Positions 1 through 64,000 of a stretch of DNA of 64,000 nt are shown here, one piece after another (position 1 is the stretch's first letter; each line of letters begins with the position of its first letter). This DNA is from Sphingomonas piscis (GTDB taxonomy: Bacteria > Pseudomonadota > Alphaproteobacteria > Sphingomonadales > Sphingomonadaceae): contig NZ_CP049869.1 of NCBI RefSeq assembly GCF_011300455.1, forward strand, positions 682,001-746,000, given 5' to 3'. Both the position numbers and the translations under genes were made by a program. The notes beneath the pieces are model-generated. The model ran no database searches. It saw only the letters and a list, made by a program, of their open reading frames with translations, and was not told the DNA's origin.

Positions 1-133
1 TGGACAGCTTCATTTCGCGGGCGGCCCACTCACCGAGCAGCCGATTGCGGCGAGCGACGATGCGAAACCGCATTTCCTCATCATGGGCAAACTTGGCTTC
101 AAATGCGCGTTCACGGTCGTCGAAAGTGGTCAT
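1..133 (-). CDS. DUF1476 protein (ATP synthase inhibitor zeta-like), N-terminal part
   Basis: Reads leftward from an ATG at 133 and runs off the left edge, so only 44 residues are visible. The start MTTFDDREAFEAKF-type pattern (here MTTFDDRERAFEAKFAHDEE) followed by a helix with RFRIVARRNRLLGEWAA matches the DUF1476 family. The Paracoccus member of this family is the zeta subunit that inhibits ATP hydrolysis by F1. Family members are about 100-110 residues, so more than half lies outside the window. The family is largely restricted to Alphaproteobacteria, which supports the host assignment. The family match is clear from the N-terminus; the inhibitory role is inferred from family knowledge. 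Confidence 0.85.
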   Translation of the reverse strand, partial: MTTFDDRERAFEAKFAHDEEMRFRIVARRNRLLGEWAAREMKLS

Positions 134-235
134 AGGGTCCTTCCCGATGTGCGCTGCACGAGATAGTGAGCCGCACCGCCTGCGTCCAGCAGACTACGTG
201 GGTTCTTGCCTGCCCCACAGCCCAGGACGCAGCAG

Positions 236-523
236 TTACTCGGCTCCTAGTTCGTGGGCCCGCTGGTCCGCCACCACCTGAGCAGCGGTCATTCCGTCGA
301 AGGTAACGCGCGCCAACGCCTCCGGATCGCGATTGCCGAACCGCCGGCCGCCGACGGTGCGAAGGGCTCGGTCGAATACCAGCCGGTCCGCGTCCGGGAT
401 CGTGCGCCTCGCCTTCTCACTCGTAGTTTCGAAGCTCTCTTTCGAGGAGCCGTCGATCAGCACCGTCTCGTCTTTGTGGCAGCCCGCGAGGAACAGCAGC
501 AGAACGCCGACGGTCCACTTCAT
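236..523 (-). CDS. Small lipoprotein of unknown function
   Basis: A 95-residue protein. Its N-terminus [15 protein letters not shown] is a typical lipoprotein signal with lipobox LAGC (Cys15), so the mature protein is probably anchored to a membrane. The rest is charged and soluble (residues 20-95), with no motif I can name. Its ATG overlaps the stop of the upstream CoA-transferase subunit B as ATGA (520-523), so it is probably translated with the scoAB operon. I infer no function from that. A small domain of the DUF6694 lipoprotein type is possible but not proven. Confidence 0.7.
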
Positions 524-1158
524 TCGACGTAAAGCGCCGACGTCTTGGCTCGAACCTCATCAGGGCCAACGCCGGGCGCCAGCTCGATCAGCTTGAACGG
601 GCTCGCATGATCCGGCCTTTGGAATACGGCGATATCCGTGATGATCATGTCCACGACATTCTTGCCGGTCAGCGGCAAGGTGCAGGCCGGGATGAACTTG
701 GGATCACCGTTCTTGGAAACATGCTCCATCACCACGATGATCTTCTTGACGCCTGCGACCAGGTCCATCGCACCGCCCATGCCCTTGATCATCTTGCCCG
801 GGATCATCCAGTTGGCGATGTCGCCGTTCTCCGCCACTTCCATGGCGCCCAGCACGGTTAGGTCGATATGCCCGCCCCGGATCATTGCAAAGCTGTCTGC
901 TGAGCTGAAGTAGCTCGACGAAGGCAGCTCACTGATCGTCTGCTTGCCGGCATTGATGAGGTCTGGGTCCTCCTCCCCCTCGTAAGGGAACGGACCGATC
1001 CCAAGCATTCCGTTCTCGCTCTGCAGCGTCACCGTCAGGCCTTCGGGGATGTGGTTGGCCACCAGCGTCGGGATGCCGATGCCTAGATTGACGTAATATC
1101 CGTCCTCCAGCTCCTGGGCGGCGCGCGCCGCCATCTCGTCCCTGGACCAGGCCATCAT
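520..1158 (-). CDS. scoB: 3-oxoacid CoA-transferase subunit B
   Basis: A 212-residue beta subunit of a class I CoA-transferase, which moves CoA from succinyl-CoA to 3-oxoacids such as acetoacetate (ketone body or polyhydroxybutyrate-derived acetoacetate use). It starts [16 protein letters not shown] and carries the family [10 protein letters not shown] segment near residue 50, which includes the catalytic glutamate, and [14 protein letters not shown] near residue 95. Length is normal for the split enzyme. Its start overlaps the stop of subunit A by 4 nt (1155-1158, ATGA), the coupled arrangement expected for a heterodimer. Well supported; the exact acyl substrate is not shown by the sequence. 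Confidence 0.93.
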
Positions 1159-1862
1159 GCAGTCTCCCGCTGCCGAACGGTGCGGAACTCGATCTTCTTG
1201 TCGTAGGGCGCGCCGCTGATAAGTCGCTTCACGTAGATGCTCGGCAGGTGGATTGCGTCGGGATCGAGCGAGCCCACGGCCACGATCTCCTCGACCTCGG
1301 CGACACAGATCCTGCCGCAGGTCGCGGCGGGTGCATTGAAGTTGCGCGCCGTCTTGCGGAAGACGAGATTTCCGGCCTCATCCGCTTTCCAGCCCTTGAT
1401 GATCGACAGATCGGCGCGGATGCCGCGTTCCAGGATGTAATCCTCGCCGTCGAAGCTCTTCACTTCCTTGCCCTCGGCGACCTGGGTGCCGACGCCCGTC
1501 TTGGTGTAGAAGCCGGGAATGCCCGCACCTCCGGCGCGCATCCGCTCGGCCAGCGTCCCCTGGGGGCAGAATTCCACCTCCAGCTCGCCAGCGAGGAATT
1601 GCCGCTCGAACTCCTTATTCTCGCCGACGTAAGAGCTGATCATCTTCTTGACCTGGCGGGTGCGCAGCAGCTTGCCGAGCCCCTCATTGTCGATGCCAGC
1701 GTTATTGGAGGCGATGGTAAGATCCTTGACTCCGCTGGCGACGATCGCGTCGATCAGCCGCTCGGGAATGCCGCACAGGCCAAAGCCCCCGGCGGCGATT
1801 GTCATGCCGTCGAACAGCAGCCCGTCGAGCGCCTCCGTGGCCGTGGTGTAGATGGTCGCCAT
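1155..1862 (-). CDS. scoA: 3-oxoacid CoA-transferase subunit A
   Basis: A 235-residue alpha subunit, the partner of the overlapping subunit B. The N-terminal segment has [17 protein letters not shown] around residues 18-35, the glycine-rich CoA-binding signature of the family, and later [12 protein letters not shown] and [12 protein letters not shown]. Length is normal. It is the first gene of a leftward operon scoA-scoB-lipoprotein. The ATG at 1862 has only a weak ribosome-binding sequence upstream. The assignment rests on clear whole-length family resemblance. Confidence 0.93.
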
Positions 1863-1905
1863 GACGCTGCGGTAGGCAAAGGCGAACCGCGTTTCAACTC
1901 GCCGT

Positions 1906-2205
1906 TCAGCTCTTCAGGCGCTTGAACAAGCTCCCAAGTTCCATGGCAGCGGCCAGGTCGCCCCTAACCCGCAGCCGCCCGCTCATGTAGGCACGCATTG
2001 GATCGAGCTCACCGTCCGACAGCGCCAGCCAGTCCGCCCAGGAAATGCTGATGCTCGTCTCGGCCGGCGAATCCTCCTCGCCGATCCGCTCTTCGATACC
2101 GTCGATCAGCAGGACTCCGTCGTTTCCGAAATCCAGCTTCAACCTCTTGCCGGGAAGCCAGGCATCATGCCGGCGAAGCTTGTCGGCAAACTCCTGCTTG
2201 GTCAT
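1906..2205 (-). CDS. SCP2 sterol-binding domain protein
   Basis: A 99-residue protein consisting of a single SCP2-like domain. It has the typical sequence of beta strands ([16 protein letters not shown]), an acidic turn, a [16 protein letters not shown] segment and the final helix with [21 protein letters not shown]2 domains bind lipids or fatty acyl-CoA. I chose the ATG at 2205 ([10 protein letters not shown]) rather than a start 12 codons upstream because the extra residues do not fit the domain. It is divergent from the dehydrogenase gene at 2262, with 56 bases between them that must hold both promoters. The physiological ligand is unknown. Confidence 0.8.
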
Positions 2206-2261
2206 GGTGCGCCCGCTACCCGCCCGTTGTTCGCGGGGCAAGGCGGGCCTATCTGCTGCCC

Positions 2262-3689
2262 ATGGGCTACGAAACCGATTTGAAACTCTTCATCGACGGC
2301 AGCTGGCGCACCGGCGAGAACCGAGACCACTTCGCCGTCGTCAATCCCGTCGACGGGAACCGCATCGCGGACCTGCCGCTCGCCACTGAAGCCGACCTCA
2401 ACGAGGCTGCCGAGGCTGCCCGCCGCGCCTTCCCAATCTGGCGCGACACGGCGGTTGAGGAGCGCGGGACGATCCTTCGCACGACGGCGCAGATCCTGCG
2501 CAAGCGTGCCGACCAGATCGCGGCGATCATGACGCAGGAGCAGGGCAAGCCGCTCGCCGAGTCCCGCGCCGAAGTCGCCGGCTCCGCGTCCATGTTCGAC
2601 TGGTATGCAGAGGAGATCAAACGCGATTACGGCCGCGTTCTCGTCCGCCCGACGGGTCAGCGCTCGATCGTCACCCATCAGCCGGTCGGCCCGGTGGCTA
2701 CCTTCACGCCCTGGAATTTCCCGCTCTACCTGCTCGCCAAGAAGGTCGCCGCCGCGCTTGCCGCCGGATGCTCGGTCATATCCAAGCCGCCGGAAGAGAC
2801 CCCAGGTTCAACACAGGCGCTGGCCGAAGCGCTCGATCATGCGGGTCTTCCGCGCGGCGTTTTTCAGATGGTGTTCGGCAACCCCGACCTCGTCAGCCGC
2901 ACGCTGATAGCTCACCCTGCCATCCGCAAGATCAGCTTCACGGGCTCCACGCCCGTCGGCAAGCACCTCATGAAACTCTGCGCCGACAGCATGACCCGCG
3001 TGACCCTGGAACTCGGCGGCCATGCCCCCGTGCTGATCTTCGACGATTGCGACCTCGACAAGACGCTCGACATGGTGGTGCCGCAGAAGTTCAGGAACGC
3101 CGGCCAGGTCTGCGTCTCGCCGACACGCTTCTATGTTCAGGAGGGCATCTACGACGCCTTCCTGAAGGGCTTCGCGGAACGCACTGCGCAGGTGAAGGTC
3201 GGGGATGGCCTGCTAACCGACACGAAGATGGGTCCGCTGGCCAACAAGCGTCGACCCGAAGCGATCGGTGCACTGGTCGACGATGCCAAGGCGAAAGGCG
3301 CCAAGCTCCTCGCCGGCGGCGAACCCGGAGACAGCGGCTTCTTCTTCAGGCCGACCCTCCTTGCCGACGTGCCGCTCGACGCGAATATCATGAACGAGGA
3401 GCCGTTCGGCCCAGTTGCCGTCAGCCGGTCCTTCACGAGCTTCGACGAGGCCATCGAACAGGCCAACCGGCTCCCTTACGGCCTCGCCGCCTTCGCCTTC
3501 ACGGAGAACGGCCGCCGCGCCAATCTGCTGGGCGACGCGATCGAGGCGGGCATGGTCGGTATCAACACCTTCGCCATCTCCACGGCCGACACACCGTTCG
3601 GCGGGGTGAAGGATAGCGGCTTCGGCAGCGAAGGCGGCAAGGAAGGGCTGGAAAGCTATCAGGTCGTGAAGGCCATTCACCAGGCCTGA
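2262..3689 (+). CDS. NAD(P)-dependent succinate-semialdehyde-type aldehyde dehydrogenase
   Basis: A 475-residue aldehyde dehydrogenase. Visible catalytic residues are Asn152 in TPWNFP, Glu250 in LELGGHAP and the nucleophile Cys284 in GQVCVSPTR. The cofactor-binding FTGSTPVGK follows the usual spacing. Whole-length similarity is closest to succinate-semialdehyde dehydrogenases (GabD type), which oxidise succinate semialdehyde to succinate. The ALDH superfamily is large and the substrate cannot be fixed from sequence alone. No gabT or other GABA gene is adjacent. The preceding genes are the divergent SCP2 protein and scoAB, consistent with a general acid or ketone catabolism neighbourhood. Confidence 0.88.
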   Translation: MGYETDLKLFIDGSWRTGENRDHFAVVNPVDGNRIADLPLATEADLNEAAEAARRAFPIWRDTAVEERGTILRTTAQILRKRADQIAAIMTQEQGKPLAESRAEVAGSASMFDWYAEEIKRDYGRVLVRPTGQRSIVTHQPVGPVATFTPWNFPLYLLAKKVAAALAAGCSVISKPPEETPGSTQALAEALDHAGLPRGVFQMVFGNPDLVSRTLIAHPAIRKISFTGSTPVGKHLMKLCADSMTRVTLELGGHAPVLIFDDCDLDKTLDMVVPQKFRNAGQVCVSPTRFYVQEGIYDAFLKGFAERTAQVKVGDGLLTDTKMGPLANKRRPEAIGALVDDAKAKGAKLLAGGEPGDSGFFFRPTLLADVPLDANIMNEEPFGPVAVSRSFTSFDEAIEQANRLPYGLAAFAFTENGRRANLLGDAIEAGMVGINTFAISTADTPFGGVKDSGFGSEGGKEGLESYQVVKAIHQA

Positions 3690-3729
3690 CGGTCTGCATT
3701 TCGCGACCGCCGTAGGCTGGGGGAACTCA

Positions 3730-5913
3730 TTGGCTCCAATTTCAAGGGCTCGGCAATGGACGGTCGGAGCGCGCTTCACCGCCACCGTCTTTGTCGGATC
3801 GTTCCTGCTGTTCCTAGTGCAGCCGATGATTGCCCGGCTTGCGCTGCCGAGGCTCGGTGGAGCGCCGGCCGTCTGGAACTCGGCCATGCTGGTGTATCAG
3901 GCATTGCTCCTGGCCGGTTACGCCTACGCCCATCTGCTTGGCCGACTTGCACCGCGCAAGCAGGCCGCCGTTCACCTTGGCGTCTTCGCACTGGCGGCCT
4001 TTTCTCTTCCGATCGGCCTTTTAGATTTGGACGTGCCGCAGGGCGCCGGTCTGTTCCTGTGGGTCCCATGGCTGCTTCTGGTCTCGGTCGGCCCCCTGTT
4101 CTTCGTCATCTCCGCTCAGACGCCGCTTCTCCAGCGCTGGTTCGCGCTGACCAGCGGAAAGGATCCCTACCCCCTCTACGCCGCGTCGAACCTTGGCAGC
4201 TTTGCAGGTCTCTTTGCGTACCCGCTTCTTGTCGAGCCCATGGTCGCGGTCGCGGACCAGCGCTGGTATTGGAGTGCCGCTTACCTCGGCCTTGCGGCCC
4301 TCGCCGCCTGGTGCGCACTTGCGCTTCCGCGCACGGCACCGGTCGATCAACGCGAGGTTCGCTCGACCAGACCTGCCAGGAACATCGTGCTGTCCTGGAT
4401 TATGGTGGCCGCCATCCCGTCCGGGCTGGTCTTGTCGACCACCCTCTACATAACCACGGATATCGTCGCGATCCCGTTGCTCTGGGCATTGCCGCTCGGG
4501 CTTTATCTGTTGAGCTTCACGGTCGCCTTCGGTGCTCCGGAGATAATCGTCCGACCGATCATGTGGGCTGCGCCGGTTGTCCTGCTTCTGAACGCCGTGC
4601 TTCTGTTTTCCGCCCCTTCCTCCGGCTCGGCAGTGCTCTTTGCCGGTCTGTCTGCGCTCGGACTGTTCCTGGTTTCCGTTTCGCTGCATCGCCGATTGTA
4701 CGAGACCCGCCCGCCTGCGGACCAACTCACCGCCTTCTACCTGGCACTTGCCGTAGGCGGCGTCCTGGGCGGCCTGTTCTGCGCCTTGATTGCGCCTTTG
4801 CTGTTCGACTGGACCTACGAACATGCCTTGCTGATCGTTGCGGCGGCGCTGCTCCTGACCGCCCGGAGCCCCTTCAAGCCCGTCTATGATCTTTGGGATG
4901 GCGGCCGTCTGGCCAATGTCGTGACCCTGATCGGCATTCCGACGGTGCTGCTGCTGTCGGTCGCGAGCATTCCGCTGGGCCGACTGGCGGTGGCTCCGGC
5001 CATCCTTGTCGTGGCAATCGCCGCAATCGGCAATCGTCCGTTGTTCGCTGCCGCCGTTGCAAGTTTGGTGCTGACCACCGGCGGCTGGAACAACCTTAGG
5101 GCGTCGGTCGAGCCTGGCCGACTTACCCGAAGTTTCTTCGGCGTTTACACCTTGGAGGAGAATGCCCGCGACAGGGCGATCAGTCATGGAACGACGGTGC
5201 ACGGTATCCAGAATCGTGGCTCGCCCGAGCGGGAGCGGATGCCGACCACCTACTATGCTCCGCGCTCAGGCGTGGGTCTGGTGCTAAGCTCGCCGCTGAT
5301 CGCCGACACTGCCCGCGTCGGCCTTGTGGGCCTGGGTGCCGGAACCCTCTCCTGCTACGCCCGGCCGGCACAGCAGTGGACGATCTACGAGATCGATCCC
5401 GTCGTCGTGCAGATCGCCAGCGATCCGCGGCGCTTCAGCTTCCTGTCCCGCTGCCTGCCGAAGCGCCGGATGGTAATCGGCGATGCCCGGCTGACGCTGG
5501 CGCGCGAGACTGCCCCGAAGGTGGACATGCTCATCATCGATGCCTTCTCTTCGGACTCGATCCCTGTCCATCTGCTCACCCGCGAAGCGTTCCAGATTTA
5601 CCGCCAGCGCCTGAAGGACGACGGCCTGCTCCTCGTCCACATCAGTAACCGCTACCTGCACCTCGACAGCGTGCTCGGCGCCGAGGCGGAGGCGGCGGGC
5701 TGGTCCGCGCGGATCCGGATCTTCAAACCGAAACGCGCGGATCGGTCGCTCAACTATTTCGGCTCCGATTGGGTCGTACTGTCACCCTCGCAGATAAGGA
5801 TCAGCGCACTCGAGCAGGCTGAGCCCGGGCTCACCTGGCTGCCTTTACCGCCCCCGGTGTCCGCGCCCTGGTCGGATGATCACGCCAGTTTGCTACCGGT
5901 TTTGAAGTTCTAG
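3730..5913 (+). CDS. Membrane-embedded spermidine synthase-like fusion protein
   Basis: A 727-residue protein in two parts. Residues 1 to about 450 form roughly a dozen hydrophobic segments with transporter-like loops (SAQTPLLQRWFA, YAASNLGSFAGL). Residues 500-700 are a spermidine synthase-like methyltransferase fold, with the nucleotide-binding GLVGLGAGTLSCY, the acidic IYEIDPVVVQIA and MLIIDAFSSDSIPVHLLT. The fused architecture is a known family, but polyamine synthesis by it is unproven. The start is TTG at 3730, preceded by GGGGGAA at a good distance; no nearby ATG fits as well. It stands 40 bases after the dehydrogenase gene and may be cotranscribed. Confidence 0.82.
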   Translation: MAPISRARQWTVGARFTATVFVGSFLLFLVQPMIARLALPRLGGAPAVWNSAMLVYQALLLAGYAYAHLLGRLAPRKQAAVHLGVFALAAFSLPIGLLDLDVPQGAGLFLWVPWLLLVSVGPLFFVISAQTPLLQRWFALTSGKDPYPLYAASNLGSFAGLFAYPLLVEPMVAVADQRWYWSAAYLGLAALAAWCALALPRTAPVDQREVRSTRPARNIVLSWIMVAAIPSGLVLSTTLYITTDIVAIPLLWALPLGLYLLSFTVAFGAPEIIVRPIMWAAPVVLLLNAVLLFSAPSSGSAVLFAGLSALGLFLVSVSLHRRLYETRPPADQLTAFYLALAVGGVLGGLFCALIAPLLFDWTYEHALLIVAAALLLTARSPFKPVYDLWDGGRLANVVTLIGIPTVLLLSVASIPLGRLAVAPAILVVAIAAIGNRPLFAAAVASLVLTTGGWNNLRASVEPGRLTRSFFGVYTLEENARDRAISHGTTVHGIQNRGSPERERMPTTYYAPRSGVGLVLSSPLIADTARVGLVGLGAGTLSCYARPAQQWTIYEIDPVVVQIASDPRRFSFLSRCLPKRRMVIGDARLTLARETAPKVDMLIIDAFSSDSIPVHLLTREAFQIYRQRLKDDGLLLVHISNRYLHLDSVLGAEAEAAGWSARIRIFKPKRADRSLNYFGSDWVVLSPSQIRISALEQAEPGLTWLPLPPPVSAPWSDDHASLLPVLKF

Positions 5914-5972
5914 CCCGCACCCATTCGGCTGTCGGGTGGCGTCAGCGCGCGCAAACGCCTAAGTGGCACCCC

Positions 5973-7679
5973 ATGCAACATCCTCAAATTCATTCCGCGC
6001 TTGCGGAAGCCCTCGACGCGCGCGGGTATGAGACACTAACGGCGGTGCAGTCGGCGGTGATCGCCGACGAAGCGCATGGCCGCGACCTCATCGTTTCCGC
6101 CAAAACCGGCTCGGGCAAGACCGTCGCCTTTGGCCTCGCCATGGCCGGCCAGCTGATCGAGGCCGACAAGGTGCCCTGGTCGCGCGAGCCGCTCGGCCTC
6201 GTCATTGCCCCCACGCGCGAGCTGGCGCTTCAGGTCAGCAAAGAGCTCGACTGGCTCTACGCCAGCGCCGGCGCGCGCATCGTCACCTGCGTCGGCGGCA
6301 TGGACCCGATGAAGGAGCGCCGCGCGCTCAACGGTGGTGCCCACATCGTCGTCGGCACACCCGGCCGCCTGCGCGACCATCTCGAGCGCGGCGCTCTCGA
6401 CCTTTCTTCGATCCGTGCAGTTGTGCTCGACGAGGCGGACGAGATGCTCGACATGGGCTTCCGGGAGGAGCTCGAGGCTTTGCTCGACGGCACGCCCGAG
6501 ACGCGCCGCACCCTGCTCTTCTCCGCAACCATGCCCAAGCCGATTCAGGCGCTCGCCAAGCGCTACCAGAAGGATGCGCTGCGGATCGAAACCGTCGGTG
6601 ACCGCGAAGGCCACACGGACATCGCCTACCAGGCGGTGGCGCTCGCGCCGACCGACATTGAGCATGCCGTGGTCAACCTGCTGCGTCTCCACGAGGCAGA
6701 GACTGCGATCCTGTTCTGTGCCACCCGCGACGCGGTTCGCCGCCTGCATTCCAGCCTGACCGAGCGCGGCTTCAAATCGGTCGCCCTCTCCGGCGAGCAC
6801 AGCCAGTCGGAGCGCAACAACGCCATCCAGGCGCTTCGCGACCAGCGCGCCCGCGTCTGTGTTGCGACCGACGTCGCCGCGCGCGGCATAGACCTTCCCT
6901 CCGTCAGCTTGGTCATCCACGTCGAACTGCCCCGCGATGCCGAGGCGCTCCAGCACCGCTCGGGCCGCACCGGCCGCGCCGGCCGCAAGGGCACGGCGAT
7001 CCTGCTTGTCCCCTTCCGCGCCCGCCGCCGGGTCGAGACCATGCTCCGCAACGCCCGCATCCAGGCACAGTGGATTGCCCCACCCACCGCCGCCGAGATC
7101 CATAAGATGGATCATGAGCGCTGGATGGATACACTCCGCAACGCTCCCGAGGCGGAGGATGAGGACAAGGAGATGGCGGCGCAGCTGATGGCGGAGCTCT
7201 CGCCCGAAGCCATCGCCGCTGCTTTGGTGCGCGCGATGCGCACCGACCTGCCCGCGCCGGAGGAACTCCACGTCCAGGCACCGCGTGATGGCGCGGCCGA
7301 GCCCGGCCCGCGCGCCGGTTTCGAAGGGGCGGCCTGGTTCCGGATCAACGCCGGCCGCCGCCACAATGCCGATCCGCGCTGGTTGCTGCCCGTCATCTGC
7401 CGCTACGGCCACATCAGCCGCAATGAGGTCGGCGCGATCCGCATCGCATCGAACGACAGCTATTTCCAGGTCAGCGAGCGCGCTGTGCAGAGCTTCGTCA
7501 AGGCGCTTCGCCGCGCCACCATCGCACCCGAAGATCAGGGCATGATTATCGAAATGGCACCGCCCCGTGAAGTCGCCGTCGCGGGCGCGGCGCCTACGCG
7601 CCAGGACAAGCCCTCGCCCGGGGAGCAGCAATTCAAGGGCCGCCCGAAGAAGAAGCCGAAGGGGTGGAAGCCGAGCTAA
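5973..7679 (+). CDS. DEAD-box RNA helicase with C-terminal DbpA RNA-binding domain
   Basis: A 568-residue ATP-dependent RNA helicase. The ordered motifs are AKTGSGKT (Walker A, about residue 44), PTRELALQ, TPGR, VLDEADEMLDMGF (motif II), SAT, then in the second RecA domain ILFCATRD, ARGIDLP and HRSGRTGRAGR. The C-terminal 100 residues contain AAWFRINAGRRHNADPRW and a DbpA-type RNA-binding fold, which in E. coli DbpA targets 23S rRNA during large-subunit assembly. A basic tail (KGRPKKKPKGWKPS) follows. A role in ribosome assembly or cold adaptation is inferred from this domain. Confidence 0.92.
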   Translation: MQHPQIHSALAEALDARGYETLTAVQSAVIADEAHGRDLIVSAKTGSGKTVAFGLAMAGQLIEADKVPWSREPLGLVIAPTRELALQVSKELDWLYASAGARIVTCVGGMDPMKERRALNGGAHIVVGTPGRLRDHLERGALDLSSIRAVVLDEADEMLDMGFREELEALLDGTPETRRTLLFSATMPKPIQALAKRYQKDALRIETVGDREGHTDIAYQAVALAPTDIEHAVVNLLRLHEAETAILFCATRDAVRRLHSSLTERGFKSVALSGEHSQSERNNAIQALRDQRARVCVATDVAARGIDLPSVSLVIHVELPRDAEALQHRSGRTGRAGRKGTAILLVPFRARRRVETMLRNARIQAQWIAPPTAAEIHKMDHERWMDTLRNAPEAEDEDKEMAAQLMAELSPEAIAAALVRAMRTDLPAPEELHVQAPRDGAAEPGPRAGFEGAAWFRINAGRRHNADPRWLLPVICRYGHISRNEVGAIRIASNDSYFQVSERAVQSFVKALRRATIAPEDQGMIIEMAPPREVAVAGAAPTRQDKPSPGEQQFKGRPKKKPKGWKPS

Positions 7680-7682
7680 GGC

Positions 7683-8852
7683 TCAGACCAGCTCCGGCTC
7701 CCGGACCCGCTCGCCTTCGTCCACATCCGCCTCGTCCTCCGCCGCGACGCCCTGCTCAAGTGCCGCCTCGTCGGCGAACAGTTCGTCGGCATCTTCGGCA
7801 TAGATGCCGAACCGCTCGGCCACGTCCGGCGCGAACCGGAGCAGGTCGGGGCGGAGCTTGATGATCGACACGTCCTTGGACTTGCCCTCCATCATGACGT
7901 CGAACTCCAGCCCCGCCGCCATGCGCATGAAGGTCGCGAACTCGAACGGGTTGGTGAAGTCGCTGTGCCCGGTCCAGATCGGCGGCAGCAGCACCGTCTT
8001 GGTCCGCGCTGTCGCCTTGACCGGGGCCTTCACCAGCTCCTTCGACTTGCGCGCCCTACCCGCCTTCGCCGCCGCTCGCTGCTTGGGCGTGATCTGACGC
8101 TTCACCTCCCGCATCTCGGTTCGGGGCGAGGAGAAGTGGATCTTGGGCCGGACGCCCTTCGGCCACGTCTTGAGAAAGCGCTCCAACGTGTCGCGGATTT
8201 CCAGCCGTTCGGGGTTGAGGCACCAGAAATGCTGATAGTCGAAGATCAGCCGCACGCCCGTCCGCTCATGAATCCAAAGCACGTCCGCAGCGGAGAAGCG
8301 GATATCGTCATTCTCCAGCACCAGCCGGTCCTTGACGTGCTGCGGGCATTGCTCCCAGCCTTCGATCCAGCGGGCCCGGCTCGCCTCATGATCGTCGTAG
8401 ACGCCGCCGACATGGGTCACCATCACCGCCTCCGGCCCCGCGCCCATCCGGTCGAGCATCTCGGCCTGGCTTGAAAAGTCCCAGATGCTTTTCTTCGTCA
8501 GCTCCGGGTTGAGGCTGTTCAGAAGCACATATTGCGACGGGTGAAAGGAGGTGCGGATGTCCAGCTCTCGTGCCTTGGCGCCGATGGCGCGCAGCTCGGT
8601 GTCGCTCTCAGCCACCATTTTGTGAAATTGCGGCATGTCGGGATGGGTCGCGTAAGGCGCCAGGTCGGACGAGAAACGGTACATGTCGATCTCGACCTCC
8701 TTCAGATAGTCGAAGATCGCGTCGATATATTCGAGGCTGCATTTCAGGTGCGGGTTCTTCTGCCAGCGCCGCGTGTCGTTCGCCCTCATGCCTGGCCGGC
8801 CCATCACCTTGACCGGGAAGCCGAGCCGCAGCGGGCGGGTTGGATTAATCAT
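7683..8852 (-). CDS. uvsE: UV damage endonuclease UvsE (UVDE family)
   Basis: A 389-residue protein of the UVDE TIM-barrel family, which nicks DNA 5' of UV photoproducts using bound metals. Family segments are visible in order: RANDTRRWQKNPHLKCSL, FRFSSDLAPYA-type (here MYRFSSDLAPYATHP), SFHPSQYVLLNS, VTHVGGVYDD, RLVLENDD and LIFDYQHFWC, which supply the His and Glu ligands. A basic linker and an acidic C-terminal tail (residues 340-389) extend the core. Its ATG overlaps the stop of the upstream DHH gene as ATGA (8849-8852). It is convergent with the helicase gene, with 3 bases between stops. Light-independent repair of UV damage is the expected role. Confidence 0.9.
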   Translation of the reverse strand: MINPTRPLRLGFPVKVMGRPGMRANDTRRWQKNPHLKCSLEYIDAIFDYLKEVEIDMYRFSSDLAPYATHPDMPQFHKMVAESDTELRAIGAKARELDIRTSFHPSQYVLLNSLNPELTKKSIWDFSSQAEMLDRMGAGPEAVMVTHVGGVYDDHEASRARWIEGWEQCPQHVKDRLVLENDDIRFSAADVLWIHERTGVRLIFDYQHFWCLNPERLEIRDTLERFLKTWPKGVRPKIHFSSPRTEMREVKRQITPKQRAAAKAGRARKSKELVKAPVKATARTKTVLLPPIWTGHSDFTNPFEFATFMRMAAGLEFDVMMEGKSKDVSIIKLRPDLLRFAPDVAERFGIYAEDADELFADEAALEQGVAAEDEADVDEGERVREPELV

Positions 8853-9897
8853 GCGATCTGCTCCTCGGGAAAGCCCAGGTCGGTGATGAAGCGGTTCCAT
8901 TGTTCGTGGCGGAGCGCACCGCCGCTCGCCTGCCGGTGGCCGCTTCCATACTCGCTGCCCGCCCCGTCGGGCCGATGATCTGCGAAAAAGCGGATGAGGT
9001 CGCGGCCGGAGCCGGTGCGTGCGGCGAAATGGACCCAGCCGGGCCGGTAGTCCTTGTTGGCCGCGATCACGACCTTGTCGCGCAGTCGCCCGCGCCACTG
9101 CTGCGCGATCAGCGGATGGATCTGGCACGGCGATGCCAGCGGGATCAACGCCACCTCGCCGCGTACCTTGGGCGCCGCGCGCTTGGCATCGTCCATCGCA
9201 CAGCGCACCTCGTCCTTCGCGGCAAGAAGCTCGGCCGTTTCCGGATGCTCACCCGACAGCAGTTCCTTGGGTGAATTGCACTTCAGCAGCAGCCTCAGCG
9301 CCGGCGTAGCGTCCGCCTTCGCGGTGCGCCGAGGCGCGTTGATGAGGCTGACGGCATTGCGGAGCGCCGTCTTGCCGTACCGCGCCTGCGCCGCTGTCAT
9401 CTCTGCAAAGCCGGACTCCTCCGCCATGTCGCCGATCAGCCCAATGGCGGCGAGCCACAACAAGTCGTCGGACGTTCCAATCCGCGCGCGCACCAATAGG
9501 CCAGCAGCGCCGATGTCGGCTCCGGCTTCCAGCCATGGCCGCTGATCACGACCGCATCGCCCGGCGTCCCGGTCGGCACATGATGATCGACGATGGCCGT
9601 CGGCGTGCTCGCCAGCAAAGCGCCCTCACGAACGCCGAGATCGGTGACGATCAGCCCGCCCGGTGCCGCATGGCGAAGCTCCGAACGGATTTCCTCCGAC
9701 CACGGATTTTCGCCCTTGCCGACGATCCGCAAGGTCGCACCATCGAGGCTTCGCTGAAATATCGCGGCAGCCGCCAACCCATCCGCATCGAAATGGCCGA
9801 GGATCAGTGGCGCTGGTCCGAACCGGCTGGCCACCTCGGCAAATGTCGCGCCGACCTGCTGACGCCGGCTCTCGGTTTCATCCTCTGCCACGGTCAC
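8849..9897 (-). pseudogene. DHH-family phosphoesterase, reading frame broken once
   Basis: Two leftward frames together make one DHH phosphoesterase of about 350 residues. The N-terminal part (GTG start at 9897) has the metal-binding HFDADGLAAAAIF and IVDHHVP, the DHH signature. The C-terminal part contains DDLLWLAAIGLIGDMAEES and a DHHA1-like domain ending in GSGHRQASGGALRHE. The break lies in the GC run 9482-9491. Reading across it needs one added base (or removal of two), giving LLAYWCARGIGTSDDLLW-type continuity. DHH proteins include RecJ-like exonucleases and oligonucleotide phosphatases; which activity applies is unclear. The coupled uvsE downstream suggests nucleic-acid repair. A sequencing error is at least as likely as gene loss. 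Confidence 0.8.
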
Positions 9898-9958
9898 TAA
9901 ACGTCCGGGCGCTGCAGCCGTGCCGTCAGGGGGCGAAAGGCGGTACGGGTGCCGCTCT

Positions 9959-11542
9959 TCAGAGGCTGAGGTTATAATAAAGCGAGAGGCGCCACTTGCC
10001 GTCGTATCCGGGGTAGGGTCGATCGATGACCCGAGCGCCCTCGAGACCCAGTTCCACTAGTTCCTTGTACCGCAATCGCACTCCGGCGCCCGCAGAGGCG
10101 AGGTCGAAGCGCTGGGACGGCAACGGTCCGCGGCGGTGATAGGAGAGCCGCGCCGCATCGCCGAACGCATAGATTTCGCTTTTCGTCAGATCGCCCTTGC
10201 CGAGCGGCTGATAGGCGAGCTCGAGCACGCCGCCGACGCCGCTGTCTCCGGTCAGGAAGCTGGTATCGAAGGCACGCCCCACCGTCGCACCGCCGACGGC
10301 GAACAGTTCGGCGCCAGGCAGCGGGTCGGGGCTGTATTGGCCGGTCAGCGTCGCCCGGCCGGAAAAGCGGGTCTCGACCTTCTGATCGACGCCGATGTTG
10401 CCGTTGACCTTGCGGAAGTTCGCTTTCGCGAGCGGGGAGATCACACGAGCATTCAAGATGTCGAGGCCATGGGACGCAATCGCGCTGGCGCTGATCGTGC
10501 GCTTCGGCGTGGCCGTCACAAAGCCTCCGCTGAGGCGCGCGGCCCGGGTCTGCTCCGTCGCGATGACGTTGCCGAACGCGGCATTCTCACTGTTCACGCC
10601 ATCGACGCCCAGGCTGACGTCCGCGGCCTGCTCGTAGGTGCGGATAACGGGATAGGTCAGCGCGACGGACACCAGCTTGGCGGTGCCCTCGATATTGAAG
10701 CGGCTGGCGCGGGTTCGAACCCAGGCAGCGTTGCTCGACAGGGTCAGGCCGTCGGCGCCGATTGGAACCGAATACGAAGCGCCGAGCTGCCGGTATCGGC
10801 GGATCTTCGCACTGTTCATCGCAGTGAAGCTCAGATGGTCGCCGTGGGTCGCCAGGCCATAGAAACTCAGCCGTGCTTGCGCGAGCAGGTCGCCGGCAAG
10901 GTCGGGGCCACGGTTGCCGATCCCGGTGACGAGTTGGGCGTGCTTCTGCTTGGCATTGACGATCAACTTCAGCGCATCGTTCGATCCCGAATTGTCGAAC
11001 TGCGTATCGAAGCTAAGGCCGGGGATTGCCCGCATCAGCGAGAATTGCCGCTGCATCGCCGCCTTCTCCAGCGGCTGTTGCCCAACGAGCCGCGCTGCCT
11101 GCTTCTGCAGCAGCGGCACCGGCCGGCCCTTGTTCGAGCGAACATCGACGCTGCCGATCGACCCTTCGGCAAGCTGGACCACGACGACATTTTTCTCGAA
11201 CGGCTGGTCGGGAACGGAGATGGTGTAGAGCGCAACGTCGCTCTTTTTATAAGCGCGCGACAATGCTCCTGCGAGCTCAACCAGCGTATCGCGGTTGATC
11301 GGGCGGCCGACGAAGGCCTCCGCCGCGGCTGCAACATTCACTGGTGCCTGGGCGCCTCGAAAGGCGATGCCCGCTATCGGCTGTCCATTGCCTACGGTCT
11401 CGACCTTCGTCTGACCGCTCGGGCCAGGTTTCCTGACGACCGGGGCGGGTGGACGTTGGTCAAGACGCTCGCGGGTGATGCCCGCACCGCCTGTCGGAAG
11501 CTGCTGCAATACGGCAGCAGCAAGCAGGATGCTCAATGCCAT
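9959..11542 (-). CDS. Two-partner-secretion outer-membrane transporter (ShlB/FhaC/HecB family)
   Basis: A 527-residue protein with an N-terminal hydrophobic signal (MALSILLAAAVLQQLP), a proline-rich linker, a POTRA-like region at about residues 60-150 (VGRPINRDTLVELAGALSRAY, then VVVVQLAEGSIGSVDV) and a C-terminal beta-barrel from about residue 200. The barrel contains the repeating alternation of polar and apolar residues and ends in WRLSLYYNLSL. TpsB proteins export an unfolded TpsA partner across the outer membrane. No large TpsA gene is present; the gene immediately upstream encodes a 149-residue Gly/Asn/Thr-rich protein. Family assignment is good; the cargo is unknown. Confidence 0.85.
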   Translation of the reverse strand: MALSILLAAAVLQQLPTGGAGITRERLDQRPPAPVVRKPGPSGQTKVETVGNGQPIAGIAFRGAQAPVNVAAAAEAFVGRPINRDTLVELAGALSRAYKKSDVALYTISVPDQPFEKNVVVVQLAEGSIGSVDVRSNKGRPVPLLQKQAARLVGQQPLEKAAMQRQFSLMRAIPGLSFDTQFDNSGSNDALKLIVNAKQKHAQLVTGIGNRGPDLAGDLLAQARLSFYGLATHGDHLSFTAMNSAKIRRYRQLGASYSVPIGADGLTLSSNAAWVRTRASRFNIEGTAKLVSVALTYPVIRTYEQAADVSLGVDGVNSENAAFGNVIATEQTRAARLSGGFVTATPKRTISASAIASHGLDILNARVISPLAKANFRKVNGNIGVDQKVETRFSGRATLTGQYSPDPLPGAELFAVGGATVGRAFDTSFLTGDSGVGGVLELAYQPLGKGDLTKSEIYAFGDAARLSYHRRGPLPSQRFDLASAGAGVRLRYKELVELGLEGARVIDRPYPGYDGKWRLSLYYNLSL

Positions 11543-11605
11543 GATGGCCCCCTTGGATGGACGGAGGCGCCGGCGCCTCGAAACGGGCGCCGGCGGCCGG
11601 GTAGA

Positions 11606-12055
11606 TCAATGCTTGAGGAGCGATCCGCCCAAGGTTCCGTTCACCGTCCCGTTAAGAGTGCCATTGACGAGGCCTCCGACGGTCCCATTCACCGTCGTCG
11701 TCACAGCACTGGTGACACTCGGGTTGGTGGGCTGAAGCCCGACCAGTGAGGCCACCTGCGGCGCCAGGACGAGCGATCCGCTGTTGGTGCTTGGATTGAC
11801 CACCGTCACGCCGAGCAGATTTCCGCCCGACACCGCACTGACCGTCGCCAGTTGGCCGGTCGTCGGGTTGGCAGCAAGGACGTTGAGCCCGATCAGCGGG
11901 CGAGGACCGCCGACCACGGTGCCGCGACCGAGATCCAGCCGGACGAGGTCGCCAAGCCGTCCTCCGGTGCCCGGAAGAAGCACGGAGGTTCCGCCTCCAA
12001 GCTGCACCAAGGTGTGGCCGCTGGTGTTATTGTTATCGCTAACATTACTGCGCAT
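11606..12055 (-). CDS. Short Gly/Asn/Thr-rich repetitive protein, possible cargo of the adjacent transporter
   Basis: A 149-residue protein with no recognisable domain. It is rich in Gly, Thr, Val and Asn. The C-terminal third is built from short imperfect repeats (VNGTVGGLVNGTLNG, then TVNGTLGGSLL), and the middle holds LGGGTSVLLPGTGG and LDLGRGTVVGG. An in-frame stop two codons before the ATG rules out an upstream signal peptide in this frame, and the N-terminus (MRSNVSDNNNTSG) is polar. It lies 63 bases upstream of the ShlB/FhaC-type transporter on the same strand. The gene is supported by its length, coherent composition and position. Its function is not recognised. Confidence 0.6.
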   Translation of the reverse strand: MRSNVSDNNNTSGHTLVQLGGGTSVLLPGTGGRLGDLVRLDLGRGTVVGGPRPLIGLNVLAANPTTGQLATVSAVSGGNLLGVTVVNPSTNSGSLVLAPQVASLVGLQPTNPSVTSAVTTTVNGTVGGLVNGTLNGTVNGTLGGSLLKH

Positions 12056-12094
12056 GACCTAGTGCGTCCGCGTCGACCCTAGTAGAAGCGGCGG

Positions 12095-13758
12095 ATGGCC
12101 ACACGTCTCGGTGCCCGCTCAGGCGGCCGCATTCTCGTCGATCAGCTTCGTATTCAGGGCTGCGACCGGATCTTCACCGTTCCCGGCGAAAGCTTCCTCG
12201 CTGTCCTAGACGCGCTTCATGACACGCCGGAGATCGACCTCGTCGTCTGCCGGCAGGAAGGCGGCGCCGCCTACATGGCAGACGCCGACGGCAAGATGAC
12301 CGGCCGCCCCGGCATCTGCTTCGTTACCCGCGGGCCCGGCGCCACCAACGCCAGCGGCGGCGTGCACGTCGCATTTCAGGATTCGACCCCGATGATCCTG
12401 TTCGTCGGCGATGTCGCCCGCGGTGACCGTGATCGGGAGGGGTTCCAGGAAGTCGACTTCCCTGCCTTCTTCGGCCCGATCGCGAAGTGGGCGGCGCGGA
12501 TCGACGATGCCCGCCGTATTCCCGAATATGTCGCCCGAGCCTACCGCGTTGCGACCTCGGGACGCCCCGGGCCCGTCGTGCTCGCCCTTCCAGAGGACAT
12601 GCTCCGAGACGAGGTCGAAGCCCTCGACCGCCCACTCGTCGCGCCGGTGGCAGAGGCACCGGACCCCGGCGCCATCGCGGCCTTGTTCGAACTTCTGAAG
12701 CACGCCTGCGCGCCGGTCGCCATCATCGGGGGCGCCGACTGGAACCCGCGCGCCGCGCATCATTTCGCTACTTTCGCGCACCGCCATGGTATCCCTGTCG
12801 CCGCCAGTTTCCGCCGCCAGGACGCGATTTCCAACAGCTGCGGCGTCTACGCCGGCAACACCGGTTACGGCCCCAATCCCCAATTGCTCCAGCGCATCCG
12901 CGAGGCCGACCTGATCCTGGCCGTGGGTACCCGGCTCGGAGAATCCACCACCGAAGGCTACACGCTGATCACACCCGACCACCCCGGACAGACCCTCTTC
13001 CACGTCCATCCCGACCCGAACGAACTCGACCGCGTCTTCCGCACGGACCTGCCGATCTGTTCCGACATGGGGAGTTCGCGGAAAGCATTGCCACCTGGCA
13101 TGACCCGGACCTCATCCGCTTCTCGGCAGGCGACGAAGCCCACGCGCAATGGCTCAATTGGAGCACTCCCAAGCCGCGCGACGGCGTGACCCTCGACCTC
13201 GGCCCCTGCGTCGCGACCATGCGCGACAAGCTTCCGGAGACTACAATCATCTGCAACGGCGCCGGTAACTATTCGGGCTGGTGGCACCGCTACTGGCGTT
13301 ACGGCTCCATGCCGACCCAGCTTGCCCCGACCAGTGGCACCATGGGCTACGGTCTTCCCGCCGCTGTCGCCGCTGCCCTGCGCTTCAAGGACCGTCCGGT
13401 GGTGTGCGTCACCGGGGACGGCGACTTCCTGATGAACGGCCAGGAACTCGCTACCGCCGTCCAGTACGGCGCCGACCTGCTGGTGATCGTCGTCGACAAT
13501 GGCAGCTACGGCACCATCCGCATGCACCAGGAACGCGACTATCCGAACCGCGTCTCAGGCACCCGCCTCGCCAATCCGGATTTTGCTGCCCTCGCCCTCG
13601 CGTTCGGAGGCTGGTCCGAAGTGGTTGAGCGCACCGATGACTTCGCCCCGGCGTTCGATCGCGCCTTGGAACGCGGCGGCATCCGGCTGATTCACTGCAA
13701 GACGGACGTCGAACAGATCACCAATGCGCGGACGCTCAGCGACCTTCGTCAACGCTGA
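12095..13758 (+). pseudogene. ThDP-dependent acetolactate synthase-like enzyme, reading frame broken once
   Basis: Two rightward frames join into one thiamine-diphosphate enzyme of about 555 residues. The first (from 12095) has VPGESFLAVLDAL with the catalytic Glu in CRQEGGAAYMADADG and the central domain. The second has the C-terminal ThDP-binding module (GTMGYGLPAAVAAALRF, then VTGDGDFLMNGQELATA and VDNGSYGTIRMHQE). The break is at GGGG 13069-13072; one extra G restores SDMGEFAESIATWHDPD. The family includes acetolactate synthase, oxalyl-CoA decarboxylase and other decarboxylases, so the substrate is uncertain. No ilvN-like small subunit is adjacent, arguing against a standard biosynthetic acetolactate synthase. 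Confidence 0.8.
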
Positions 13759-13952
13759 GGCTGCGCCGCCTCGAACAGCTTCTGGTTGAGGATAAAGATG
13801 CGGCAGGTCTCCTGCCTCTCGTCGGCCGCTTGTTCCGGTTTCCGGTGCACGTCGACGCTGACCCGCGGCTGATCGGGTTGCCCGAACTTCGGCAACAGTT
13901 CATCGAGCGGCGCGCCGAAGCTTCCGGGCGCCCCCTTGCGGCCTTGGGCCAT
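13749..13952 (-). CDS. Small conserved-looking hypothetical protein
   Basis: A 67-residue charged soluble protein (MAQGRKGAPGSFGAPLDELL at the start, then a Pro/Arg-rich middle and CRIFILNQKLFEAAQPQR at the end). Its ATG at 13952 is preceded by GGGAG eight bases upstream, a good ribosome-binding site, which is the main reason to accept it. It overlaps the end of the convergent ThDP enzyme by 10 bases. I recognise no family. A spurious frame cannot be excluded. Confidence 0.45.
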   Translation of the reverse strand: MAQGRKGAPGSFGAPLDELLPKFGQPDQPRVSVDVHRKPEQAADERQETCRIFILNQKLFEAAQPQR

Positions 13953-14045
13953 GGGTCGTCTCCCGCACTGTGTACCGAGCGGATGAGTCTACGATTGAAA
14001 CTGATTTTCGGTCCGCACATCTCCGAGGCGGACGAATTACTTGTG

Positions 14046-14837
14046 CTAAATCAAACCCGCCAGCGGGCTCGACGGGTCGGCATAGCGCCGCTTCTGCATC
14101 CGCCCGGCGAAATAGGCCATTCGCCCGGCCTCAACCGCTGATTTCATCGCCCGCGCCATCAGCACCGGGTCCTTGGCTTCGGCAATCGCCGTATTCATCA
14201 GCACGCCGTCGCAGCCGAGCTCCATCGCCTCGGCCGCATCGCTTGCCGTGCCGACGCCGGCATCGACCAGCACCGGCACCTTGGCGCCCTCGACGATCAG
14301 CCGGATGGTGACGAGGTTCTGCAGGCCGAGCCCCGACCCGATTGGCGCGCCAAGCGGCATGATCGCCACCGCGCCGGCATCTTCAAGCTGCTTCGCAGCG
14401 ATGGGATCGTCGGTGCAATAGACCATCGGCTCGAAGCCCTCCTTGGCCAGCACCTCGGTCGCGCGCAGGGTCTCCACCATGTTCGGGTAGAGCGTCTTGG
14501 CCTCGCCCAGCACCTCCAGCTTCACGAGGTTCCACCCGCCCGCCTCGCGCGCCAGCCGAAGCGTCCGGATTGCATCCTCGGCGGTGAAGCAGCCGGCGGT
14601 ATTCGGAAGATAGGTGACCTTCTTCGGGTCGATATAGTCCATCAGCACCGGCTGGTTCGGGTCGGAGATGTTGACCCGCCGCACGGCAACCGTGACGATC
14701 TCCGCGCCCGATGCCTCGACGGCCGCAGCGTTTTGAGCGAAGTCCTTATATTTGCCGGTGCCGACGATCAGGCGCGAGGTGAAGGTTCGTCCTGCAACGG
14801 TCCAGGTGTCGGCGCTGATATTCACGGGCGCGTTCAT
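14046..14837 (-). CDS. thiG: Thiazole synthase ThiG
   Basis: A 263-residue TIM-barrel enzyme that forms the thiazole phosphate of thiamine from 1-deoxyxylulose 5-phosphate, dehydroglycine and the ThiS thiocarboxylate. Visible are [15 protein letters not shown], the Schiff-base lysine Lys106 in [30 protein letters not shown] segment and the phosphate-binding [21 protein letters not shown]. Its ATG shares a base with the stop of thiS (TGATG at 14835-14839), giving a two-gene leftward operon. No TPP riboswitch was seen in the 38-base divergent gap upstream of thiS. Confidence 0.96.
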
Positions 14838-15055
14838 CAGCCGCCTCCAACGAAATGAACGATCTCGAAATCGTCGCCGTCTTCCACCTTGATCTCCGCG
14901 AGCGTCGATTTGGGCACCAGTTCGACGTTGCGTTCCACCCCGACGCGGCCCGGGTCGAACCCAAGTTCACGCACCAGATCGGCGATGCTGATTCCAGGCG
15001 CCACGCGGCGATGCTCGCCGTTGACTCGGATGGAGAGGGATTCGTCCAAGCTCAT
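14837..15055 (-). CDS. thiS: Sulfur carrier protein ThiS
   Basis: A 72-residue ubiquitin-like protein ending in Gly-Gly-Gly. The C-terminal Gly-Gly is adenylated and converted to the thiocarboxylate that donates sulfur to ThiG. It has the usual features: [20 protein letters not shown] at the start and [12 protein letters not shown] at the end. I chose the ATG at 15055; a TTG two codons upstream is possible. It is directly coupled to thiG. It is divergent from aroQ with only 38 bases between the starts. Confidence 0.92.
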
Positions 15056-15093
15056 TGACAAGCGCAGATAGGAAGCTGCACGCCGCAGCGCAA

Positions 15094-15534
15094 ATGGCGA
15101 AGACGATCCTTGTTCTCAACGGCCCCAACCTCAACCGCCTCGGCAAGCGGGAGCCGGAAATCTACGGCACGCAAACCCTCGACGACATCGCCGCCATGGT
15201 GGTGGAGCATGCAGCCAAGCTCGGCTTTACCGCCGACGTCCGGCAGTCCAACCATGAAGGTCACCTCATCGACTGGCTGCACGAGGCGGAGGACACCGAC
15301 GCGGCTGCTGTCATCATCAACCCCGGCGGCTACAGCCACACGTCCGTCGCGCTCCACGATGCGGTGAAGGCGATCAGGACTCCGGTCATCGAGGTGCATC
15401 TTAGCGACCCCGAAACCCGCGAAGCGTTCCGCCACATCGACTATGTCGGAATGGCCGCAACGCAGGTGATCAAGGGACAGGGCGCGCAAGGTTACCTGTC
15501 TGCACTGGACGTAGCGGCCCGGCTCTGCGAGTAG
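15094..15534 (+). CDS. aroQ: Type II 3-dehydroquinate dehydratase
   Basis: A 146-residue shikimate-pathway enzyme that converts 3-dehydroquinate to 3-dehydroshikimate. The type II signature is clear: ILVLNGPNLNRLGKREPEIYG with catalytic Tyr24, SNHEGHLIDWLHEA, the INPGGYSHTSVAL segment and VIEVHLSDPETREAFRH with the catalytic His. The ATG at 15094 gives the standard N-terminus; upstream in-frame codons add nothing family-like. It is followed 53 bases later by accBC, the common alphaproteobacterial order aroQ-accB-accC. Confidence 0.96.
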   Translation: MAKTILVLNGPNLNRLGKREPEIYGTQTLDDIAAMVVEHAAKLGFTADVRQSNHEGHLIDWLHEAEDTDAAAVIINPGGYSHTSVALHDAVKAIRTPVIEVHLSDPETREAFRHIDYVGMAATQVIKGQGAQGYLSALDVAARLCE

Positions 15535-15587
15535 GCCGCGCTTGAGGGCCGTCTGGGCCGCACGAATTTAACAAGGGAAAGAAAGCC

Positions 15588-16079
15588 ATGGCAGACCGCG
15601 AGGAGAACGGTGCAATGCGCATCGATCCGGCGCTGGTGCGTGAGCTTGCCGAGCTCCTCACCACCAACGAGCTGACCGAGATCGAAGTCGAAGACGGCGA
15701 CCGCAAGATCAAGGTCGTCCGCAATCCTGCGCCGGTGTTCGCCGGGGCGGCACCTGCCCCCGCTCCCGTTGCTGCTGCCCCAGCCGCAGCAGCCACGCCC
15801 GCCGCGTCAACTGCCGAAGCGCCGGCTTCGGCCGAGGAAGCGAGCGGCGAAACGGTGAAATCGCCGATGGTCGGAACCGCCTTTCTCGCAGGACAGCCCG
15901 GTGCCAAGCCCTTCGTCAGTGTCGGCGATGCGGTGAAGGCGGGCGACACCCTGCTGATCGTCGAAGCGATGAAGGTCATGAACCCGATCACAGCGCCGAA
16001 TGGCGGCGTGGTGAAGAAGATCATGGTCGCCGACGCGCAGCCGGTTGAATATGACCAGCCGCTCGTCGTCATCGGCTGA
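15588..16079 (+). CDS. accB: Biotin carboxyl carrier protein of acetyl-CoA carboxylase
   Basis: A 163-residue BCCP. The N-terminal domain ([20 protein letters not shown]) is followed by an Ala/Pro-rich flexible linker at about residues 48-85, then the biotinyl domain with biotinylated Lys129 in [10 protein letters not shown]. It carries CO2 as carboxybiotin between AccC and the carboxyltransferase for malonyl-CoA formation. A GGGAAAGAAAGCC-type ribosome-binding sequence precedes the ATG. It is eight bases upstream of accC, its catalytic partner. Confidence 0.96.
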
Positions 16080-16087
16080 GCGGGCCC

Positions 16088-17440
16088 ATGACCATTAAGA
16101 AGCTGCTGATCGCCAATCGCGGCGAGATCGCGCTGCGTATCCACCGTGCCTGTCATGAAATGGGCATCAAGACGGTGGCGGTTCACTCCACCGCCGACGC
16201 CGACGCAATGCACGTCCGGTTGGCGGACGAAACCGTTTGCATCGGTCCGCCTTCTGCCACGGATTCCTACCTCAACATTCCGGCAATCATCTCGGCGGCG
16301 GAGATCGTCCACGCCGACGCCATCCATCCTGGCTACGGCTTCTTGTCGGAGAACGCCCAGTTCGCGGAGATCGTGGAAAGCCACGGGATCATCTGGGTCG
16401 GCCCCAAGCCTGAACATATCCGCACCATGGGCGACAAGATCGAGGCGAAGCGCACCGCCGCCGCGCTCGGCCTGCCACTGGTTCCCGGCTCGCCCGGCCC
16501 ACTGGACAGCGTCGCCGACGCCCACAGGCTGGCGGAAGAGATCGGCTATCCGGTCCTCATCAAGGCGGCATCCGGCGGCGGCGGCCGCGGCATGAAGGTG
16601 GTCCCGTCGGAGGATCAGCTCGAGGCGCTGATGGCGCAGGCGTCGTCCGAGGCGAAGGCGGCGTTCGGCGACGACACCGTCTACATGGAAAAATATCTCG
16701 GCGACCCGAAGCATATCGAGTTCCAGGTTTTCGGCGACGGCAATGGCGCCGCCATTCACCTCGGTGAACGCGACTGCTCGGTCCAGCGCCGCCACCAGAA
16801 GGTCATCGAGGAAGCGCCTTCCCCCGTCATCTCCGCCGAGCAGCGCGCGCACATGGGCGAGGTCGTCCGCAAGGCCATGGCCGACATGGGCTATCGCGGC
16901 GCCGGCACCATCGAATTCCTCTACGAAAATGGCGAATTTTACTTCATCGAGATGAACACCCGGCTGCAGGTCGAGCATCCGGTGACCGAGATGATCAGCG
17001 GAATGGACCTGGTTCGCGAACAGATACGGGTGGCCTGCGGTGAGGGCCTAAGCGTCACACAGGACGAGGTTCACCTCAACGGCCATGCTATCGAATGCCG
17101 GATCAATGCCGAGGATCCGCAAACCTTCATGCCCTCGCCCGGGCTGGTGAAGAATTATGTCGCGCCCGGCGGCATGCATGTCCGAGTCGATAGCGGCCTC
17201 TACACCGGCTACCGCGTGCCGCCTTATTACGACAGCATGATCGGCAAGCTGATCGTCTATGGCGCCGATCGCAACGAGGCCATTCGCCGCCTCAAGCGGG
17301 CTCTCGAGGAGTTCGTGGTCGAGGGGATGAAGACGACCATCCCGTTGCACCAAAGGATCATCGCCGATCCCGCATTCACCGGCGGCGACTACACGATCAA
17401 GTGGCTGGAAAAATGGCTTGAGGAAAATCCCGCCGCCTGA
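16088..17440 (+). CDS. accC: Biotin carboxylase subunit of acetyl-CoA carboxylase
   Basis: A 450-residue ATP-grasp enzyme that carboxylates biotin on AccB using ATP and bicarbonate. The N-terminal [20 protein letters not shown], the ATP-binding loop [25 protein letters not shown], the [21 protein letters not shown] segment and [18 protein letters not shown] are all present. Length and start ([13 protein letters not shown]) are standard. It is the last gene of aroQ-accB-accC; the next gene is convergent with 3 bases between stops. Confidence 0.97.
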
Positions 17441-17443
17441 CGC

Positions 17444-17950
17444 TTATTGGTAGTCTGCCGTCACCGCGAACGTGCCGGTATAGAGCCCGTCCGGTGTTGC
17501 ATTGGTCAGGGTCAGCGTTCCGCCGATGTTGAAATCGGTCCCGGGAAAGCCGGAGTTGGCCAGAACCAGCGAGCTTGGTGCGCTGGTGGTCATGGTAATC
17601 GTCCCATAAGGGCCCGTCAGCGTCATGCTCGGCGGCACGTTGATCTGCACGGGCGACTGCTTGCTTCCCTGAACATTATAGGTCGCCGGCGACGTGGCTC
17701 CGGTGCACGTCAGTGTCGCGGGGCAGGTGAAGACGCCGTTCTGCCCGATCGACACACTCGCCGTGAAGTTGGTCGCCGCAGACAGGAGGATGGTGCCGAA
17801 ACTCAAGTCGGCAACCCGCGAAATGACGAGTGGCTTGTTGACCGATGCGGCGACCGCGGCCGTCGTCGTCGCAGCCGCTGCTGGAACGGCGCAACATGCG
17901 GCTACCAGCAAGGCAGCAACAGCACTCGATTTACGCCAACTTGCAGTCAT
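17444..17950 (-). CDS. DUF4402 secreted protein
   Basis: A 168-residue protein with a signal peptide (hydrophobic stretch at about residues 9-26, AAA cleavage region) and one DUF4402 domain. Family hallmarks are PLVISRVADLSFGTIL near residue 40 and the C-terminal GLYTGTFAVTADYQ. DUF4402 proteins are small beta-rich surface or pilus-like proteins of Sphingomonads. A second member lies at 60809-61339. CPATLTCTGA suggests one disulfide. Function is unknown; export is well supported. Confidence 0.85.
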   Translation of the reverse strand: MTASWRKSSAVAALLVAACCAVPAAAATTTAAVAASVNKPLVISRVADLSFGTILLSAATNFTASVSIGQNGVFTCPATLTCTGATSPATYNVQGSKQSPVQINVPPSMTLTGPYGTITMTTSAPSSLVLANSGFPGTDFNIGGTLTLTNATPDGLYTGTFAVTADYQ

Positions 17951-18071
17951 TCCATCCCCGCCACAGCCACGGCTGTCGAACGCAGCACGGCCATGGTGAA
18001 GGGGCTTTTAACCCTTTGCGGCTTTCGAGTTTCTTGGGCTTTATGGTTAACGACAGCTTAGGAGGTCAGGA

Positions 18072-18623
18072 TCATGCCGCGCCAAGCTGCGCCAGATGCG
18101 CTTGCTCGGCTTCTTCGATCAGCTCCGCGGCGCGCTCCGGCCCACCGACACTCAGCACCTCATAGCTCTGACCGCGCATCCGTTTGTAGGTCTGGAAGAA
18201 AACGGTGACTTCATCGACGAAGGTCCGCCCGAGCTGGTCGATGTGATCGACCTGGCTGAACAATTTGCTCTCCGTCAGCCGGGCAATGATCCGATCATTG
18301 CGCTTGGCCTTCTTGCCAACCTTCTGCTGCACCGATTCCATCACGCCGAGAATGCGGACCTTGACGATGCAGCCCACCGGTAGCGGGGCTTCGGGCAGGA
18401 TCAGAAGGTCAACCGGATCCCCGTCGCCACCCAGCGTGGAGGGGATAAAGGCGAAATCGAACGGGAACACCATGCCCATCGGCAGGAACTTGCCGATCCG
18501 GAAGCGATGGCTTTCGGGGTCGTAATAGACCTTCACGCGCGATCCCGCGGGTGCCTCGACGATCGCCTGGCAAGTGGAGGACGCGCGGTCGAGTTCGTGC
18601 GGCAATTGTTCTAGAGGAATCAT
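18072..18623 (-). CDS. ppa: Inorganic pyrophosphatase-family protein
   Basis: A protein of 183 residues from the ATG at 18623; a TTG one codon upstream is possible. It hydrolyses pyrophosphate to drive biosynthesis. The type I active-site core is present: IPSTLGGDGDPVDLLIL, with the aspartates at about residues 67-72, plus the RVKVYYDPESHRFRI and FPFDFAFIPS segments. The C-terminal half (KRNDRIIARLTESKLF, then FFQTYKRMRGQ) resembles the divergent branch that replaces the canonical Ppa in some bacteria. I therefore use the symbol with some caution. Confidence 0.82.
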   Translation of the reverse strand: MIPLEQLPHELDRASSTCQAIVEAPAGSRVKVYYDPESHRFRIGKFLPMGMVFPFDFAFIPSTLGGDGDPVDLLILPEAPLPVGCIVKVRILGVMESVQQKVGKKAKRNDRIIARLTESKLFSQVDHIDQLGRTFVDEVTVFFQTYKRMRGQSYEVLSVGGPERAAELIEEAEQAHLAQLGAA

Positions 18624-18669
18624 CAACGCTCAATCCCGCACCTGATGGAAAGTTGCTTTTGGGGAGCGC

Positions 18670-19047
18670 TTACGACTTCTTGCCCTTGCCGCTTCCCTTT
18701 GCCTGCTCGGCGGCGATCGCTTCCAGTGCCTTGCGCCCGACGTCCTTGGCAAGGTCCCACATCACCTGCCCGTCTTTGCCCGCTTTGCCGGACAAGGTCT
18801 TCAGCTGGTCGCCCGCGTCATCGGCCAGCGCATGCGCCTTCTTATTGTCCTTGAGCGCCGCGGCCATCGAGACCAATGCAGCCGCGACCACATCGGCAAC
18901 CAGCGGGTTCTGCGTCAGAGCCTTCATGCCCTCGACGGCCGTGCTGACCGGGCTTTTGGGAGCTTTCGCTGCCTTCACCGATGATGCTTCGGCCTTCTTG
19001 GACTTTTTCAGCTTCTTCTCGGCCTTGCTCTTCTTGTCTTTTGGCAC
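18670..19047 (-). CDS. Lysine-rich small protein of unknown function
   Basis: A 125-residue protein. The first 30 residues are almost entirely Lys, Ala and Ser (KDKKSKAEKKLKKSKKAE), followed by predicted helices (ALTQNPLVADVVAAALVSMAAALKD) and a Gly/Lys tail. The start is GTG at 19047 with AAGGA seven bases before it. The basic N-terminus could bind nucleic acid or polyphosphate; the gene is divergent from ppk1 about 135 bases away. That is only a positional hint. No known domain is recognised. Confidence 0.65.
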   Translation of the reverse strand: MPKDKKSKAEKKLKKSKKAEASSVKAAKAPKSPVSTAVEGMKALTQNPLVADVVAAALVSMAAALKDNKKAHALADDAGDQLKTLSGKAGKDGQVMWDLAKDVGRKALEAIAAEQAKGSGKGKKS

Positions 19048-19182
19048 GTGCGTCCTTTCTCCACATCGAGCGTTGGCTGCTCACATTTCCTTGCTGTCAT
19101 ATCAGTGTAACACGGCTCTGTTTCAACTTGGCGACATGAATTGGCGAAAAGCGCAGGCGATCCTAAGCGTTCCGGCAAGCTG

Positions 19183-21327
19183 ATGGACGAAGGTACGGAG
19201 CCTTCGGTCGGTCCATCATCGATCGAGAGGCGCTTCTTCAATCGGGAAATGAGCTGGCTCGCCTTCAACCGGCGCGTCCTCGAAGAAGCCTGCAACCCAC
19301 GCCACCCGTTGCTGGAGCGGCTTCGTTTCCTGTCCATTTCCGCGAACAATCTGGACGAATTCTTCATGGTCCGTGTCGCCGGCCTGAAGGCGCATCAGTC
19401 GCTCAAGGTCGAGGACGTCTCCATCGATGGTCTGACACCCTCGCAGCAGCTCGCCGCCATCATCGCCGAAGCCGACAGTCTGGTGAAAAGCCAGCATGAG
19501 GTCTGGGCGGTCCTCCGCTCCGAACTGGCCGAGGCGGGAATGACCGTCCTTGCCGGCGAGGAGCCGCTCGACGATGAAGCGGACGCCTGGCTCGACAAGC
19601 ATTTCCGCGAGCAGATCTTCCCCATCCTGACTCCACAGGCGATCGATCCGGCGCACCCCTTCCCGTTCATCCCGAACAAGGGTGCGTCTCTGATCTTTGA
19701 GCTGAAGCGCGGCCGCACCTCGGTGCGCGAGCTGATCATGACGCCTTCCAGCGTTCCGCGCTTCATCCGCATTCCGGGAAAGAACGCCCGCTACATCGCG
19801 CTGGAGGACCTGATCCGCCGCAAAACAGCCTACCTCTTCCCCCGCTACCAGGTGGTGCGCGGCGGCGGCTTCCGCCTCATCCGCGACAGCGACATCGAGA
19901 TAGAGGAGGAGGCGGAAGACCTCGCGCTTTACCTCGGCAAGGCGATCAAGCGGCGGCGCCGGGGCCGTGTCGTCCGGCTGGAGCTTGAGCCCGGCATGCC
20001 GGACAGCCTGGTCTCCGCGGTCCAGGAAGGGTTGGACGCCACCGGCGGCGCGATCATTTCAGAAACTCGTGGCTTGCTCGGCATGACCGACCTCTCGCAG
20101 CTGGTCGAGGAAGACCGGCCCGAACTCAAGTTCACGCCGTTCACACCGCGCTTCCCCGAGCGGGTCCGCGAACATGGCGGTGACTGCTTCGCGGCGATCA
20201 AGGAAAAGGACTTCCTCGTTCACCACCCGTACGAAAGCTTTGAGGTGGTGGTGGAATTCATCGAGCAGGCCGCCGCCGACCCGGATGTTGTCGCCATCAA
20301 GCAGACGCTTTACCGCGCGGGCAAGCAGTCGGCGATCATCCGCGCCCTCATCGACGCTGCCGAGGCTGGCAAGTCCGTCACCGCCGTCGTCGAATTGAAG
20401 GCGCGCTTCGACGAAGAACAGAATCTGGTTTGGGCCAATGCGCTCGAACGCGCTGGCGTCCAGGTCGTCTACGGCTTCATTGAATGGAAAACCCACGCGA
20501 AAGTGTCGATGGTCGTCCGGCGCGAGGAGAAGGGCTTTCGTACCTACTGCCACTTCGGCACCGGCAATTACCATCCGGTCACCGCCAAGGTGTACACCGA
20601 CCTCAGCTACTTCACCGCCGATGCGAAGATCGGCCGGGATGCGGTGAAGCTGTTCAACTACATCACCGGCTATCTGGAGCCCAAGACGCTCAACCACCTT
20701 GTCATGTCGCCGCAGCAGATGCGGGGCGAGATCATCCGCCTGATCGACGTCGAGATCGCCAATGCCAAGGCCGGCAAGCCGTCGGGCATCTGGGCCAAGT
20801 TCAACTCGCTTGTCGACCCCACCATCATCGAGAAATTGTACGAGGCAAGCGCGGCGGGCGTGAAAATCGATCTCGTCGTTCGCGGCATCTGCTGCCTTCG
20901 CCCCGGCGTTCCCGGGATGAGCGACAATATCTACGTCAAGTCGATCGTCGGCCGCTTCCTGGAGCATGGCCGGCTGTGGTGCTTCGGGAATGGCGAGGAA
21001 CTGCCCGGCCCGAATGCCAAGGTCTACATCAGTTCCGCCGATTGGATGCCGCGCAACTTCGATCGGCGCATCGAATATATGCTGCCGATCCAGAACCCGA
21101 CTGTCCATGCCCAGCTATTGGAGCAGGTCATGGTGGCCAACCTCATCGATAATGAGCAGAGCTGGCGCCTGAACCCGGACGGGTCCTACACCCGCATCGC
21201 GGCGGCGGAAGGACACGCCTTCAACCTGCACCAATATTTCATGTCCAACCCATCGCTGTCAGGCCGCGGCCAGGCGCTGAAGAAGGGCCGCCGGGTGCCC
21301 AAGCTGCGGTTCCAGCGTGGCCGCTAA
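19183..21327 (+). CDS. ppk1: Polyphosphate kinase 1
   Basis: A Ppk1 of 714 residues that reversibly polymerises the gamma phosphate of ATP into polyphosphate. It starts at the N-terminal domain ([19 protein letters not shown]) and includes [16 protein letters not shown], the [18 protein letters not shown] segment and the catalytic histidine region [20 protein letters not shown], then [18 protein letters not shown] used the ATG at 19183; a TTG 14 codons upstream would extend it. Ppk1 was found in RNA degradosome preparations in E. coli. Followed 81 bases later by a haem-oxygenase-like gene on the same strand. Confidence 0.95.
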
Positions 21328-21408
21328 CAAAGGTTAGCAAAGCCTTGTTTTCGGCTGGTCTTTAGACCCTGAACGGAACCAGAAACCGCGTGCGCCGGTT
21401 CTTTGAGC

Positions 21409-22308
21409 ATGGCAACATTGTTCAAATGGGAGGCCCGACCGGCCTCCATCGATCTCTTCGGAGAGGAGATTCAGCGCCGTCTAGCGCACTGGAACCGCGA
21501 CCGGCTGGCCCCTCGCTTCCCGGACGAAGACTGGAGCGACCGGCTCCATACCGATACCGAGATGCTGGAGCTTCAGGCGGCTTTTCTCGAACGTCTACGC
21601 GCGAAGGTGCGCTCCGCCGCGGCGGCGGCACCAACCGACGCGGATGGCTTTGTCGCCTGGTTCGAAGGGCTGAAGGCAAATGGCCCCGGTCAATTCGACC
21701 CATTATTCGACTGGCTCGCGGACAGCGCCAGCATGGAAGAGATGCGCTGGTACCTGGAGCAGGAGGCAGCGGGAGAGGCCGGTTTCGACGACCTGACCGC
21801 GCTGACCCAGATCAAGCTACCTGAGCGTGTGAAGCTGGAGCTTGCCCGCAACTATTGGGACGAAATGGGCCGCGGCAATCCCAAGGGGATGCATGGCCCG
21901 ATGCTCGAGCGGCTAGTCACGGCCTTGGAACTTCAGCCGTCGATCGAGACCACCTGTGCGGAAAGCCTTGCGCTCGCCAATGCAATGACCGCGATGGCAT
22001 CGCGCCGTGACTATGCGTGGCACGCCGTCGGCGCGCTTGGCGTCATCGAACTGACCGCACCGGACCGCTCGGCAGCCGTCGCGACTGGCCTGAAGCGCCT
22101 GGGCATCTCGCCCAAGACCCGCCTCTATTTCGATCTTCACGCCACATTGGACGTCAAGCATAGCGAGGAGTGGAACAAGGAGGCGATCGGGCCCGCCGTT
22201 GCCGAAGATCCGCGCCGTGCCCATGCCATTGCGGAAGGCGCACTAATGCGGCTGACGTGCGGCGCCCGCTGCTTCGAACGCTATCGCGCGACGCTCTGGC
22301 AGCGCTGA
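21409..22308 (+). CDS. Haem-oxygenase-like iron-containing redox enzyme family protein
   Basis: A 299-residue mostly helical protein resembling the haem-oxygenase-like di-iron oxidase family. Likely metal-ligand stretches are RWYLEQEAAGEAGFDDL (about residue 110), NYWDEMGRGNPKGMHGPMLERL (about 150-170) and YFDLHATLDVKHSEEW (about 245-260), which together supply the Glu, Asp and His spacing typical of such folds. Characterised relatives perform oxidative cleavages of small molecules; this one's substrate is unknown. ATG at 21409 chosen over TTG at 21403. It follows ppk1 and precedes tonB. Confidence 0.7.
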   Translation: MATLFKWEARPASIDLFGEEIQRRLAHWNRDRLAPRFPDEDWSDRLHTDTEMLELQAAFLERLRAKVRSAAAAAPTDADGFVAWFEGLKANGPGQFDPLFDWLADSASMEEMRWYLEQEAAGEAGFDDLTALTQIKLPERVKLELARNYWDEMGRGNPKGMHGPMLERLVTALELQPSIETTCAESLALANAMTAMASRRDYAWHAVGALGVIELTAPDRSAAVATGLKRLGISPKTRLYFDLHATLDVKHSEEWNKEAIGPAVAEDPRRAHAIAEGALMRLTCGARCFERYRATLWQR

Positions 22309-22357
22309 AAACCTTGTGCCCCCTTGTGCGTTTCGGTGACGCACAGGGAAAGGCACG

Positions 22358-23089
22358 ATGGCCAGCTACCGCGGCACGGCAAACGGGCAGGACAAGGCCA
22401 AGGCGGCCGCCGCGGTCCTGCTTGTCCATGCCGGGCTTGCTGCGCTTATCCTGACCGGCCTCAACCCGCAGGTCGTGCACCGTACCATCAGTGCACTGAA
22501 GACATTCGATGTCCGCCCCGACGTACCGCCGCCTCCGCCGCCACCGCCGCCGCAACCGGCGCGATCTTCCCCGGCGAAGGAGGCTGAAGGAATTGCAGGC
22601 AAGAAGGCAGAGCCGTCGCCGATCGTTCTCCCCGAACAGCGCGTTCCGCTGCCAGTGAAGCCGCCATTGCAAGCCGCCTCTGTCGCCGGCAGCGGAAGTG
22701 CCTCCAATGCCGGTGCTGCTGCAGTTGGCGAAGGCCCGGGCGCGGGAAATAACGGTTCGGGCCGCGGTGGCGGCGGCATCGGCGGCCGCGGTCCGGACTA
22801 TTCGAAGTTCACGCCGGTGCAGCGTATCTCACGCATTCCCAACCGAGAATATCGCCGGCTGGTCGCGGCAAGCGGCCGGGACTTCGGCACCGTCGGGCTC
22901 ACGCTCAAGGTCAACACGGACGGCAACCCGTCAAACTGCCGGATCGTCCGCACCAGCGGCGATCGCAGCGTCGATGCGCTGATGTGCCAGCTTGCGCTCA
23001 GCTATATCCGCTTCCGGCCCGCACGCGACGACCGTGGCCGTCCGGTGGCGCAGGATTATACCTGGTTTCCCGACTGGTCGCCCTATTAA
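22358..23089 (+). CDS. TonB-family energy transducer
   Basis: A 243-residue protein with the TonB plan: one N-terminal membrane anchor (AAAAVLLVHAGLAALILTGL, residues about 17-36), a periplasmic Pro-rich stretch (PPPPPPPPPQP, about residue 58), a Gly/Ser linker and a C-terminal TonB domain (GTVGLTLKVNTDGNPSNCRI, then SYIRFRPARDDRGRPV). It transmits proton-motive force from ExbB/ExbD to outer-membrane receptors. exbBD are not adjacent. A TonB-dependent receptor is encoded at 34.2-36.7 kb but any pairing is unproven. Convergent with the next gene, overlapping by 4 bases. Confidence 0.85.
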   Translation: MASYRGTANGQDKAKAAAAVLLVHAGLAALILTGLNPQVVHRTISALKTFDVRPDVPPPPPPPPPQPARSSPAKEAEGIAGKKAEPSPIVLPEQRVPLPVKPPLQAASVAGSGSASNAGAAAVGEGPGAGNNGSGRGGGGIGGRGPDYSKFTPVQRISRIPNREYRRLVAASGRDFGTVGLTLKVNTDGNPSNCRIVRTSGDRSVDALMCQLALSYIRFRPARDDRGRPVAQDYTWFPDWSPY

Positions 23090-24465
23090 GGTGCTGCGGC
23101 CGCGCTTCCGGCGCCAACCGGTTCGCCTGCCAGCCGCGCTGCGTCTCGTTTGTAGATGTCGTCGTAAAAGGCGACCGTGCCATTGTCGGGCACGGCCGTC
23201 AGATAGGTGATGTAGACGGGCACCGGGCGATCCAGATCGACGCGCTCCTCGGTCCCCGCGCCCTGCCATTCAAGGTGGCGGCCGAACAGCCACTCGCCAA
23301 GCCGGCTCGCATCCTCCAGCCGGACGCAGCCGCCGCTGAACAGCCGCGATGCCTCGCTAAGCAGCTCCTTTTCCGGGGTGTCGTGAAGGTACACGCCTTC
23401 CCGATTGGGAAACATGAACTTCATCCGTCCCATGCTGTTGTGCGGTCCGGGCAGCTGCCGCACCCACACTTCGGCTTTGTGATCCGCCACCGCCTTCCAA
23501 TCGACGGTTGCGGGATCCAGAATTTGCGGGTTGTCGCTGAAGTCGCTGACCACCTCGTAACCGCGACTCTTGAGGTAGCCGAGCCCCATCTTCACGACGT
23601 TCGGCGCGATGCGCTCCGCCGCCAGATCCGGCGGCACGTACCAATAGGGGTTGAGGTTGGCGAAGCGGATCAGCGCCGCCATCATGGGCGTCGGGTAGAT
23701 GGGCTTGCCGACTACGACGTTCATGCTGTCCGCCACCCGGCCATTCTCATAAGCGTAGAGTCGCTGGGCGGCGGCGTTGACCACGATGTAGCGCCCCTGA
23801 CCGCCAGGCAGCGTCCGCGCCCGCTGCAGATTCAGCCAAAGCAGCCGCCGCTGGTGGTCGTCGCCGTAGCTGCGGTCGGCCAGCGCCTGGCGAAGCTGCG
23901 CATACAAAGGGTTCATCCAGCCCATGTCGGTGATGAACTTCTCAAGCGACGGCGCCGCGGCCGCCTGGTCGAGCCACACACGGGCGTTCCGCGGGTGCGG
24001 CGCCAGCTCACGATCGACGAAATAGGTCTCGGAATTGGGAACGCGCCGGAGGTCGTTCACATAGTCCGCGAAAGCCTGCGAGAGCATGCGGTCAGCGCGG
24101 TCCACCGCCTTGGGCTTACCGCCCCAAGCCGCCTGCAGTGCACGGTCGAGCTCGGGCGCGTGATATTTCCGGGGGTCGAGGCCGTCGACATGGGCGCTGT
24201 CGAGCCGCTGAAGCAGCAATTGTGCGGCGCTGCCCGATTGGCGGGCAAGCCATAGCGGCGCACCGCCACGCGCGCGGTAGAAGTCGCCCAGACTTTGATC
24301 GTTGGGTTTAAGCTGCGCCGCCTGCGCAGCCGCCGGCACCGGCATAAGCGCCATCGGCCCGGCAAGTGCCAGGCCCATTGAGAAGATGACGCTGCCAGGA
24401 CGGTAAAAAATGCGCACCGGCAGCGATTTGCCGCCGGTGCGCACCCTAGGCAAACAATTCGTCAC
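23086..24465 (-). CDS. L,D-transpeptidase (YcbB/LdtD-like)
   Basis: A protein of up to 459 residues with a signal-type hydrophobic segment (about residues 26-47, ending PVPAAAQA). Then a peptidoglycan-binding-like region and a C-terminal YkuD catalytic domain with YLHDTPEKELL and the nucleophile in SGGCVRLEDASRLGEWL. These enzymes make 3-3 peptide cross-links in peptidoglycan or attach lipoproteins. The order and the pre-catalytic region (ERIAPNVVKMGLGYLKSRGY) resemble the large YcbB type. GTG at 24465 is the longest start; GTG codons 8-17 residues inside are equally possible. Confidence 0.88.
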   Translation of the reverse strand: MTNCLPRVRTGGKSLPVRIFYRPGSVIFSMGLALAGPMALMPVPAAAQAAQLKPNDQSLGDFYRARGGAPLWLARQSGSAAQLLLQRLDSAHVDGLDPRKYHAPELDRALQAAWGGKPKAVDRADRMLSQAFADYVNDLRRVPNSETYFVDRELAPHPRNARVWLDQAAAAPSLEKFITDMGWMNPLYAQLRQALADRSYGDDHQRRLLWLNLQRARTLPGGQGRYIVVNAAAQRLYAYENGRVADSMNVVVGKPIYPTPMMAALIRFANLNPYWYVPPDLAAERIAPNVVKMGLGYLKSRGYEVVSDFSDNPQILDPATVDWKAVADHKAEVWVRQLPGPHNSMGRMKFMFPNREGVYLHDTPEKELLSEASRLFSGGCVRLEDASRLGEWLFGRHLEWQGAGTEERVDLDRPVPVYITYLTAVPDNGTVAFYDDIYKRDAARLAGEPVGAGSAAAAP

Positions 24466-24474
24466 GAGTGGACG

Positions 24475-25035
24475 TTAGCCGCGCTCGCCCGAACGCGCCG
24501 GCGTCGAGTAAGTCGGCGTGGTCGTGGTCGTGGCCGGAGCACCCGAGTAATAGGTGCCGTTCTGGTAGTAACCATCGACGCGGCCGTCGCGGTCGTTGTC
24601 GGCCCAGACAGCGCCGGCGAGACCGCCGATGGCTGCACCGATCACCGCGCCCTCGAGCGGGTTGATGCCGCCGATGACTGCACCGGCAGCAGCGCCGAGC
24701 GCCGCGCCGCCGAGCGCACCGGTGGTGACGCGGCGAAGAGTGGGATCATAACCCTGCGGCTGACCGGCGTAATACTGGCCGTTGTAGTTGTAGCCGTCGA
24801 CATAGCCGTCGTTGTTGTTGTCCGACCAGACAGCACCGGCGAGACCGCCGATGCCGGCGCCAACCGCCGCACCTTCGATCACGCTCACGCCCGGAATGAC
24901 TGCGCCGGCAGCAGCGCCCAGCGCGGCGCCACCGGCCGCTCCCTGGGCGATGTCGCCGTTCTGCGCCGTGCTCGTGCAAGCGGCGAGCGACAGCGAGCTT
25001 GCAAGCGTCACCGCGATAATGGATTTCCGCATCAT
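24475..25035 (-). CDS. Duplicated glycine-zipper lipoprotein with EF-hand-like loops
   Basis: A 186-residue lipoprotein (MMRKSIIAVTLASSLSLAAC, lipobox LAAC). The mature part is a tandem duplication. Each half has a glycine-zipper hydrophobic segment (GGAALGAAAGAVIPG and GGAALGAAAGAVIGG, then a second one ending GGLAGAVW) followed by a hydrophilic loop (DNNNDGYVDGYNYNGQYY and DNDRDGRVDGYYQNGTYY). The loops resemble DxDxDG calcium-binding loops. Glycine zippers usually pack in membranes. The ATG at 25035 has GGGAG seven bases upstream. It lies about 170 bases from the divergent ArsC-like gene. Function is unknown. Confidence 0.8.
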   Translation of the reverse strand: MMRKSIIAVTLASSLSLAACTSTAQNGDIAQGAAGGAALGAAAGAVIPGVSVIEGAAVGAGIGGLAGAVWSDNNNDGYVDGYNYNGQYYAGQPQGYDPTLRRVTTGALGGAALGAAAGAVIGGINPLEGAVIGAAIGGLAGAVWADNDRDGRVDGYYQNGTYYSGAPATTTTTPTYSTPARSGERG

Positions 25036-25202
25036 TGTTCTCCCGTTGTAGTTAAACTGTGGACCATGCACGGACCCTTTGACCCCGGCCAATCGCACGT
25101 GTCACAGCGCAGGAACGACACATTGCCCATATCGTTCCGGATGTGCAGCAAGCGTGCCGTCGGCTCTTCAGCCACCTGTGGGCACATGCGGATTTCTGTA
25201 AC

Positions 25203-25550
25203 GTGAACGTAACGATCTACCACAATCCCGCGTGCGGCACCTCGCGCAAGACACTCGCGATCCTGCAAGAAGCCGACGCCAACATCACGGTCATCGAATA
25301 CCTGAAGAATCCGCCAAGTCGGGAGGAGTTGCAGAGGATCTATATTCGTGGCGGCATGACGCCACGGCAAGGTCTTCGCGCCAAGGAGCCGCTGGCGGAG
25401 GAGCTTGGCCTCACCCAACCCGTAGCGTCCGACGACGCAATCCTGGATGCGATGGTTCGCCATCCCATCCTCATCAACCGGCCGCTGGTCGAAACCGACA
25501 AGGGCGTTCGCCTGTGCCGGCCTCAGGAATTGGTGCGGGAGCTTCTCTGA
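25203..25550 (+). CDS. ArsC/Spx-fold arsenate reductase-like protein
   Basis: A 115-residue thioredoxin-fold protein of the ArsC family, from GTG at 25203. The catalytic cysteine is in [16 protein letters not shown] (Cys-X3-Arg-type pattern), and the C-terminus [16 protein letters not shown] is conserved. Canonical glutaredoxin-coupled ArsC reduces arsenate to arsenite; related YffB-like proteins do not. No arsenic resistance genes are nearby, so I do not give a gene symbol. The next gene (aat) begins 34 bases downstream. Confidence 0.82.
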
Positions 25551-25584
25551 CCGCCGCTTCACGCCCGCTCCCGAAGAACTGCGA

Positions 25585-26280
25585 ATGAGCCGGCTGGACG
25601 CCCGGCTGCTGCTTCGCGGCTATGCGGCGGGCATTTTCCCGATGGCCGACAGCCGCGATGCCGACGACCTGTTCTGGGTCGAGCCGCGGGTCCGCGCCAT
25701 TCTTCCGCTCGACAGGTTCCACCTGTCGCGGTCGCTTCGCCGAACGGTCGTTGCCGGCCGCTTCAGCGTTACCCGCGACCGTGATTTCGGCGCCGTGATC
25801 GCGGCCTGCGCCGAGCGGGAGGAGACGTGGATCAATGCGGAGATCGAACGCGCCATGCTGGACCTCCATCTCCGCGGCCACGCTCACTCGGTGGAAGTTT
25901 GGCTGGGCGATGCGCTGGCTGGCGGCCTTTACGGAGTGAAGCTCGGCCGCGCCTTCTTCGGCGAAAGCATGTTCAGCCGGGCCACCGACGCGTCAAAGGT
26001 CGCTCTCGCCTGGCTGGTGGCACGTCTTCGCGCGGGCCGCTTCACCCTGCTCGACTGTCAGTTCATGACCGACCATCTCGCCTCGTTGGGCGCCGTTGAG
26101 GTGCCCCGCGATGCCTACCTTCAGTTGTTGAATTCGGCCGTGTCCGGCGCTGCTGGTGGAGGCGAGGAGTTCCCGCGTCCCGACTTCCTGGCGCTGGATT
26201 CGCTGGTGGATGCCGACGCGTCGGGCACCGCCACACCTGCCGGAAAGCTCATTGCGCAACTCTTGACCCAGACGTCGTAG
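25585..26280 (+). CDS. aat: Leucyl/phenylalanyl-tRNA-protein transferase
   Basis: A 231-residue enzyme that adds Leu or Phe to proteins with N-terminal Arg or Lys, marking them for ClpS-ClpAP degradation. Family segments are [26 protein letters not shown], the [32 protein letters not shown] stretch (positions about 116-145) and [25 protein letters not shown] at 25585 chosen for the standard N-terminus [16 protein letters not shown]. Its last 160 bases overlap the convergent DUF2155 gene; both ends look conserved. Confidence 0.93.
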
Positions 26281-26707
26281 ACCGGGTGCTCGACAACGTT
26301 CAGAGACGGCGACTCCTTGTAGACCCAGCCTGAAAACACCCGCTTCCATTGCGAGTCCGTCTGGAGAGAGTCGACTTGCACAAAGGCGCCGGTCAGCTTC
26401 TCCGTTTCCCACGGCGCAGTCGTTTCGCACGCCCGCAGGCGGACGATCACGTCCTTCACCTTGATTGCCTGACCGGGCCGCATCGACAGGTCGCGGACGA
26501 TCCCGTTGCGCTTATTGAGCAGGCCGATCACCGCGACCCTTTGGTTCATCGGCGTAATCCCCGGAGCGTTGGGGCGGGCGGCGGAGCTCCGGCGACGGCG
26601 CGCGGCTTGCCTGCGGCCTCGTTGCCTTCAGCCTGATTGTCGGTTGGCTGTGCCTTGCAGCCGGCCAGCAGCACCGCGCCGACCCCGATCAGCAGCGGCA
26701 GGCGCAT
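26121..26707 (-). pseudogene. DUF2155 envelope protein, reading frame broken once
   Basis: Two leftward frames give one DUF2155 protein. The first (26546-26707, ATG at 26707) is a lipoprotein signal (MRLPLLIGVGAVLLAGC) and a Pro-rich linker. The second begins about 26549 and contains RVAVIGLLNKRNG, DVIVRLRACETTAPWE, LTGAFVQVD and [18 protein letters not shown], the family core. The frames join at CCCC 26559-26562 if one base is added. Alternatively the second frame starts at its own ATG (26549), coupled by GATGA. The long Ser/Pro-rich tail overlaps aat. DUF2155 function is unknown; in Alphaproteobacteria it commonly follows NDUFA12, as here. Confidence 0.75.
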
Positions 26708-26709
26708 GC

Positions 26710-27093
26710 TCAGTCCGGGGTCCAGGGCTGATAGTCGCCGGTCGAGAGCGGCCGCACCTTGCCGCTGCCGAGCGCTCCGTCCGGACGGAAGGCCGCCATG
26801 GTGCCGGTGAGGTTCGGCTCCGGCTTCTGCTGGAACGTCCGGACCGGCGGAAGCGACTTCTCCGGCAAGTCGTCGATGGTTCCGCGGAGCCATGCCTGCC
26901 ACGCGGGCGGGACTCGGCTGCCGTCATTATTGCCGTCGTAGATGACCCAGCGGCGAGCCGGATCCTTCTTGTGCTGGTAATAGATGTTGCCGGAATCGTC
27001 GCGGCCGACCTCCCTGCCCTTGCTCCGCGTGAACAAGGCGGTTCCGACGGTGGCGCCGTTCCACCAGGTGAAGGTCTTGGCCAGGAATCCCAT
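26710..27093 (-). CDS. NDUFA12-family NADH:ubiquinone oxidoreductase subunit
   Basis: A 127-residue homologue of the mitochondrial complex I accessory subunit NDUFA12 (B17.2). Visible are FTWWNGATVGTALFT, VGRDDSGNIYYQHKK and RRWVIYDGNNDGSRVPPAWQAWL, all typical. This subunit occurs with complex I in Alphaproteobacteria and probably stabilises it at the cytoplasmic side. The nuo operon itself is not in the window. Two bases separate its stop from the DUF2155 start (TGAGCATG), so the two are cotranscribed. Confidence 0.93.
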   Translation of the reverse strand: MGFLAKTFTWWNGATVGTALFTRSKGREVGRDDSGNIYYQHKKDPARRWVIYDGNNDGSRVPPAWQAWLRGTIDDLPEKSLPPVRTFQQKPEPNLTGTMAAFRPDGALGSGKVRPLSTGDYQPWTPD

Positions 27094-27156
27094 GCATGGA
27101 GCCTCTGCCGCGTCCGGCGAACGAGTGCAAGCGCCGCGCTGGCGAGTCCCCGCGGC

Positions 27157-27993
27157 TCAGCAGCCGCTCGGCACGATCTCGAACAGCTTGGTCCAATATT
27201 TGCCGGTCACGAACAGCCGGTCGCCCGCTTCGTCATAAGCAATGCCGTTGGGAACCGCCTCCACATCGCTGCCACCTGCTTGCCGGCGAAGCTCGGAAAG
27301 ATCCATGACCGACCGCACGGCTCCGGACGCCGGGTCGAAGATGACGACCTGATTGGTTGTCCAGACGTTGGCCATCAGCGCACCTCGGCGCCACTCGAGC
27401 TCGTTGATGTTGGCCACCGGTTGGCCGCCGGCATTCACGGTGAAGGTCCGGACCACCTTCATGCTCTTGGGGTCGAGCACCCGTACGACGGGCGTGCCGT
27501 CGCTCATGAAGATTTGCTTGCCGTCGTTGGTCAGGCCCCAGCCTTCGCCCGTGTAGGAGAACTCGCCCGTCTTGCGGAACGTCCTGGCGTTCCAGCGGAA
27601 GCCTTTGCCTTCCTTCCAGGTGACGCTGAACATCTCATTGCCCAGCTTGGTGAGACCCTCGCCGAAATAGGGAGGCGGCACCACCGCCTGCTGAAGCACC
27701 TTGCCGTCCGACAGCCGGACCCGGCGCACACCCGATTGCCCGACCATGCCGGTGCTTTCGTAAAGCTGGCCGCCGTCGAACAGCAGCCCTTCGGTGAAAG
27801 CCTTGGGGTCATGGGGGTAGGACTTGCGGACCGTAAAGGTGCACAATGTCGGAAGGATCGGCTCGGCGATCGCCGGCGCCGAACTTGCCTCGGCGGCGCT
27901 GTTGCCGGTGGCCGCGCGCGGGCCGCAGGTTGCAACGACCGTCCCCAGCAGAAGGGCGGCAACGACCTGAAGAGACTTGGTCGACCGTCTCAT
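27157..27993 (-). CDS. Glutaminyl-peptide cyclotransferase (plant-type, beta-propeller)
   Basis: A 278-residue exported protein. The N-terminus MRRSTKSLQVVAALLLGTVV plus an ATCGP lipobox-like site suggests a lipoprotein. The body is a five-bladed propeller of the glutamine cyclotransferase family: SYPHDPKAFTEGLLFDGGQLYESTGMVGQSGVR (positions about 45-77), GLTNDGKQIFMSDGT, INELEWRRGALMANVW and PNGIAYDEAGDRLFVTGKYW. Such enzymes form N-terminal pyroglutamate. ATG at 27993, one base after the stop of DUF192 (27995-27997), so it is in the same operon. Confidence 0.88.
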   Translation of the reverse strand: MRRSTKSLQVVAALLLGTVVATCGPRAATGNSAAEASSAPAIAEPILPTLCTFTVRKSYPHDPKAFTEGLLFDGGQLYESTGMVGQSGVRRVRLSDGKVLQQAVVPPPYFGEGLTKLGNEMFSVTWKEGKGFRWNARTFRKTGEFSYTGEGWGLTNDGKQIFMSDGTPVVRVLDPKSMKVVRTFTVNAGGQPVANINELEWRRGALMANVWTTNQVVIFDPASGAVRSVMDLSELRRQAGGSDVEAVPNGIAYDEAGDRLFVTGKYWTKLFEIVPSGC

Positions 27994-27994
27994 C

Positions 27995-28462
27995 TCAGTG
28001 CGGCCATTCGACTTTGTCGCCAACCTTGATGCCTAGCTCGGCTGCTCGCCCGCCAGGGATTTCAAGGACGGCGATCACCGCCTCCGTCGAGACGACCGGC
28101 TCAAGCGATTGCGGCACAGCGTCTGCCCCGATCGTGGCGATGGTGCCATCCGGCCGGATGAAGATCATGTCGATCGGGATCAGCATATTCTTCATCCACA
28201 GGCTGACCGGCCGCGGCGGTTCGAACGGGAAAACCATGCCGTGATCGGCTGGCAGCAACTTGCGGAACATCAAGCCCTTTTCCTGTTCCTCGGGAGTGTC
28301 CGCTACCTCGACCGTGAAACGATGAGTCCTGCCGCTTGAAACGATGGTCAATGGCACGGTGCGATGTTCGGGCGCGGGCAGCTCCACGTTGGTCGCCTCG
28401 GAAGTTTGCTGATTGTTGCAGGCCCCCAGCGCGGCGGCAGACAGCAGGGCCGCCGTGATCAG
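27995..28462 (-). CDS. DUF192 lipoprotein-like protein with probable non-ATG start
   Basis: A DUF192 domain of about 120 residues preceded by a lipoprotein-like signal ([15 protein letters not shown]). Domain segments are [19 protein letters not shown], the [29 protein letters not shown] stretch and [24 protein letters not shown]. No in-frame ATG, GTG or TTG lies near the signal. A CTG at 28460-28462 overlaps the stop of the upstream cold-shock gene as CTGA, which I take as the start (155 residues). A lost base upstream is the alternative. DUF192 function is unknown. Confidence 0.75.
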
Positions 28463-29028
28463 GACGCCGTTCGAAGCTCCACCGCCGTGTGACCCTTGGC
28501 CGTCGGCGCGATCCGCGCCTCCAGCCGCTGCCCCGGCTGAAGCTCCCCCGTCGCCGCGTCGCGAACCGTTTCCATGTGAACGAAGATGTCCTCGTCCGGC
28601 GCACCCAGCCGCTGCACGAAGCCATAGCCCTTGACGCGATTGAACCACTTCACCTCCACCGCCTCGAACTCGCCCGCCGCATCGACGAGTGCCCGGCGGT
28701 TTGCCCGTTCCGGGCGGGGAAGGGAAGGCCTGGGTTCCGGCTCGGCCGCAGTCGCGAGGTCGATGCCGATCACCCGCTTCGCCTGGATGCCCCGCTCCAT
28801 GACGACAGGGATGCATTCAACCGTGGCGCCCTCGGGCAGGCTCCGCCGGCCATGCTCGCGAAGCACGCTGAAGTGAATCAGGATGTCGCCGTCCATCTCG
28901 TCCGAAACCACGAACCCGAACCCGCGGGTCGCGTCGAACCATTTCACCCGCCCGGTGACCGGTGCGGGCTCGCCGTCAACTTCGTCCGTGTTCACTGCCA
29001 ATCTGCTTGCCAAGCCGAGTCCTGCCAT
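28459..29028 (-). CDS. Two-domain cold-shock protein
   Basis: A 189-residue protein with two cold-shock (OB-fold) domains. The first, about residues 25-90, has [18 protein letters not shown] and DILIHFSVL (RNP1- and RNP2-like). The second, about 118-187, has [17 protein letters not shown] and [10 protein letters not shown]. Such double-domain CspA relatives are typical of Alphaproteobacteria and act as RNA chaperones. An Arg/Pro-rich linker joins the domains. Its stop overlaps the presumed CTG start of DUF192. recX lies 58 bases upstream on the same strand. Confidence 0.9.
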
Positions 29029-29086
29029 CGCGACGGATGCGCCTTAACATGGGTAAGTCTGTCGGCAAACCGACTATCAAACTCAC

Positions 29087-29638
29087 TTACATGAAGTTGG
29101 CGAATAACTCACCCGCTTCGGGCTCCTGCCCTGGCGGAAGACGGAGGATCGCCTTGCTTACGGTCAGGTCGTGGCCGGCCCGGATCATCGATGCCAATGC
29201 CTTGTCAAAGCCTTTCGGATCGTGTGCCGTCGTCGCAAAAGGCCCGATCCTTCGCCGCCGCGCGAAGCGAAGCGCCGCCTCGATCCTTTCTTCCTCAGCC
29301 AACTCGCGTGCCTCGGCCCCGTCTTCCTCGCCGACCCCGGCAAGGCGAAGCGATTGCACCACCCGCGACTTGCCATAGCCGCGGCCCGTCAGTGAGCGGC
29401 TTTTGGCCAGTGCGTAAGCCGCATCGTCGACGTAGCCACTCCGCCGGAAACGGTCGGCGATCGCCTCCAGCTCGGGCGAACCCTCGCCTGCCCAGCCGCG
29501 CTCCTGCACCTTGCGGCGAAGATAATCCAGCAGCTTCGCGCGCGTCGTTGCGAAGCGCCCGACGTAGCGCAGCGCCATCTCCTCGAGCTTGGCGGAATTG
29601 AGCGGGGGACGCTCCCGGCGAGGCTTTGGGGCAGGCAT
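29087..29638 (-). CDS. recX: RecX regulatory protein
   Basis: A 183-residue protein that binds RecA filaments and limits recombination and SOS induction. It shows the three-helix repeats of the family: EMALRYVGRFATTRAKLLDYLRRKV (positions about 20-45), AIADRFRRSGYVDDAAYALAKSRSLTGRGYGKSRVVQSL in the middle and a DKALASMIRAGHDL-type third repeat. The ATG at 29638 follows AAAGGG; a GTG eight codons upstream is possible. recA is not adjacent. It is divergent from the fatty acyl-AMP ligase gene, and no LexA-like box was identified between them. Confidence 0.88.
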   Translation of the reverse strand: MPAPKPRRERPPLNSAKLEEMALRYVGRFATTRAKLLDYLRRKVQERGWAGEGSPELEAIADRFRRSGYVDDAAYALAKSRSLTGRGYGKSRVVQSLRLAGVGEEDGAEARELAEEERIEAALRFARRRRIGPFATTAHDPKGFDKALASMIRAGHDLTVSKAILRLPPGQEPEAGELFANFM

Positions 29639-29734
29639 CGGCCCTTTTTGTGCCACACTCACCCGTCACACGAAATGGGCCGTGAACGATGGTTAACGTG
29701 CGGCACTGCGTATCGCAAAAGAGAGAGGAAGCGG

Positions 29735-31491
29735 GTGCTCGACCGCACGATGGACATTCAGGCAACGCTTGCACCCCCGGCGCAACTGCGACCCTCGACG
29801 ATCTTCCACGGCGGACGGCGGATTTCGGCACCCTCGCCGAGGCGCTCGACTATGCGGCTAACGGCAAGCGCGGCATGAATTTCCATGATGCCCGCGGTAC
29901 GCTGGTTCGCCCTTATCCCTATTCGCAACTTCGTTCGGACGCGCAGGATCTCTCCGGCCGCCTTGCCGCGCTGGGGATCGGAAAGGGCGACCGCGTTGCC
30001 TTGATCGCCGAGACCGGACCTGAATTCGCGGCATGCTTCTTCGCTGCCATCTATCTCGGCGCGTGGCCGGTTCCGCTGCCGCTTCCGACCAGCTTCGGCG
30101 GCCGTGAGGCCTATGTCGAGCAGTTGAAGGTGATGATGACCAGCAGCGATCCCAAGCTGCTGATCTACCCGCCGGAATTGGCCGAGTTCGCTGAGGATGC
30201 CGCAGCGCAGCTCGGCGTCGACGCCCGCGCCTGGGACAGCTTGCCGGAAGCTCCTGCCGTCGAAGCGACGCCGGGCACCGCCGACGACGTTGCCTACCTT
30301 CAATATTCCAGCGGCTCGACCCGCTTCCCGCACGGCGTTGCGGTGACTCATCGTCAATTGCTGTCCAACCTTCGCGCCCACGGCATCGGCCTTCAGGTGC
30401 AGGACGACGACCGCTGCATCTCCTGGCTACCCTGGTACCACGACATGGGCCTCGTCGGATGCATGCTCTCGCCCGTCTCTCTGCAGATTTCGGCCGACTA
30501 TCTGAAGACGGAGGACTTCGCCCGCCGTCCGCTCGCCTGGCTCGACATGATCAGCCGCAATCCGGGCAGCAGCGTCTCATATTCACCGACCTTCGGCTAC
30601 GACATCTGCTCGCGCCGCATGAGCTCGCAGACCCGCGCCGCCGATCGCTTCGACCTGTCGCGCTGGCGGATCGCCGGCAACGGTGCCGACATGATCCGCC
30701 CCGACGTGATGCAGGCTTTCGTCGACAGCTTCGCCGAAGCGGGCTTCAAGGCCGGCGCCTTCTGTCCCAGCTACGGCCTTGCCGAGGCGACGCTGGCCGT
30801 CTCCTTGATGCCGCCGGGCGAAGGCATTCGACTGGAGCTGGTGGACGAAGCCGAATTATCGGGCGTCCCTGCCGATGAGGGCAAGCCCAAGCGTTACCGC
30901 GCCATCGTCAACTGCGGCCGTGCCGTGGAAGGCATGGAGATCGAAATCCGCGGCCCGGGCGGCGACATTCTGCCCGACCGCTCGATCGGCAAGGTGTTCG
31001 TGCGCGGCACCTCCGTCATGGTCGGCTACTACCGCGACGAGGAATCCACCAAGGCTTGCCTGTCCGAGGATCGTTGGCTCGACACCGGCGATATGGGCTA
31101 CATGTCGAACGGCTACATCTTCATCGTCGGCCGCGCCAAGGACATGATCATCATCAACGGCAAGAATCATTGGCCGCAGGACATCGAATGGGCGGTGGAA
31201 CAGCTGCCCGGCTTCAAGTCCGGCGACATTGCCGCCTTCGCCATCACCGGCCCGTCCGGCGAGGAAACGCCTGCCGTTCTCGTCCACTGCCGGGTGTCCG
31301 ATCCGGAGGAACGTGGGCGTCTGCGCGACGACATCAAGGAACGCATCCGGGCCATTACCGGCATCACGCCGGTGGTCGAGTTGGTTCCGCCACGCACCCT
31401 GCCCCGCACCTCCTCGGGCAAGCTCTCGCGCACCAAAGCGCGCAACCTCTACCTAACCGGCGAAATCGTCCCCTACGACATCGCTGCGTAG
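29735..31491 (+). CDS. Fatty acyl-AMP ligase (FAAL), N-terminus probably frame-shifted
   Basis: An adenylate-forming enzyme of about 585 residues that activates fatty acids as acyl-AMP for transfer to an acyl carrier protein. Features: YLQYSSGSTRFPHGV (ATP loop), WLPWYHDMGLVGCMLSP, PSYGLAEATLAVS, LDTGDMGYMSNGYIFIVGRAKDMIIINGKNHWPQDIE (positions about 440-475) and SGKLSRTKARNLY. The good ribosome-binding site AGAGAGGAAG fits GTG at 29735, but that frame (MLDRTMDIQATLAPP) meets the main frame only if CCCCC at 29774-29778 has one more C. Otherwise the main frame starts at ATG 29689 with an atypical N-terminus. No carrier protein or PKS gene is adjacent. Confidence 0.85.
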
Positions 31492-31606
31492 CCGCGGAGC
31501 GCAGCGAAGCGATTGTGCAGCGATCGTTAGCAGCGCGACGGCAAACGCCGCCGGCGGGTCGCTTGCGAGCCCGTTTCGACGTCACGAAACTTGCCTCCGT
31601 GACGGC
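31492..31606 (+). repeat. Structured intergenic repeat, copy 1
   Basis: Fills the whole gap between the FAAL stop (31491) and the convergent membrane-protein stop (31608). It shares with copies 2-4 the head GGAGCGCAGCGAAGCGATTG, an imperfect hairpin CGATTG-N5-CGATCG, a GCCGGCGGG core, an AGCCCGTTTCGACGTCACG stretch and the tail CCGTGACGG. The terminal hairpin is degenerate here (GTCACGAAA/CCGTGAC), so this is the most decayed copy. The position between convergent stops suits bidirectional termination or mRNA end protection. Confidence 0.75.
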
Positions 31607-31607
31607 C

Positions 31608-32240
31608 TCAGGTGGATTTGCCCCACACCCGACGCGCCAGCGCAAGCGCAGCACACCCGGCCACGAACGACAGCAAGGTGATCGGCGGCATACCGCCCGG
31701 CCACTTGGCGGGTTCGATCCAATTGTGGAGACCAGTCACACCGGCGTGAAAACCAGATGCCGCCGCAATCGCCCCCAGGGCGAGGGCGCGTCCGCGATAC
31801 GTCAGGGTGCCCGACTTCCGTGCCCCGATCTCCATCCCTACCGCCGCCGCCGCGCCCGCCAGCAGCGACAGTCCCGCGGCAAAGCTCATCTTCGGCCCAA
31901 CGAAGAAACCGGGGAAATAGCCCGGCTCCAGAATCGCCAGCGACACCGCAACGTGCAGCAGCACGCCGCCTCCTGCCCATGCAAGCAACCGCCTTGGGCT
32001 CCGCCCCGCCACCATGGCCTGCACGCCCGCAAGGATCAGCAGCAGCGCCGACAGGCCCACGGCCTTGTTGACGATCAAGCTTGGCCAATCCGCCCACGGC
32101 ACGCCTTTGAAGACGTTGTAGCGAACCGTTGCATAAACGAGCGACGCGGCGGAGAGCGCGGCAACGATCCGGAGATCGCGCCGTGCTTCCCCCCTGTCCG
32201 CGGACTCCTTGACCCGCAGAAGCTCGCCGACCGCGTTCAC
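31608..32240 (-). CDS. Integral membrane protein of unknown function
   Basis: A 210-residue protein with about six hydrophobic segments (for example IVAALSAASLVYATV, AVGLSALLLILAGVQ, LLAWAGGGVLLHVAVSLAIL, FAAGLSLLAGAAAAVGM, ALALGAIAAASGFHAGV and ITLLSFVAGCAALAL). Start GTG at 32240 overlaps the stop of the upstream phoD as GTGA (32237-32240), indicating coupled translation. No family is recognised. Conserved-looking loops are EPGYFPGFFVGPKMSF and NWIEPAKWPGGMPP. It is the last gene of the TonB receptor-phoD-membrane protein run. Confidence 0.75.
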   Translation of the reverse strand: MNAVGELLRVKESADRGEARRDLRIVAALSAASLVYATVRYNVFKGVPWADWPSLIVNKAVGLSALLLILAGVQAMVAGRSPRRLLAWAGGGVLLHVAVSLAILEPGYFPGFFVGPKMSFAAGLSLLAGAAAAVGMEIGARKSGTLTYRGRALALGAIAAASGFHAGVTGLHNWIEPAKWPGGMPPITLLSFVAGCAALALARRVWGKST

Positions 32241-34220
32241 TGGCCGCCTGCCGCCGCGATGCCCCCAAGCACCTTGACCCGCTCGAGCGGCACCGGCTCG
32301 GACGTCGTCTTCGCTTCCGATGTCGAGATCGAGTGCGCGAACAAGAGGTCGCCCGAGTGGCCGTCGCGGAACTCGAAGATCACCTGCGGTTCCGGATAGG
32401 CGATCCAGCGGTCGCGGCCCGCCTTGTCCGGGATGTTGAAAGCGTTGTTGACCCGGACGATCGTATAGACCGGCCAACCCTTGCCGTTCGCCTGCGAGCT
32501 GCTGCCGCCGCTGTCGTTGCGATATTGGTTGCTCGCCCACAGCACGTTCACCTTTCGGTCGCCGCTATTGTACCAGCCGCTGGGCGGAGAGCCGCCGGCG
32601 TCGCCGATCCGGTGGTTGTTGCTGGTGTGCGGGCCGCTGGCGACATCGTAGACCCCCGGCGCGACACGCGCGACGAAGCTCTTGTGCAGGTCGCCCGTCA
32701 GGAAGATGACCGGTTTGCCGAGCGACTGCGCGAGGTTCAGCAGTTCCGCCCGCTCGTGCAAATGCGCTGTCCAGCCATCGTCCTTGGACGCACCGCCCGA
32801 CCCTTGCCCGTACCAGGCGCCATTGTCGTGCGGCACGGCAAGGTTCACCGACGATACGATGAAGATGAAGTCCGCGTCGCTGCCCTTGAGATTGTCGAAC
32901 AGCCATTTCTTCTGATCCGCACCGATCATGGTCGTCTTCGGATCGGAAAGGTTGTTCTTGTCGTGCAGGCTCCGCTCCGACCGGGCATCGAGCAGGTAGA
33001 AATCGGCGTTGGACACCCGGAACTTGGAATAAAGATTGGTGCCGATGCTGTAGCGGACCTTCTCGCTTACCGTGAATGACGGCTCGATCTGTACCCGATG
33101 CCGGTCGAGCACCTTCGCGATCCGGTACACGCCCGTGTTCCCGAAGCCCCAGAGCACGTGGAGATTGTTGGTCTTCGCCGGATCCAGCTTCGTGAAGTCC
33201 GCCGAGCGGTCCGTCAGGATATTGCTGCCGGCCTTGATGTCCGTCTGCCCGAAGTGCGGATCGCGCTGATTGCCGATGTCCGGGTTGCTCCAGCCGACGT
33301 AATCGCGCCACGCATGGAGCGCCGGGTCGCGAAAGACGGCGCGCTCCACCTCGTTGCTGACGCTGTCCGCGCGGATATTCTCCTGGAACGGCTTGCCGCG
33401 TGCATCGAGGCGGTAGCCGATTTCACCCGAGCCGGTGACGTCATTTAGGATTTCGTGATCGTCCAGCGTCACGAACAAGGGCACTTCGCGATAGAAGTTC
33501 GCGAGATTGTCGTTCTTCAGATACTCTTTGTAATTCTGCCAGACGCCGGCCACCCCGCGGGCCAGTTGCGTGACCTTGGGCTGCTTGGCCACGCCATTTT
33601 CGGCCGCCCACTGCGCCTCCGTTTTGTCGCGCCCCACTTCGTAGATCCAGTCGCCGTTCTGGATCTGGAACAGAATCTTGTCCTTCAATTCGCTCAGGAT
33701 GCGGCCGTACGTTCCCGGCACCGGGTTCTGTGACTGGTTGTTGCCGGTTCCGATTTCGAAAGCGAAATTGAAGGCGCCCTTGGGGTTCAGCGCCGGATCG
33801 CGAAAGGCCTCGCTGCTCGGGAGGGTCAGGAAGCTGTTGACCTTGCCGCCCACGCGGGTGTCCGCGTGCCGGCCGTCGACCACCAGCGCGTAATAATATT
33901 TGGTGCCTGGCTGCAGCCCTGAAGTTGCACCCAGCCGGTGGAATCATGCTCCCAACTGGTGCGGACCGGTGCGGACAGCGTTCCCCCGAAAGGTCCGGTG
34001 ATGTCGAATAATGAACGCGAAATTCGCCGGGCTGCTTGAGCCGCGCCCAAACCCTGATGGACGTCGGCGAGACGTTGCCGAGCTGTGGCCCGTTGGTGAT
34101 TGAATCAAGCTTGGCGAACTGCACCGGCGCTGAAGGTGCCTGCGCCAATGCCGGTTGAGTGAGGATGGCGGTCAGGGACAGCGCTGCCAGCAGCCGCGCG
34201 CGAGACGAGATCGTGGTCAT
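32237..34220 (-). pseudogene. PhoD-like alkaline phosphatase, reading frame broken twice
   Basis: Three leftward frames combine into one PhoD-type metallophosphatase of about 660 residues. The start (ATG 34220) has a signal MTTISSRARLLAALSLTAIL ending ALAQ. Then VSPTSIRVWARLKQPGEFRVH, a beta-rich N-terminal domain, and the catalytic part with VTLDDHEILNDV, DFIFIVSSVNLAVPHDNGAWY and PVIFLTGDLHKSFVARV, typical for PhoD metal ligands. The frame breaks are at CCCCC 33983-33987 and CCC 33917-33919; one added base at each restores SGGTLSAPVRTSWEHDSTGW and LQGLQPGTKYYYALVVDG. It follows the TonB-dependent receptor, so joint phosphorus or organic-ester uptake is plausible. Confidence 0.82.
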
Positions 34221-34245
34221 GGTTGAGGGTTCCTTGGCTGTTGCT

Positions 34246-36684
34246 CTAGAAGTGCGCGCGAAGGGTCGCGCCGAAGCTGCGCTCGTCGCCGAGATTGGCG
34301 GTGATGAGGCCGAGGTTGGAGGCGCTCAGTGCCGTGAAATATTGTTTGTCGAATAGGTTCGTGACCCAGGCCGACAAGTCGTAGCGCCCATCCCCGAACC
34401 GCAGTCCGACACGCGCATTGGCGATCCCGTAGGCGGGGATCTTCGTGTAGATGGAGTTGCTGCCGCTGGTGTCGTTGGACGAGCGGTGGTTCCAGTCGAC
34501 GCGGCCGTAAACCTCGTCACCAACGCCGAAGAGCTGGACGGGCTGAGTCACATCCGCGCCGACGTAGTAAATGAACTTCGGCGCGTTCGCGAGCTGGACG
34601 CCCGACAGGTCCTGCACCTGGCTGACGTTGCGGTTCTCCGGCGCAACCTGGGCGTTTCTATAGTCCCGGTAGACCGCGTCATTGTAGGCGGCGGAGGCCG
34701 TCAGCCGCACCCAGCGGCTCGGCGCCACCGTCAGATCCGCTTCCACGCCGCGCGAGCGCACGCCGGGAATGTTGGAAATGTAGCGGATCGACGAGCTTGT
34801 GGTGCCGATCTGCTCCGTAACGCCTGCCTGGTAATCCTTGACCTTAGTCAAATAGGCGGCGGCGTTGAGCGTGATGCGCCGGTCCCAGAACTGGCTTTTC
34901 ACGCCCAGTTCCCAGGCGTCGACCTTTTCGGGATCGACCACCGGCGAAATTCCGGCCGGCAGATCGCCGAGGCTGAGGCCCCCCGACTTGCTGCCGCGCG
35001 AATAGGTCGCGTACGTCAGCACATCCGGCGCAACCTTGTAGGACAGCGTCACCTGTCCGGTCAGCGCATTGTCCTTGAGACCGGTGGTGTAGCGCTTCTC
35101 CGGGTAGATGGCGTTGCGCAGGTTCTGCGCCGTCACCCGCTGCGCCGGAGTCAGTAGAGACAGGTCGTTGCCCGCCGCCGTATATTGGTCGAACAGCCCG
35201 GTCTTCTTCTCATGGGTGAAGCGAAGCCCGCCCGTCACGCTTAGCCGGTCGCTGGCGTGCCAGGTCGCCTGCCCGAATGCCGCATAGCTGTGGGTGATCG
35301 GCTCGATCACCGACAGCGACAGGAAACCGTTCAGCGCGTAGTTTGCGATGGTCTGGTTGGCGTTTGGGTTGTTCCACAAAGCCGAGGCAGGCCCCTGCTG
35401 GTAGTGCCCGAGCCCGTTGACGTTCTGCCAGAAGTAATAAAGCCCGCCGACGTAATCGATCTTCCCGTCGCCCTTCGACGCGGCCCGGAATTCCTGGCTG
35501 AACTGCCGCTGATGATTGTCGGTACCGCTGTGCAGCGTCAGCTCGAGCGGCGTATTGTCCGTGTCATTGTCCGGATACCAGTCCCAGCCGCGCCAGGCGG
35601 TGATGGATGTCAGCACGACCGGTCCGACATCCCAGTCGGCTTTCCCCGAGACGCCGTAGCCCTTCATGTTCGCCTGAACCGGGCCGTTGACGTCCACCAC
35701 CCGGGCGAACGGGTCGGTGATATCGAAGCGCGGCTCGTACCCCCCGCGGCGTGCCCGATCGAGCCAGTTGTTGGTGAGCGGTGCGCCGTTCGCGTAGCGG
35801 GTGAACAGGCCGACGATGCTGGTCGTGCGCGAATAGCTGGTCTGCCGCGAATAATCGCCGATCAGCCTGACGTTGATGTCCGGCGTCGGGGTCAGAAGCA
35901 GCTGGCCGCGGAGGTTGAAGTTGGTGAAATCGTTGATTTCACGCCCATCGAACAGGTTTCGCAAGCTGCCGTCGCGATGGGTGTGCGACAGCGTCACCCG
36001 ATAAGCAGCGAGGTCCTCGGCAATCGGCCCGGTCAGCGATCCGCGAAGCTGATGGTAGCCGTCGTCGCCGATCGTCGCCTCGCCGGTGAAGCCATGTCTG
36101 AATTCCGGCGCACGCGTGGTGATGCTGATTGCACCGGCCGTGGTGTTCTTGCCGAACAATGTTCCCTGCGGCCCACGCAGCACCTCGACCCGCTCCAGGT
36201 CGATTAGGTCGAACTGGGACGCGCCGATCCGCCCGTAATAGACATCGTCGACATAGAAGCCGACGCCGATCTCCAGCCCGTCGTTCTGGTCGGAGTTCGA
36301 CCCCAACCCGCGGATGTTGGCGAAGGTGTTGCGGGCATTGTTGTTGCGGATGACGAGAGAGGGCGTCAGCTGCGCGATTTGCGTCAGGTTGGTTGCGCCG
36401 ATCCGGTCCAGCGTCTCGCCGCTGACCGCCGTCAGTGCGATCGGCACGTCCTGCGCGCGCTCCTTGCGGCGCCGCGCGGTGACGACGATTTCCGGGTCGT
36501 TCTGCGTGGAAGCGGCGGCGGCGGTTCCGGCGCCGGCAGCGACGGCGGCACTAGCCTCGCCAGCGGTCTCGTTGGCGGGTTGTGTCGCATCCGTCTGCGC
36601 AGCGGCAGGGGCGGAAAGAGCGATGGCCGAAGCGCCTGCAAACAGCAGGTGGCGGGCAGCCGGAAGAGATTGGAAATGAAGCAA
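34246..36684 (-). CDS. TonB-dependent receptor
   Basis: An 812-residue outer-membrane receptor with signal peptide (HLLFAGASAIALSAPAAAQ), a TonB-box-like DPEIVVTARRRKERAQDVPIA region, plug domain (IAQLTPSLVIRNNNARNTFANIRGLGSNS, positions about 100-128; EVLRGPQGTLFGKNTTAGAISI) and a long barrel ending YFTALSASNLGLITANLGDERSFGATLRAHF-type strands with a terminal Phe. The start is TTG at 36684 with GAAGGA seven bases upstream; a GTG ten codons earlier lacks a good site. The ligand is unknown. Downstream genes are phoD and a membrane protein; upstream is yezD. Confidence 0.9.
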   Translation of the reverse strand: MLHFQSLPAARHLLFAGASAIALSAPAAAQTDATQPANETAGEASAAVAAGAGTAAAASTQNDPEIVVTARRRKERAQDVPIALTAVSGETLDRIGATNLTQIAQLTPSLVIRNNNARNTFANIRGLGSNSDQNDGLEIGVGFYVDDVYYGRIGASQFDLIDLERVEVLRGPQGTLFGKNTTAGAISITTRAPEFRHGFTGEATIGDDGYHQLRGSLTGPIAEDLAAYRVTLSHTHRDGSLRNLFDGREINDFTNFNLRGQLLLTPTPDINVRLIGDYSRQTSYSRTTSIVGLFTRYANGAPLTNNWLDRARRGGYEPRFDITDPFARVVDVNGPVQANMKGYGVSGKADWDVGPVVLTSITAWRGWDWYPDNDTDNTPLELTLHSGTDNHQRQFSQEFRAASKGDGKIDYVGGLYYFWQNVNGLGHYQQGPASALWNNPNANQTIANYALNGFLSLSVIEPITHSYAAFGQATWHASDRLSVTGGLRFTHEKKTGLFDQYTAAGNDLSLLTPAQRVTAQNLRNAIYPEKRYTTGLKDNALTGQVTLSYKVAPDVLTYATYSRGSKSGGLSLGDLPAGISPVVDPEKVDAWELGVKSQFWDRRITLNAAAYLTKVKDYQAGVTEQIGTTSSSIRYISNIPGVRSRGVEADLTVAPSRWVRLTASAAYNDAVYRDYRNAQVAPENRNVSQVQDLSGVQLANAPKFIYYVGADVTQPVQLFGVGDEVYGRVDWNHRSSNDTSGSNSIYTKIPAYGIANARVGLRFGDGRYDLSAWVTNLFDKQYFTALSASNLGLITANLGDERSFGATLRAHF

Positions 36685-37108
36685 GGTCGGTCCTTCACGT
36701 GGATGGCGGCGCACGGCCGCGCACCGTCCGCCGGCGCTGGCGGCGCGGTTCTGAACAAGGCTCGGGCGTCGTCAGGCCGCGCGGCGTGCGAGGTCTGGAA
36801 GGGCGCTGGGCGCCGCAACGTCCGTGGGGAATGGCTTAGGGAAGCGCCTCAGGGGCGCTCAGCGGATCAGTCGGTACACGTCATCGTATCGCCCCATCGT
36901 CTTGGGGGAACACGATCCCTGGCGTTGTCGCCTTGGAACCGTGCGCTTTAGCCGTTAGTGACGCGGAGCAAGCTGCATCCCGATCAAAAGCCGCGGGTTT
37001 GAACACCGGCGACCGGCCGGCGACGCAGCAACCACCTGCGTCTTCTGTAATCCCTAGCTACTTACTAGGGTAATTGCCGTCAACCGCTAAATTGCGCGAT
37101 GCCAGCCG
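36685..37108 (-). other. Gene-free region upstream of the TonB-dependent receptor
   Basis: About 420 bases without a credible gene. The part nearest the receptor is very GC-rich and could be an untranslated leader; I do not recognise a riboswitch in it. At its right end is the CCCTAG/CTAGGG inverted repeat annotated separately (37047-37070). Confidence 0.5.
37047..37070. promoter_or_regulatory. CCCTAG-N7-CTAGGG inverted repeat, candidate operator or promoter element
   Basis: GTAATCCCTAG at 37047-37057 and CTAGGG at 37065-37070 form an inverted repeat with a 7-base spacer. In the receptor's orientation it reads CAATTACCCTAGTAAGTAG. A similar string, GCAATCCCTAGTTGATGAG, occurs in the same orientation upstream of yezD (37343-37361). 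The sharing suggests a common regulator. The distance to the receptor start (about 360 bases) implies a long leader if this is its promoter. Confidence 0.4.
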
Positions 37109-37279
37109 TCATGCGAGGCGCGTCTTTTCGGTGACGTCGAACTGCACCACCCGGCCGTTGTGGATGGTAATGGCGATCGACCCGTAGCGGATTCGCTCCA
37201 GATGATGGCGGAGCTCCTCGACGATGTCCGGCTCGCGTGAGCCCGGCCCGCTTCGCGCCTGTTCTTCATGTCCGATCAT
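37109..37279 (-). CDS. YezD family small protein (DUF2292)
   Basis: A 56-residue protein from ATG 37279. The pattern EELRHHLERIRYGSIAITIH-NGRVVQFDVTEKTRLA is the DUF2292/YezD signature (short helix, then two strands around the NGRVVQ turn). In other bacteria yezD is frequently near sulfur-assimilation or sulfur-starvation genes. Here it lies between msrB (divergent) and the TonB-dependent receptor (same strand). The biochemical function of YezD is unknown. The match covers the full length, so I am confident in the gene despite its size. Confidence 0.8.
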   Translation of the reverse strand: MIGHEEQARSGPGSREPDIVEELRHHLERIRYGSIAITIHNGRVVQFDVTEKTRLA

Positions 37280-37339
37280 TGGCCCCTCGATCCTGGCGCG
37301 CCGGGAATCGCGCGCCGCCGCCTCCTACCGACGCTTACT

Positions 37340-37361
37340 CTACTCATCAACTAGGGATTGC
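37340..37361 (-). promoter_or_regulatory. Second CCCTAG element, between yezD and msrB
   Basis: In leftward orientation GCAATCCCTAGTTGATGAG, followed by TAGAGTAAG; it matches the element at 37047-37070 (GCAAT..CCCTAGT....AGTAG in common). It is about 60-80 bases upstream of the yezD ATG and about 45 bases upstream of the divergent msrB ATG, a suitable position for a regulator of either gene. Confidence 0.4.
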
Positions 37362-37403
37362 ATTCAGCCGTGCGAAAGCCGCTGGGGCCTAGCCTCCGGC
37401 GCC

Positions 37404-37895
37404 ATGAGGATTGAACCGCTTTCCAGACGAGGCTTCGTGGTCGCTGGCGCAAGCTCCGCCTTCGCGCTCGCTGCCTGCGGCAACGCCGCACCCGCCGCCG
37501 GCCGCCGGTTTGAGGTCAACCTCACTGCGGCCGAGTGGCGCAAGCGCCTGGGCCCGCAACGCTACCACGTCCTGCGCGAAGCCGGCACCGAATTCCCGAA
37601 CACCAGCCCGCTGAACAAGGAGCATCGCCGCGGTACCTTTGCATGCGCCGGCTGCGGCCTCCCGCTGTTCGCCTCCGCCACCAAGTTCGACAGCGGCACC
37701 GGCTGGCCCAGCTTCTTCCGCCCGCTCCCCAAAGCCGTCGTTACTCGCGCCGACCGAAGCTTGCTGATGGAGCGCACCGAAGTGCTCTGCCGTCGCTGCG
37801 GCGGCCATCTCGGTCACCTGTTCGAGGACGGACCCAGGCCGACCGGCCTTCGCTACTGCATGAATGGGCTGGCGTTGAAGTTCGAGCCAGCCTGA
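37404..37895 (+). CDS. msrB: Tat-exported lipoprotein methionine sulfoxide reductase B
   Basis: A 163-residue MsrB that reduces methionine-R-sulfoxide. The N-terminus MRIEPLSRRGFVVAGASSAF with twin arginines (Arg8-Arg9) fits a Tat signal, followed by a lipobox ALAAC (Cys25). The enzyme would then be a membrane-anchored periplasmic form. Zinc cysteines are Cys81/Cys84 and Cys129/Cys132 (CAGC and CRRC). The catalytic Cys152 is in RYCMNGLALKF, replacing the usual RYCINSASLRF but keeping the cysteine. KFDSGTGWPSFF is standard. Repair of oxidised envelope proteins is the likely job. Confidence 0.92.
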   Translation: MRIEPLSRRGFVVAGASSAFALAACGNAAPAAGRRFEVNLTAAEWRKRLGPQRYHVLREAGTEFPNTSPLNKEHRRGTFACAGCGLPLFASATKFDSGTGWPSFFRPLPKAVVTRADRSLLMERTEVLCRRCGGHLGHLFEDGPRPTGLRYCMNGLALKFEPA

Positions 37896-37971
37896 AGCGA
37901 GCCCTTGCCTGCGCTTGCCGTTCAGCGGCCTTGCGCTCAGCCGGTGCGGACGGTAGGTCGCACGCCGGCCT

Positions 37972-38047
37972 AGGGGTATAGCTCAGTTGGTAGAGCATCG
38001 GTCTCCAAAACCGAGGGTCGTGGGTTCGAGTCCCTCTGCCCCTGCCA
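37972..38047 (+). tRNA. tRNA-Trp (anticodon CCA)
   Basis: A 76-nt cloverleaf. The acceptor stem pairs AGGGGTA with TGCCCCT, followed by discriminator G and an encoded CCA. The D arm is GCTC-AGTTGGTA-GAGC. The anticodon arm is CGGTC-TCCAAAA-CCG with anticodon CCA at 38005-38007, and the T arm holds GTGGGTTCGAGTCC. It sits just upstream of secE-nusG, the usual bacterial arrangement. Confidence 0.97.
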
Positions 38048-38162
38048 GTCAATCCGCCATATGCTTGAACGTGCGCACAACCCGCGCTACATCATGCGTC
38101 TATCGAGGTCCCGGCCAGCGCCGCGGACCTCGTTTTTCTATCACTTTGAGGTGAGCAAGACA

Positions 38163-38363
38163 GTGGCCAAGGTCTCTCCCGGCGAATTCATGCGGCAGGT
38201 CCGGCTCGAAGCCATCAACCGCGTGTCCTGGCCGAGCGCGGGCGAAACCCGCACCACCGCGATCATGGTCGTCATTATGACCACCTTGCTCGCCCTCTTC
38301 TTTTTCGCGGTCGACGGCACCTTCGGATTTCTCGTCCGCCAGGTCCTCGGTCTTCTAGGTTAA
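38163..38363 (+). CDS. secE: Preprotein translocase subunit SecE
   Basis: A 66-residue single-span SecE. The amphipathic N-terminus AKVSPGEFMRQVRLEAINRVSWPS is followed by one transmembrane segment (AIMVVIMTTLLALFFFAVDG). SecE clamps SecY in the translocon. I chose GTG at 38163, with GAGGTGAG eight to fifteen bases upstream, because it gives the family start VAKVSPGEF. A GTG at 38151 is an alternative. Followed nine bases later by nusG. Confidence 0.92.
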   Translation: MAKVSPGEFMRQVRLEAINRVSWPSAGETRTTAIMVVIMTTLLALFFFAVDGTFGFLVRQVLGLLG

Positions 38364-38372
38364 GGTTTTCCC

Positions 38373-38912
38373 ATGTCCCGCTGGTACATCATCCACGCTT
38401 ATTCGGGCTTCGAGAACAAGGTCCGCGAATCGATCCAGAGCGAGGCCAGGCGCCTCGGCCTTGAGCGCGCCGTCGAGGCGATCGAGGTCCCGACCGAGAC
38501 GATCACCGAGGTGAAGCGCGGCAAGAAGGTGCAGTCCGAACGCAAGTTCATGCCGGGCTACGTGCTCGCCAAGCTGGAGATGAACGACCAGGTCTACCAC
38601 CTCGTCAAGAACACGCCCAAGGTCACCGGCTTTCTCGGGCCCGGCGGCAAGCCGCAGCCGATCCCGGACGCCCAGGCCGCGCGCATGCTCGACCAGAAGG
38701 AAGAAGCCGCCGCCAACGCGCCCAAGCAGAAGATCAACGTCGATTATGAGATCGGCGACGCGGTCAAGGTGCTGGACGGCCCCTTCGCGACCTTCAACGG
38801 TACGGTGGAAGAGCTCGACTTCGACCGTTCGCGGGTCAAAGTCAGCGTCTCGATCTTCGGCCGTGCTACCCCCGTCGAATTGGAATTCGAACAGGTCGAG
38901 CGCGTTAAGTAG
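38373..38912 (+). CDS. nusG: Transcription termination/antitermination factor NusG
   Basis: A 179-residue NusG. The N-terminal NGN domain starts RWYIIHAYSGFENKVRE and includes RKFMPGYVLAKLEMND and TPKVTGFLGPG. The KOW domain at about residues 125-179 reads YEIGDAVKVLDGPFATFNGTVEELD followed by SVSIFGRATPVELEFEQVE. NusG binds RNA polymerase and couples it to Rho or the ribosome. rplK normally follows directly; here it is 5.5 kb away, beyond an accessory block. Confidence 0.97.
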   Translation: MSRWYIIHAYSGFENKVRESIQSEARRLGLERAVEAIEVPTETITEVKRGKKVQSERKFMPGYVLAKLEMNDQVYHLVKNTPKVTGFLGPGGKPQPIPDAQAARMLDQKEEAAANAPKQKINVDYEIGDAVKVLDGPFATFNGTVEELDFDRSRVKVSVSIFGRATPVELEFEQVERVK

Positions 38913-39045
38913 CCGCGAGCGCAGCGCCGCCGGCGCGAAACGCGTCGCCGAAGCAGCGTAGTAGACGGCTGCAGCGCCCGGCCGGCGGGGCGGTCAGTCC
39001 AACTGACCCAGCCCGTCCGACGTCACGGGATTCACTCCCGTGACG
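38913..39045 (+). repeat. Structured intergenic repeat, copy 2
   Basis: Begins right after the nusG stop. It shares GCGAGCGCAGCG at its head and GCCGGCGGGGCGGTCAG in the middle with the other copies. Hairpin 2 is GGTCAGT-CCA-ACTGACC (38992-39008). Hairpin 3 is CGTCACGGGA-TTCAC-TCCCGTGACG (39021-39045), a perfect 10-bp stem. The hairpin 1 region is diverged (CGGCG...CGCCG). Confidence 0.85.
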
Positions 39046-39074
39046 GACTCACTTTCTTCCCGTAAGACGCGGCC

Positions 39075-39260
39075 ATGGCCACCGGCGAAAAGTTCGAACG
39101 TCACCGCCAGCCTTGGCGCCAGGACGAAATCCAGAAGCTCCATCAGCTCGCCGCCAAAGGCATGAGCCTCAAGGCCATCGCAAAAGCGCTGACCCGAAGC
39201 GAGGAAAGCACCAAGGACCGCGCCAAGGCTGACGGGCTGAAGATCGCCAAGGTACGATAA
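39075..39260 (+). CDS. Small putative helix-turn-helix protein
   Basis: A 61-residue basic protein (MATGEKFERHRQPWRQDEIQ at the start). The middle EIQKLHQLAAKGMSLKAIAKALTRSEESTKDRAK (positions 18-51) looks like a helix-turn-helix or SANT-like unit of the kind found in small Sphingomonad proteins. It begins 30 bases after repeat copy 2 with no strong ribosome-binding site. It may bind DNA, but no family is certain. Confidence 0.6.
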   Translation: MATGEKFERHRQPWRQDEIQKLHQLAAKGMSLKAIAKALTRSEESTKDRAKADGLKIAKVR

Positions 39261-39351
39261 GGCGGGGTAAGCCCGATCGGGTCTTGCCGCAGTAGCTGGC
39301 CCGTGGATCCTATGGTACCGCGCCCTGGGGTTCGCGAGGGGAGACGGAAAA

Positions 39352-40692
39352 TTGGCGAGAAGCCGCCTCGCTCTGGGTGTTGCCGGAGGCCTGGTCGTCG
39401 GCTTCCTTGCGCTTTTCGCCGTCGTCGGCATGACGATGTGGCTTGGCGAACGGTCCAACGCGCTCTTCCGGGATGCGGCCTTGCAGCGGGACGCGCGGGT
39501 CGCCGCGGTTGAACTCCGCGATGCGCTGAGAACGGCCGAGTCCAGCCAACGCGGCTATCTTCTGACCGGCAATGAGATCTATCTCGCGCCCTACGACACG
39601 GCCAAGGTTCGCGCCCAGCAGCAGCTGTCGGATTTCCAGCGGCGCGTAGCGACGGCGTCCCAGGCACCGCCGTACCTGCCAAGCCTGCGCACGGCGGTCA
39701 CCGACAAGCTGGAGGAGATGGACCGGAGCGTCGGGCTGAAGCGCGCCGGTTCCGACGCGGATGCCCTGTCGATCCTCCGCAGCAACCGCGGCAAGGCCTT
39801 GATGGATGAGATCAACGTCTACCTCTACGGCGCAATGCTGGACGCCGACGAGAAAACGACCCTGTTCGAGGGAGAGCAGCATGACAATGCCGCCATGCTG
39901 CGCTGGGTGTCCATCGCCGCCGCGCTGGTGATCACGCTGGTCGTCGCCGCGGTGGCGTTCACCGTCCATCGCAACCGGCAGGACATCACCCAGGCGCGCG
40001 ACGAGGTGCGGGCCATCAACCGGACGCTGGAAGACCGGGTCGAACAGCGAACGCGTGAGCTGGCGCTTGCCCGCGAACGGGCGGAGCTCCTGCTGACGGA
40101 GGTCAATCATCGCGTCGCCAACAGCCTGCAGCTCATCTCGGCCCTGGTCAGCATGCAATCCAAGACGGTCACCGACGAAGCGGCCAAGGGCGCGCTGAAG
40201 GAAACGGAGTCGCGGATCCAGGCGATCTCCCAGATCCACAAGAGCCTCTACACCTCGGGCGACGTGACCTCGGTCGCCTTGAACGAATATCTGGCCGTCA
40301 TGCTGCAGAACCTTGGCGCCGCCATGCACAACGACGGCCACACGGCGCGCCTGACGAGTGAGCTCGATCCCGTGAGCCTGCCTACCGACCAGAGCATCAG
40401 CCTCGGCGTTATCGCCACGGAGTTGGTGACGAACGCCTTCAAATATGCCTATCCGGAAGGGCATCCGGGCGACATCCGCGTGAGGTTGCGCAAGCTCGAC
40501 GACGGACAGGCCGAGCTCGTGGTTCAGGACGACGGCGTCGGGCTGGGCAGCACCGGCCATCTGGGCGGAACGGGCCTGGGATCGAAGATCGTCGCCGCCA
40601 TGGCCGCCGGCCTGAAGACCAGGGTCGAATATGTCGCCCGCACGCCGGGGACCGCCGCCCGCCTGACATTCTCCACCGCACAGCCGGCATGA
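39352..40692 (+). CDS. CHASE3 sensor histidine kinase, HisKA_2 (HWE-like) type
   Basis: A 446-residue membrane sensor kinase. It has TM1 at residues about 7-30, a CHASE3-like periplasmic helical domain (RDALRTAESSQRGYLLTGNE, about residues 56-75), TM2 at about 185-206, a coiled linker and a HisKA_2 domain with His253 in LLTEVNHRVANSLQLI. The ATPase domain has Asn361 in ELVTNAFKYAYP and DDGVGL at 393-398. The start is TTG at 39352 with GGGGAGACGG upstream. It overlaps the next gene by 4 bases (ATGA). No response regulator is adjacent. HisKA_2 kinases often feed the general stress response in Alphaproteobacteria. Confidence 0.9.
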   Translation: MARSRLALGVAGGLVVGFLALFAVVGMTMWLGERSNALFRDAALQRDARVAAVELRDALRTAESSQRGYLLTGNEIYLAPYDTAKVRAQQQLSDFQRRVATASQAPPYLPSLRTAVTDKLEEMDRSVGLKRAGSDADALSILRSNRGKALMDEINVYLYGAMLDADEKTTLFEGEQHDNAAMLRWVSIAAALVITLVVAAVAFTVHRNRQDITQARDEVRAINRTLEDRVEQRTRELALARERAELLLTEVNHRVANSLQLISALVSMQSKTVTDEAAKGALKETESRIQAISQIHKSLYTSGDVTSVALNEYLAVMLQNLGAAMHNDGHTARLTSELDPVSLPTDQSISLGVIATELVTNAFKYAYPEGHPGDIRVRLRKLDDGQAELVVQDDGVGLGSTGHLGGTGLGSKIVAAMAAGLKTRVEYVARTPGTAARLTFSTAQPA

Positions 40693-41855
40693 CACGCGCC
40701 CCTTCATCGGCTGCACAATGGCGCGTGTTCACGAGGCTTCACATGCGCGTCGCCGCGCTCGCGCTGCTGGCCGTCGCACCGCCGTCCGCCGCGCGCGAGC
40801 CCGGCAACGGCATCACCCGACCTGTCGTCCTTCCTCCGTTCGATCCCGCCGCCCGCGCCTGCACCAGGCCCCGCGGCCTTCGGAACGAGCTCGTCTTCGT
40901 CCAGGATAATGAGCGCGAATTCGTGCAGGGCATCGCGCGCGGCCTGGCGGTCGCCGCTTCGGACCGGGGGCTCGCCTATCGCGTGGTCCGCTCGAACAAC
41001 AACGCCGCCCTGATGATCCGGCAGGTGAACGGCCTCAACGCCCAAAAGGCCGGCGCGATCGTCGTCGCGCCGATCGACCCGCCCTCGCTGAGCCCGAGCC
41101 TCCGGCGCGCCATCCGGGGCGGCGCTTATGTCGGGGCGATCGTGCCGCCGCCGGCAACCACCATCCTGAACGCGCCGCAATATCAGACCGGCAAGGTGCT
41201 TGCGGAGGCGGCCGCCGCGCACATTCGCACCCGGCTGGGCGGCAAGGCCAAGGTAGTCCTGCTGACCCACGACAATCTGCAATTCCTAGCGCCGCGCTTC
41301 ACCGCGATGCGGGATACGCTGCGGCGGCTGCCCGGCGTCACCATCGTCGCCGACATCTCCCCCGTCACCGTCGATCGCGCCGGCGGTCACCGCACCATGA
41401 AGATGATCCTTCTGGCCCATCCCAGGGTCGACGTGGTCCTCGGCGCCGACACGGTGGTGCTGGGCGCGCTCGACGCGCTGCGGCAGGCGCGCAAGGCTCG
41501 GCCGGACCAGTTCCTCGGCGGCATCGACGGAGAACGTGCGGCCGTCGCCGAACTGAAGAAGGCGGGCAGCCCCTACAAGGCCAGCATCAGCCTCGCCTCT
41601 CCCATCTTCGGCTACGCCATGGGCCGGTTCGCGTCCGACTGGCTGAGCGGGAAGTCGGTCCCCCAGGCCATGGACATCCTGCCCAAGGCCCTCACCATCG
41701 CCAACATCGCGCAGTACGAGCGCGACGTCGCCGACCCCAGGGCCGTCTATGCCGACCCCCGGCGCCGATATTCCTACCTCCGGATGTACGGCAACATCTG
41801 CTCCGACACGCGGGATCGGTATCTGAACTTCCCCTGGTCGTCGGAAAGGAAGTGA
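40689..41855 (+). CDS. Periplasmic sugar-binding-like protein paired with the kinase
   Basis: A 388-residue protein of the type I periplasmic binding fold (RbsB-like). The signal MRVAALALLAVAPPSAARE is at residue 19; the ATG at 40689 adds 18 residues and is coupled to the kinase stop, while the ATG at 40743 would give a standard signal peptide. Domain segments are LVFVQDNEREFVQGIARGLAVAASDRGL, KAGAIVVAPIDPPSLSPSLRRA, VVLLTHDNLQFLAPRFTAMRDTL and DVVLGADTVVLGALDAL. No ABC permease or ATPase genes are adjacent, so it more likely presents a ligand to the kinase than feeds a transporter. Confidence 0.82.
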   Translation: MTRAPSSAAQWRVFTRLHMRVAALALLAVAPPSAAREPGNGITRPVVLPPFDPAARACTRPRGLRNELVFVQDNEREFVQGIARGLAVAASDRGLAYRVVRSNNNAALMIRQVNGLNAQKAGAIVVAPIDPPSLSPSLRRAIRGGAYVGAIVPPPATTILNAPQYQTGKVLAEAAAAHIRTRLGGKAKVVLLTHDNLQFLAPRFTAMRDTLRRLPGVTIVADISPVTVDRAGGHRTMKMILLAHPRVDVVLGADTVVLGALDALRQARKARPDQFLGGIDGERAAVAELKKAGSPYKASISLASPIFGYAMGRFASDWLSGKSVPQAMDILPKALTIANIAQYERDVADPRAVYADPRRRYSYLRMYGNICSDTRDRYLNFPWSSERK

Positions 41856-41983
41856 CACCGAGCGCAGCGAAGCGATTGCGCAGCAATCGTTAGCAGCGCG
41901 AAGAGTTGTCACGCGCCGGCCGGCGGGGCGCGTAGCCTAAAGCGTAGCGAACCCGTTCCACGTCACGGATTCACTCCGTGACG
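41856..41983 (+). repeat. Structured intergenic repeat, copy 3
   Basis: Begins at the stop of the binding-protein gene. Hairpin 1 is CGATTGC-GCA-GCAATCG (41873-41889). The middle has GCCGGCCGGCGGGGCG. Hairpin 3 is CGTCACGGA-TTCAC-TCCGTGACG (41961-41983), a 9-bp stem. An outer pairing GTGACA (41853-41858) with TGTCAC (41907-41912) is also possible. The copy lacks the clear hairpin 2 seen in copies 2 and 4. Confidence 0.85.
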
Positions 41984-42022
41984 GCTTCTTCCCTGATCTC
42001 GTCAGTCTGTCGATCCCATGGA

Positions 42023-43713
42023 TCACAACAAACTCCCCTGCTTCCGCCCGCTCTCATCCTCCCGCTTCGCTCGCTTCACGCTTGCGGGATCAACAAACGG
42101 GATATCCGGCTTCTTGCCCTGGAACAGCTCGGCCAGCGTGATGATCTGCAACTTCGGATAAGTTCGCCCCCACTCATCCGTGAAACGCCCCACAGCCGCC
42201 GCTTCCGTCTCCATCGGCCGCGTCGGGTTCACGGCGGTGATGAACACCCCAATGGGCGCTTTCTCCCGCTCCATGGCGCTGTGCAGGTCGCGGATCATGT
42301 TGACCGAGACATTGTTGCCGCCCTTTACCGACACCAGCGCCTTTTCGGTCCTTTTGCCGTCGGGCTTGAAGTAGATGATGCCGTCGATCCCGCCGTCGGC
42401 ACCCTTCTTCTTGCCGCCGAACGGCAGCGCATCGACCATCGACACCGCCCACCACTGAAACTGATATTTGTCGCGGATGGCGAGGTCCTGCGCCGAGGCG
42501 AGATCCTTGGGCGTGCCGTGCACTTCGAAAGCGATACCAGGAAAGGCGTCCTTGAGGCGCTTCTCTATCAAACTGATGGCGAGGTGGGTCACGTCAATGC
42601 CGATCCACTGGCGCCCGAGCTTTTGCGCCGCGTGGACGGCGGTCCCGCAACCGCAGAAAGGGTCGAGAATGACATCGCCTTCCTTGACGATGCAGCAATG
42701 ATGCGCTCCAGAAGCGCTACCGGCTTCTGTGTGGGATATCCCAAACGTTCGTGCCCGGCTGATGGCCCAATGTCGCTCCACTCGTTCTGCAGGGGAACAC
42801 CGGGCATCTCATCTAAGTAGCGCTTGAATCTTGGAACTCCGGTCCCTGAGTATCCGATCCGCCCCTCTTCGGCCATTCGACGCATATTCTCTAAAGAGTA
42901 TGCCCAGATACGACCCTTGTAGGGCTTCGATCCAACATATTCCCAACCATCCTTCGGGGTCAGATGCTCCGAAGTTAAATCGTGCTGCCAATCACCGCCC
43001 GCCGGCCGCTTGGCACGCCATTCATAAAGTGTGTCTCCGCCGGGTTTCGCCGCTGTAAGGTTATCCAGCTGAAAACGGCGACCGGTTTCGGGATCAACGT
43101 TCTTATACGATGTTTCAATGTACGATTGGCTATATGGAGTGAAGATCCAGTTCCAGGTGTATTGGGATGTCTTCGTGTAGAAGAATATCACGTCCCGAAT
43201 GTTGCCGTACTGAGTTCTGCCTTGTTTCGCATCACTGTGGGCGGTCGTGCGTCTCCAGCTAATTTCTGACCGGTAGTTCTCAGATCTGAATACAGCATCC
43301 AATAGCAACTTTAAATAATGCGACGCCGTCGGATCGCAGTGAAGGTACAAGCTCCCGGTCGGCTTCAGCACCCGATGCAACTCGATCAGCCGCACCGCCA
43401 TCATGGCGAGATACGCCATCATGTCATTCTCGCCGAGGAACGTGCGCATGGCGCGCAGCAGCTCGGCGGCATCGGTATTACCGCTGCGGATCACCTGGTC
43501 GAAGGCGTCCTCCGCCTTGTCGTTCCAGTGCCAGGTGTCCTCGAACGCCTCGATCTGCGCGTCCGAGCCGTCGCCGGTCTTCGACTTGAACAGTATGTTG
43601 TAGTTGGCGTTCGAATTGAACGGCGGGTCGAGGTAGATGAGATCGACGCTCTCGCTTGCGATATGCTCGCGCAGTACGTCGAGATTGTCCCCGTAAAAAA
43701 GCTTGTTCGTCAC
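42023..43713 (-). pseudogene. DNA methyltransferase with C-terminal nuclease-like domain, reading frame broken once
   Basis: One enzyme of about 560 residues from two leftward frames. The GTG at 43713 (GGGGAAG upstream) starts VTNKLFYGDNLDVLREH. Then LIYLDPPFNSNANYNILF (motif IV), a long variable target-recognition region and DPFCGCGTAVHAAQKLGRQWIGID (motif I), the class beta order. Beyond it, GKKKGADGGIDGIIYF and KALVSVKGG suggest a PD-(D/E)XK nuclease of the Mrr type. The break is at TT 42684-42685; one added base gives AASSKEGDVILDPFCG. The middle third is AT-rich (43081-43320 about 45% GC by hand count) in a GC-rich chromosome. A one-protein restriction-modification system is the likely role. 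Confidence 0.8.
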
Positions 43714-43744
43714 GCACTTCCCCGCCCCGAGTGCCTCAACCGTA

Positions 43745-43885
43745 GCAAGCCCGTCACGGGAGTAAATCCCGTGACGTCGGACGGGATCGGTCAGCTTGCC
43801 TGACCGCCCCGCCGGCCGGCACTGCATGGCTCTACGCGCTGCTTCCCGGTTGCTTTCGCAACCGCTCAGCTGCGCTCGGCATTTC
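43745..43885 (-). repeat. Structured intergenic repeat, copy 4 (inverted)
   Basis: Upstream of the methyltransferase start, in leftward orientation. Hairpin 1 is CGGTTGC-GAAA-GCAACCG (43847-43864), hairpin 2 is GGTCAG-N5-CTGACC (43789-43805) and hairpin 3 is CGTCACGGGA-N5-TCCCGTGACG (43752-43776). GCCGGCCGGCGGGGCGGTCAG links them. Compared with copy 3, hairpin 1 has an A-T to G-C exchange and a GAAA loop. Confidence 0.85.
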
Positions 43886-43942
43886 GTGCTGTCCTACACC
43901 CCTCCCCGCGTGCCACACTCCACCCGCACAGGAGGAACCCGC

Positions 43943-44083
43943 ATGCCCACCAGCTTTCTCGGCCTGTTCCTGGTCTCGACCGCGCTCTCCCTTGCCGCCA
44001 CCTTCACGGTGCTCGGTCTCAGGAAGCTCGTCCGCACGGCCTATCCGCCGCGCCGCAGACCGATCGAACTGCCTCGGGCCTGA
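43943..44083 (+). CDS. 46-residue single-span membrane protein
   Basis: Starts at ATG 43943 after an excellent ribosome-binding site (GGAGGAACCCGC). MPTSFLGLFLVSTALSLAAT followed by FTVLGLRKLVRTAYPPRRRP gives one transmembrane segment with a basic cytoplasmic tail. No family is recognised. It lies just inside repeat copy 4 and about 340 bases before rplK. Confidence 0.65.
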   Translation: MPTSFLGLFLVSTALSLAATFTVLGLRKLVRTAYPPRRRPIELPRA

Positions 44084-44194
44084 CGATCGGAAAGCGACAC
44101 CATCAAACCCCGCCAGAACGTCAACCGTGTAAACTTCCCCTTAGCAAAAGTCCTACAGCCACCTCTTTCAGGGCCGCAGATGCGGCGAAGTTGA

Positions 44195-44265
44195 CGAAGG
44201 TCACATTTCAGCCCTCCTCCGCTCCCGCGGCAAACCCGCGCAGACCGCCGAATGCGTGACCTTCG
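44195..44265. promoter_or_regulatory. 10-bp inverted repeat upstream of rplK
   Basis: CGAAGGTCAC at 44195-44204 and GTGACCTTCG at 44256-44265 are perfect complements, extended by ATT/AAT across a 2-base bulge. The 51-base interior is CT- and GC-rich. It may be an RNA stem in a long leader or a pair of operator half-sites. Confidence 0.4.
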
Positions 44266-44386
44266 CCGCTCCCTTCACTTTTGCCGCCATTTGCTGTAGT
44301 GGCGCCCGCATCCAGGACATCGTCATGGGAATCGCTGTGGGAGGCTGAGCTTCGGCTTGGCCGCTTGAACCACTAAACTTCAAACC

Positions 44387-44409
44387 GGGGCAAAGTACCA
44401 CTTTGGCCC
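44387..44409 (+). promoter_or_regulatory. rplK leader palindrome shared with rplJ
   Basis: GGGG-CAAAGT-ACC-ACTTTG-GCCC, ending 16 bases before the rplK ATG. The same core CAAAGTACCACTTTGGCC precedes rplJ at 50027-50045. Pairing is 6 bp plus 3 bp around one mismatch here, against a perfect 9 bp at rplJ. It could be a protein-binding RNA hairpin near the ribosome-binding site or a DNA operator. Confidence 0.55.
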
Positions 44410-44424
44410 GAACTCGAGAGTGAT

Positions 44425-44856
44425 ATGGCAAAGAAAATCACCGGCTACATCAAGCTGCAGGTGCCTGCGGGCGCCGCCAATCCGTCGCCGCCGATCGGCC
44501 CTGCTTTGGGTCAGCGCGGCGTCAACATCATGGAATTCTGCAAGGCGTTCAACGCCGCGACCGGCGACCAGGAAAAAGGCATGCCGATCCCGACGGTGAT
44601 CACCGTCTATGCGGACCGCTCCTTCTCCTTCGCGACCAAGACTCCGCCGGCCTCCTTCCTTTTGAAGAAGGCCGCGAACCTCAAGTCGGGCTCCAAGGAG
44701 CCGGGCAAGGTGTCGGCGGGCACGATCAAGCGGTCCAAGCTGGCCGAGATCGCCGAAACCAAGATGAAGGACCTCAACGCGAACGACATTGAGGCCGCGA
44801 CCAAGATCATCGAAGGCTCCGCTCGCGCGATGGGCCTCCAGGTTGTGGAGGGCTAA
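44425..44856 (+). CDS. rplK: Ribosomal protein L11
   Basis: A 143-residue L11 of the large subunit, which binds the GTPase-associated region of 23S rRNA. Family signature [21 protein letters not shown] is at residues about 10-30, then [15 protein letters not shown] and the C-terminal RNA-binding [25 protein letters not shown] stretch. Four bases separate its stop from the start of rplA. Leader elements upstream suggest autoregulation. Confidence 0.98.
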
Positions 44857-44860
44857 CACC

Positions 44861-45559
44861 ATGGCAAAGCTGACCAAGAAGCAGAAGAACCAGGCATCCG
44901 CGGTCGACCGCGACAAGCTGTACGGCGTCGATGAGGCGCTGGGCATCGTCAAGGCGAACGCCACCTCCAAGTTCGACGAAACCGTCGAAGTGGCGCTGAA
45001 CCTGGGCGTCGATCCCCGCCATGCGGACCAGATGGTGCGCGGCGTGGTGAACCTGCCCAAGGGCACCGGCAAGACAGTGCGCGTCGCCGTGTTCGCCAAG
45101 GGCGCCAAGGCCGAGGAAGCGACCAAGGCGGGTGCCGACGTCGTCGGTGCCGAGGACCTGATGGAGACTATCCAGGGCGGAACCATCGACTTCGACCGCG
45201 TGATCGCGACCCCCGACATGATGGGCGTCGTCGGCCGCTTGGGTAAGGTGCTTGGTCCCAAGGGCCTGATGCCGAACCCGAAGCTCGGCACCGTCACCAT
45301 GGACGTCACCAAGGCGGTGACGGACGCCAAGTCCGGCCAGATCGAGTTCCGCGTCGAGAAGGCGGGCATCATCCACGCCGGCATCGGCAAGGCGAGCTTC
45401 CCCGCGGAGGACCTCAAGGCCAACTATGACGCGTTCGTCGACGCGATCCTGAAGGCCAAGCCGACGGGCTCCAAGGGCAAGTATCTCAAGAAGGCCAGCA
45501 TCAGCTCGACCATGGGTCCGGGCGTGAAGGTCGAGATCGGCGAGATTGCCGGCGCTTAA
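44861..45559 (+). CDS. rplA: Ribosomal protein L1
   Basis: A 232-residue L1, the stalk protein that also represses its own mRNA in many bacteria. It has [60 protein letters not shown] and [17 protein letters not shown] at 44861 chosen for the [10 protein letters not shown] start. A terminator follows at 45589-45622, so rplKA is a separate transcription unit from rplJL. Confidence 0.98.
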
Positions 45560-45588
45560 GAAAAGCTAACCTTCATCAACTGTTCAGG

Positions 45589-45622
45589 GAGGAGCTCCGG
45601 CCAAGGTCGGGGCTCCTCTTTT
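45589..45622 (+). terminator. Rho-independent terminator after rplA
   Basis: A GC stem GGAGCTCCG pairing with CGGGGCTCC (one G-T pair) around a short loop, followed by TCTTTT. It is 30 bases after the rplA stop. Confidence 0.85.
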
Positions 45623-45743
45623 GCATCCAGGCAGGTGTGTCGGCGATGCAACACTTTTTGAAAGCATGCCGCACGTGCGAAACTCTGTTCGCCGTAGCGG
45701 GTTTGGACCTCCGTCTTCACTAACGAAGCAAGAGGTTATTTAA

Positions 45744-46691
45744 ATGAAGAAGTTTCTCTTGGCCGCTGCCGCTACGGCAGCGCTTGCCGCACCTGCGGCT
45801 GCCCGTGACGGGTCGCCCTATGTCGGTATCGAAGGCGGTCTGCTGCTGCCCCGCGACGTCAATGGCGATGCATTCGTCGACAACGTCCGCACGGTTGGCG
45901 CTGGCGCCGACTTCAGCGACGGCGGTGCGTTCGAGCATAACCTGAAGCGCGGTTGGGACGTCGATGTCATCGGCGGTTACGACTTCGGTGCCTTCCGCCT
46001 TGAAGGCGAACTCGGCTGGAAGCGTGCGAAGCGCGAAGGCCTAAACCCGGACGGCAGCTTTCTTGGCTCGCTGAACACCGGCCTCAACCGTCCCTCGGTT
46101 GCTCCGGATCCCGGCGCGCCGGGCCTCGCGGCATTCACCGCCGACGACTTCGACGACGTTGACGGCAAGGTTTCCGTCCGCTCGGCGATGGTCAACGCGC
46201 TCGTCGATTTCGGCGCTGACGACGGTCTGTCCTTCTACGGCGGCGTCGGCGCGGGTCGTGCTTGGGCGAAGGCACTCAACGATAGCGACAGCGCCTGGGC
46301 GTTCCAGGGCATCCTGGGCCTCCGCACCGCGGTTAGCGAGAACATCGACCTGGGTCTGAAGTATCGCTACTTCCGCACCGGCCGCATGGGCTTCGTCGGT
46401 GGTCCAATCACCCTCGCGGGCAATCCGGACTCGGTGTTCGGCGGAACCTACTCCAACATCACGCCGACCCTGAACGACCGCTTCCGCTCGCACTCGCTGC
46501 TGGCGTCGCTGACGTTCAACTTCGGTGCGCCTGTTGAGCCGGCCCCGGTGGTCGCAGCGCCGCCGCCCCCGCCGGCCGCTCCGGCCACTCAGACCTGCCC
46601 GGACGGCAGCGTCGTTCTGGCGACTGACGTCTGCCCGGCGCCGCCGCCCCCGCCGCCGCCGGCTCCGGCTCCGGCTGGCGAACGCGGCTAA
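45744..46691 (+). CDS. Outer-membrane beta-barrel protein with Pro-rich tail
   Basis: A 315-residue protein with signal peptide MKKFLLAAAATAALAAPAAA. An eight-strand barrel of the OmpA N-terminal type follows (SPYVGIEGGLLLPRD, GYDFGAFRLEGELGWKRAK, YGGVGAGRAWAKAL, IDLGLKYRYFRTGRMGF, SLLASLTFNFG). The last 50 residues are Pro-rich with two cysteines (TCPDGSV and ATDVCP), ending PAGERG. There is no C-terminal peptidoglycan-binding OmpA domain, although the tail resembles the linker that precedes one. The ribosome-binding site AAGAGG is strong and a terminator follows, so it is probably abundant and monocistronic. Confidence 0.85.
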   Translation: MKKFLLAAAATAALAAPAAARDGSPYVGIEGGLLLPRDVNGDAFVDNVRTVGAGADFSDGGAFEHNLKRGWDVDVIGGYDFGAFRLEGELGWKRAKREGLNPDGSFLGSLNTGLNRPSVAPDPGAPGLAAFTADDFDDVDGKVSVRSAMVNALVDFGADDGLSFYGGVGAGRAWAKALNDSDSAWAFQGILGLRTAVSENIDLGLKYRYFRTGRMGFVGGPITLAGNPDSVFGGTYSNITPTLNDRFRSHSLLASLTFNFGAPVEPAPVVAAPPPPPAAPATQTCPDGSVVLATDVCPAPPPPPPPAPAPAGERG

Positions 46692-46713
46692 GCTTCACGG
46701 CTTTGCTTCAAGG

Positions 46714-46752
46714 AGACCCCGGACGAGCGACCCTCGTCCGGGGTCTTTCTTT
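46714..46752 (+). terminator. Strong Rho-independent terminator after the barrel gene
   Basis: AGACCCCGGACGAG (46714-46727) pairs perfectly with CTCGTCCGGGGTCT (46733-46746), followed by a T-rich tail TTCTTT. A 14-bp stem with a 5-base loop. Confidence 0.95.
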
Positions 46753-46838
46753 ATGGTGCCTACCGTTCGTCGAAAAGCTTTTGGTTTCCGTTTCTTAGGG
46801 CGTAGCGAGAGGCAAGATCTCTCGGAGTGACCACCCTC

Positions 46839-49487
46839 ATGAATGTTCGTCCGCTGCTTGCCCTGTCCGTTGCCGCCGCCGCTCTGCTCGCCGCACCTCA
46901 GCAATCCGCCGCAGCGCCCGACACGGTGGACGCCAGCCTTCCGACGCAATTGCCGCGCGAAGCGGTGCCGAGCCATTACGCAATCACCGTCACCCCGAAC
47001 GCACCCAAGCTGACGTTCGACGCCAATGTGCTGATCGACCTTCAGGTGGTGAAACCGACCCGTAGCTTGACGCTCAACGCAGCCGACCTGTCATTCCGCA
47101 AGGTCAGCATCAGCGGCGCGGCACAGGCCACCGGCCGTGCCAAGACCAATGCCGATGCGCAGACCGCGACCTTCGACTTCGGGCGTACGCTTGCTCCCGG
47201 CAAGTACCGGCTGGCAGTCGATTATTCGGGCAAGATCAACACGCAGGCCAACGGACTGTTCGCGCTCGACTATAAGAACAAGGAGGGCAAGGACGCCCGG
47301 TCCTTGTTTACTCAGTTCGAGGCTCCGGACGCGCGGCGGTTCGTACCGAGCTGGGATGAACCGGATTACAAGGCGACGTTCGACCTCACCGCCCGTGTGC
47401 CCGCCGCCGAGACGGCGGTCAGCAACATGCCGGTAGCGACCAGCCGCACGATTGCCGGCGGGCTGAAGGAGTATCGCTTCCAGACCTCGCCGGTCATGTC
47501 ATCCTACCTGCTGTTCTTCGCGCAGGGTGATTTCGAGCGGATCGCGAAGAAGGTCGGTGACCGCGAAGTCGGGATCGTCGTTTCCCGCGGCAACGGCGAC
47601 AAGGCACGCTACGCGCTCGACGCGGAAGCGCAGTTGCTCCCCTATTTCGACGATTACTTCGGCGTGCCCTACCCGCTGCCCAAGCTCGACAATGTGGCCG
47701 GTCCGGGACAGTCGCAATTCTTCGGCGCGATGGAGAATTGGGGCGCCATCTTCACCTTCGAGAAGATCCTCCTGAACGACCCTGCGATCACTACCGAGCG
47801 CGACCGGCAGGCGATCTTTTCCGTCGAGGCGCACGAAATGGCGCACCAATGGTTCGGCAATCTCGTCACCATGGCCTGGTGGGACGACCTATGGTTGAAC
47901 GAAGGGTTCGCGAGCTGGATGGCGACCCGCGCGACCCAGCATTTCCATCCTGACTGGGGCGCGGACGTCGATCGCGTCGCTTCCCGCGAAGAGGCGATGG
48001 CGCTGGACGCGATCAAGTCGACGCACCCGATCGTCCAGCAGATCCGGACCGTCGAGCAGGCCAATCAGGCGTTCGACAACATCACCTATGAAAAGGGCCA
48101 GTCCGTCATCACAATGCTGGAAGGGTTCGCCGGCGCTGACATCTGGCAGGCCGGCATCCAGGCCTATATGAAGCGGCACGCTTACCAGAACACGCGCACT
48201 GCCGACTTGTGGGCAGCAGTCGAAGGCGCCGGGGCCAAGGGGCTGACCCAGGTCGCCAACGACTTCACCAATCAGCCCGGTATCCCGTTGATCACGGTGG
48301 GACCGGCGCGCTGCGTCGGCGGGCGCACTGTGGCCACACTGACCCAGACTCAATTTGCCGGGGACGATCGCGCGCGGGTTAGTACCCCGCTGCGCTGGCA
48401 CGTCCCCGTTCGGGCTAGTGCAGGAGGCAAGGTCGCGCAGATCATCACTGCGGGGCCGACCAACACGATCGAGGTGGAAGGCTGCGGACCCTTGCTGATC
48501 AATCCGGGACAGACCGGCTATTTCCGTACCTTGTACCAGCCTCAGCAAGCGGCGGCTCTGATTGGGCGGTTCGGAGCGCTCGGCCCGGTCGATCAGTTCG
48601 GCCTGATGACCGAGCAACTGGTACTTTCAAGCGCCGGTTACCAGCCGATGTCGGTCGGCCTGGATGCGATTGCCGCCGTACCGGCGACCGGCAACGCCAA
48701 GGTGGTCAACGAAGCGGTGAGCCGGTGGAATGACTTGTACGATGAGCTTGAGGGGCAGCCGGCCCTGCAGCAGGCGATCGCTAGCCGCATGGTTCGCACC
48801 TACGGCCCGCGGCTCCAGCAGCTTGGCTTCGCGCCTCGGGCGGGCGAGTCCCCGATCGAAACCCTGCTTCGGCCGACCTTGATCGGGAGGCTTGGCAAGT
48901 ACGGCGACCCCGCCGTCAAAGCGGAAGGCAAAAGACTGTTCACGGCCTGGCAGTCGAACCCGGACGCTATTCCAGGCTCGCTGAAAGGCAGCTGGCTCGG
49001 CGTCGTCGCCGACAATGCCGACGCCGCGACATGGGATGCGCTTCATCGCAGTGCCCAACGGGCCAGTGGTGCGGTGGAGCGGTCGACATTGTACGAGTTG
49101 CTGGGGCGCGCCCGGAACGAAGCTCTGGCGCGCCGGGCACTGGAACTCGCCCTTACCGATGAACCGGGCAAGACGGTCAGCGCTTCGATCATCCGGTCCG
49201 TGGCAGCGGTTCACCCGAAGATGGCGATCGAGTTCGTTCTCGCGCACCTCGCGCAAGTTAACGAGCTCGTCGACATTTCGGGGCGGTCGCGGTTCATGCA
49301 GCGGCTCGTCGGGGACAGCAGCGACGCCAGCCTGATCCCAATCCTGGAAAGCTATGCCAACGCCAATCTTGCAGCAACCGATCGGGCGCCGATCAACCAG
49401 GCGATCGATACCATCAGATTGCTGTCTGCGCGGCAAAGCAGGATGCGCTCCGAGGTAGGCGCGTGGCTTGCCGGCCGTTCGTCTTAA
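46839..49487 (+). CDS. M1-family zinc aminopeptidase, exported
   Basis: An 882-residue gluzincin with signal peptide (VRPLLALSVAAAALLAAPQQ). Substrate-binding GAMENWGA is present, then zinc site His332-Glu-x2-His336 (HEMAHQWF) with Glu355 in LNEGFASW. The C-terminal half is the ERAP1-like helical domain. It removes N-terminal residues from peptides, presumably in the periplasm. I chose ATG at 46839 with GGAG upstream; a GTG at 46827 would add four residues. It sits between two ribosomal protein gene pairs, with its own terminator-bounded unit. Confidence 0.93.
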   Translation: MNVRPLLALSVAAAALLAAPQQSAAAPDTVDASLPTQLPREAVPSHYAITVTPNAPKLTFDANVLIDLQVVKPTRSLTLNAADLSFRKVSISGAAQATGRAKTNADAQTATFDFGRTLAPGKYRLAVDYSGKINTQANGLFALDYKNKEGKDARSLFTQFEAPDARRFVPSWDEPDYKATFDLTARVPAAETAVSNMPVATSRTIAGGLKEYRFQTSPVMSSYLLFFAQGDFERIAKKVGDREVGIVVSRGNGDKARYALDAEAQLLPYFDDYFGVPYPLPKLDNVAGPGQSQFFGAMENWGAIFTFEKILLNDPAITTERDRQAIFSVEAHEMAHQWFGNLVTMAWWDDLWLNEGFASWMATRATQHFHPDWGADVDRVASREEAMALDAIKSTHPIVQQIRTVEQANQAFDNITYEKGQSVITMLEGFAGADIWQAGIQAYMKRHAYQNTRTADLWAAVEGAGAKGLTQVANDFTNQPGIPLITVGPARCVGGRTVATLTQTQFAGDDRARVSTPLRWHVPVRASAGGKVAQIITAGPTNTIEVEGCGPLLINPGQTGYFRTLYQPQQAAALIGRFGALGPVDQFGLMTEQLVLSSAGYQPMSVGLDAIAAVPATGNAKVVNEAVSRWNDLYDELEGQPALQQAIASRMVRTYGPRLQQLGFAPRAGESPIETLLRPTLIGRLGKYGDPAVKAEGKRLFTAWQSNPDAIPGSLKGSWLGVVADNADAATWDALHRSAQRASGAVERSTLYELLGRARNEALARRALELALTDEPGKTVSASIIRSVAAVHPKMAIEFVLAHLAQVNELVDISGRSRFMQRLVGDSSDASLIPILESYANANLAATDRAPINQAIDTIRLLSARQSRMRSEVGAWLAGRSS

Positions 49488-49490
49488 GCG

Positions 49491-49661
49491 TCAATCGTCA
49501 GCGAGGCCCAGCATTGCGCAGTAATGGCGGCAGGCCCGCAGATGAGCGACCCGCTCGCGTTCGCTTCTGGCGTTCTCGGCCAGCAGCAACGCGCGCTTCA
49601 GGCGGTCCATCAGGTAGATGCGATAGCCGGAGTCGCCTCTTTCGGATCGAGCAGTCGGCAT
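49491..49661 (-). CDS. Small helical hypothetical protein
   Basis: A 56-residue protein from ATG 49661 (MPTARSERGDSGYRIYLMDR at the start). The rest is one amphipathic helix rich in Arg, Leu and Ala with a C-terminal RACRHYCAMLGLADD. A GGTGGGGG run lies about ten bases upstream of the start. It is convergent with the aminopeptidase gene, 3 bases apart. No family is recognised. Confidence 0.5.
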   Translation of the reverse strand: MPTARSERGDSGYRIYLMDRLKRALLLAENARSERERVAHLRACRHYCAMLGLADD

Positions 49662-49793
49662 TACCAACCCCCACCAAGCCATCAGGAAAGTGCCTGAAGA
49701 TCAGCTACTTACGCTATGTTAGCTGGGGCCGGACTGAATAATCGAGTCATCGCTCGTTCAACGACTCGCGGGCTGCCGTGTTGGCGCATCGGC

Positions 49794-49821
49794 TTGAACG
49801 GCCGGCAAAAATCTGTATAGG
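49794..49821 (+). promoter_or_regulatory. Putative rplJL promoter
   Basis: TTGAAC (49794-49799), a 16-base spacer and TATAGG (49816-49821) resemble a housekeeping promoter. Transcription from about 49829 would give a leader of roughly 235 bases before rplJ. Confidence 0.5.
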
Positions 49822-49829
49822 CGCGGTTC

Positions 49830-50062
49830 GCTCCCGGCTTGCCGGGCGCACCGTCCGAGACAGCTGCTGAGGGCTCCCCTCTTAATCCGCAGCCTAGACG
49901 GGGACAGGAATCATTCGGCGGACTTCAGGTCTGCCGTCGTGCGTTGCATGTGCAGCGCTTCGATCTCCAACCCCACGGACATACGTTCTCGTCGCGGCTT
50001 GCTGCGCCGAGTTTTTGAAGTCTCGGCCAAAGTACCACTTTGGCCGAAAACATGGAGTTGGC
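49830..50062 (+). ncRNA. rplJ leader region (L10 leader candidate)
   Basis: The region between the promoter and rplJ has no gene. It begins with hairpin CCCGGC-TT-GCCGGG (49833-49846) and ends with the palindrome GGCCAAAGT-N3-ACTTTGGCC at 50025-50045. L10/L7-L12 leaders elsewhere bind L10 for autoregulation. I could not confirm the full L10 leader fold by eye. Confidence 0.4.
50025..50045 (+). promoter_or_regulatory. rplJ leader palindrome shared with rplK
   Basis: GGCCAAAGT and ACTTTGGCC are perfect 9-bp complements around ACC, ending 17 bases before the rplJ ATG. It is the better of two copies; the other precedes rplK at 44387-44409. Confidence 0.6.
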
Positions 50063-50578
50063 ATGGATCGTTCGCAAAAAGCCGATCTGGTTGCCGAGCT
50101 GAAGAGCGTCTTCTCCGAGACCAGCGTGGTGGTTGTCACCCGCAATCTCGGGCTTTCGGTGGCCCAGTCTACCGACCTGCGCCTGAAGATGCGCGATGCC
50201 GGGGCCCAGTTCAAAGTTGCGAAGAACCGGCTTGCACTCATCGCGCTGGATGGCTCGCGCTATCAGCCGATCGGGGACCTTCTGAAGGGCCCGACCGCGC
50301 TGGCGACCTCCATCGATCCCGTGGCCGCCGCCAAGGTGGCCGTGGACTTCGCCAAGACGACCGACAAGTTCGAGATCGTCGGCGGCGCGATGGGCGACAC
50401 CGTGCTCGACGTGAACGGGATCAAGGCGCTCGCCGAACTCCCGTCGCTCGACGAAATGCGTGGGACGCTGATCGGCCTTATCCAGGCCCCGGCGACCAAG
50501 ATCGCGCGGACCGTCGCCGAGCCCGGTGCACAGCTTGCACGGATCTTCCAGGCTTATGCTTCCAAGGAAGCCGCATAA
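50063..50578 (+). CDS. rplJ: Ribosomal protein L10
   Basis: A 171-residue L10 that anchors the L7/L12 stalk. Its start [19 protein letters not shown] is typical, followed by [31 protein letters not shown] (positions about 27-57) and the C-terminal helix that binds L12 dimers ([24 protein letters not shown]). ATG at 50063 preceded by GGAGTT. rplL follows 57 bases later. Confidence 0.97.
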
Positions 50579-50635
50579 GCCCCTTCGTTTTCAACGCACG
50601 ACAATTGGGCACGATTGCCCGCACAGGAGTAACAA

Positions 50636-51013
50636 ATGGCTGACATCAATGCGCTGGTTGACCAGCTTTCCGAACTGACCGTCCTCGAGGCGGCCGAGCT
50701 CGCCAAGGCCCTCGAAGAGAAGTGGGGCGTTTCTGCTGCCGCCGCCGTTGCGGTTGCCGGTCCGGCTGCCGGCGGCGCTGCTGCCCCGGCTGCTGAAGAG
50801 AAGACCGAGTTCGACGTGATCCTCACCGGCGACGGTGGCAAGAAGATCAACGTCATCAAGGAAGTCCGCGCGATCACCGGCCTGGGCCTCGGCGAGGCCA
50901 AGGCGCTCGTCGAGTCGGCTCCGAAGCCGATCAAGGAAGGCGTCAACAAGGACGAAGCCGAGAAGATCAAGAAGCAGATCGAGGAAGCCGGCGGCACCAT
51001 CGAACTCAAGTAA
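50636..51013 (+). CDS. rplL: Ribosomal protein L7/L12
   Basis: A 125-residue stalk protein with N-terminal dimerisation helices ([21 protein letters not shown]), an Ala/Gly hinge at about residues 38-55 and the C-terminal factor-binding domain ([24 protein letters not shown], then EAGGTIELK). It recruits translation GTPases. A terminator follows at 51063-51090. rpoB, the usual next gene, is absent here. Confidence 0.98.
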
Positions 51014-51062
51014 GCTTCGCTTACGCGAAAAGCTTCTTCGCTTTCTCAGCGACGAAACAGGA

Positions 51063-51090
51063 AGGGCGGCCTCGCGAGGGGCCGCCCTTT
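51063..51090 (+). terminator. Rho-independent terminator after rplL
   Basis: AGGGCGGCC pairs with GGCCGCCCT across the loop TCGCGAGG, followed by TTTTCGTTTT. Confidence 0.9.
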
Positions 51091-51150
51091 TCGTTTTCAG
51101 ATGTTCCACTGACCCAGCACTGCTAAAGGACGATCGAGAGGTTTAACGAA

Positions 51151-52125
51151 GTGCGCGTCGCTCATCCATTGCTCAAGCTTCCGTTTAAATTCTGCGCGGA
51201 GACCCTGGCGCGCGAAGTTGCCGCTTTGCCCAAGGACGCCTGGGTTGAACATCCTTCCAAAATCGACGGCAATCTGGCCGTACGGCTCGTAAGTCCGGGA
51301 GGTGCGCATACAGACGACTGGGTCGGCGCCATGGCGCCAACGCCGTTCCTCCAGCAGACGCCTTATATTCGTCAGATCATGGAAGCGCTCGATGCGCCGT
51401 GGGGACGAAGCCGGCTCATGGGTCTCGAAGCTGGCGCGACCGTACCGCACCATGTCGACGTCCATTATTACTGGCGGACGCACCTGCGGATCCACGTTCC
51501 AATCGTCACCAACCCTGGGGTGGAATTCACCTGCGACGGCACGACGGTGCACATGGCCGCTGGGGAGTGCTGGCTGCTCGATTCCTTCTTTCCTCATTCG
51601 GTTGAGAACCGGGGCGAGGATTTGCGTATCCACCTGGTTCTCGACACGGTCGGCAGCAGCGCTCTTTGGGACCTGATCGACGCCGCGGCAACCGGCGCGA
51701 GCCAGCCGACGCTGGTGGCGCCGGGCGGCGCAGGTGCAAAGCCCTTGCTGTTTGAACAAGTCAACGCGCCCGAGGTGATGTCGCCGTGGGAGATCAAGTC
51801 CCACATCGCCTATATTTTCGACTGGATGGATGATGATCCGAAGCTCACCCCGGTTCAGCAAATCCTTGATCGTTTCGTGACCGGATGGGCTGGCGTTTGG
51901 GCTGTCTACGGTACCAACGACAGTGGCATCGTTGCCTATCTTCGGCTGATCAAGGAAGTGCGGGAGCAGCTTGCTCGGTCCGGCGGCAAGGAGCTGATGA
52001 TGCGTAATGGCTGGCCCATGCTCGACTCGCTGCAACGTTACGTTCTTGGCAATGCAGTGCTGCCCGCGAAGGTGCAGCGGTTCGTGGCCGCCGCCCGCGC
52101 GGCGCAGCAGGCCGCGACCGCATGA
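51151..52125 (+). CDS. Aspartyl/asparaginyl beta-hydroxylase-domain protein
   Basis: A 324-residue Fe(II)/2-oxoglutarate-type hydroxylase-like protein from GTG 51151. The double-stranded beta-helix carries HHVDVHYYWRTHLRIHVPI (first metal His near residue 99), GECWLLDSFFPHSVENRGED and RIHLVLD. A C-terminal helical extension of about 120 residues (IFDWMDDDPKLTPVQQILDRF onward) is not part of the core domain. Substrate unknown. Its stop overlaps the start of the sulfotransferase gene (ATGA, 52122-52125), implying a joint role. Confidence 0.85.
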   Translation: MRVAHPLLKLPFKFCAETLAREVAALPKDAWVEHPSKIDGNLAVRLVSPGGAHTDDWVGAMAPTPFLQQTPYIRQIMEALDAPWGRSRLMGLEAGATVPHHVDVHYYWRTHLRIHVPIVTNPGVEFTCDGTTVHMAAGECWLLDSFFPHSVENRGEDLRIHLVLDTVGSSALWDLIDAAATGASQPTLVAPGGAGAKPLLFEQVNAPEVMSPWEIKSHIAYIFDWMDDDPKLTPVQQILDRFVTGWAGVWAVYGTNDSGIVAYLRLIKEVREQLARSGGKELMMRNGWPMLDSLQRYVLGNAVLPAKVQRFVAAARAAQQAATA

Positions 52126-52976
52126 GTTCGCCGTCGTACCGCGACTTGATCAAGGATCCGATCTTCGCCGTCAGCACTCCGCGGTCTGGCTCAACCCTAT
52201 TGTTCGAGACGCTCGCAAAGGCACGGGGTCTGTTCACACCTGGTGGGGAAAGCCACAGCCGAATTGAAAAGGTCGCGAATTTCCATCCCGCGGCACGGAA
52301 CTGGACGTCGAACCGACTGACACAGGACGACGCTACGAATAGCAACGTCGAGCAATTGGCGGAGCTATTCTATCGTGACCTGCGCGAAGCCGAGGGTGAA
52401 CTTCCCGAGGGGGCTGTTCGGATGCTCGAGAAGACCCCGAAGAACTCGCTTCGGATCCCCTTCTTCTCGGCGGCATGGCCATCCGCAACCTTTGTCTACC
52501 TGTACCGTGATCCGCGGGCTACCTTGGCCAGCATGGCGGAAGCCTGGGCTACAGGACGGTTCACCACATATCCGCAGCTGCCAGGATGGACAGGACTTCC
52601 CTGGTCGCTGTTGCTGGTTCCAGGTTGGAGAGACCTGATCGGCAAGCCGCTAATGGAAGTTGTTGCCGCCCAATGGGCGCGGACCACCGAGATCATCCTC
52701 GACGATCTTGCCAACCAGTCGAATGTGGTCGCGATCGCTTACGACGATCTCATCGCCGATCCGAACGGATTGTTGAGCAGGCTGACCAGCAGGCTCGGTA
52801 TCGATTGGGACGTCCGGCTTCCGGACGAACTGCCTTATTCGAAAATGACCTATTCGAAGCCGTCAGCTGAAAAATGGCGGCGGCTTGAAGACAAGATCTC
52901 CGCGGTGCTTCCGATCGTTGCGGCCGCCGATGAACGCGCCCGCCGCTTCTCCGATGAGGTCGGGTTAAGAGTTTAG
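52122..52976 (+). CDS. Sulfotransferase-family protein
   Basis: A 284-residue PAPS-dependent sulfotransferase-like enzyme. The 5'-phosphosulfate-binding loop is STPRSGSTLLFETLAKA at about residues 18-34, and the 3'-phosphate site is FVYLYRDPRATLASMAEAW at about 122-140. EKTPKNSLRIPFF lies between. Family length is normal. It is coupled to the hydroxylase gene, so both may modify one small molecule, lipid or peptide. The acceptor is unknown and no biosynthetic gene is adjacent. Confidence 0.85.
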   Translation: MSSPSYRDLIKDPIFAVSTPRSGSTLLFETLAKARGLFTPGGESHSRIEKVANFHPAARNWTSNRLTQDDATNSNVEQLAELFYRDLREAEGELPEGAVRMLEKTPKNSLRIPFFSAAWPSATFVYLYRDPRATLASMAEAWATGRFTTYPQLPGWTGLPWSLLLVPGWRDLIGKPLMEVVAAQWARTTEIILDDLANQSNVVAIAYDDLIADPNGLLSRLTSRLGIDWDVRLPDELPYSKMTYSKPSAEKWRRLEDKISAVLPIVAAADERARRFSDEVGLRV

Positions 52977-53038
52977 GCGCATCCGGATCGGACGAAGTTG
53001 CAGGCGATCGGCAATCATCATGGGTTCAGCCATGGCGC

Positions 53039-53224
53039 ATGCTTTCGCTCATCGTTGCTGCAACCCTGCTTCCTCAAAAGGTGACCGCCACGGCGACGAT
53101 CCGGATTATGCAGCAGGCGCGTGCGAGCGAGGAAAGCTGGTGGTCGGCGCCCCAGCGCACCGAGCGGTCACTCCGCGACGAGGCCGGACGATTGGTCCGG
53201 CTCCGTCTGGTTGAGCATGAGTGA
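53039..53224 (+). CDS. Small secreted-type hypothetical protein
   Basis: A 61-residue protein. MLSLIVAATLLPQKVTATAT at the start looks like a short signal sequence, and RASEESWW and RLVRLRLVEHE follow. The C-terminal RLRLVEHE and ATIRI strands resemble short Sphingomonad exported proteins I cannot name. The gap to the convergent flavoprotein gene is 3 bases. Confidence 0.55.
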   Translation: MLSLIVAATLLPQKVTATATIRIMQQARASEESWWSAPQRTERSLRDEAGRLVRLRLVEHE

Positions 53225-53227
53225 GCG

Positions 53228-54412
53228 CTAGAGCGCCTGCCCCGCCGCCCAGCCGCTCGCCCACGCCCACTGGAAGTTGTACCCGCCGAGCCAGCCGGTG
53301 ACGTCCACCGCCTCGCCGATGGCGTACAGCCCGGGGACCGAGCGAGCTTCCATCGTTTGCGACGACAGGCCGGCAGTTGCGATGCCGCCGACGGTGACTT
53401 CGGCCTTGGCAAACCCCTCCGTGCCGGTTGGGCGAAAGCGCCAGTCGCCCAGCTGCGCCTCGGCATGCATCAGCTTGCGGTCGGGCAGGTTGGCAAGGTC
53501 GCCATCGATGCCAAGCCGGTCCACCAACGTCGTCGCCAGCCGTTCGGGAAGCATGGTGCCGAGAAAGCCGCGCAAGCGGGTGCGGGGCCGTTCGCGTTTC
53601 GCAGCCAGGAGCCATCCCGAAACGGCATTCGGGAGGAAGTCGACGCCCACCTCCTCGCCCGGTCGCCAGTAGGATGAGACCTGAAGTATCGCCGGGCCGG
53701 ACAGGCCGCGATGGGTGAACAATGCCGCCTCGCGGAAGCTCGCCTTCCCTGCGTGGGCGACGACCTCGGTGGTGACGCCCGACAACTCGCGAAACAAAAT
53801 TTGATCACCACCAAGCGTCAGCGGCACCAGCGCCGGCCGGGGTTCGACCACCTTGAGGCCGAACCGTCGGGCGAGATCATAGGCGAAGCCCGTTGCTCCA
53901 AGCTTCGGGATCGAGGGGCCGCCAGTGGCGATGACCAGTGCCGGTGCCTCATGGATCCGGTCGCCCGCTTTAACCCTAAAACGGCCGTCGGCGTGACTGA
54001 TGTCACGTAGTGGCGCCTTTAGTTGCAAAGTCACGGCCCCTTTGTCGCACTCGGCGAGGAGCATGGCGACGATCTGGCGGGCACTGCCGTCGCAGAAGAG
54101 CTGACCAAGCGTCTTCTCATGCCAGGCGATGCCGTGCCGCTCGACCAGCGCGAGGAAGTCCGCGGCTGTATAGCGGCCCAGTGCCGATTTCATGAAGTGT
54201 GGGTTGGCGGAAAGATATTGCTGCGGGCCCGCGTTCACATTGGTGAAATTGCACCGGCCGCCGCCCGAGATCAGGATCTTCTTGCCGGGTGCGTCGGCAT
54301 GGTCGAGCAACAGCACTTTGCGGCCCCGCTGCCCCGCCACCGCGGCGCACATCAGCCCCGCCCCGCCCGCACCGAGGATGATTGCATCGAAGCTTTGCGC
54401 AGGTCTGCTCAC
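53228..54412 (-). CDS. HI0933-family flavoprotein (NAD(P)/FAD-dependent oxidoreductase)
   Basis: A 394-residue flavoprotein. FAD-binding Rossmann motif DAIILGAGGAGLMCAAVAGQRG is at about residues 9-30, followed by KKILISGGGRCNFTN, the family signature. ALVIATGGPSIPKLGATG and PGLYAIGEAVDVTGWLGGYN (second FAD contact) are present. The physiological substrate of most HI0933 proteins is unknown; some are called BaiN/RdsA. The preceding convergent gene is the small exported protein. Confidence 0.9.
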   Translation of the reverse strand: MSRPAQSFDAIILGAGGAGLMCAAVAGQRGRKVLLLDHADAPGKKILISGGGRCNFTNVNAGPQQYLSANPHFMKSALGRYTAADFLALVERHGIAWHEKTLGQLFCDGSARQIVAMLLAECDKGAVTLQLKAPLRDISHADGRFRVKAGDRIHEAPALVIATGGPSIPKLGATGFAYDLARRFGLKVVEPRPALVPLTLGGDQILFRELSGVTTEVVAHAGKASFREAALFTHRGLSGPAILQVSSYWRPGEEVGVDFLPNAVSGWLLAAKRERPRTRLRGFLGTMLPERLATTLVDRLGIDGDLANLPDRKLMHAEAQLGDWRFRPTGTEGFAKAEVTVGGIATAGLSSQTMEARSVPGLYAIGEAVDVTGWLGGYNFQWAWASGWAAGQAL

Positions 54413-54486
54413 GCGGCCTGCCTAGCGGCTTCCCGGCCGAATGTCCGCCTGTCGCCGGTAAGTCTGGCTGGCCGAAATGGCGCGAT

Positions 54487-54522
54487 AAAAAAAGGCTCCG
54501 GGCGCTAAGCCTCGGAGCCTTT
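54487..54522 (-). terminator. Rho-independent terminator, leftward
   Basis: GGCTCCG (54494-54500) pairs with CGGAGCC (54513-54519). On the leftward strand the stem is followed by seven T residues (complement of AAAAAAA at 54487-54493). It is positioned to end the PEP-CTERM transcript from 55393. Confidence 0.75.
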
Positions 54523-54666
54523 GAAAGGTTATCGCCTCGAGCGGGGTCGGCAGAAGCGACGGTCGGGAAACGACACTGAAGCTAAAACGCCGAGCATTCG
54601 CTCCAGATCCAAAAGAAACGCCTGCGAATCAGTATGTTGGTTGTGAGCGCCGACGCGCTCAGCGGA

Positions 54667-55393
54667 TCAGGCGGCGCGCAGCTGCAGGCGCTGACGGCGA
54701 CGGCGCACCTGGAAGCCGACTGCGCCGAAGCCGACGATCAACATTGCCCAGACATCCGCTTCCGGAACCGGTGAAACCAATTTCGGCGTAAGATCGGCAA
54801 ACTGCGTCAGGTTGCCCGTCGCCGAGCCGCCGTTCGACGAGGTGCTCTGATAGCGCGTGTGAAAGTCGCTGAAGGTCAGAGGAGCGGGAGCGGTATCGCC
54901 GCTGAAGGCAAGGATAAAACTTCCGCTCCAAGTGTCCTTCACAGGCACGCCGATATTGGACCCGCCCGAACAATTATTGTCATTCTTGCCCTTACCGCCC
55001 GTCAGGCAGAACAGCACTTGGTATCCGTTGGCGATGCTGCCGCTGGACACCTTGGAGTAAAGGCTGTCCTCCGAAGAGGCCGATATCAGCGGCGCGGGAC
55101 TCGTGTTGAAGCCAAAGGCCGTCACCTTCGACGAGTCGTGGCCAACGCTGGTTCTTGATGGTGAAGTCGAACAGATAATCGCCGGTGCCGTTCACGCCGG
55201 TATAGGTCAACGTCAGATAGCTACCCAAACCGGAAACCGTATTGCTCCCCGATACGCCGTCGAAGGTGAAGCCCAGCGTGCTGCCGGTCCCATATTCGAC
55301 GCCATTATACTTGATCTGCGCGGAAGCTGGTGACGCGAAAAAAGCACCGCAGGCAATCGCCATGGCGCCAAAGCTTTTCGTCAACGTCCGCAT
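54667..55393 (-). pseudogene. PEP-CTERM sorting-domain protein, reading frame broken once
   Basis: Two leftward frames join into a secreted protein of about 240 residues. ATG 55393 begins MRTLTKSFGAMAIACGAFFA and ends its signal at SPASAQ. The C-terminus VPEADVWAMLIVGFGAVGFQ followed by RRRRQR is a PEP-CTERM tail of the Sphingomonad type, so an exosortase should cleave and anchor it. The middle is beta-rich. The frame break at GG 55150-55151 needs one base removed (or two added), unlike the others, giving FDFTIKNSVGHDSSKVTAFG. No exosortase gene is in the window. Confidence 0.75.
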
Positions 55394-55581
55394 TTTCCCC
55401 ACCCCAGAACAAGGCCTAACCAGCCGTGAAGGACTCATGATCTCATCGCCTGTAAATCAAAAATTAACGGTAGGCGAGTCCTGAAGACCGGGTCTTAGGG
55501 CGGTATTCAGCGGTATGGTCCCGGATTGGCACAGCCCGTTCGCAGCACGGCACAGTGGCCTGATTCCGCGCCCCTTGTGGA

Positions 55582-56100
55582 TCAAAGCACCGCGTGGACG
55601 GTCGCGATGGCTTTCATCACCGCGCCGATGCGGGCCGCGGACTGGATGACGTCCGACTTGACGCCATGCTGCTGAAGCACACGCTCATGGCTGTCGATGC
55701 ACATGCCGCAACCGTTCATCGCCGATACGGCGATCGAGAAAAGCTCGAAATCGTCCTTGTCGATGCCATGGCTGCCGATGAAGTTCATCCTGAGCTTGGC
55801 CGGCAGCGTCCCATATTCGGGGTTCGAGGCCAGGTGGACGAAACGGTAATAGACGTTGTTCATCGCCATCAGCGCCGCCGCACCGCGCGCGGCATTGGCA
55901 TATTGGTCGCTCAGCTTACCTTCGATCTCCGACTCCGTGGCTGCCACCAGTGGACGATAGCCAGAGCCGTGAGCGCAGGCGAGCAACAGGCCGAGCTTGC
56001 GCTCGTCACCCAGAAGCTGGTCGCTGAGGATGGAGGAGATGTTGAGCCGGAGGTCCTTGGCGTAGTCCGGCAAAGTGTCGGCGAATTGCTTAAGCGACAT
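55582..56100 (-). CDS. ahpD: AhpD alkylhydroperoxidase
   Basis: A 172-residue carboxymuconolactone-decarboxylase-fold protein. The redox centre is Cys131-x2-Cys134 in MNGCGMCIDSHE with the downstream His (relay Glu/His typical). AhpD recycles oxidised AhpC. ATG at 56100 gives the standard N-terminus MSLKQFADTLPDY. It follows ahpC on the same strand after about 170 bases. Confidence 0.95.
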   Translation of the reverse strand: MSLKQFADTLPDYAKDLRLNISSILSDQLLGDERKLGLLLACAHGSGYRPLVAATESEIEGKLSDQYANAARGAAALMAMNNVYYRFVHLASNPEYGTLPAKLRMNFIGSHGIDKDDFELFSIAVSAMNGCGMCIDSHERVLQQHGVKSDVIQSAARIGAVMKAIATVHAVL

Positions 56101-56273
56101 TGGGGGGCAGCTCCGAAGGTCTTGGGGTAATCCCGAGGCAGAGGCCAGCGGGAACGCTGAAACCTCTGCCGCGGGAGGCGAGCAGCCAAGGGGGCGCGGC
56201 TGCCCGCTCACGGCACCGAGCAATCGGGCCGGAAGCTGCGGAACAGGGGGAACCGCAGCTACTCGTAAGGGTG

Positions 56274-56819
56274 TTAGGCCGCGACCGGCTTCAGGACATC
56301 CTGTCCTTCCGTCCAGTTGCACGGGCACAGCTCGTCCGTTTGCAGCGCGTCGAGCACCCGCAGCGTCTCCGCCGGGTTGCGGCCGACGTTGAGGCCGTTG
56401 ACGGTGACGTGCTGGATCACGTTATCCGGATCGATGATGAAGGTGGCGCGATAGGCGACGCCTTCTTCCGGATGCAGGATGCCAAGCGCTTCCGCCAGCT
56501 TCTTCGAATTGTCCGCGATCCACGGGAAGTCGGCGGCGGCCAGGCGCTCGTCCGACTTGCGCCAAGCGAAGTGGACGTGGCTGGTGTCGGTGGACGCACC
56601 GATCAGCACGGCATCGCGATCCTCGAAGTCACCCTTTAGGTCGCCATAGCCGACGATCTCCGTCGGGCAGACGAAGGTGAAGTCCTTCGGCCAGTAGAAG
56701 AGGATCTTCCACTTGCCGTTGGTCTCCGCGAGGTTCAGCGTCTCGCCTTCCGGAAGCGCCGAAGTGCCCTGCTGGACGGGGACCGTAAGGCTGGGAAGCT
56801 TATCGCCAACGGTAAGCAT
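56274..56819 (-). CDS. ahpC: AhpC peroxiredoxin
   Basis: A 181-residue peroxiredoxin that reduces hydrogen peroxide and organic peroxides. Peroxidatic Cys51 is in FTFVCPTEIVGYGD. The C-terminus has DELCPCNW (Cys165, Cys167), fitting the AhpD-linked, multi-cysteine subtype. ATG 56819 has AGGAG about 11 bases upstream. It is divergent from oxyR with 115 bases between. Confidence 0.97.
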   Translation of the reverse strand: MLTVGDKLPSLTVPVQQGTSALPEGETLNLAETNGKWKILFYWPKDFTFVCPTEIVGYGDLKGDFEDRDAVLIGASTDTSHVHFAWRKSDERLAAADFPWIADNSKKLAEALGILHPEEGVAYRATFIIDPDNVIQHVTVNGLNVGRNPAETLRVLDALQTDELCPCNWTEGQDVLKPVAA

Positions 56820-56934
56820 GGATGTGTCTCCTGTTGTGGGTGAATCTCTATTGCAGTGCAGCATCTAGGGTGCTGGCATCAATCGTTCAACTGCTTTAAA
56901 GCGGTCTTACTGATTGGAAATTTCGATTAAGCAG
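56820..56934. promoter_or_regulatory. ahpC-oxyR divergent control region
   Basis: 115 bases hold both promoters. An OxyR-binding site is expected here because the regulator is divergent from its usual target. I did not locate the ATAG tetranucleotide repeats with confidence. Confidence 0.5.
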
Positions 56935-57885
56935 ATGAGCGTCCATCCGCCCACGATCAAGCAGTTGCAATATCTGGTGGCGCTTCGCCAGCACGGCCAT
57001 TTCGGGCGTGCCGCGGATGCATGTTTCGTCACCCAATCCACCTTATCGGCAGGTCTCCGCGAATTGGAGACCCTGCTCGGCGTCACATTGGTAGAGCGCA
57101 CGCGGCGAGTGGTTCGGTTCACCGCGCTGGGGGAGAAGATCGCCGACAAGGCGATTGCGGTGATCCGCGAGGCCGAGGAGCTGACCGAGCTCGCCCGCGC
57201 CGACGGCCAGCCGCTGCATGGCGAGCTGCGGATGGGCGTCATCCCGACGATTGCGCCCTTTCTGCTGCCAGCGATGCTTCCGAAACTTCGCAGCGAGTGG
57301 CCGAACCTCAAGCTCTACCTGCGAGAGGAGACCAGCCACGCAGCATGCGAGGCCCTGCACCGCGGCCGGCTCGACTGCGTCCTGCTCGCCCTCCCCTTCG
57401 GTTGCGGCGATGTCGACAGCGTGACCCTGTTCGACGATCGGTTGCTGGTCGCCTTTCCACGCGGCGAGGCGCCGGCCGCCAAGTCAGTCGAGGCCGGTGC
57501 CATCGACGAGAACCGCCTGCTCCTGCTTGAAGACGGGCATTGCCTGAAGGACCATGCCCTTTCGGCCTGCAACCGGCCGGAGATGCGGGCGCACGCGGCT
57601 ATGATGGGGACGTCGCTGCACACATTGGTGCAGATGGTCGACAATGGTCTGGGCGTGACCTTCGTCCCGGCCATGGCGATCAGCGCCGGAATTCTCCAGG
57701 GCACCAACATCGAGGCGCGGCCGCTGAAGTCGGATCACGGATACCGCCGAATTGCGCTTATCTGGCGTCGGTCGTCGCCCCGTGAGGGAGAGTTCAACCT
57801 CTTGGCCTCAGCGCTCCGGCGGATCCTTCGCGAGATCAGTCCAGACCTAACAGCCACTGCGCCAGCGGAACGGGTCTCGGCTTAG
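56935..57885 (+). CDS. oxyR: OxyR-type LysR-family peroxide regulator
   Basis: A 316-residue LysR regulator. HTH at about residues 20-40 (GHFGRAADACFVTQSTLSAG), and an effector domain containing the redox pair Cys203 and Cys212 in LLEDGHCLKDHALSACNRPE, nine apart as in E. coli OxyR (199/208). ATG at 56935 fits the MSVHPPTIKQLQYL start; a TTG at 56914 is an alternative. It presumably activates ahpC-ahpD and katG in response to peroxide. The last 50 bases overlap a convergent small gene. Confidence 0.95.
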   Translation: MSVHPPTIKQLQYLVALRQHGHFGRAADACFVTQSTLSAGLRELETLLGVTLVERTRRVVRFTALGEKIADKAIAVIREAEELTELARADGQPLHGELRMGVIPTIAPFLLPAMLPKLRSEWPNLKLYLREETSHAACEALHRGRLDCVLLALPFGCGDVDSVTLFDDRLLVAFPRGEAPAAKSVEAGAIDENRLLLLEDGHCLKDHALSACNRPEMRAHAAMMGTSLHTLVQMVDNGLGVTFVPAMAISAGILQGTNIEARPLKSDHGYRRIALIWRRSSPREGEFNLLASALRRILREISPDLTATAPAERVSA

Positions 57886-58123
57886 CGAGGGGCATGCTGC
57901 GGTTGAGGTCGGAACGGTGCGCCATCACCCAGCGAAGACATTCGGACTGGCTGTCGAAGGCGGTGAAGTCCTGGGCGCTAGCCCGAAGCGTATCGGCATC
58001 GACCAGGAAGCGGGAGCCGCGACGGCACCCAGGCGCCCCACTCCAGTTGCGCTCGGGCGAAGTAACCGCGACCACCCAATAGGTGCGTGTCGGATCGAGC
58101 TGATCCACGTCCTTCCGGTGCAT
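57836..58123 (-). CDS. Small hypothetical protein between oxyR and katG
   Basis: A 95-residue protein from ATG 58123, with GGAGAGG four bases upstream. It reads MHRKDVDQLDPTRTYWVVAV at the start and contains a beta-rich, Trp-containing region, ending AQWLLGLD. No family is recognised. It overlaps the end of oxyR by 50 bases. Being downstream of katG on the same strand, it may be cotranscribed, although the hairpin at 58147-58173 lies between them. Confidence 0.6.
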   Translation of the reverse strand: MHRKDVDQLDPTRTYWVVAVTSPERNWSGAPGCRRGSRFLVDADTLRASAQDFTAFDSQSECLRWVMAHRSDLNRSMPLAKPRPVPLAQWLLGLD

Positions 58124-58146
58124 CGGCCTCTCCAAGCCGTTGTTGT

Positions 58147-58173
58147 GGGCCGCAGGCTGAACCTGCGGCCCAC
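58147..58173 (-). terminator. Terminator-like hairpin after katG
   Basis: TGGGCCGCAGG and CCTGCGGCCCA form an 11-bp perfect stem around CTGAA (58147-58173), 10 bases after the katG stop. Neither side has a clear T-run, so termination may be weak or Rho-assisted. Confidence 0.55.
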
Positions 58174-58182
58174 GTTCGTCAA

Positions 58183-60808
<2,626 letters not shown>

Positions 60809-61339
60809 ATGCGTTATCTTCTCGGTACTGCGGCTGCTGCCGCACTTTTCGCAGTGGCCACGCCGGCCGCTGCTCAGACGGCGACGGTGACGTCGACCGC
60901 CGAAGCCACGGCTCGCGGCACGGTCCTGACCTCACAGTCTTTGACCAAGACGGAAGACCTGGACTTCGGCGTCGTCACCGTTGACCCGACCAGCTTGGGC
61001 GGCACCGTGAGCGTCAGCGCGTCGGCGGGCTCGGTCCAGAATGTCACGGGCGGCGTGTCGGCGCTTTCCGCGCTTGCCAAGTCAGCCCGTTTCGACGGCC
61101 TGGCGGCACCCGGCCAGAGCGTCTCGCTGACCCTCAATCCCCCGGCTTCCGGCACGCTTGTCGGCGCGGTCGGCGCGGTGGACATCGTGTCGATGGAAAT
61201 GGACACCACGACCGGCTCGAAGACTGCCGGTTCTGATGGCAAGTTCACCGTCTATGTCGGCGGCGAATTCCAGATCGATCCTGATCAGGCCGCCGGTGTC
61301 TACAGCAACACGTTCGAACTGACCGCTGAGTATCAGTAA
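60809..61339 (+). CDS. DUF4402 secreted protein, second copy
   Basis: A 176-residue exported protein. MRYLLGTAAAAALFAVATPA with AAAQ is a signal peptide. DUF4402 hallmarks are LTKTEDLDFGVVTV and the terminal YSNTFELTAEYQ. No cysteines are evident in the mature part, unlike the copy at 17444-17950. A strong terminator follows. The function is unknown; it is probably a surface or fimbria-like protein. Confidence 0.85.
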   Translation: MRYLLGTAAAAALFAVATPAAAQTATVTSTAEATARGTVLTSQSLTKTEDLDFGVVTVDPTSLGGTVSVSASAGSVQNVTGGVSALSALAKSARFDGLAAPGQSVSLTLNPPASGTLVGAVGAVDIVSMEMDTTTGSKTAGSDGKFTVYVGGEFQIDPDQAAGVYSNTFELTAEYQ

Positions 61340-61365
61340 GCTTTTTCAGCAAACTGAAGCGGCAC

Positions 61366-61398
61366 GGGGGCGGTTGCGCGAGCAGCCGCCCCTTTGTT
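61366..61398 (+). terminator. Rho-independent terminator between DUF4402 and pgsA
   Basis: GGGGCGGTTGC (61367-61377) pairs with GCAGCCGCCCC (61382-61392) with one G-T pair around a GCGA loop, followed by TTTGTTT. It ends the DUF4402 transcript just before the convergent pgsA stop. Confidence 0.85.
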
Positions 61399-61963
61399 TA
61401 ATCCATGTGCCGTAGGCCGATCCGTAAATAGTCGTAGCCGGTGATCAGAGTCAGTGCAGCGGCTACCCACAGGCTTCCAAGCCCCACATCGTGCACCCAT
61501 GGTTGGTCCGGAACGGAGCCACCCAGGATCAGCGCGCCCAGGGCCACCAGCTGGAAGGTGGTCTTCCACTTCGCAAGCGCACTCACGGGCACGGACACCT
61601 GCAGTCCGGCCAGGAATTCCCGCAGCCCCGAGACGATGATTTCGCGAAGCAGGATGATCAGCGCAGGCACGATGTGCAGCCCGTGGATCTCCGGCTCACC
61701 GCTCATCTTGCGCGTCGACACGAGCATCACGATGACGCCCGCGACCATGATCTTGTCGGCGATGGGATCGAGAAACTGACCCAAGCGCGAGATCCGCCCC
61801 TGGGCGCGCGCCAGGTAGCCGTCGAAATAGTCTGTGATCCCGACAACGCAGTAGAGAACGAAGGTGATCGCGTAATCCACGGGGTGGGCCGCCACAGCAG
61901 GAACACCAGGATCGGCACCGCGAAGATGCGCGACAGCGTGAGGAGGTTGGGCAAGGACAGCAT
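61398..61963 (-). pseudogene. pgsA: CDP-diacylglycerol-glycerol-3-phosphate transferase, reading frame broken once
   Basis: Two leftward frames make one PgsA of about 190 residues. It makes phosphatidylglycerol phosphate, needed for phosphatidylglycerol and cardiolipin. The start MLSLPNLLTLSRIFAVPILV (ATG 61963) joins the second frame, which has the CDP-alcohol transferase signature DYFDGYLARAQGRISRLGQF-LDPIAD. The break is at CC 61892-61893; one added base gives LLWAAHPVDYAIT. Because pgsA is essential in most bacteria, a true null is improbable, so the break is probably a sequence error. ATG 61981 is an alternative start. Confidence 0.85.
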
Positions 61964-62080
61964 GCTCGACCGCTTTGTCATCGAACGGGCCACTTGAGCA
62001 AGCCGGCGCGCTTGCCGAGCGAAATCAAGACGCTAGAGCGGTGAGATGATCCTTGTTTCCCGTCGCCTGCCCGTTCGTCG

Positions 62081-63415
62081 ATGAACGACTCGCTTCATCT
62101 GGTCAGGACCCGCCGGTTCCTGCCGCTGTTCGTCACCCAGTTCCTCGGCGCCTTCAACGACAATCTGTTCCGCACCGCGATGGTGATGCTGGTCATTTAC
62201 GGCATCTACCGGGACGAGGCACATGAAGCGACGTTCAGCGCCATTGCCGGCGGCCTGTTCATCGCCCCCTTCTTCCTGCTTTCCGCTTTGTCCGGCCAGC
62301 TCGCCGATGCACGCGACAAGGCGGCCATTATTCGGATTGTGAAGACGGCCGAGATCCTGATCATGATCGTCGGGGCGGCTGGCTTGCTGATGCACAGCCC
62401 GGCGCTGATGCTCACGGCCTTGTTCGCGATGGGCGTTCACTCGACGTTTTTCGGCCCAATCAAATATGCGATCCTGCCGCAGCATCTGCAGCCGGAGGAA
62501 GTGCTTGGCGGAACCGGCCTGGTGGAGGCCGGGACCTACATCGCGATCTTGGGCGGGACCATCCTGGGCGGTCTCCTGGTGCTGCAGCGGCCGGACGGGA
62601 CCTATCATGCCGAATGGGCAGCGGTGGCCGTCATCGCCGTCGCGCTAATCGGCCGCGTCGCCGGATCGTTCGTGCCCGCCGCACCCTCCGTCGATGAGCC
62701 GGAAATCCCGGGCTTTCCCAAGCGCGGCATGGACTGGCACATCGTTCGTGCGTCGGTGACCCTCGTCAGGGCGACCATGCACATCCCCCGGCTGTTCCTG
62801 GCAATCATGGCGATCAGCTTCTTTTGGGCGATGGGCGCGGTGCTGGCGGCGCAGTTCCCACCGCTGGTCAAGAACGTGTTCAACGGGACGTCAGGAGTGG
62901 CAACGCTGTTCCTCGCCATCTTCTCGGTCGGCGTCGCGGTCGGATCGGTCGCGATCAATCGCCTTCTGAAGGGTGAAGTGTCCGCGCGCTACGCGCCGGC
63001 GGCGGTGCTTGCGATGGGCCTGTTCGTGCTCCTGCTCTACCTACTGTGCCGCAACTGGCCGGCGTCGGCGACCTTGGTGCCGGTGCGGGAGTTCGTGGAG
63101 AGCCCCCGCGGCGTGCTTGTCGTGGCCGACCTGTTTTTCGTGGCGGTGGCCGGCGGCATGTTCGTTGTTCCGCTTTACGCCTTTCTCACCACCACGGTCC
63201 CCAAGTCCGAAACAGCGCGAACCGTCGCCGCCAACAATATCGTGAATTCCGGTTTCATGGTCGCGGCCTCGGTGATCCAGGCGGTGGCGATCGGGTTCCT
63301 GAACGTAAGCGTCGCTCAGAGCTTGTTGATCGTGTCGCTGGCGAGCGTGGTGGCGGCCTGGCTCGGGTGGAAACTGCACTGTGCCTGCGAAGCTGCGGCC
63401 GCAAGCGCGTCCTAA
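62081..63415 (+). CDS. MFS transporter, LplT-like lysophospholipid flippase
   Basis: A 444-residue major facilitator protein with 12 predicted membrane segments. It starts with the family pattern FLPLFVTQFLGAFNDNLFR and has GVHSTFFGPIKYAILPQHL, both typical of LplT and the N-terminal half of LplT-Aas fusions. LplT moves lysophosphatidylethanolamine inward for re-acylation. No aas gene follows within the window, so the assignment to LplT is provisional. It is divergent from pgsA, another phospholipid gene. Confidence 0.8.
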   Translation: MNDSLHLVRTRRFLPLFVTQFLGAFNDNLFRTAMVMLVIYGIYRDEAHEATFSAIAGGLFIAPFFLLSALSGQLADARDKAAIIRIVKTAEILIMIVGAAGLLMHSPALMLTALFAMGVHSTFFGPIKYAILPQHLQPEEVLGGTGLVEAGTYIAILGGTILGGLLVLQRPDGTYHAEWAAVAVIAVALIGRVAGSFVPAAPSVDEPEIPGFPKRGMDWHIVRASVTLVRATMHIPRLFLAIMAISFFWAMGAVLAAQFPPLVKNVFNGTSGVATLFLAIFSVGVAVGSVAINRLLKGEVSARYAPAAVLAMGLFVLLLYLLCRNWPASATLVPVREFVESPRGVLVVADLFFVAVAGGMFVVPLYAFLTTTVPKSETARTVAANNIVNSGFMVAASVIQAVAIGFLNVSVAQSLLIVSLASVVAAWLGWKLHCACEAAAASAS

Positions 63416-63585
63416 GCGAGCATCAACGTCACGAACAGGAAGCCGGCCGCGAAGGTCGTCGCGAACAGGCGGACGTCGTTGCTGATCGTCGGTGAAGCAT
63501 TGGCCGGCGCCGCATCAGCATGCAGGACGATCCGGCGGCCGAAGCGGCGCGGGTCGGGTGCAAGGGCGGGTCGGTAGGCGGTCAC
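63412..63585 (-). CDS. 57-residue membrane protein
   Basis: A small protein from GTG 63585 with AAGGA seven bases upstream. It has a charged N-terminus (PALAPDPRRFGRRIVLHADA) and one C-terminal membrane segment (LFATTFAAGFLFVTLMLA). Its stop overlaps the stop of the convergent LplT-like gene. No known family. The good ribosome-binding site supports it being real. Confidence 0.6.
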   Translation of the reverse strand: MTAYRPALAPDPRRFGRRIVLHADAAPANASPTISNDVRLFATTFAAGFLFVTLMLA

Positions 63586-63688
63586 GCCAATTCCTTAACA
63601 TGGTTTTTACCATGTGTAGAACCCGGACGAGCCGCGTGCGATCCGGCCGTCCCAAAGTGGGATCACCGGCATTCCGCAGCGAGGCTGT

Positions 63689-64000
63689 TTAGTTCGAAGC
63701 CGCCCGGCTGGACGGTCGTGGAGACATTTGGTGGGCCGATGCCCGCTCCCGCTGGGTTTGATTCACCAGCTGCAGCGCGCGCTCCGCCGGCATCGGTTTG
63801 CCGAAGTACCAGCCTTGGCCGATCTGACAGCCAAGCTCCAACACCACCGCATGGGTCGCCTCATTCTCGATCCCTTCGACGAGGACCGGGACCGACAAGG
63901 CGCCGGCGAGCGTCGTCACCGCGCGCACGATGGCGGTGCTTTCCTTGTTCGACTGGATGTTGGTGACAAATGCCCGGTCGACCTTGATAAGGTCGAAGGG
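63689..64000 (-). CDS. EAL-domain protein, C-terminal part
   Basis: The final 103 residues of a leftward protein that continues beyond the right edge. LIKVDRAFVTNI, VEGIENEATHAVVLELGCQIGQGWYFGKPMP is the C-terminal part of an EAL domain (c-di-GMP phosphodiesterase): KVDRAFV and VEGIE motifs are intact and carry catalytic-loop residues. The final 25 residues are a disordered tail. The N-terminal half, including any GGDEF or sensor domain and the EAL motif itself, is outside the window, so activity cannot be judged. Confidence 0.85.
   Translation of the reverse strand, partial: PFDLIKVDRAFVTNIQSNKESTAIVRAVTTLAGALSVPVLVEGIENEATHAVVLELGCQIGQGWYFGKPMPAERALQLVNQTQRERASAHQMSPRPSSRAASN

Follow-up and report, generated by a model that had tools for sequence, protein, structure and literature searches.

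The four intergenic repeats in the window belong to a real family of multi-hairpin elements, which behave like REPs and carry an unusual stem drawing in the stop codon of the gene upstream. Pairing statistics and double changes at nusG show that this outer stem, P1, includes the end of the upstream gene (last codons, stop, or both) or else the bases that directly follow the gene. The family is apparently undescribed and has so far been seen in sphingomonads (Sphingomonadaceae). The window is a stretch of 64,000 nucleotides of Sphingomonas piscis, corresponding to 682001-746000 in a genome of 2,718,035 bp (2.72 Mb) assembled as one contig; its features, in window coordinates, are listed below.

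Four copies in the window and their common fold

31489-31608, + strand: copy 1, stop codon (31489-31491) and element with a degraded terminal hairpin, 87 bits
38910-39049, + strand: copy 2, nusG stop codon (38910-38912) and element, 97 bits
41852-41987, + strand: copy 3, element including the TGA stop (41853-41855) of a periplasmic-binding-protein gene, 126 bits
41852-41857, + strand: 5' arm of the outer stem P1 of copy 3, GTGACA, with the stop codon inside; read from the sequence, pairs with 41907-41912 in the fold
41907-41912, + strand: 3' arm of P1 of copy 3, TGTCAC; from sequence and fold
41873-41889, + strand: hairpin P3 of copy 3, CGATTGC-GCA-GCAATCG with a C(GNA)G triloop; from the fold, covaries across copies (helix 3)
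41914-41957, + strand: core hairpin P4 of copy 3 (GGCCGGCGGGG ... CCCGTT); from fold and covariation (helix 4)
41961-41983, + strand: terminal hairpin P6 of copy 3, CGTCACGGA-TTCAC-TCCGTGACG, with no T-tract after it; from covariation (helix 5)
43748-43890, - strand: copy 4, alone in the window in having no stop on its own strand where it begins, 126.5 bits

The window copies are 115-145 nt long, directional, and mostly flush behind a gene. Their positions and the shared head, core, and terminal hairpin, reported in a first-pass annotation of the letters alone, are borne out by re-reading the sequence. Copies 1-3 abut open reading frames ending at 31491, 38912, and 41855, so that three copies do lie directly at stop codons (the host of copy 1 is an acyl-AMP ligase gene, that of copy 2 nusG), and copy 4, as the annotation implied, has no such stop near its start; a DNA methylase gene lies downstream of it on the same strand. 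The proposal that copy 1 fills a convergent gap holds insofar as an open reading frame ending at 31608 adjoins it, but this frame has no Pfam match, and its status as a gene is therefore uncertain. The absence of a nearby transposase agrees with our scan of ten proteins between 29.7 and 44.9 kb, a subset of the genes there. Copies 1 and 3 have a 42-nt head in common (95% identity), and copies 2 and 4 form an inverted pair with 90% complementarity along 72 nt. We first suspected that copies 2-4 flank a foreign insert of 5.5 kb between nusG and rplK, an idea then dropped, because relatives without the nusG copy show varied sequence after nusG.

Neither chance nor local duplication accounts for the likeness of the four copies. 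A BLAST search with copy 3 as query gives 11 places genome-wide, copy 3 included, and the occurrence of copies across the family likewise speaks against a local duplication only. The folds are better than those of shuffled sequences by 1.1, 3.7, 2.8, and 5.9 SD for copies 1 to 4, respectively, copy 1 being the most degraded of the four. Covariation shows that the element folds as a single strand into a head (outer P1, then P2/P3), the core hairpin P4, and the terminal hairpin P6. From 5' to 3', P1 is followed by an internal loop rich in purines (CCGAG ... GAAGAG), P2, P3 with its triloop, GCCGGCC with the hairpin P4, and P6. Over the five helices in 12 copies of the S. piscis genome, 92.5% of cells are paired versus 79.3% after shuffling, and two-sided changes occur at 21 of 33 pairs (shuffled mean 10.5), although the test leans somewhat in favour of the structure, since the latter was obtained with RNAalifold from the same 12-copy alignment. 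None of 500 shuffles reached the observed values on any of five measures, and the pairing falls to 27-41% when the helices are slid out of register.

Among loci fetched with covariance models, P6 has a loop of either TTYAC or GCCGC, and the stems of these two classes are unrelated in sequence. The loci L073-L192 were fetched by an exact P6 pattern, hence the uniformity of their P6 proves nothing. In two nusG elements, those of genomes G021 and G022, the head and the core start are alike, and P6 and the interior of P4 differ. The alignment A8 comprises 127 of 138 listed sequences and two window copies.

A covariance model, as proposed in the first-pass annotation, was built from 12 copies (R1) and gives 18 matches in the genome at E<=0.01, including those 12, which match by construction; 16 of the 18 score above 60 bits. 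The further copies above 60 bits, from outside the model, are at genomic positions 93952-94080, 511241-511375, 1589606-1589742, and 1797523-1797659. R1 has matches in all 37 genomes of the genus that were searched (S. piscis included), with 1-19 in each, three genomes having a single weak match (E 1.5e-5 to 0.0015), and in none of 24 genomes from other families of the order Sphingomonadales. A model of the 3' half (R2) matches 29 of 149 genomes of the family, representing 21 of 89 genera, and two of 289 genomes in a class-wide sample, namely S. piscis and another member of Sphingomonadaceae; these scans used strict filters that lose weak copies, and R2 missed one member of the genus that R1 had matched. 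The exact P6 pattern was found in at least 120 stretches of a species collection, where the names, among the matches listed, are mostly Sphingomonas, Sphingobium, Novosphingobium, Croceicoccus, Sphingosinicella, Sphingomicrobium, Sphingopyxis, and Sphingomonadales. The cultured environmental strains Sphingomonas rhizophila KACC 19189 and S. alba SE158 are among the carriers. A few of the matches listed are named only 'Alphaproteobacteria' or 'Proteobacteria bacterium', and one is assigned to Arthrobacter.

Placement behind genes and the outer stem P1

Further analysis was based on 192 copies (220 rows minus the 20 weakest, with duplicates merged), for 186 of which an upstream gene was called with our own codon-bias script. 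In 150 of these 186 copies, the upstream neighbour shares the strand and has its 3' end facing the element. A same-strand gene end is found 0-18 nt before the start of 110 of the 192 copies (95 CDS stops and 15 tRNA ends), compared with 352 of 9500 random intergenic points (3.7%) in a control that counts CDS ends only. The commonest distances from the gene end to the element are 4-5 and 10-11 nt. Seventeen copies have a same-strand tRNA upstream, in 16 cases at most 24 nt away. The same placement is seen for 12 of 23 copies at the model-fetched loci. In the S. piscis genome, a CDS stop or a tRNA end precedes the motif by 3-13 nt in 12 of the 17 listed copies, and a thirteenth, at 1589606, has a candidate open reading frame upstream; copy 4 and the copies at 93952, 511241, and 123903 (41 nt) depart from the pattern.

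The reach of the first stem into coding sequence went unseen in the first-pass annotation. We tested the pairing against shuffles that re-pair the arms between copies and thereby destroy the fit, using the 85 CDS-adjacent copies (of 95) whose core start could be identified. Two classes were set only after the distances had been seen, and five copies at 7-8 nt belong to neither. When the motif starts 0-6 nt past the stop (n=38), the inner arm pairs with the end of the coding sequence (z 4.7, 0/2000 shuffles). When it starts 9-18 nt past the stop (n=42), the pairing of the inner arm shifts to the bases that follow the stop (z 4.9, 0/2000 shuffles), and the coding bases show little pairing (z 1.0). 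With one copy retained per host-gene family, z is 4.2 for the first class (n=25, 0/2000 shuffles) and 3.7 for the second (n=27, 2/2000), the coding bases of the latter giving z 0.8. The two commonest distances fit a fixed geometry, in which the 5' arm of P1 is formed either by the last codon(s) with the stop or by the bases just after. For instance, the arms are GTGACA/TGTCAC around TGA in copy 3, TCGCCTGA/TCAGGCGA at locus L123, and AGCGCTAA/TTAGCGCT at locus L111.

The nusG elements of three species follow this pairing through changes of the gene end itself. Their P1 arms read AGTGACC/GGTCACT in G209, AGTAGCG/CGCTACT in G021, and AATAGCG/CGCTATT in G022. The stop and the last Lys codon vary among the three, and the inner arm matches in every case, which amounts to four double changes. 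The elements of G021 and G022 are each other's nearest relatives, and that of G209 is nearest to the G021 element.

Stop-codon pairing and the placement at gene 3' ends speak for a role in mRNA. Such a structure could act as a brake on translation by stalling the terminating ribosome, which we regard as improbable: copies also lie behind tRNA genes, as well as behind rpoA, groEL, and rplL, genes expected to be strongly expressed. In favour of a brake, the stop codon is often inside P1, and the range of distances agrees with that given for E. coli REPs, which are reported to stall ribosomes when located at most 15 nt from the stop (PMC12306157).

Our best reading, still a tentative one, is instead a REP-like, stop-proximal structure acting in mRNA. 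We suggest that the element acts in cis: after the last ribosome leaves, P1 would close over the stop codon and leave no unpaired stretch for RNases or Rho, and P4 and P6 would resist 3'-to-5' decay. Behind tRNAs, the trailer could be protected in the same way. New copies may arise, and existing ones be kept alike, through whole hairpins being copied or exchanged between copies; in this genome no REP-type transposase would take part. A more specific version, which we consider possible but harder to credit, makes the element a distinct class of structured module at mRNA 3' ends. It would hold the stop and the final codons of any gene it follows in a co-adapting helix, with translation termination coupled to 3' closure and with hairpins that spread and swap between genes as modules.

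Host genes, site history, and terminators

Among 120 upstream CDS, the recurrent hosts are rpoA (ten copies), sspB (seven), lepA, acyl-AMP ligase, and rpsI (four each), and a reductase group with fabI, nusG, and rpsA (three each), as identified from one representative per recurrent group. Host pairs include groEL, rplL, rpoD, dnaB, clpP, nrdB, urocanase (L097/L165), and membrane pyrophosphatase, and 56 hosts are singletons. Because only conserved genes can recur, the recurrence of core genes in these plain counts is partly expected.

The nearest relative at another locus is found behind the same host gene for 25 of 84 copies. Shuffling gives an expectation of 2.1, and four or more of the 25 are duplicates, such as an identical sequence under two locus identifiers or two contigs of one metagenome-assembled genome. 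For the other 59 copies the nearest relative lies at a different gene, hence most sites are not strongly conserved. By this measure, inheritance is clear at rpoA (9/10) and absent at tRNA-Trp (0/7). The nusG site is occupied in five of 30 genomes of the genus, as is the acyl-AMP ligase site, with one reduced copy at the latter. In a tree of NusG and acyl-AMP ligase (25 genomes) the occupied sites are scattered: G022 stands well apart from G021 and G209, and the neighbours of these two have no nusG copy, so that loss, regain, or transfer must be common.

Position behind stop codons also brings to mind transcription terminators, and the element shares with the intrinsic ones a GC-rich hairpin behind the stop. 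It differs in having several domains and conserved loops, and it also occurs where rpoA is followed by rplQ and ahead of ordinary terminators. Nor is there a U-tract: T content after P6 is close to that at random positions, at least five T in 8 nt being found in 11 of 156 tails (those read among the 192 copies) versus 85 of 2000 random positions. One of the five nusG elements has a T-rich tail. Intrinsic terminators, however, include U-less 'I-shaped' ones, and the element could be a non-canonical terminator of several hairpins, without a U-tract, that stands in place of the ordinary hairpin-plus-T. In line with this idea, a canonical terminator is present at that place behind nusG in ten of 25 genomes without the element versus one of five with it, and, more generally, within 300 nt of 18 of 108 element-bearing gene ends versus 85 of 292 other ends (23/292 after shuffling; p=0.014).

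The gene order tells against it. Nine of ten rpoA loci have the element between rpoA and rplQ, the gene for L17 (Pfam-confirmed in one locus and recognised by eye in eight), and the tenth shows no downstream gene. In many bacteria, rpoA and rplQ form one operon, though the gap of 84-201 nt before rplQ could still hold a promoter. The element is followed by an ordinary terminator at the two groEL and the two rplL loci, and also at two of three rpsA loci and two of four rpsI loci. Transcription is therefore expected to pass through the element at these places, so that it is not simply a terminator; we rejected termination as the sole function and consider the non-canonical terminator unlikely.

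Described repeats and the case for mobile DNA

No Rfam family matched the window at gathering score in the search suggested in the first-pass annotation, and none matched the elements of L001, L018, L122, and L152 at E<=5. Literature searches, with subscription journals and supplementary files outside their scope, returned no paper describing the family in Sphingomonadales. As to the label 'REP/BIME-like' given earlier, the elements are indeed dispersed, palindromic, directional, and located behind genes, but most of the hallmarks that we tested of the two described REP superfamilies are missing.

The nearest described repeats, compared by description, are the CGTC REPs, palindromes of alphaproteobacteria for which Di Nocera et al. 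2013 (PMC3733652) name S. wittichii, S. chlorophenolicum, and N. aromaticivorans. The same paper describes REPs as single hairpins of 20-40 bp. In the CGTC type, the tag CGTC is unpaired, the stem of 8-9 bp starts with AT, the loops are of 4-5 nt, the tail is mostly CCA, and the arrangement is mostly that of head-to-head dimers; those of S. wittichii are mostly at most 20 bp from gene 3' ends, with no transposase dedicated to them (PMC3733652). Our elements resemble them in the position near gene 3' ends, which was tested here, in the loop of 4-5 nt (TTYAC or GCCGC), and in the commoner P6 class, which begins with CGTC. Unlike the tag, however, this CGTC is paired with GACG within P6 and is absent from the GCCGC-loop class. 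The P6 stem continues with AC rather than AT after CGTC, and the second loop class has unrelated stems. The tail is mostly GGCC or GGCT rather than CCA (156 of 192 copies read). Finally, the window copies, at 115-145 nt, contain several hairpins and a stem that takes in the stop codon. Of the CGTC-type patterns that we composed ourselves, as distinct from the published consensus sequences, one had no match in the window and another none in the genome.

HRC-28-1, a candidate structured RNA, is likewise a multi-stem structure and was suggested to lie within the 3' UTR of the gene upstream, but it is mostly from Polynucleobacter and ends in an apparent intrinsic terminator (PMC8632094). GTAG REPs, REPINs, and BIMEs with a RAYT are also dispersed, directional, and near stop codons, and the ends of GTAG REPs often supply a TAG stop (PMC3733652). 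The conserved GTAG at the hairpin foot is absent from our alignments, and the S. piscis genome has no RAYT-family gene. Integron attC sites carry RYYYAAC and GTTRRRY core sites at their ends; none were seen by eye at the element ends.

A search for the REP-associated tyrosine transposase family PF01797, also proposed in the first-pass annotation, found none in the S. piscis genome and none in 39 of 41 genomes of the genus, with five of 14 control genomes positive. A REP moved by a RAYT was therefore rejected for this genome.

A non-autonomous repeat moving as single-stranded DNA, like REPs or the ends of IS200/IS605, is nevertheless a serious rival, because the loops are of a type favoured in DNA. 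An enzyme outside PF01797 would recognise the sense-strand hairpins and pick gene-end targets partly by pairing with the inner arm. Triloops dominate in P3 (107/168) and P4 (88/149), and the favoured type there is C(GNA)G, which forms an exceptionally stable mini-hairpin in DNA. GNA is strongly enriched among the triloops of perfect element hairpins (55/119, versus 27/638 elsewhere), other post-stop hairpins without a T-tract being in between (15/105). Tetraloops of the RNA type (GNRA or UNCG) make up 10 of 54 in the elements; the 18 perfect terminator hairpins at the same loci have no triloop, and this RNA type accounts for nine of their 12 tetraloops. The surplus of G-U over A-C mismatches that RNA would predict is weak (32:21, background 158:174).

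Copies also resemble others of their own genome. Among 170 copies analysed for this likeness, the nearest neighbour is in the same genome for 24 of 117 core and terminal parts (2.6 expected) and for 14 of 117 heads (2.7 expected). Similarities of head and core are uncorrelated (r -0.10), as if hairpin modules were exchanged between copies. The patchy presence at nusG and at the acyl-AMP ligase gene, scattered on the tree, points to movement as well, as do unrelated copies at one site: none of the seven behind tRNA-Trp is nearest to another. The description as mobile is thus supported only indirectly, by likeness within genomes and patchy sites, but an empty site with its ends was not recovered. 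Neither a terminal inverted repeat nor a target duplication was noticed by unsystematic inspection, and, as said above, PF01797 is confined to two of the 41 genomes. The double changes at nusG, moreover, indicate that pairing is kept up in place. We see mobile DNA as a possible explanation, somewhat less likely than the structure acting in mRNA, which we retain as the preferred, tentative reading.

Palindromic repeats behind genes are often regarded as selfish. In this family, the pairing enters the coding sequence and follows the changes of the nusG stop, which makes an mRNA role of such repeats directly testable; and since presence or absence at one gene varies between species, natural comparisons for this purpose exist.

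Clustered and paired copies in the S. piscis genome

In the 2,718,035-bp genome of S. piscis, three copies of the stop-proximal, REP-like folded repeat lie within 2.3 kb (locus L018, genome positions 1825399-1827727), each of them 5 nt after a TGA, and a TIR-domain gene adjoins them. The copy at 1826403 has its head, that is, the 5' part of the element, in common with one neighbouring copy and its core in common with the other. Further, pairs of elements are arranged tail-to-tail at 93802-94080 and 1797523-1797759; the members of the latter pair overlap, and an ORF stop is found 4-5 nt before each. A pair of direct repeats of 180 nt, with 76% identity and starts 222 nt apart, is present at 24541-24942 of the window.

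The nusG-rplK interval

The nusG and rplK genes are adjacent in many bacteria. Here they are separated by 5.5 kb (window 38912-44425) that carry a histidine kinase gene, a gene for a periplasmic binding protein, and a methylase gene, and the sequence behind nusG differs among relatives. Beside the fourth copy in the window, domain matches identify a DNA methylase domain (N6_N4_Mtase) and an endonuclease domain of the Mrr type, which are split over the following pair:

42026-43713, minus strand: ORFs 42592-43713 and 42026-42781, which overlap and are read in different frames

This pair looks as if it were frameshifted.

Stop-codon hairpins and source labels of collected loci

At four collected loci (L112, L139, L159, and L169, the latter two being rpoA ends), reading by eye shows a long hairpin whose loop lies at or close to the stop codon and which is built from the last codons and the bases directly after them. 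Full elements are also present in three contigs from a viral sequence collection (L193-L195), which may be phage or host DNA. Finally, the element was found in a record titled Arthrobacter sp. TPD3018 (L147), a label that may be incorrect.
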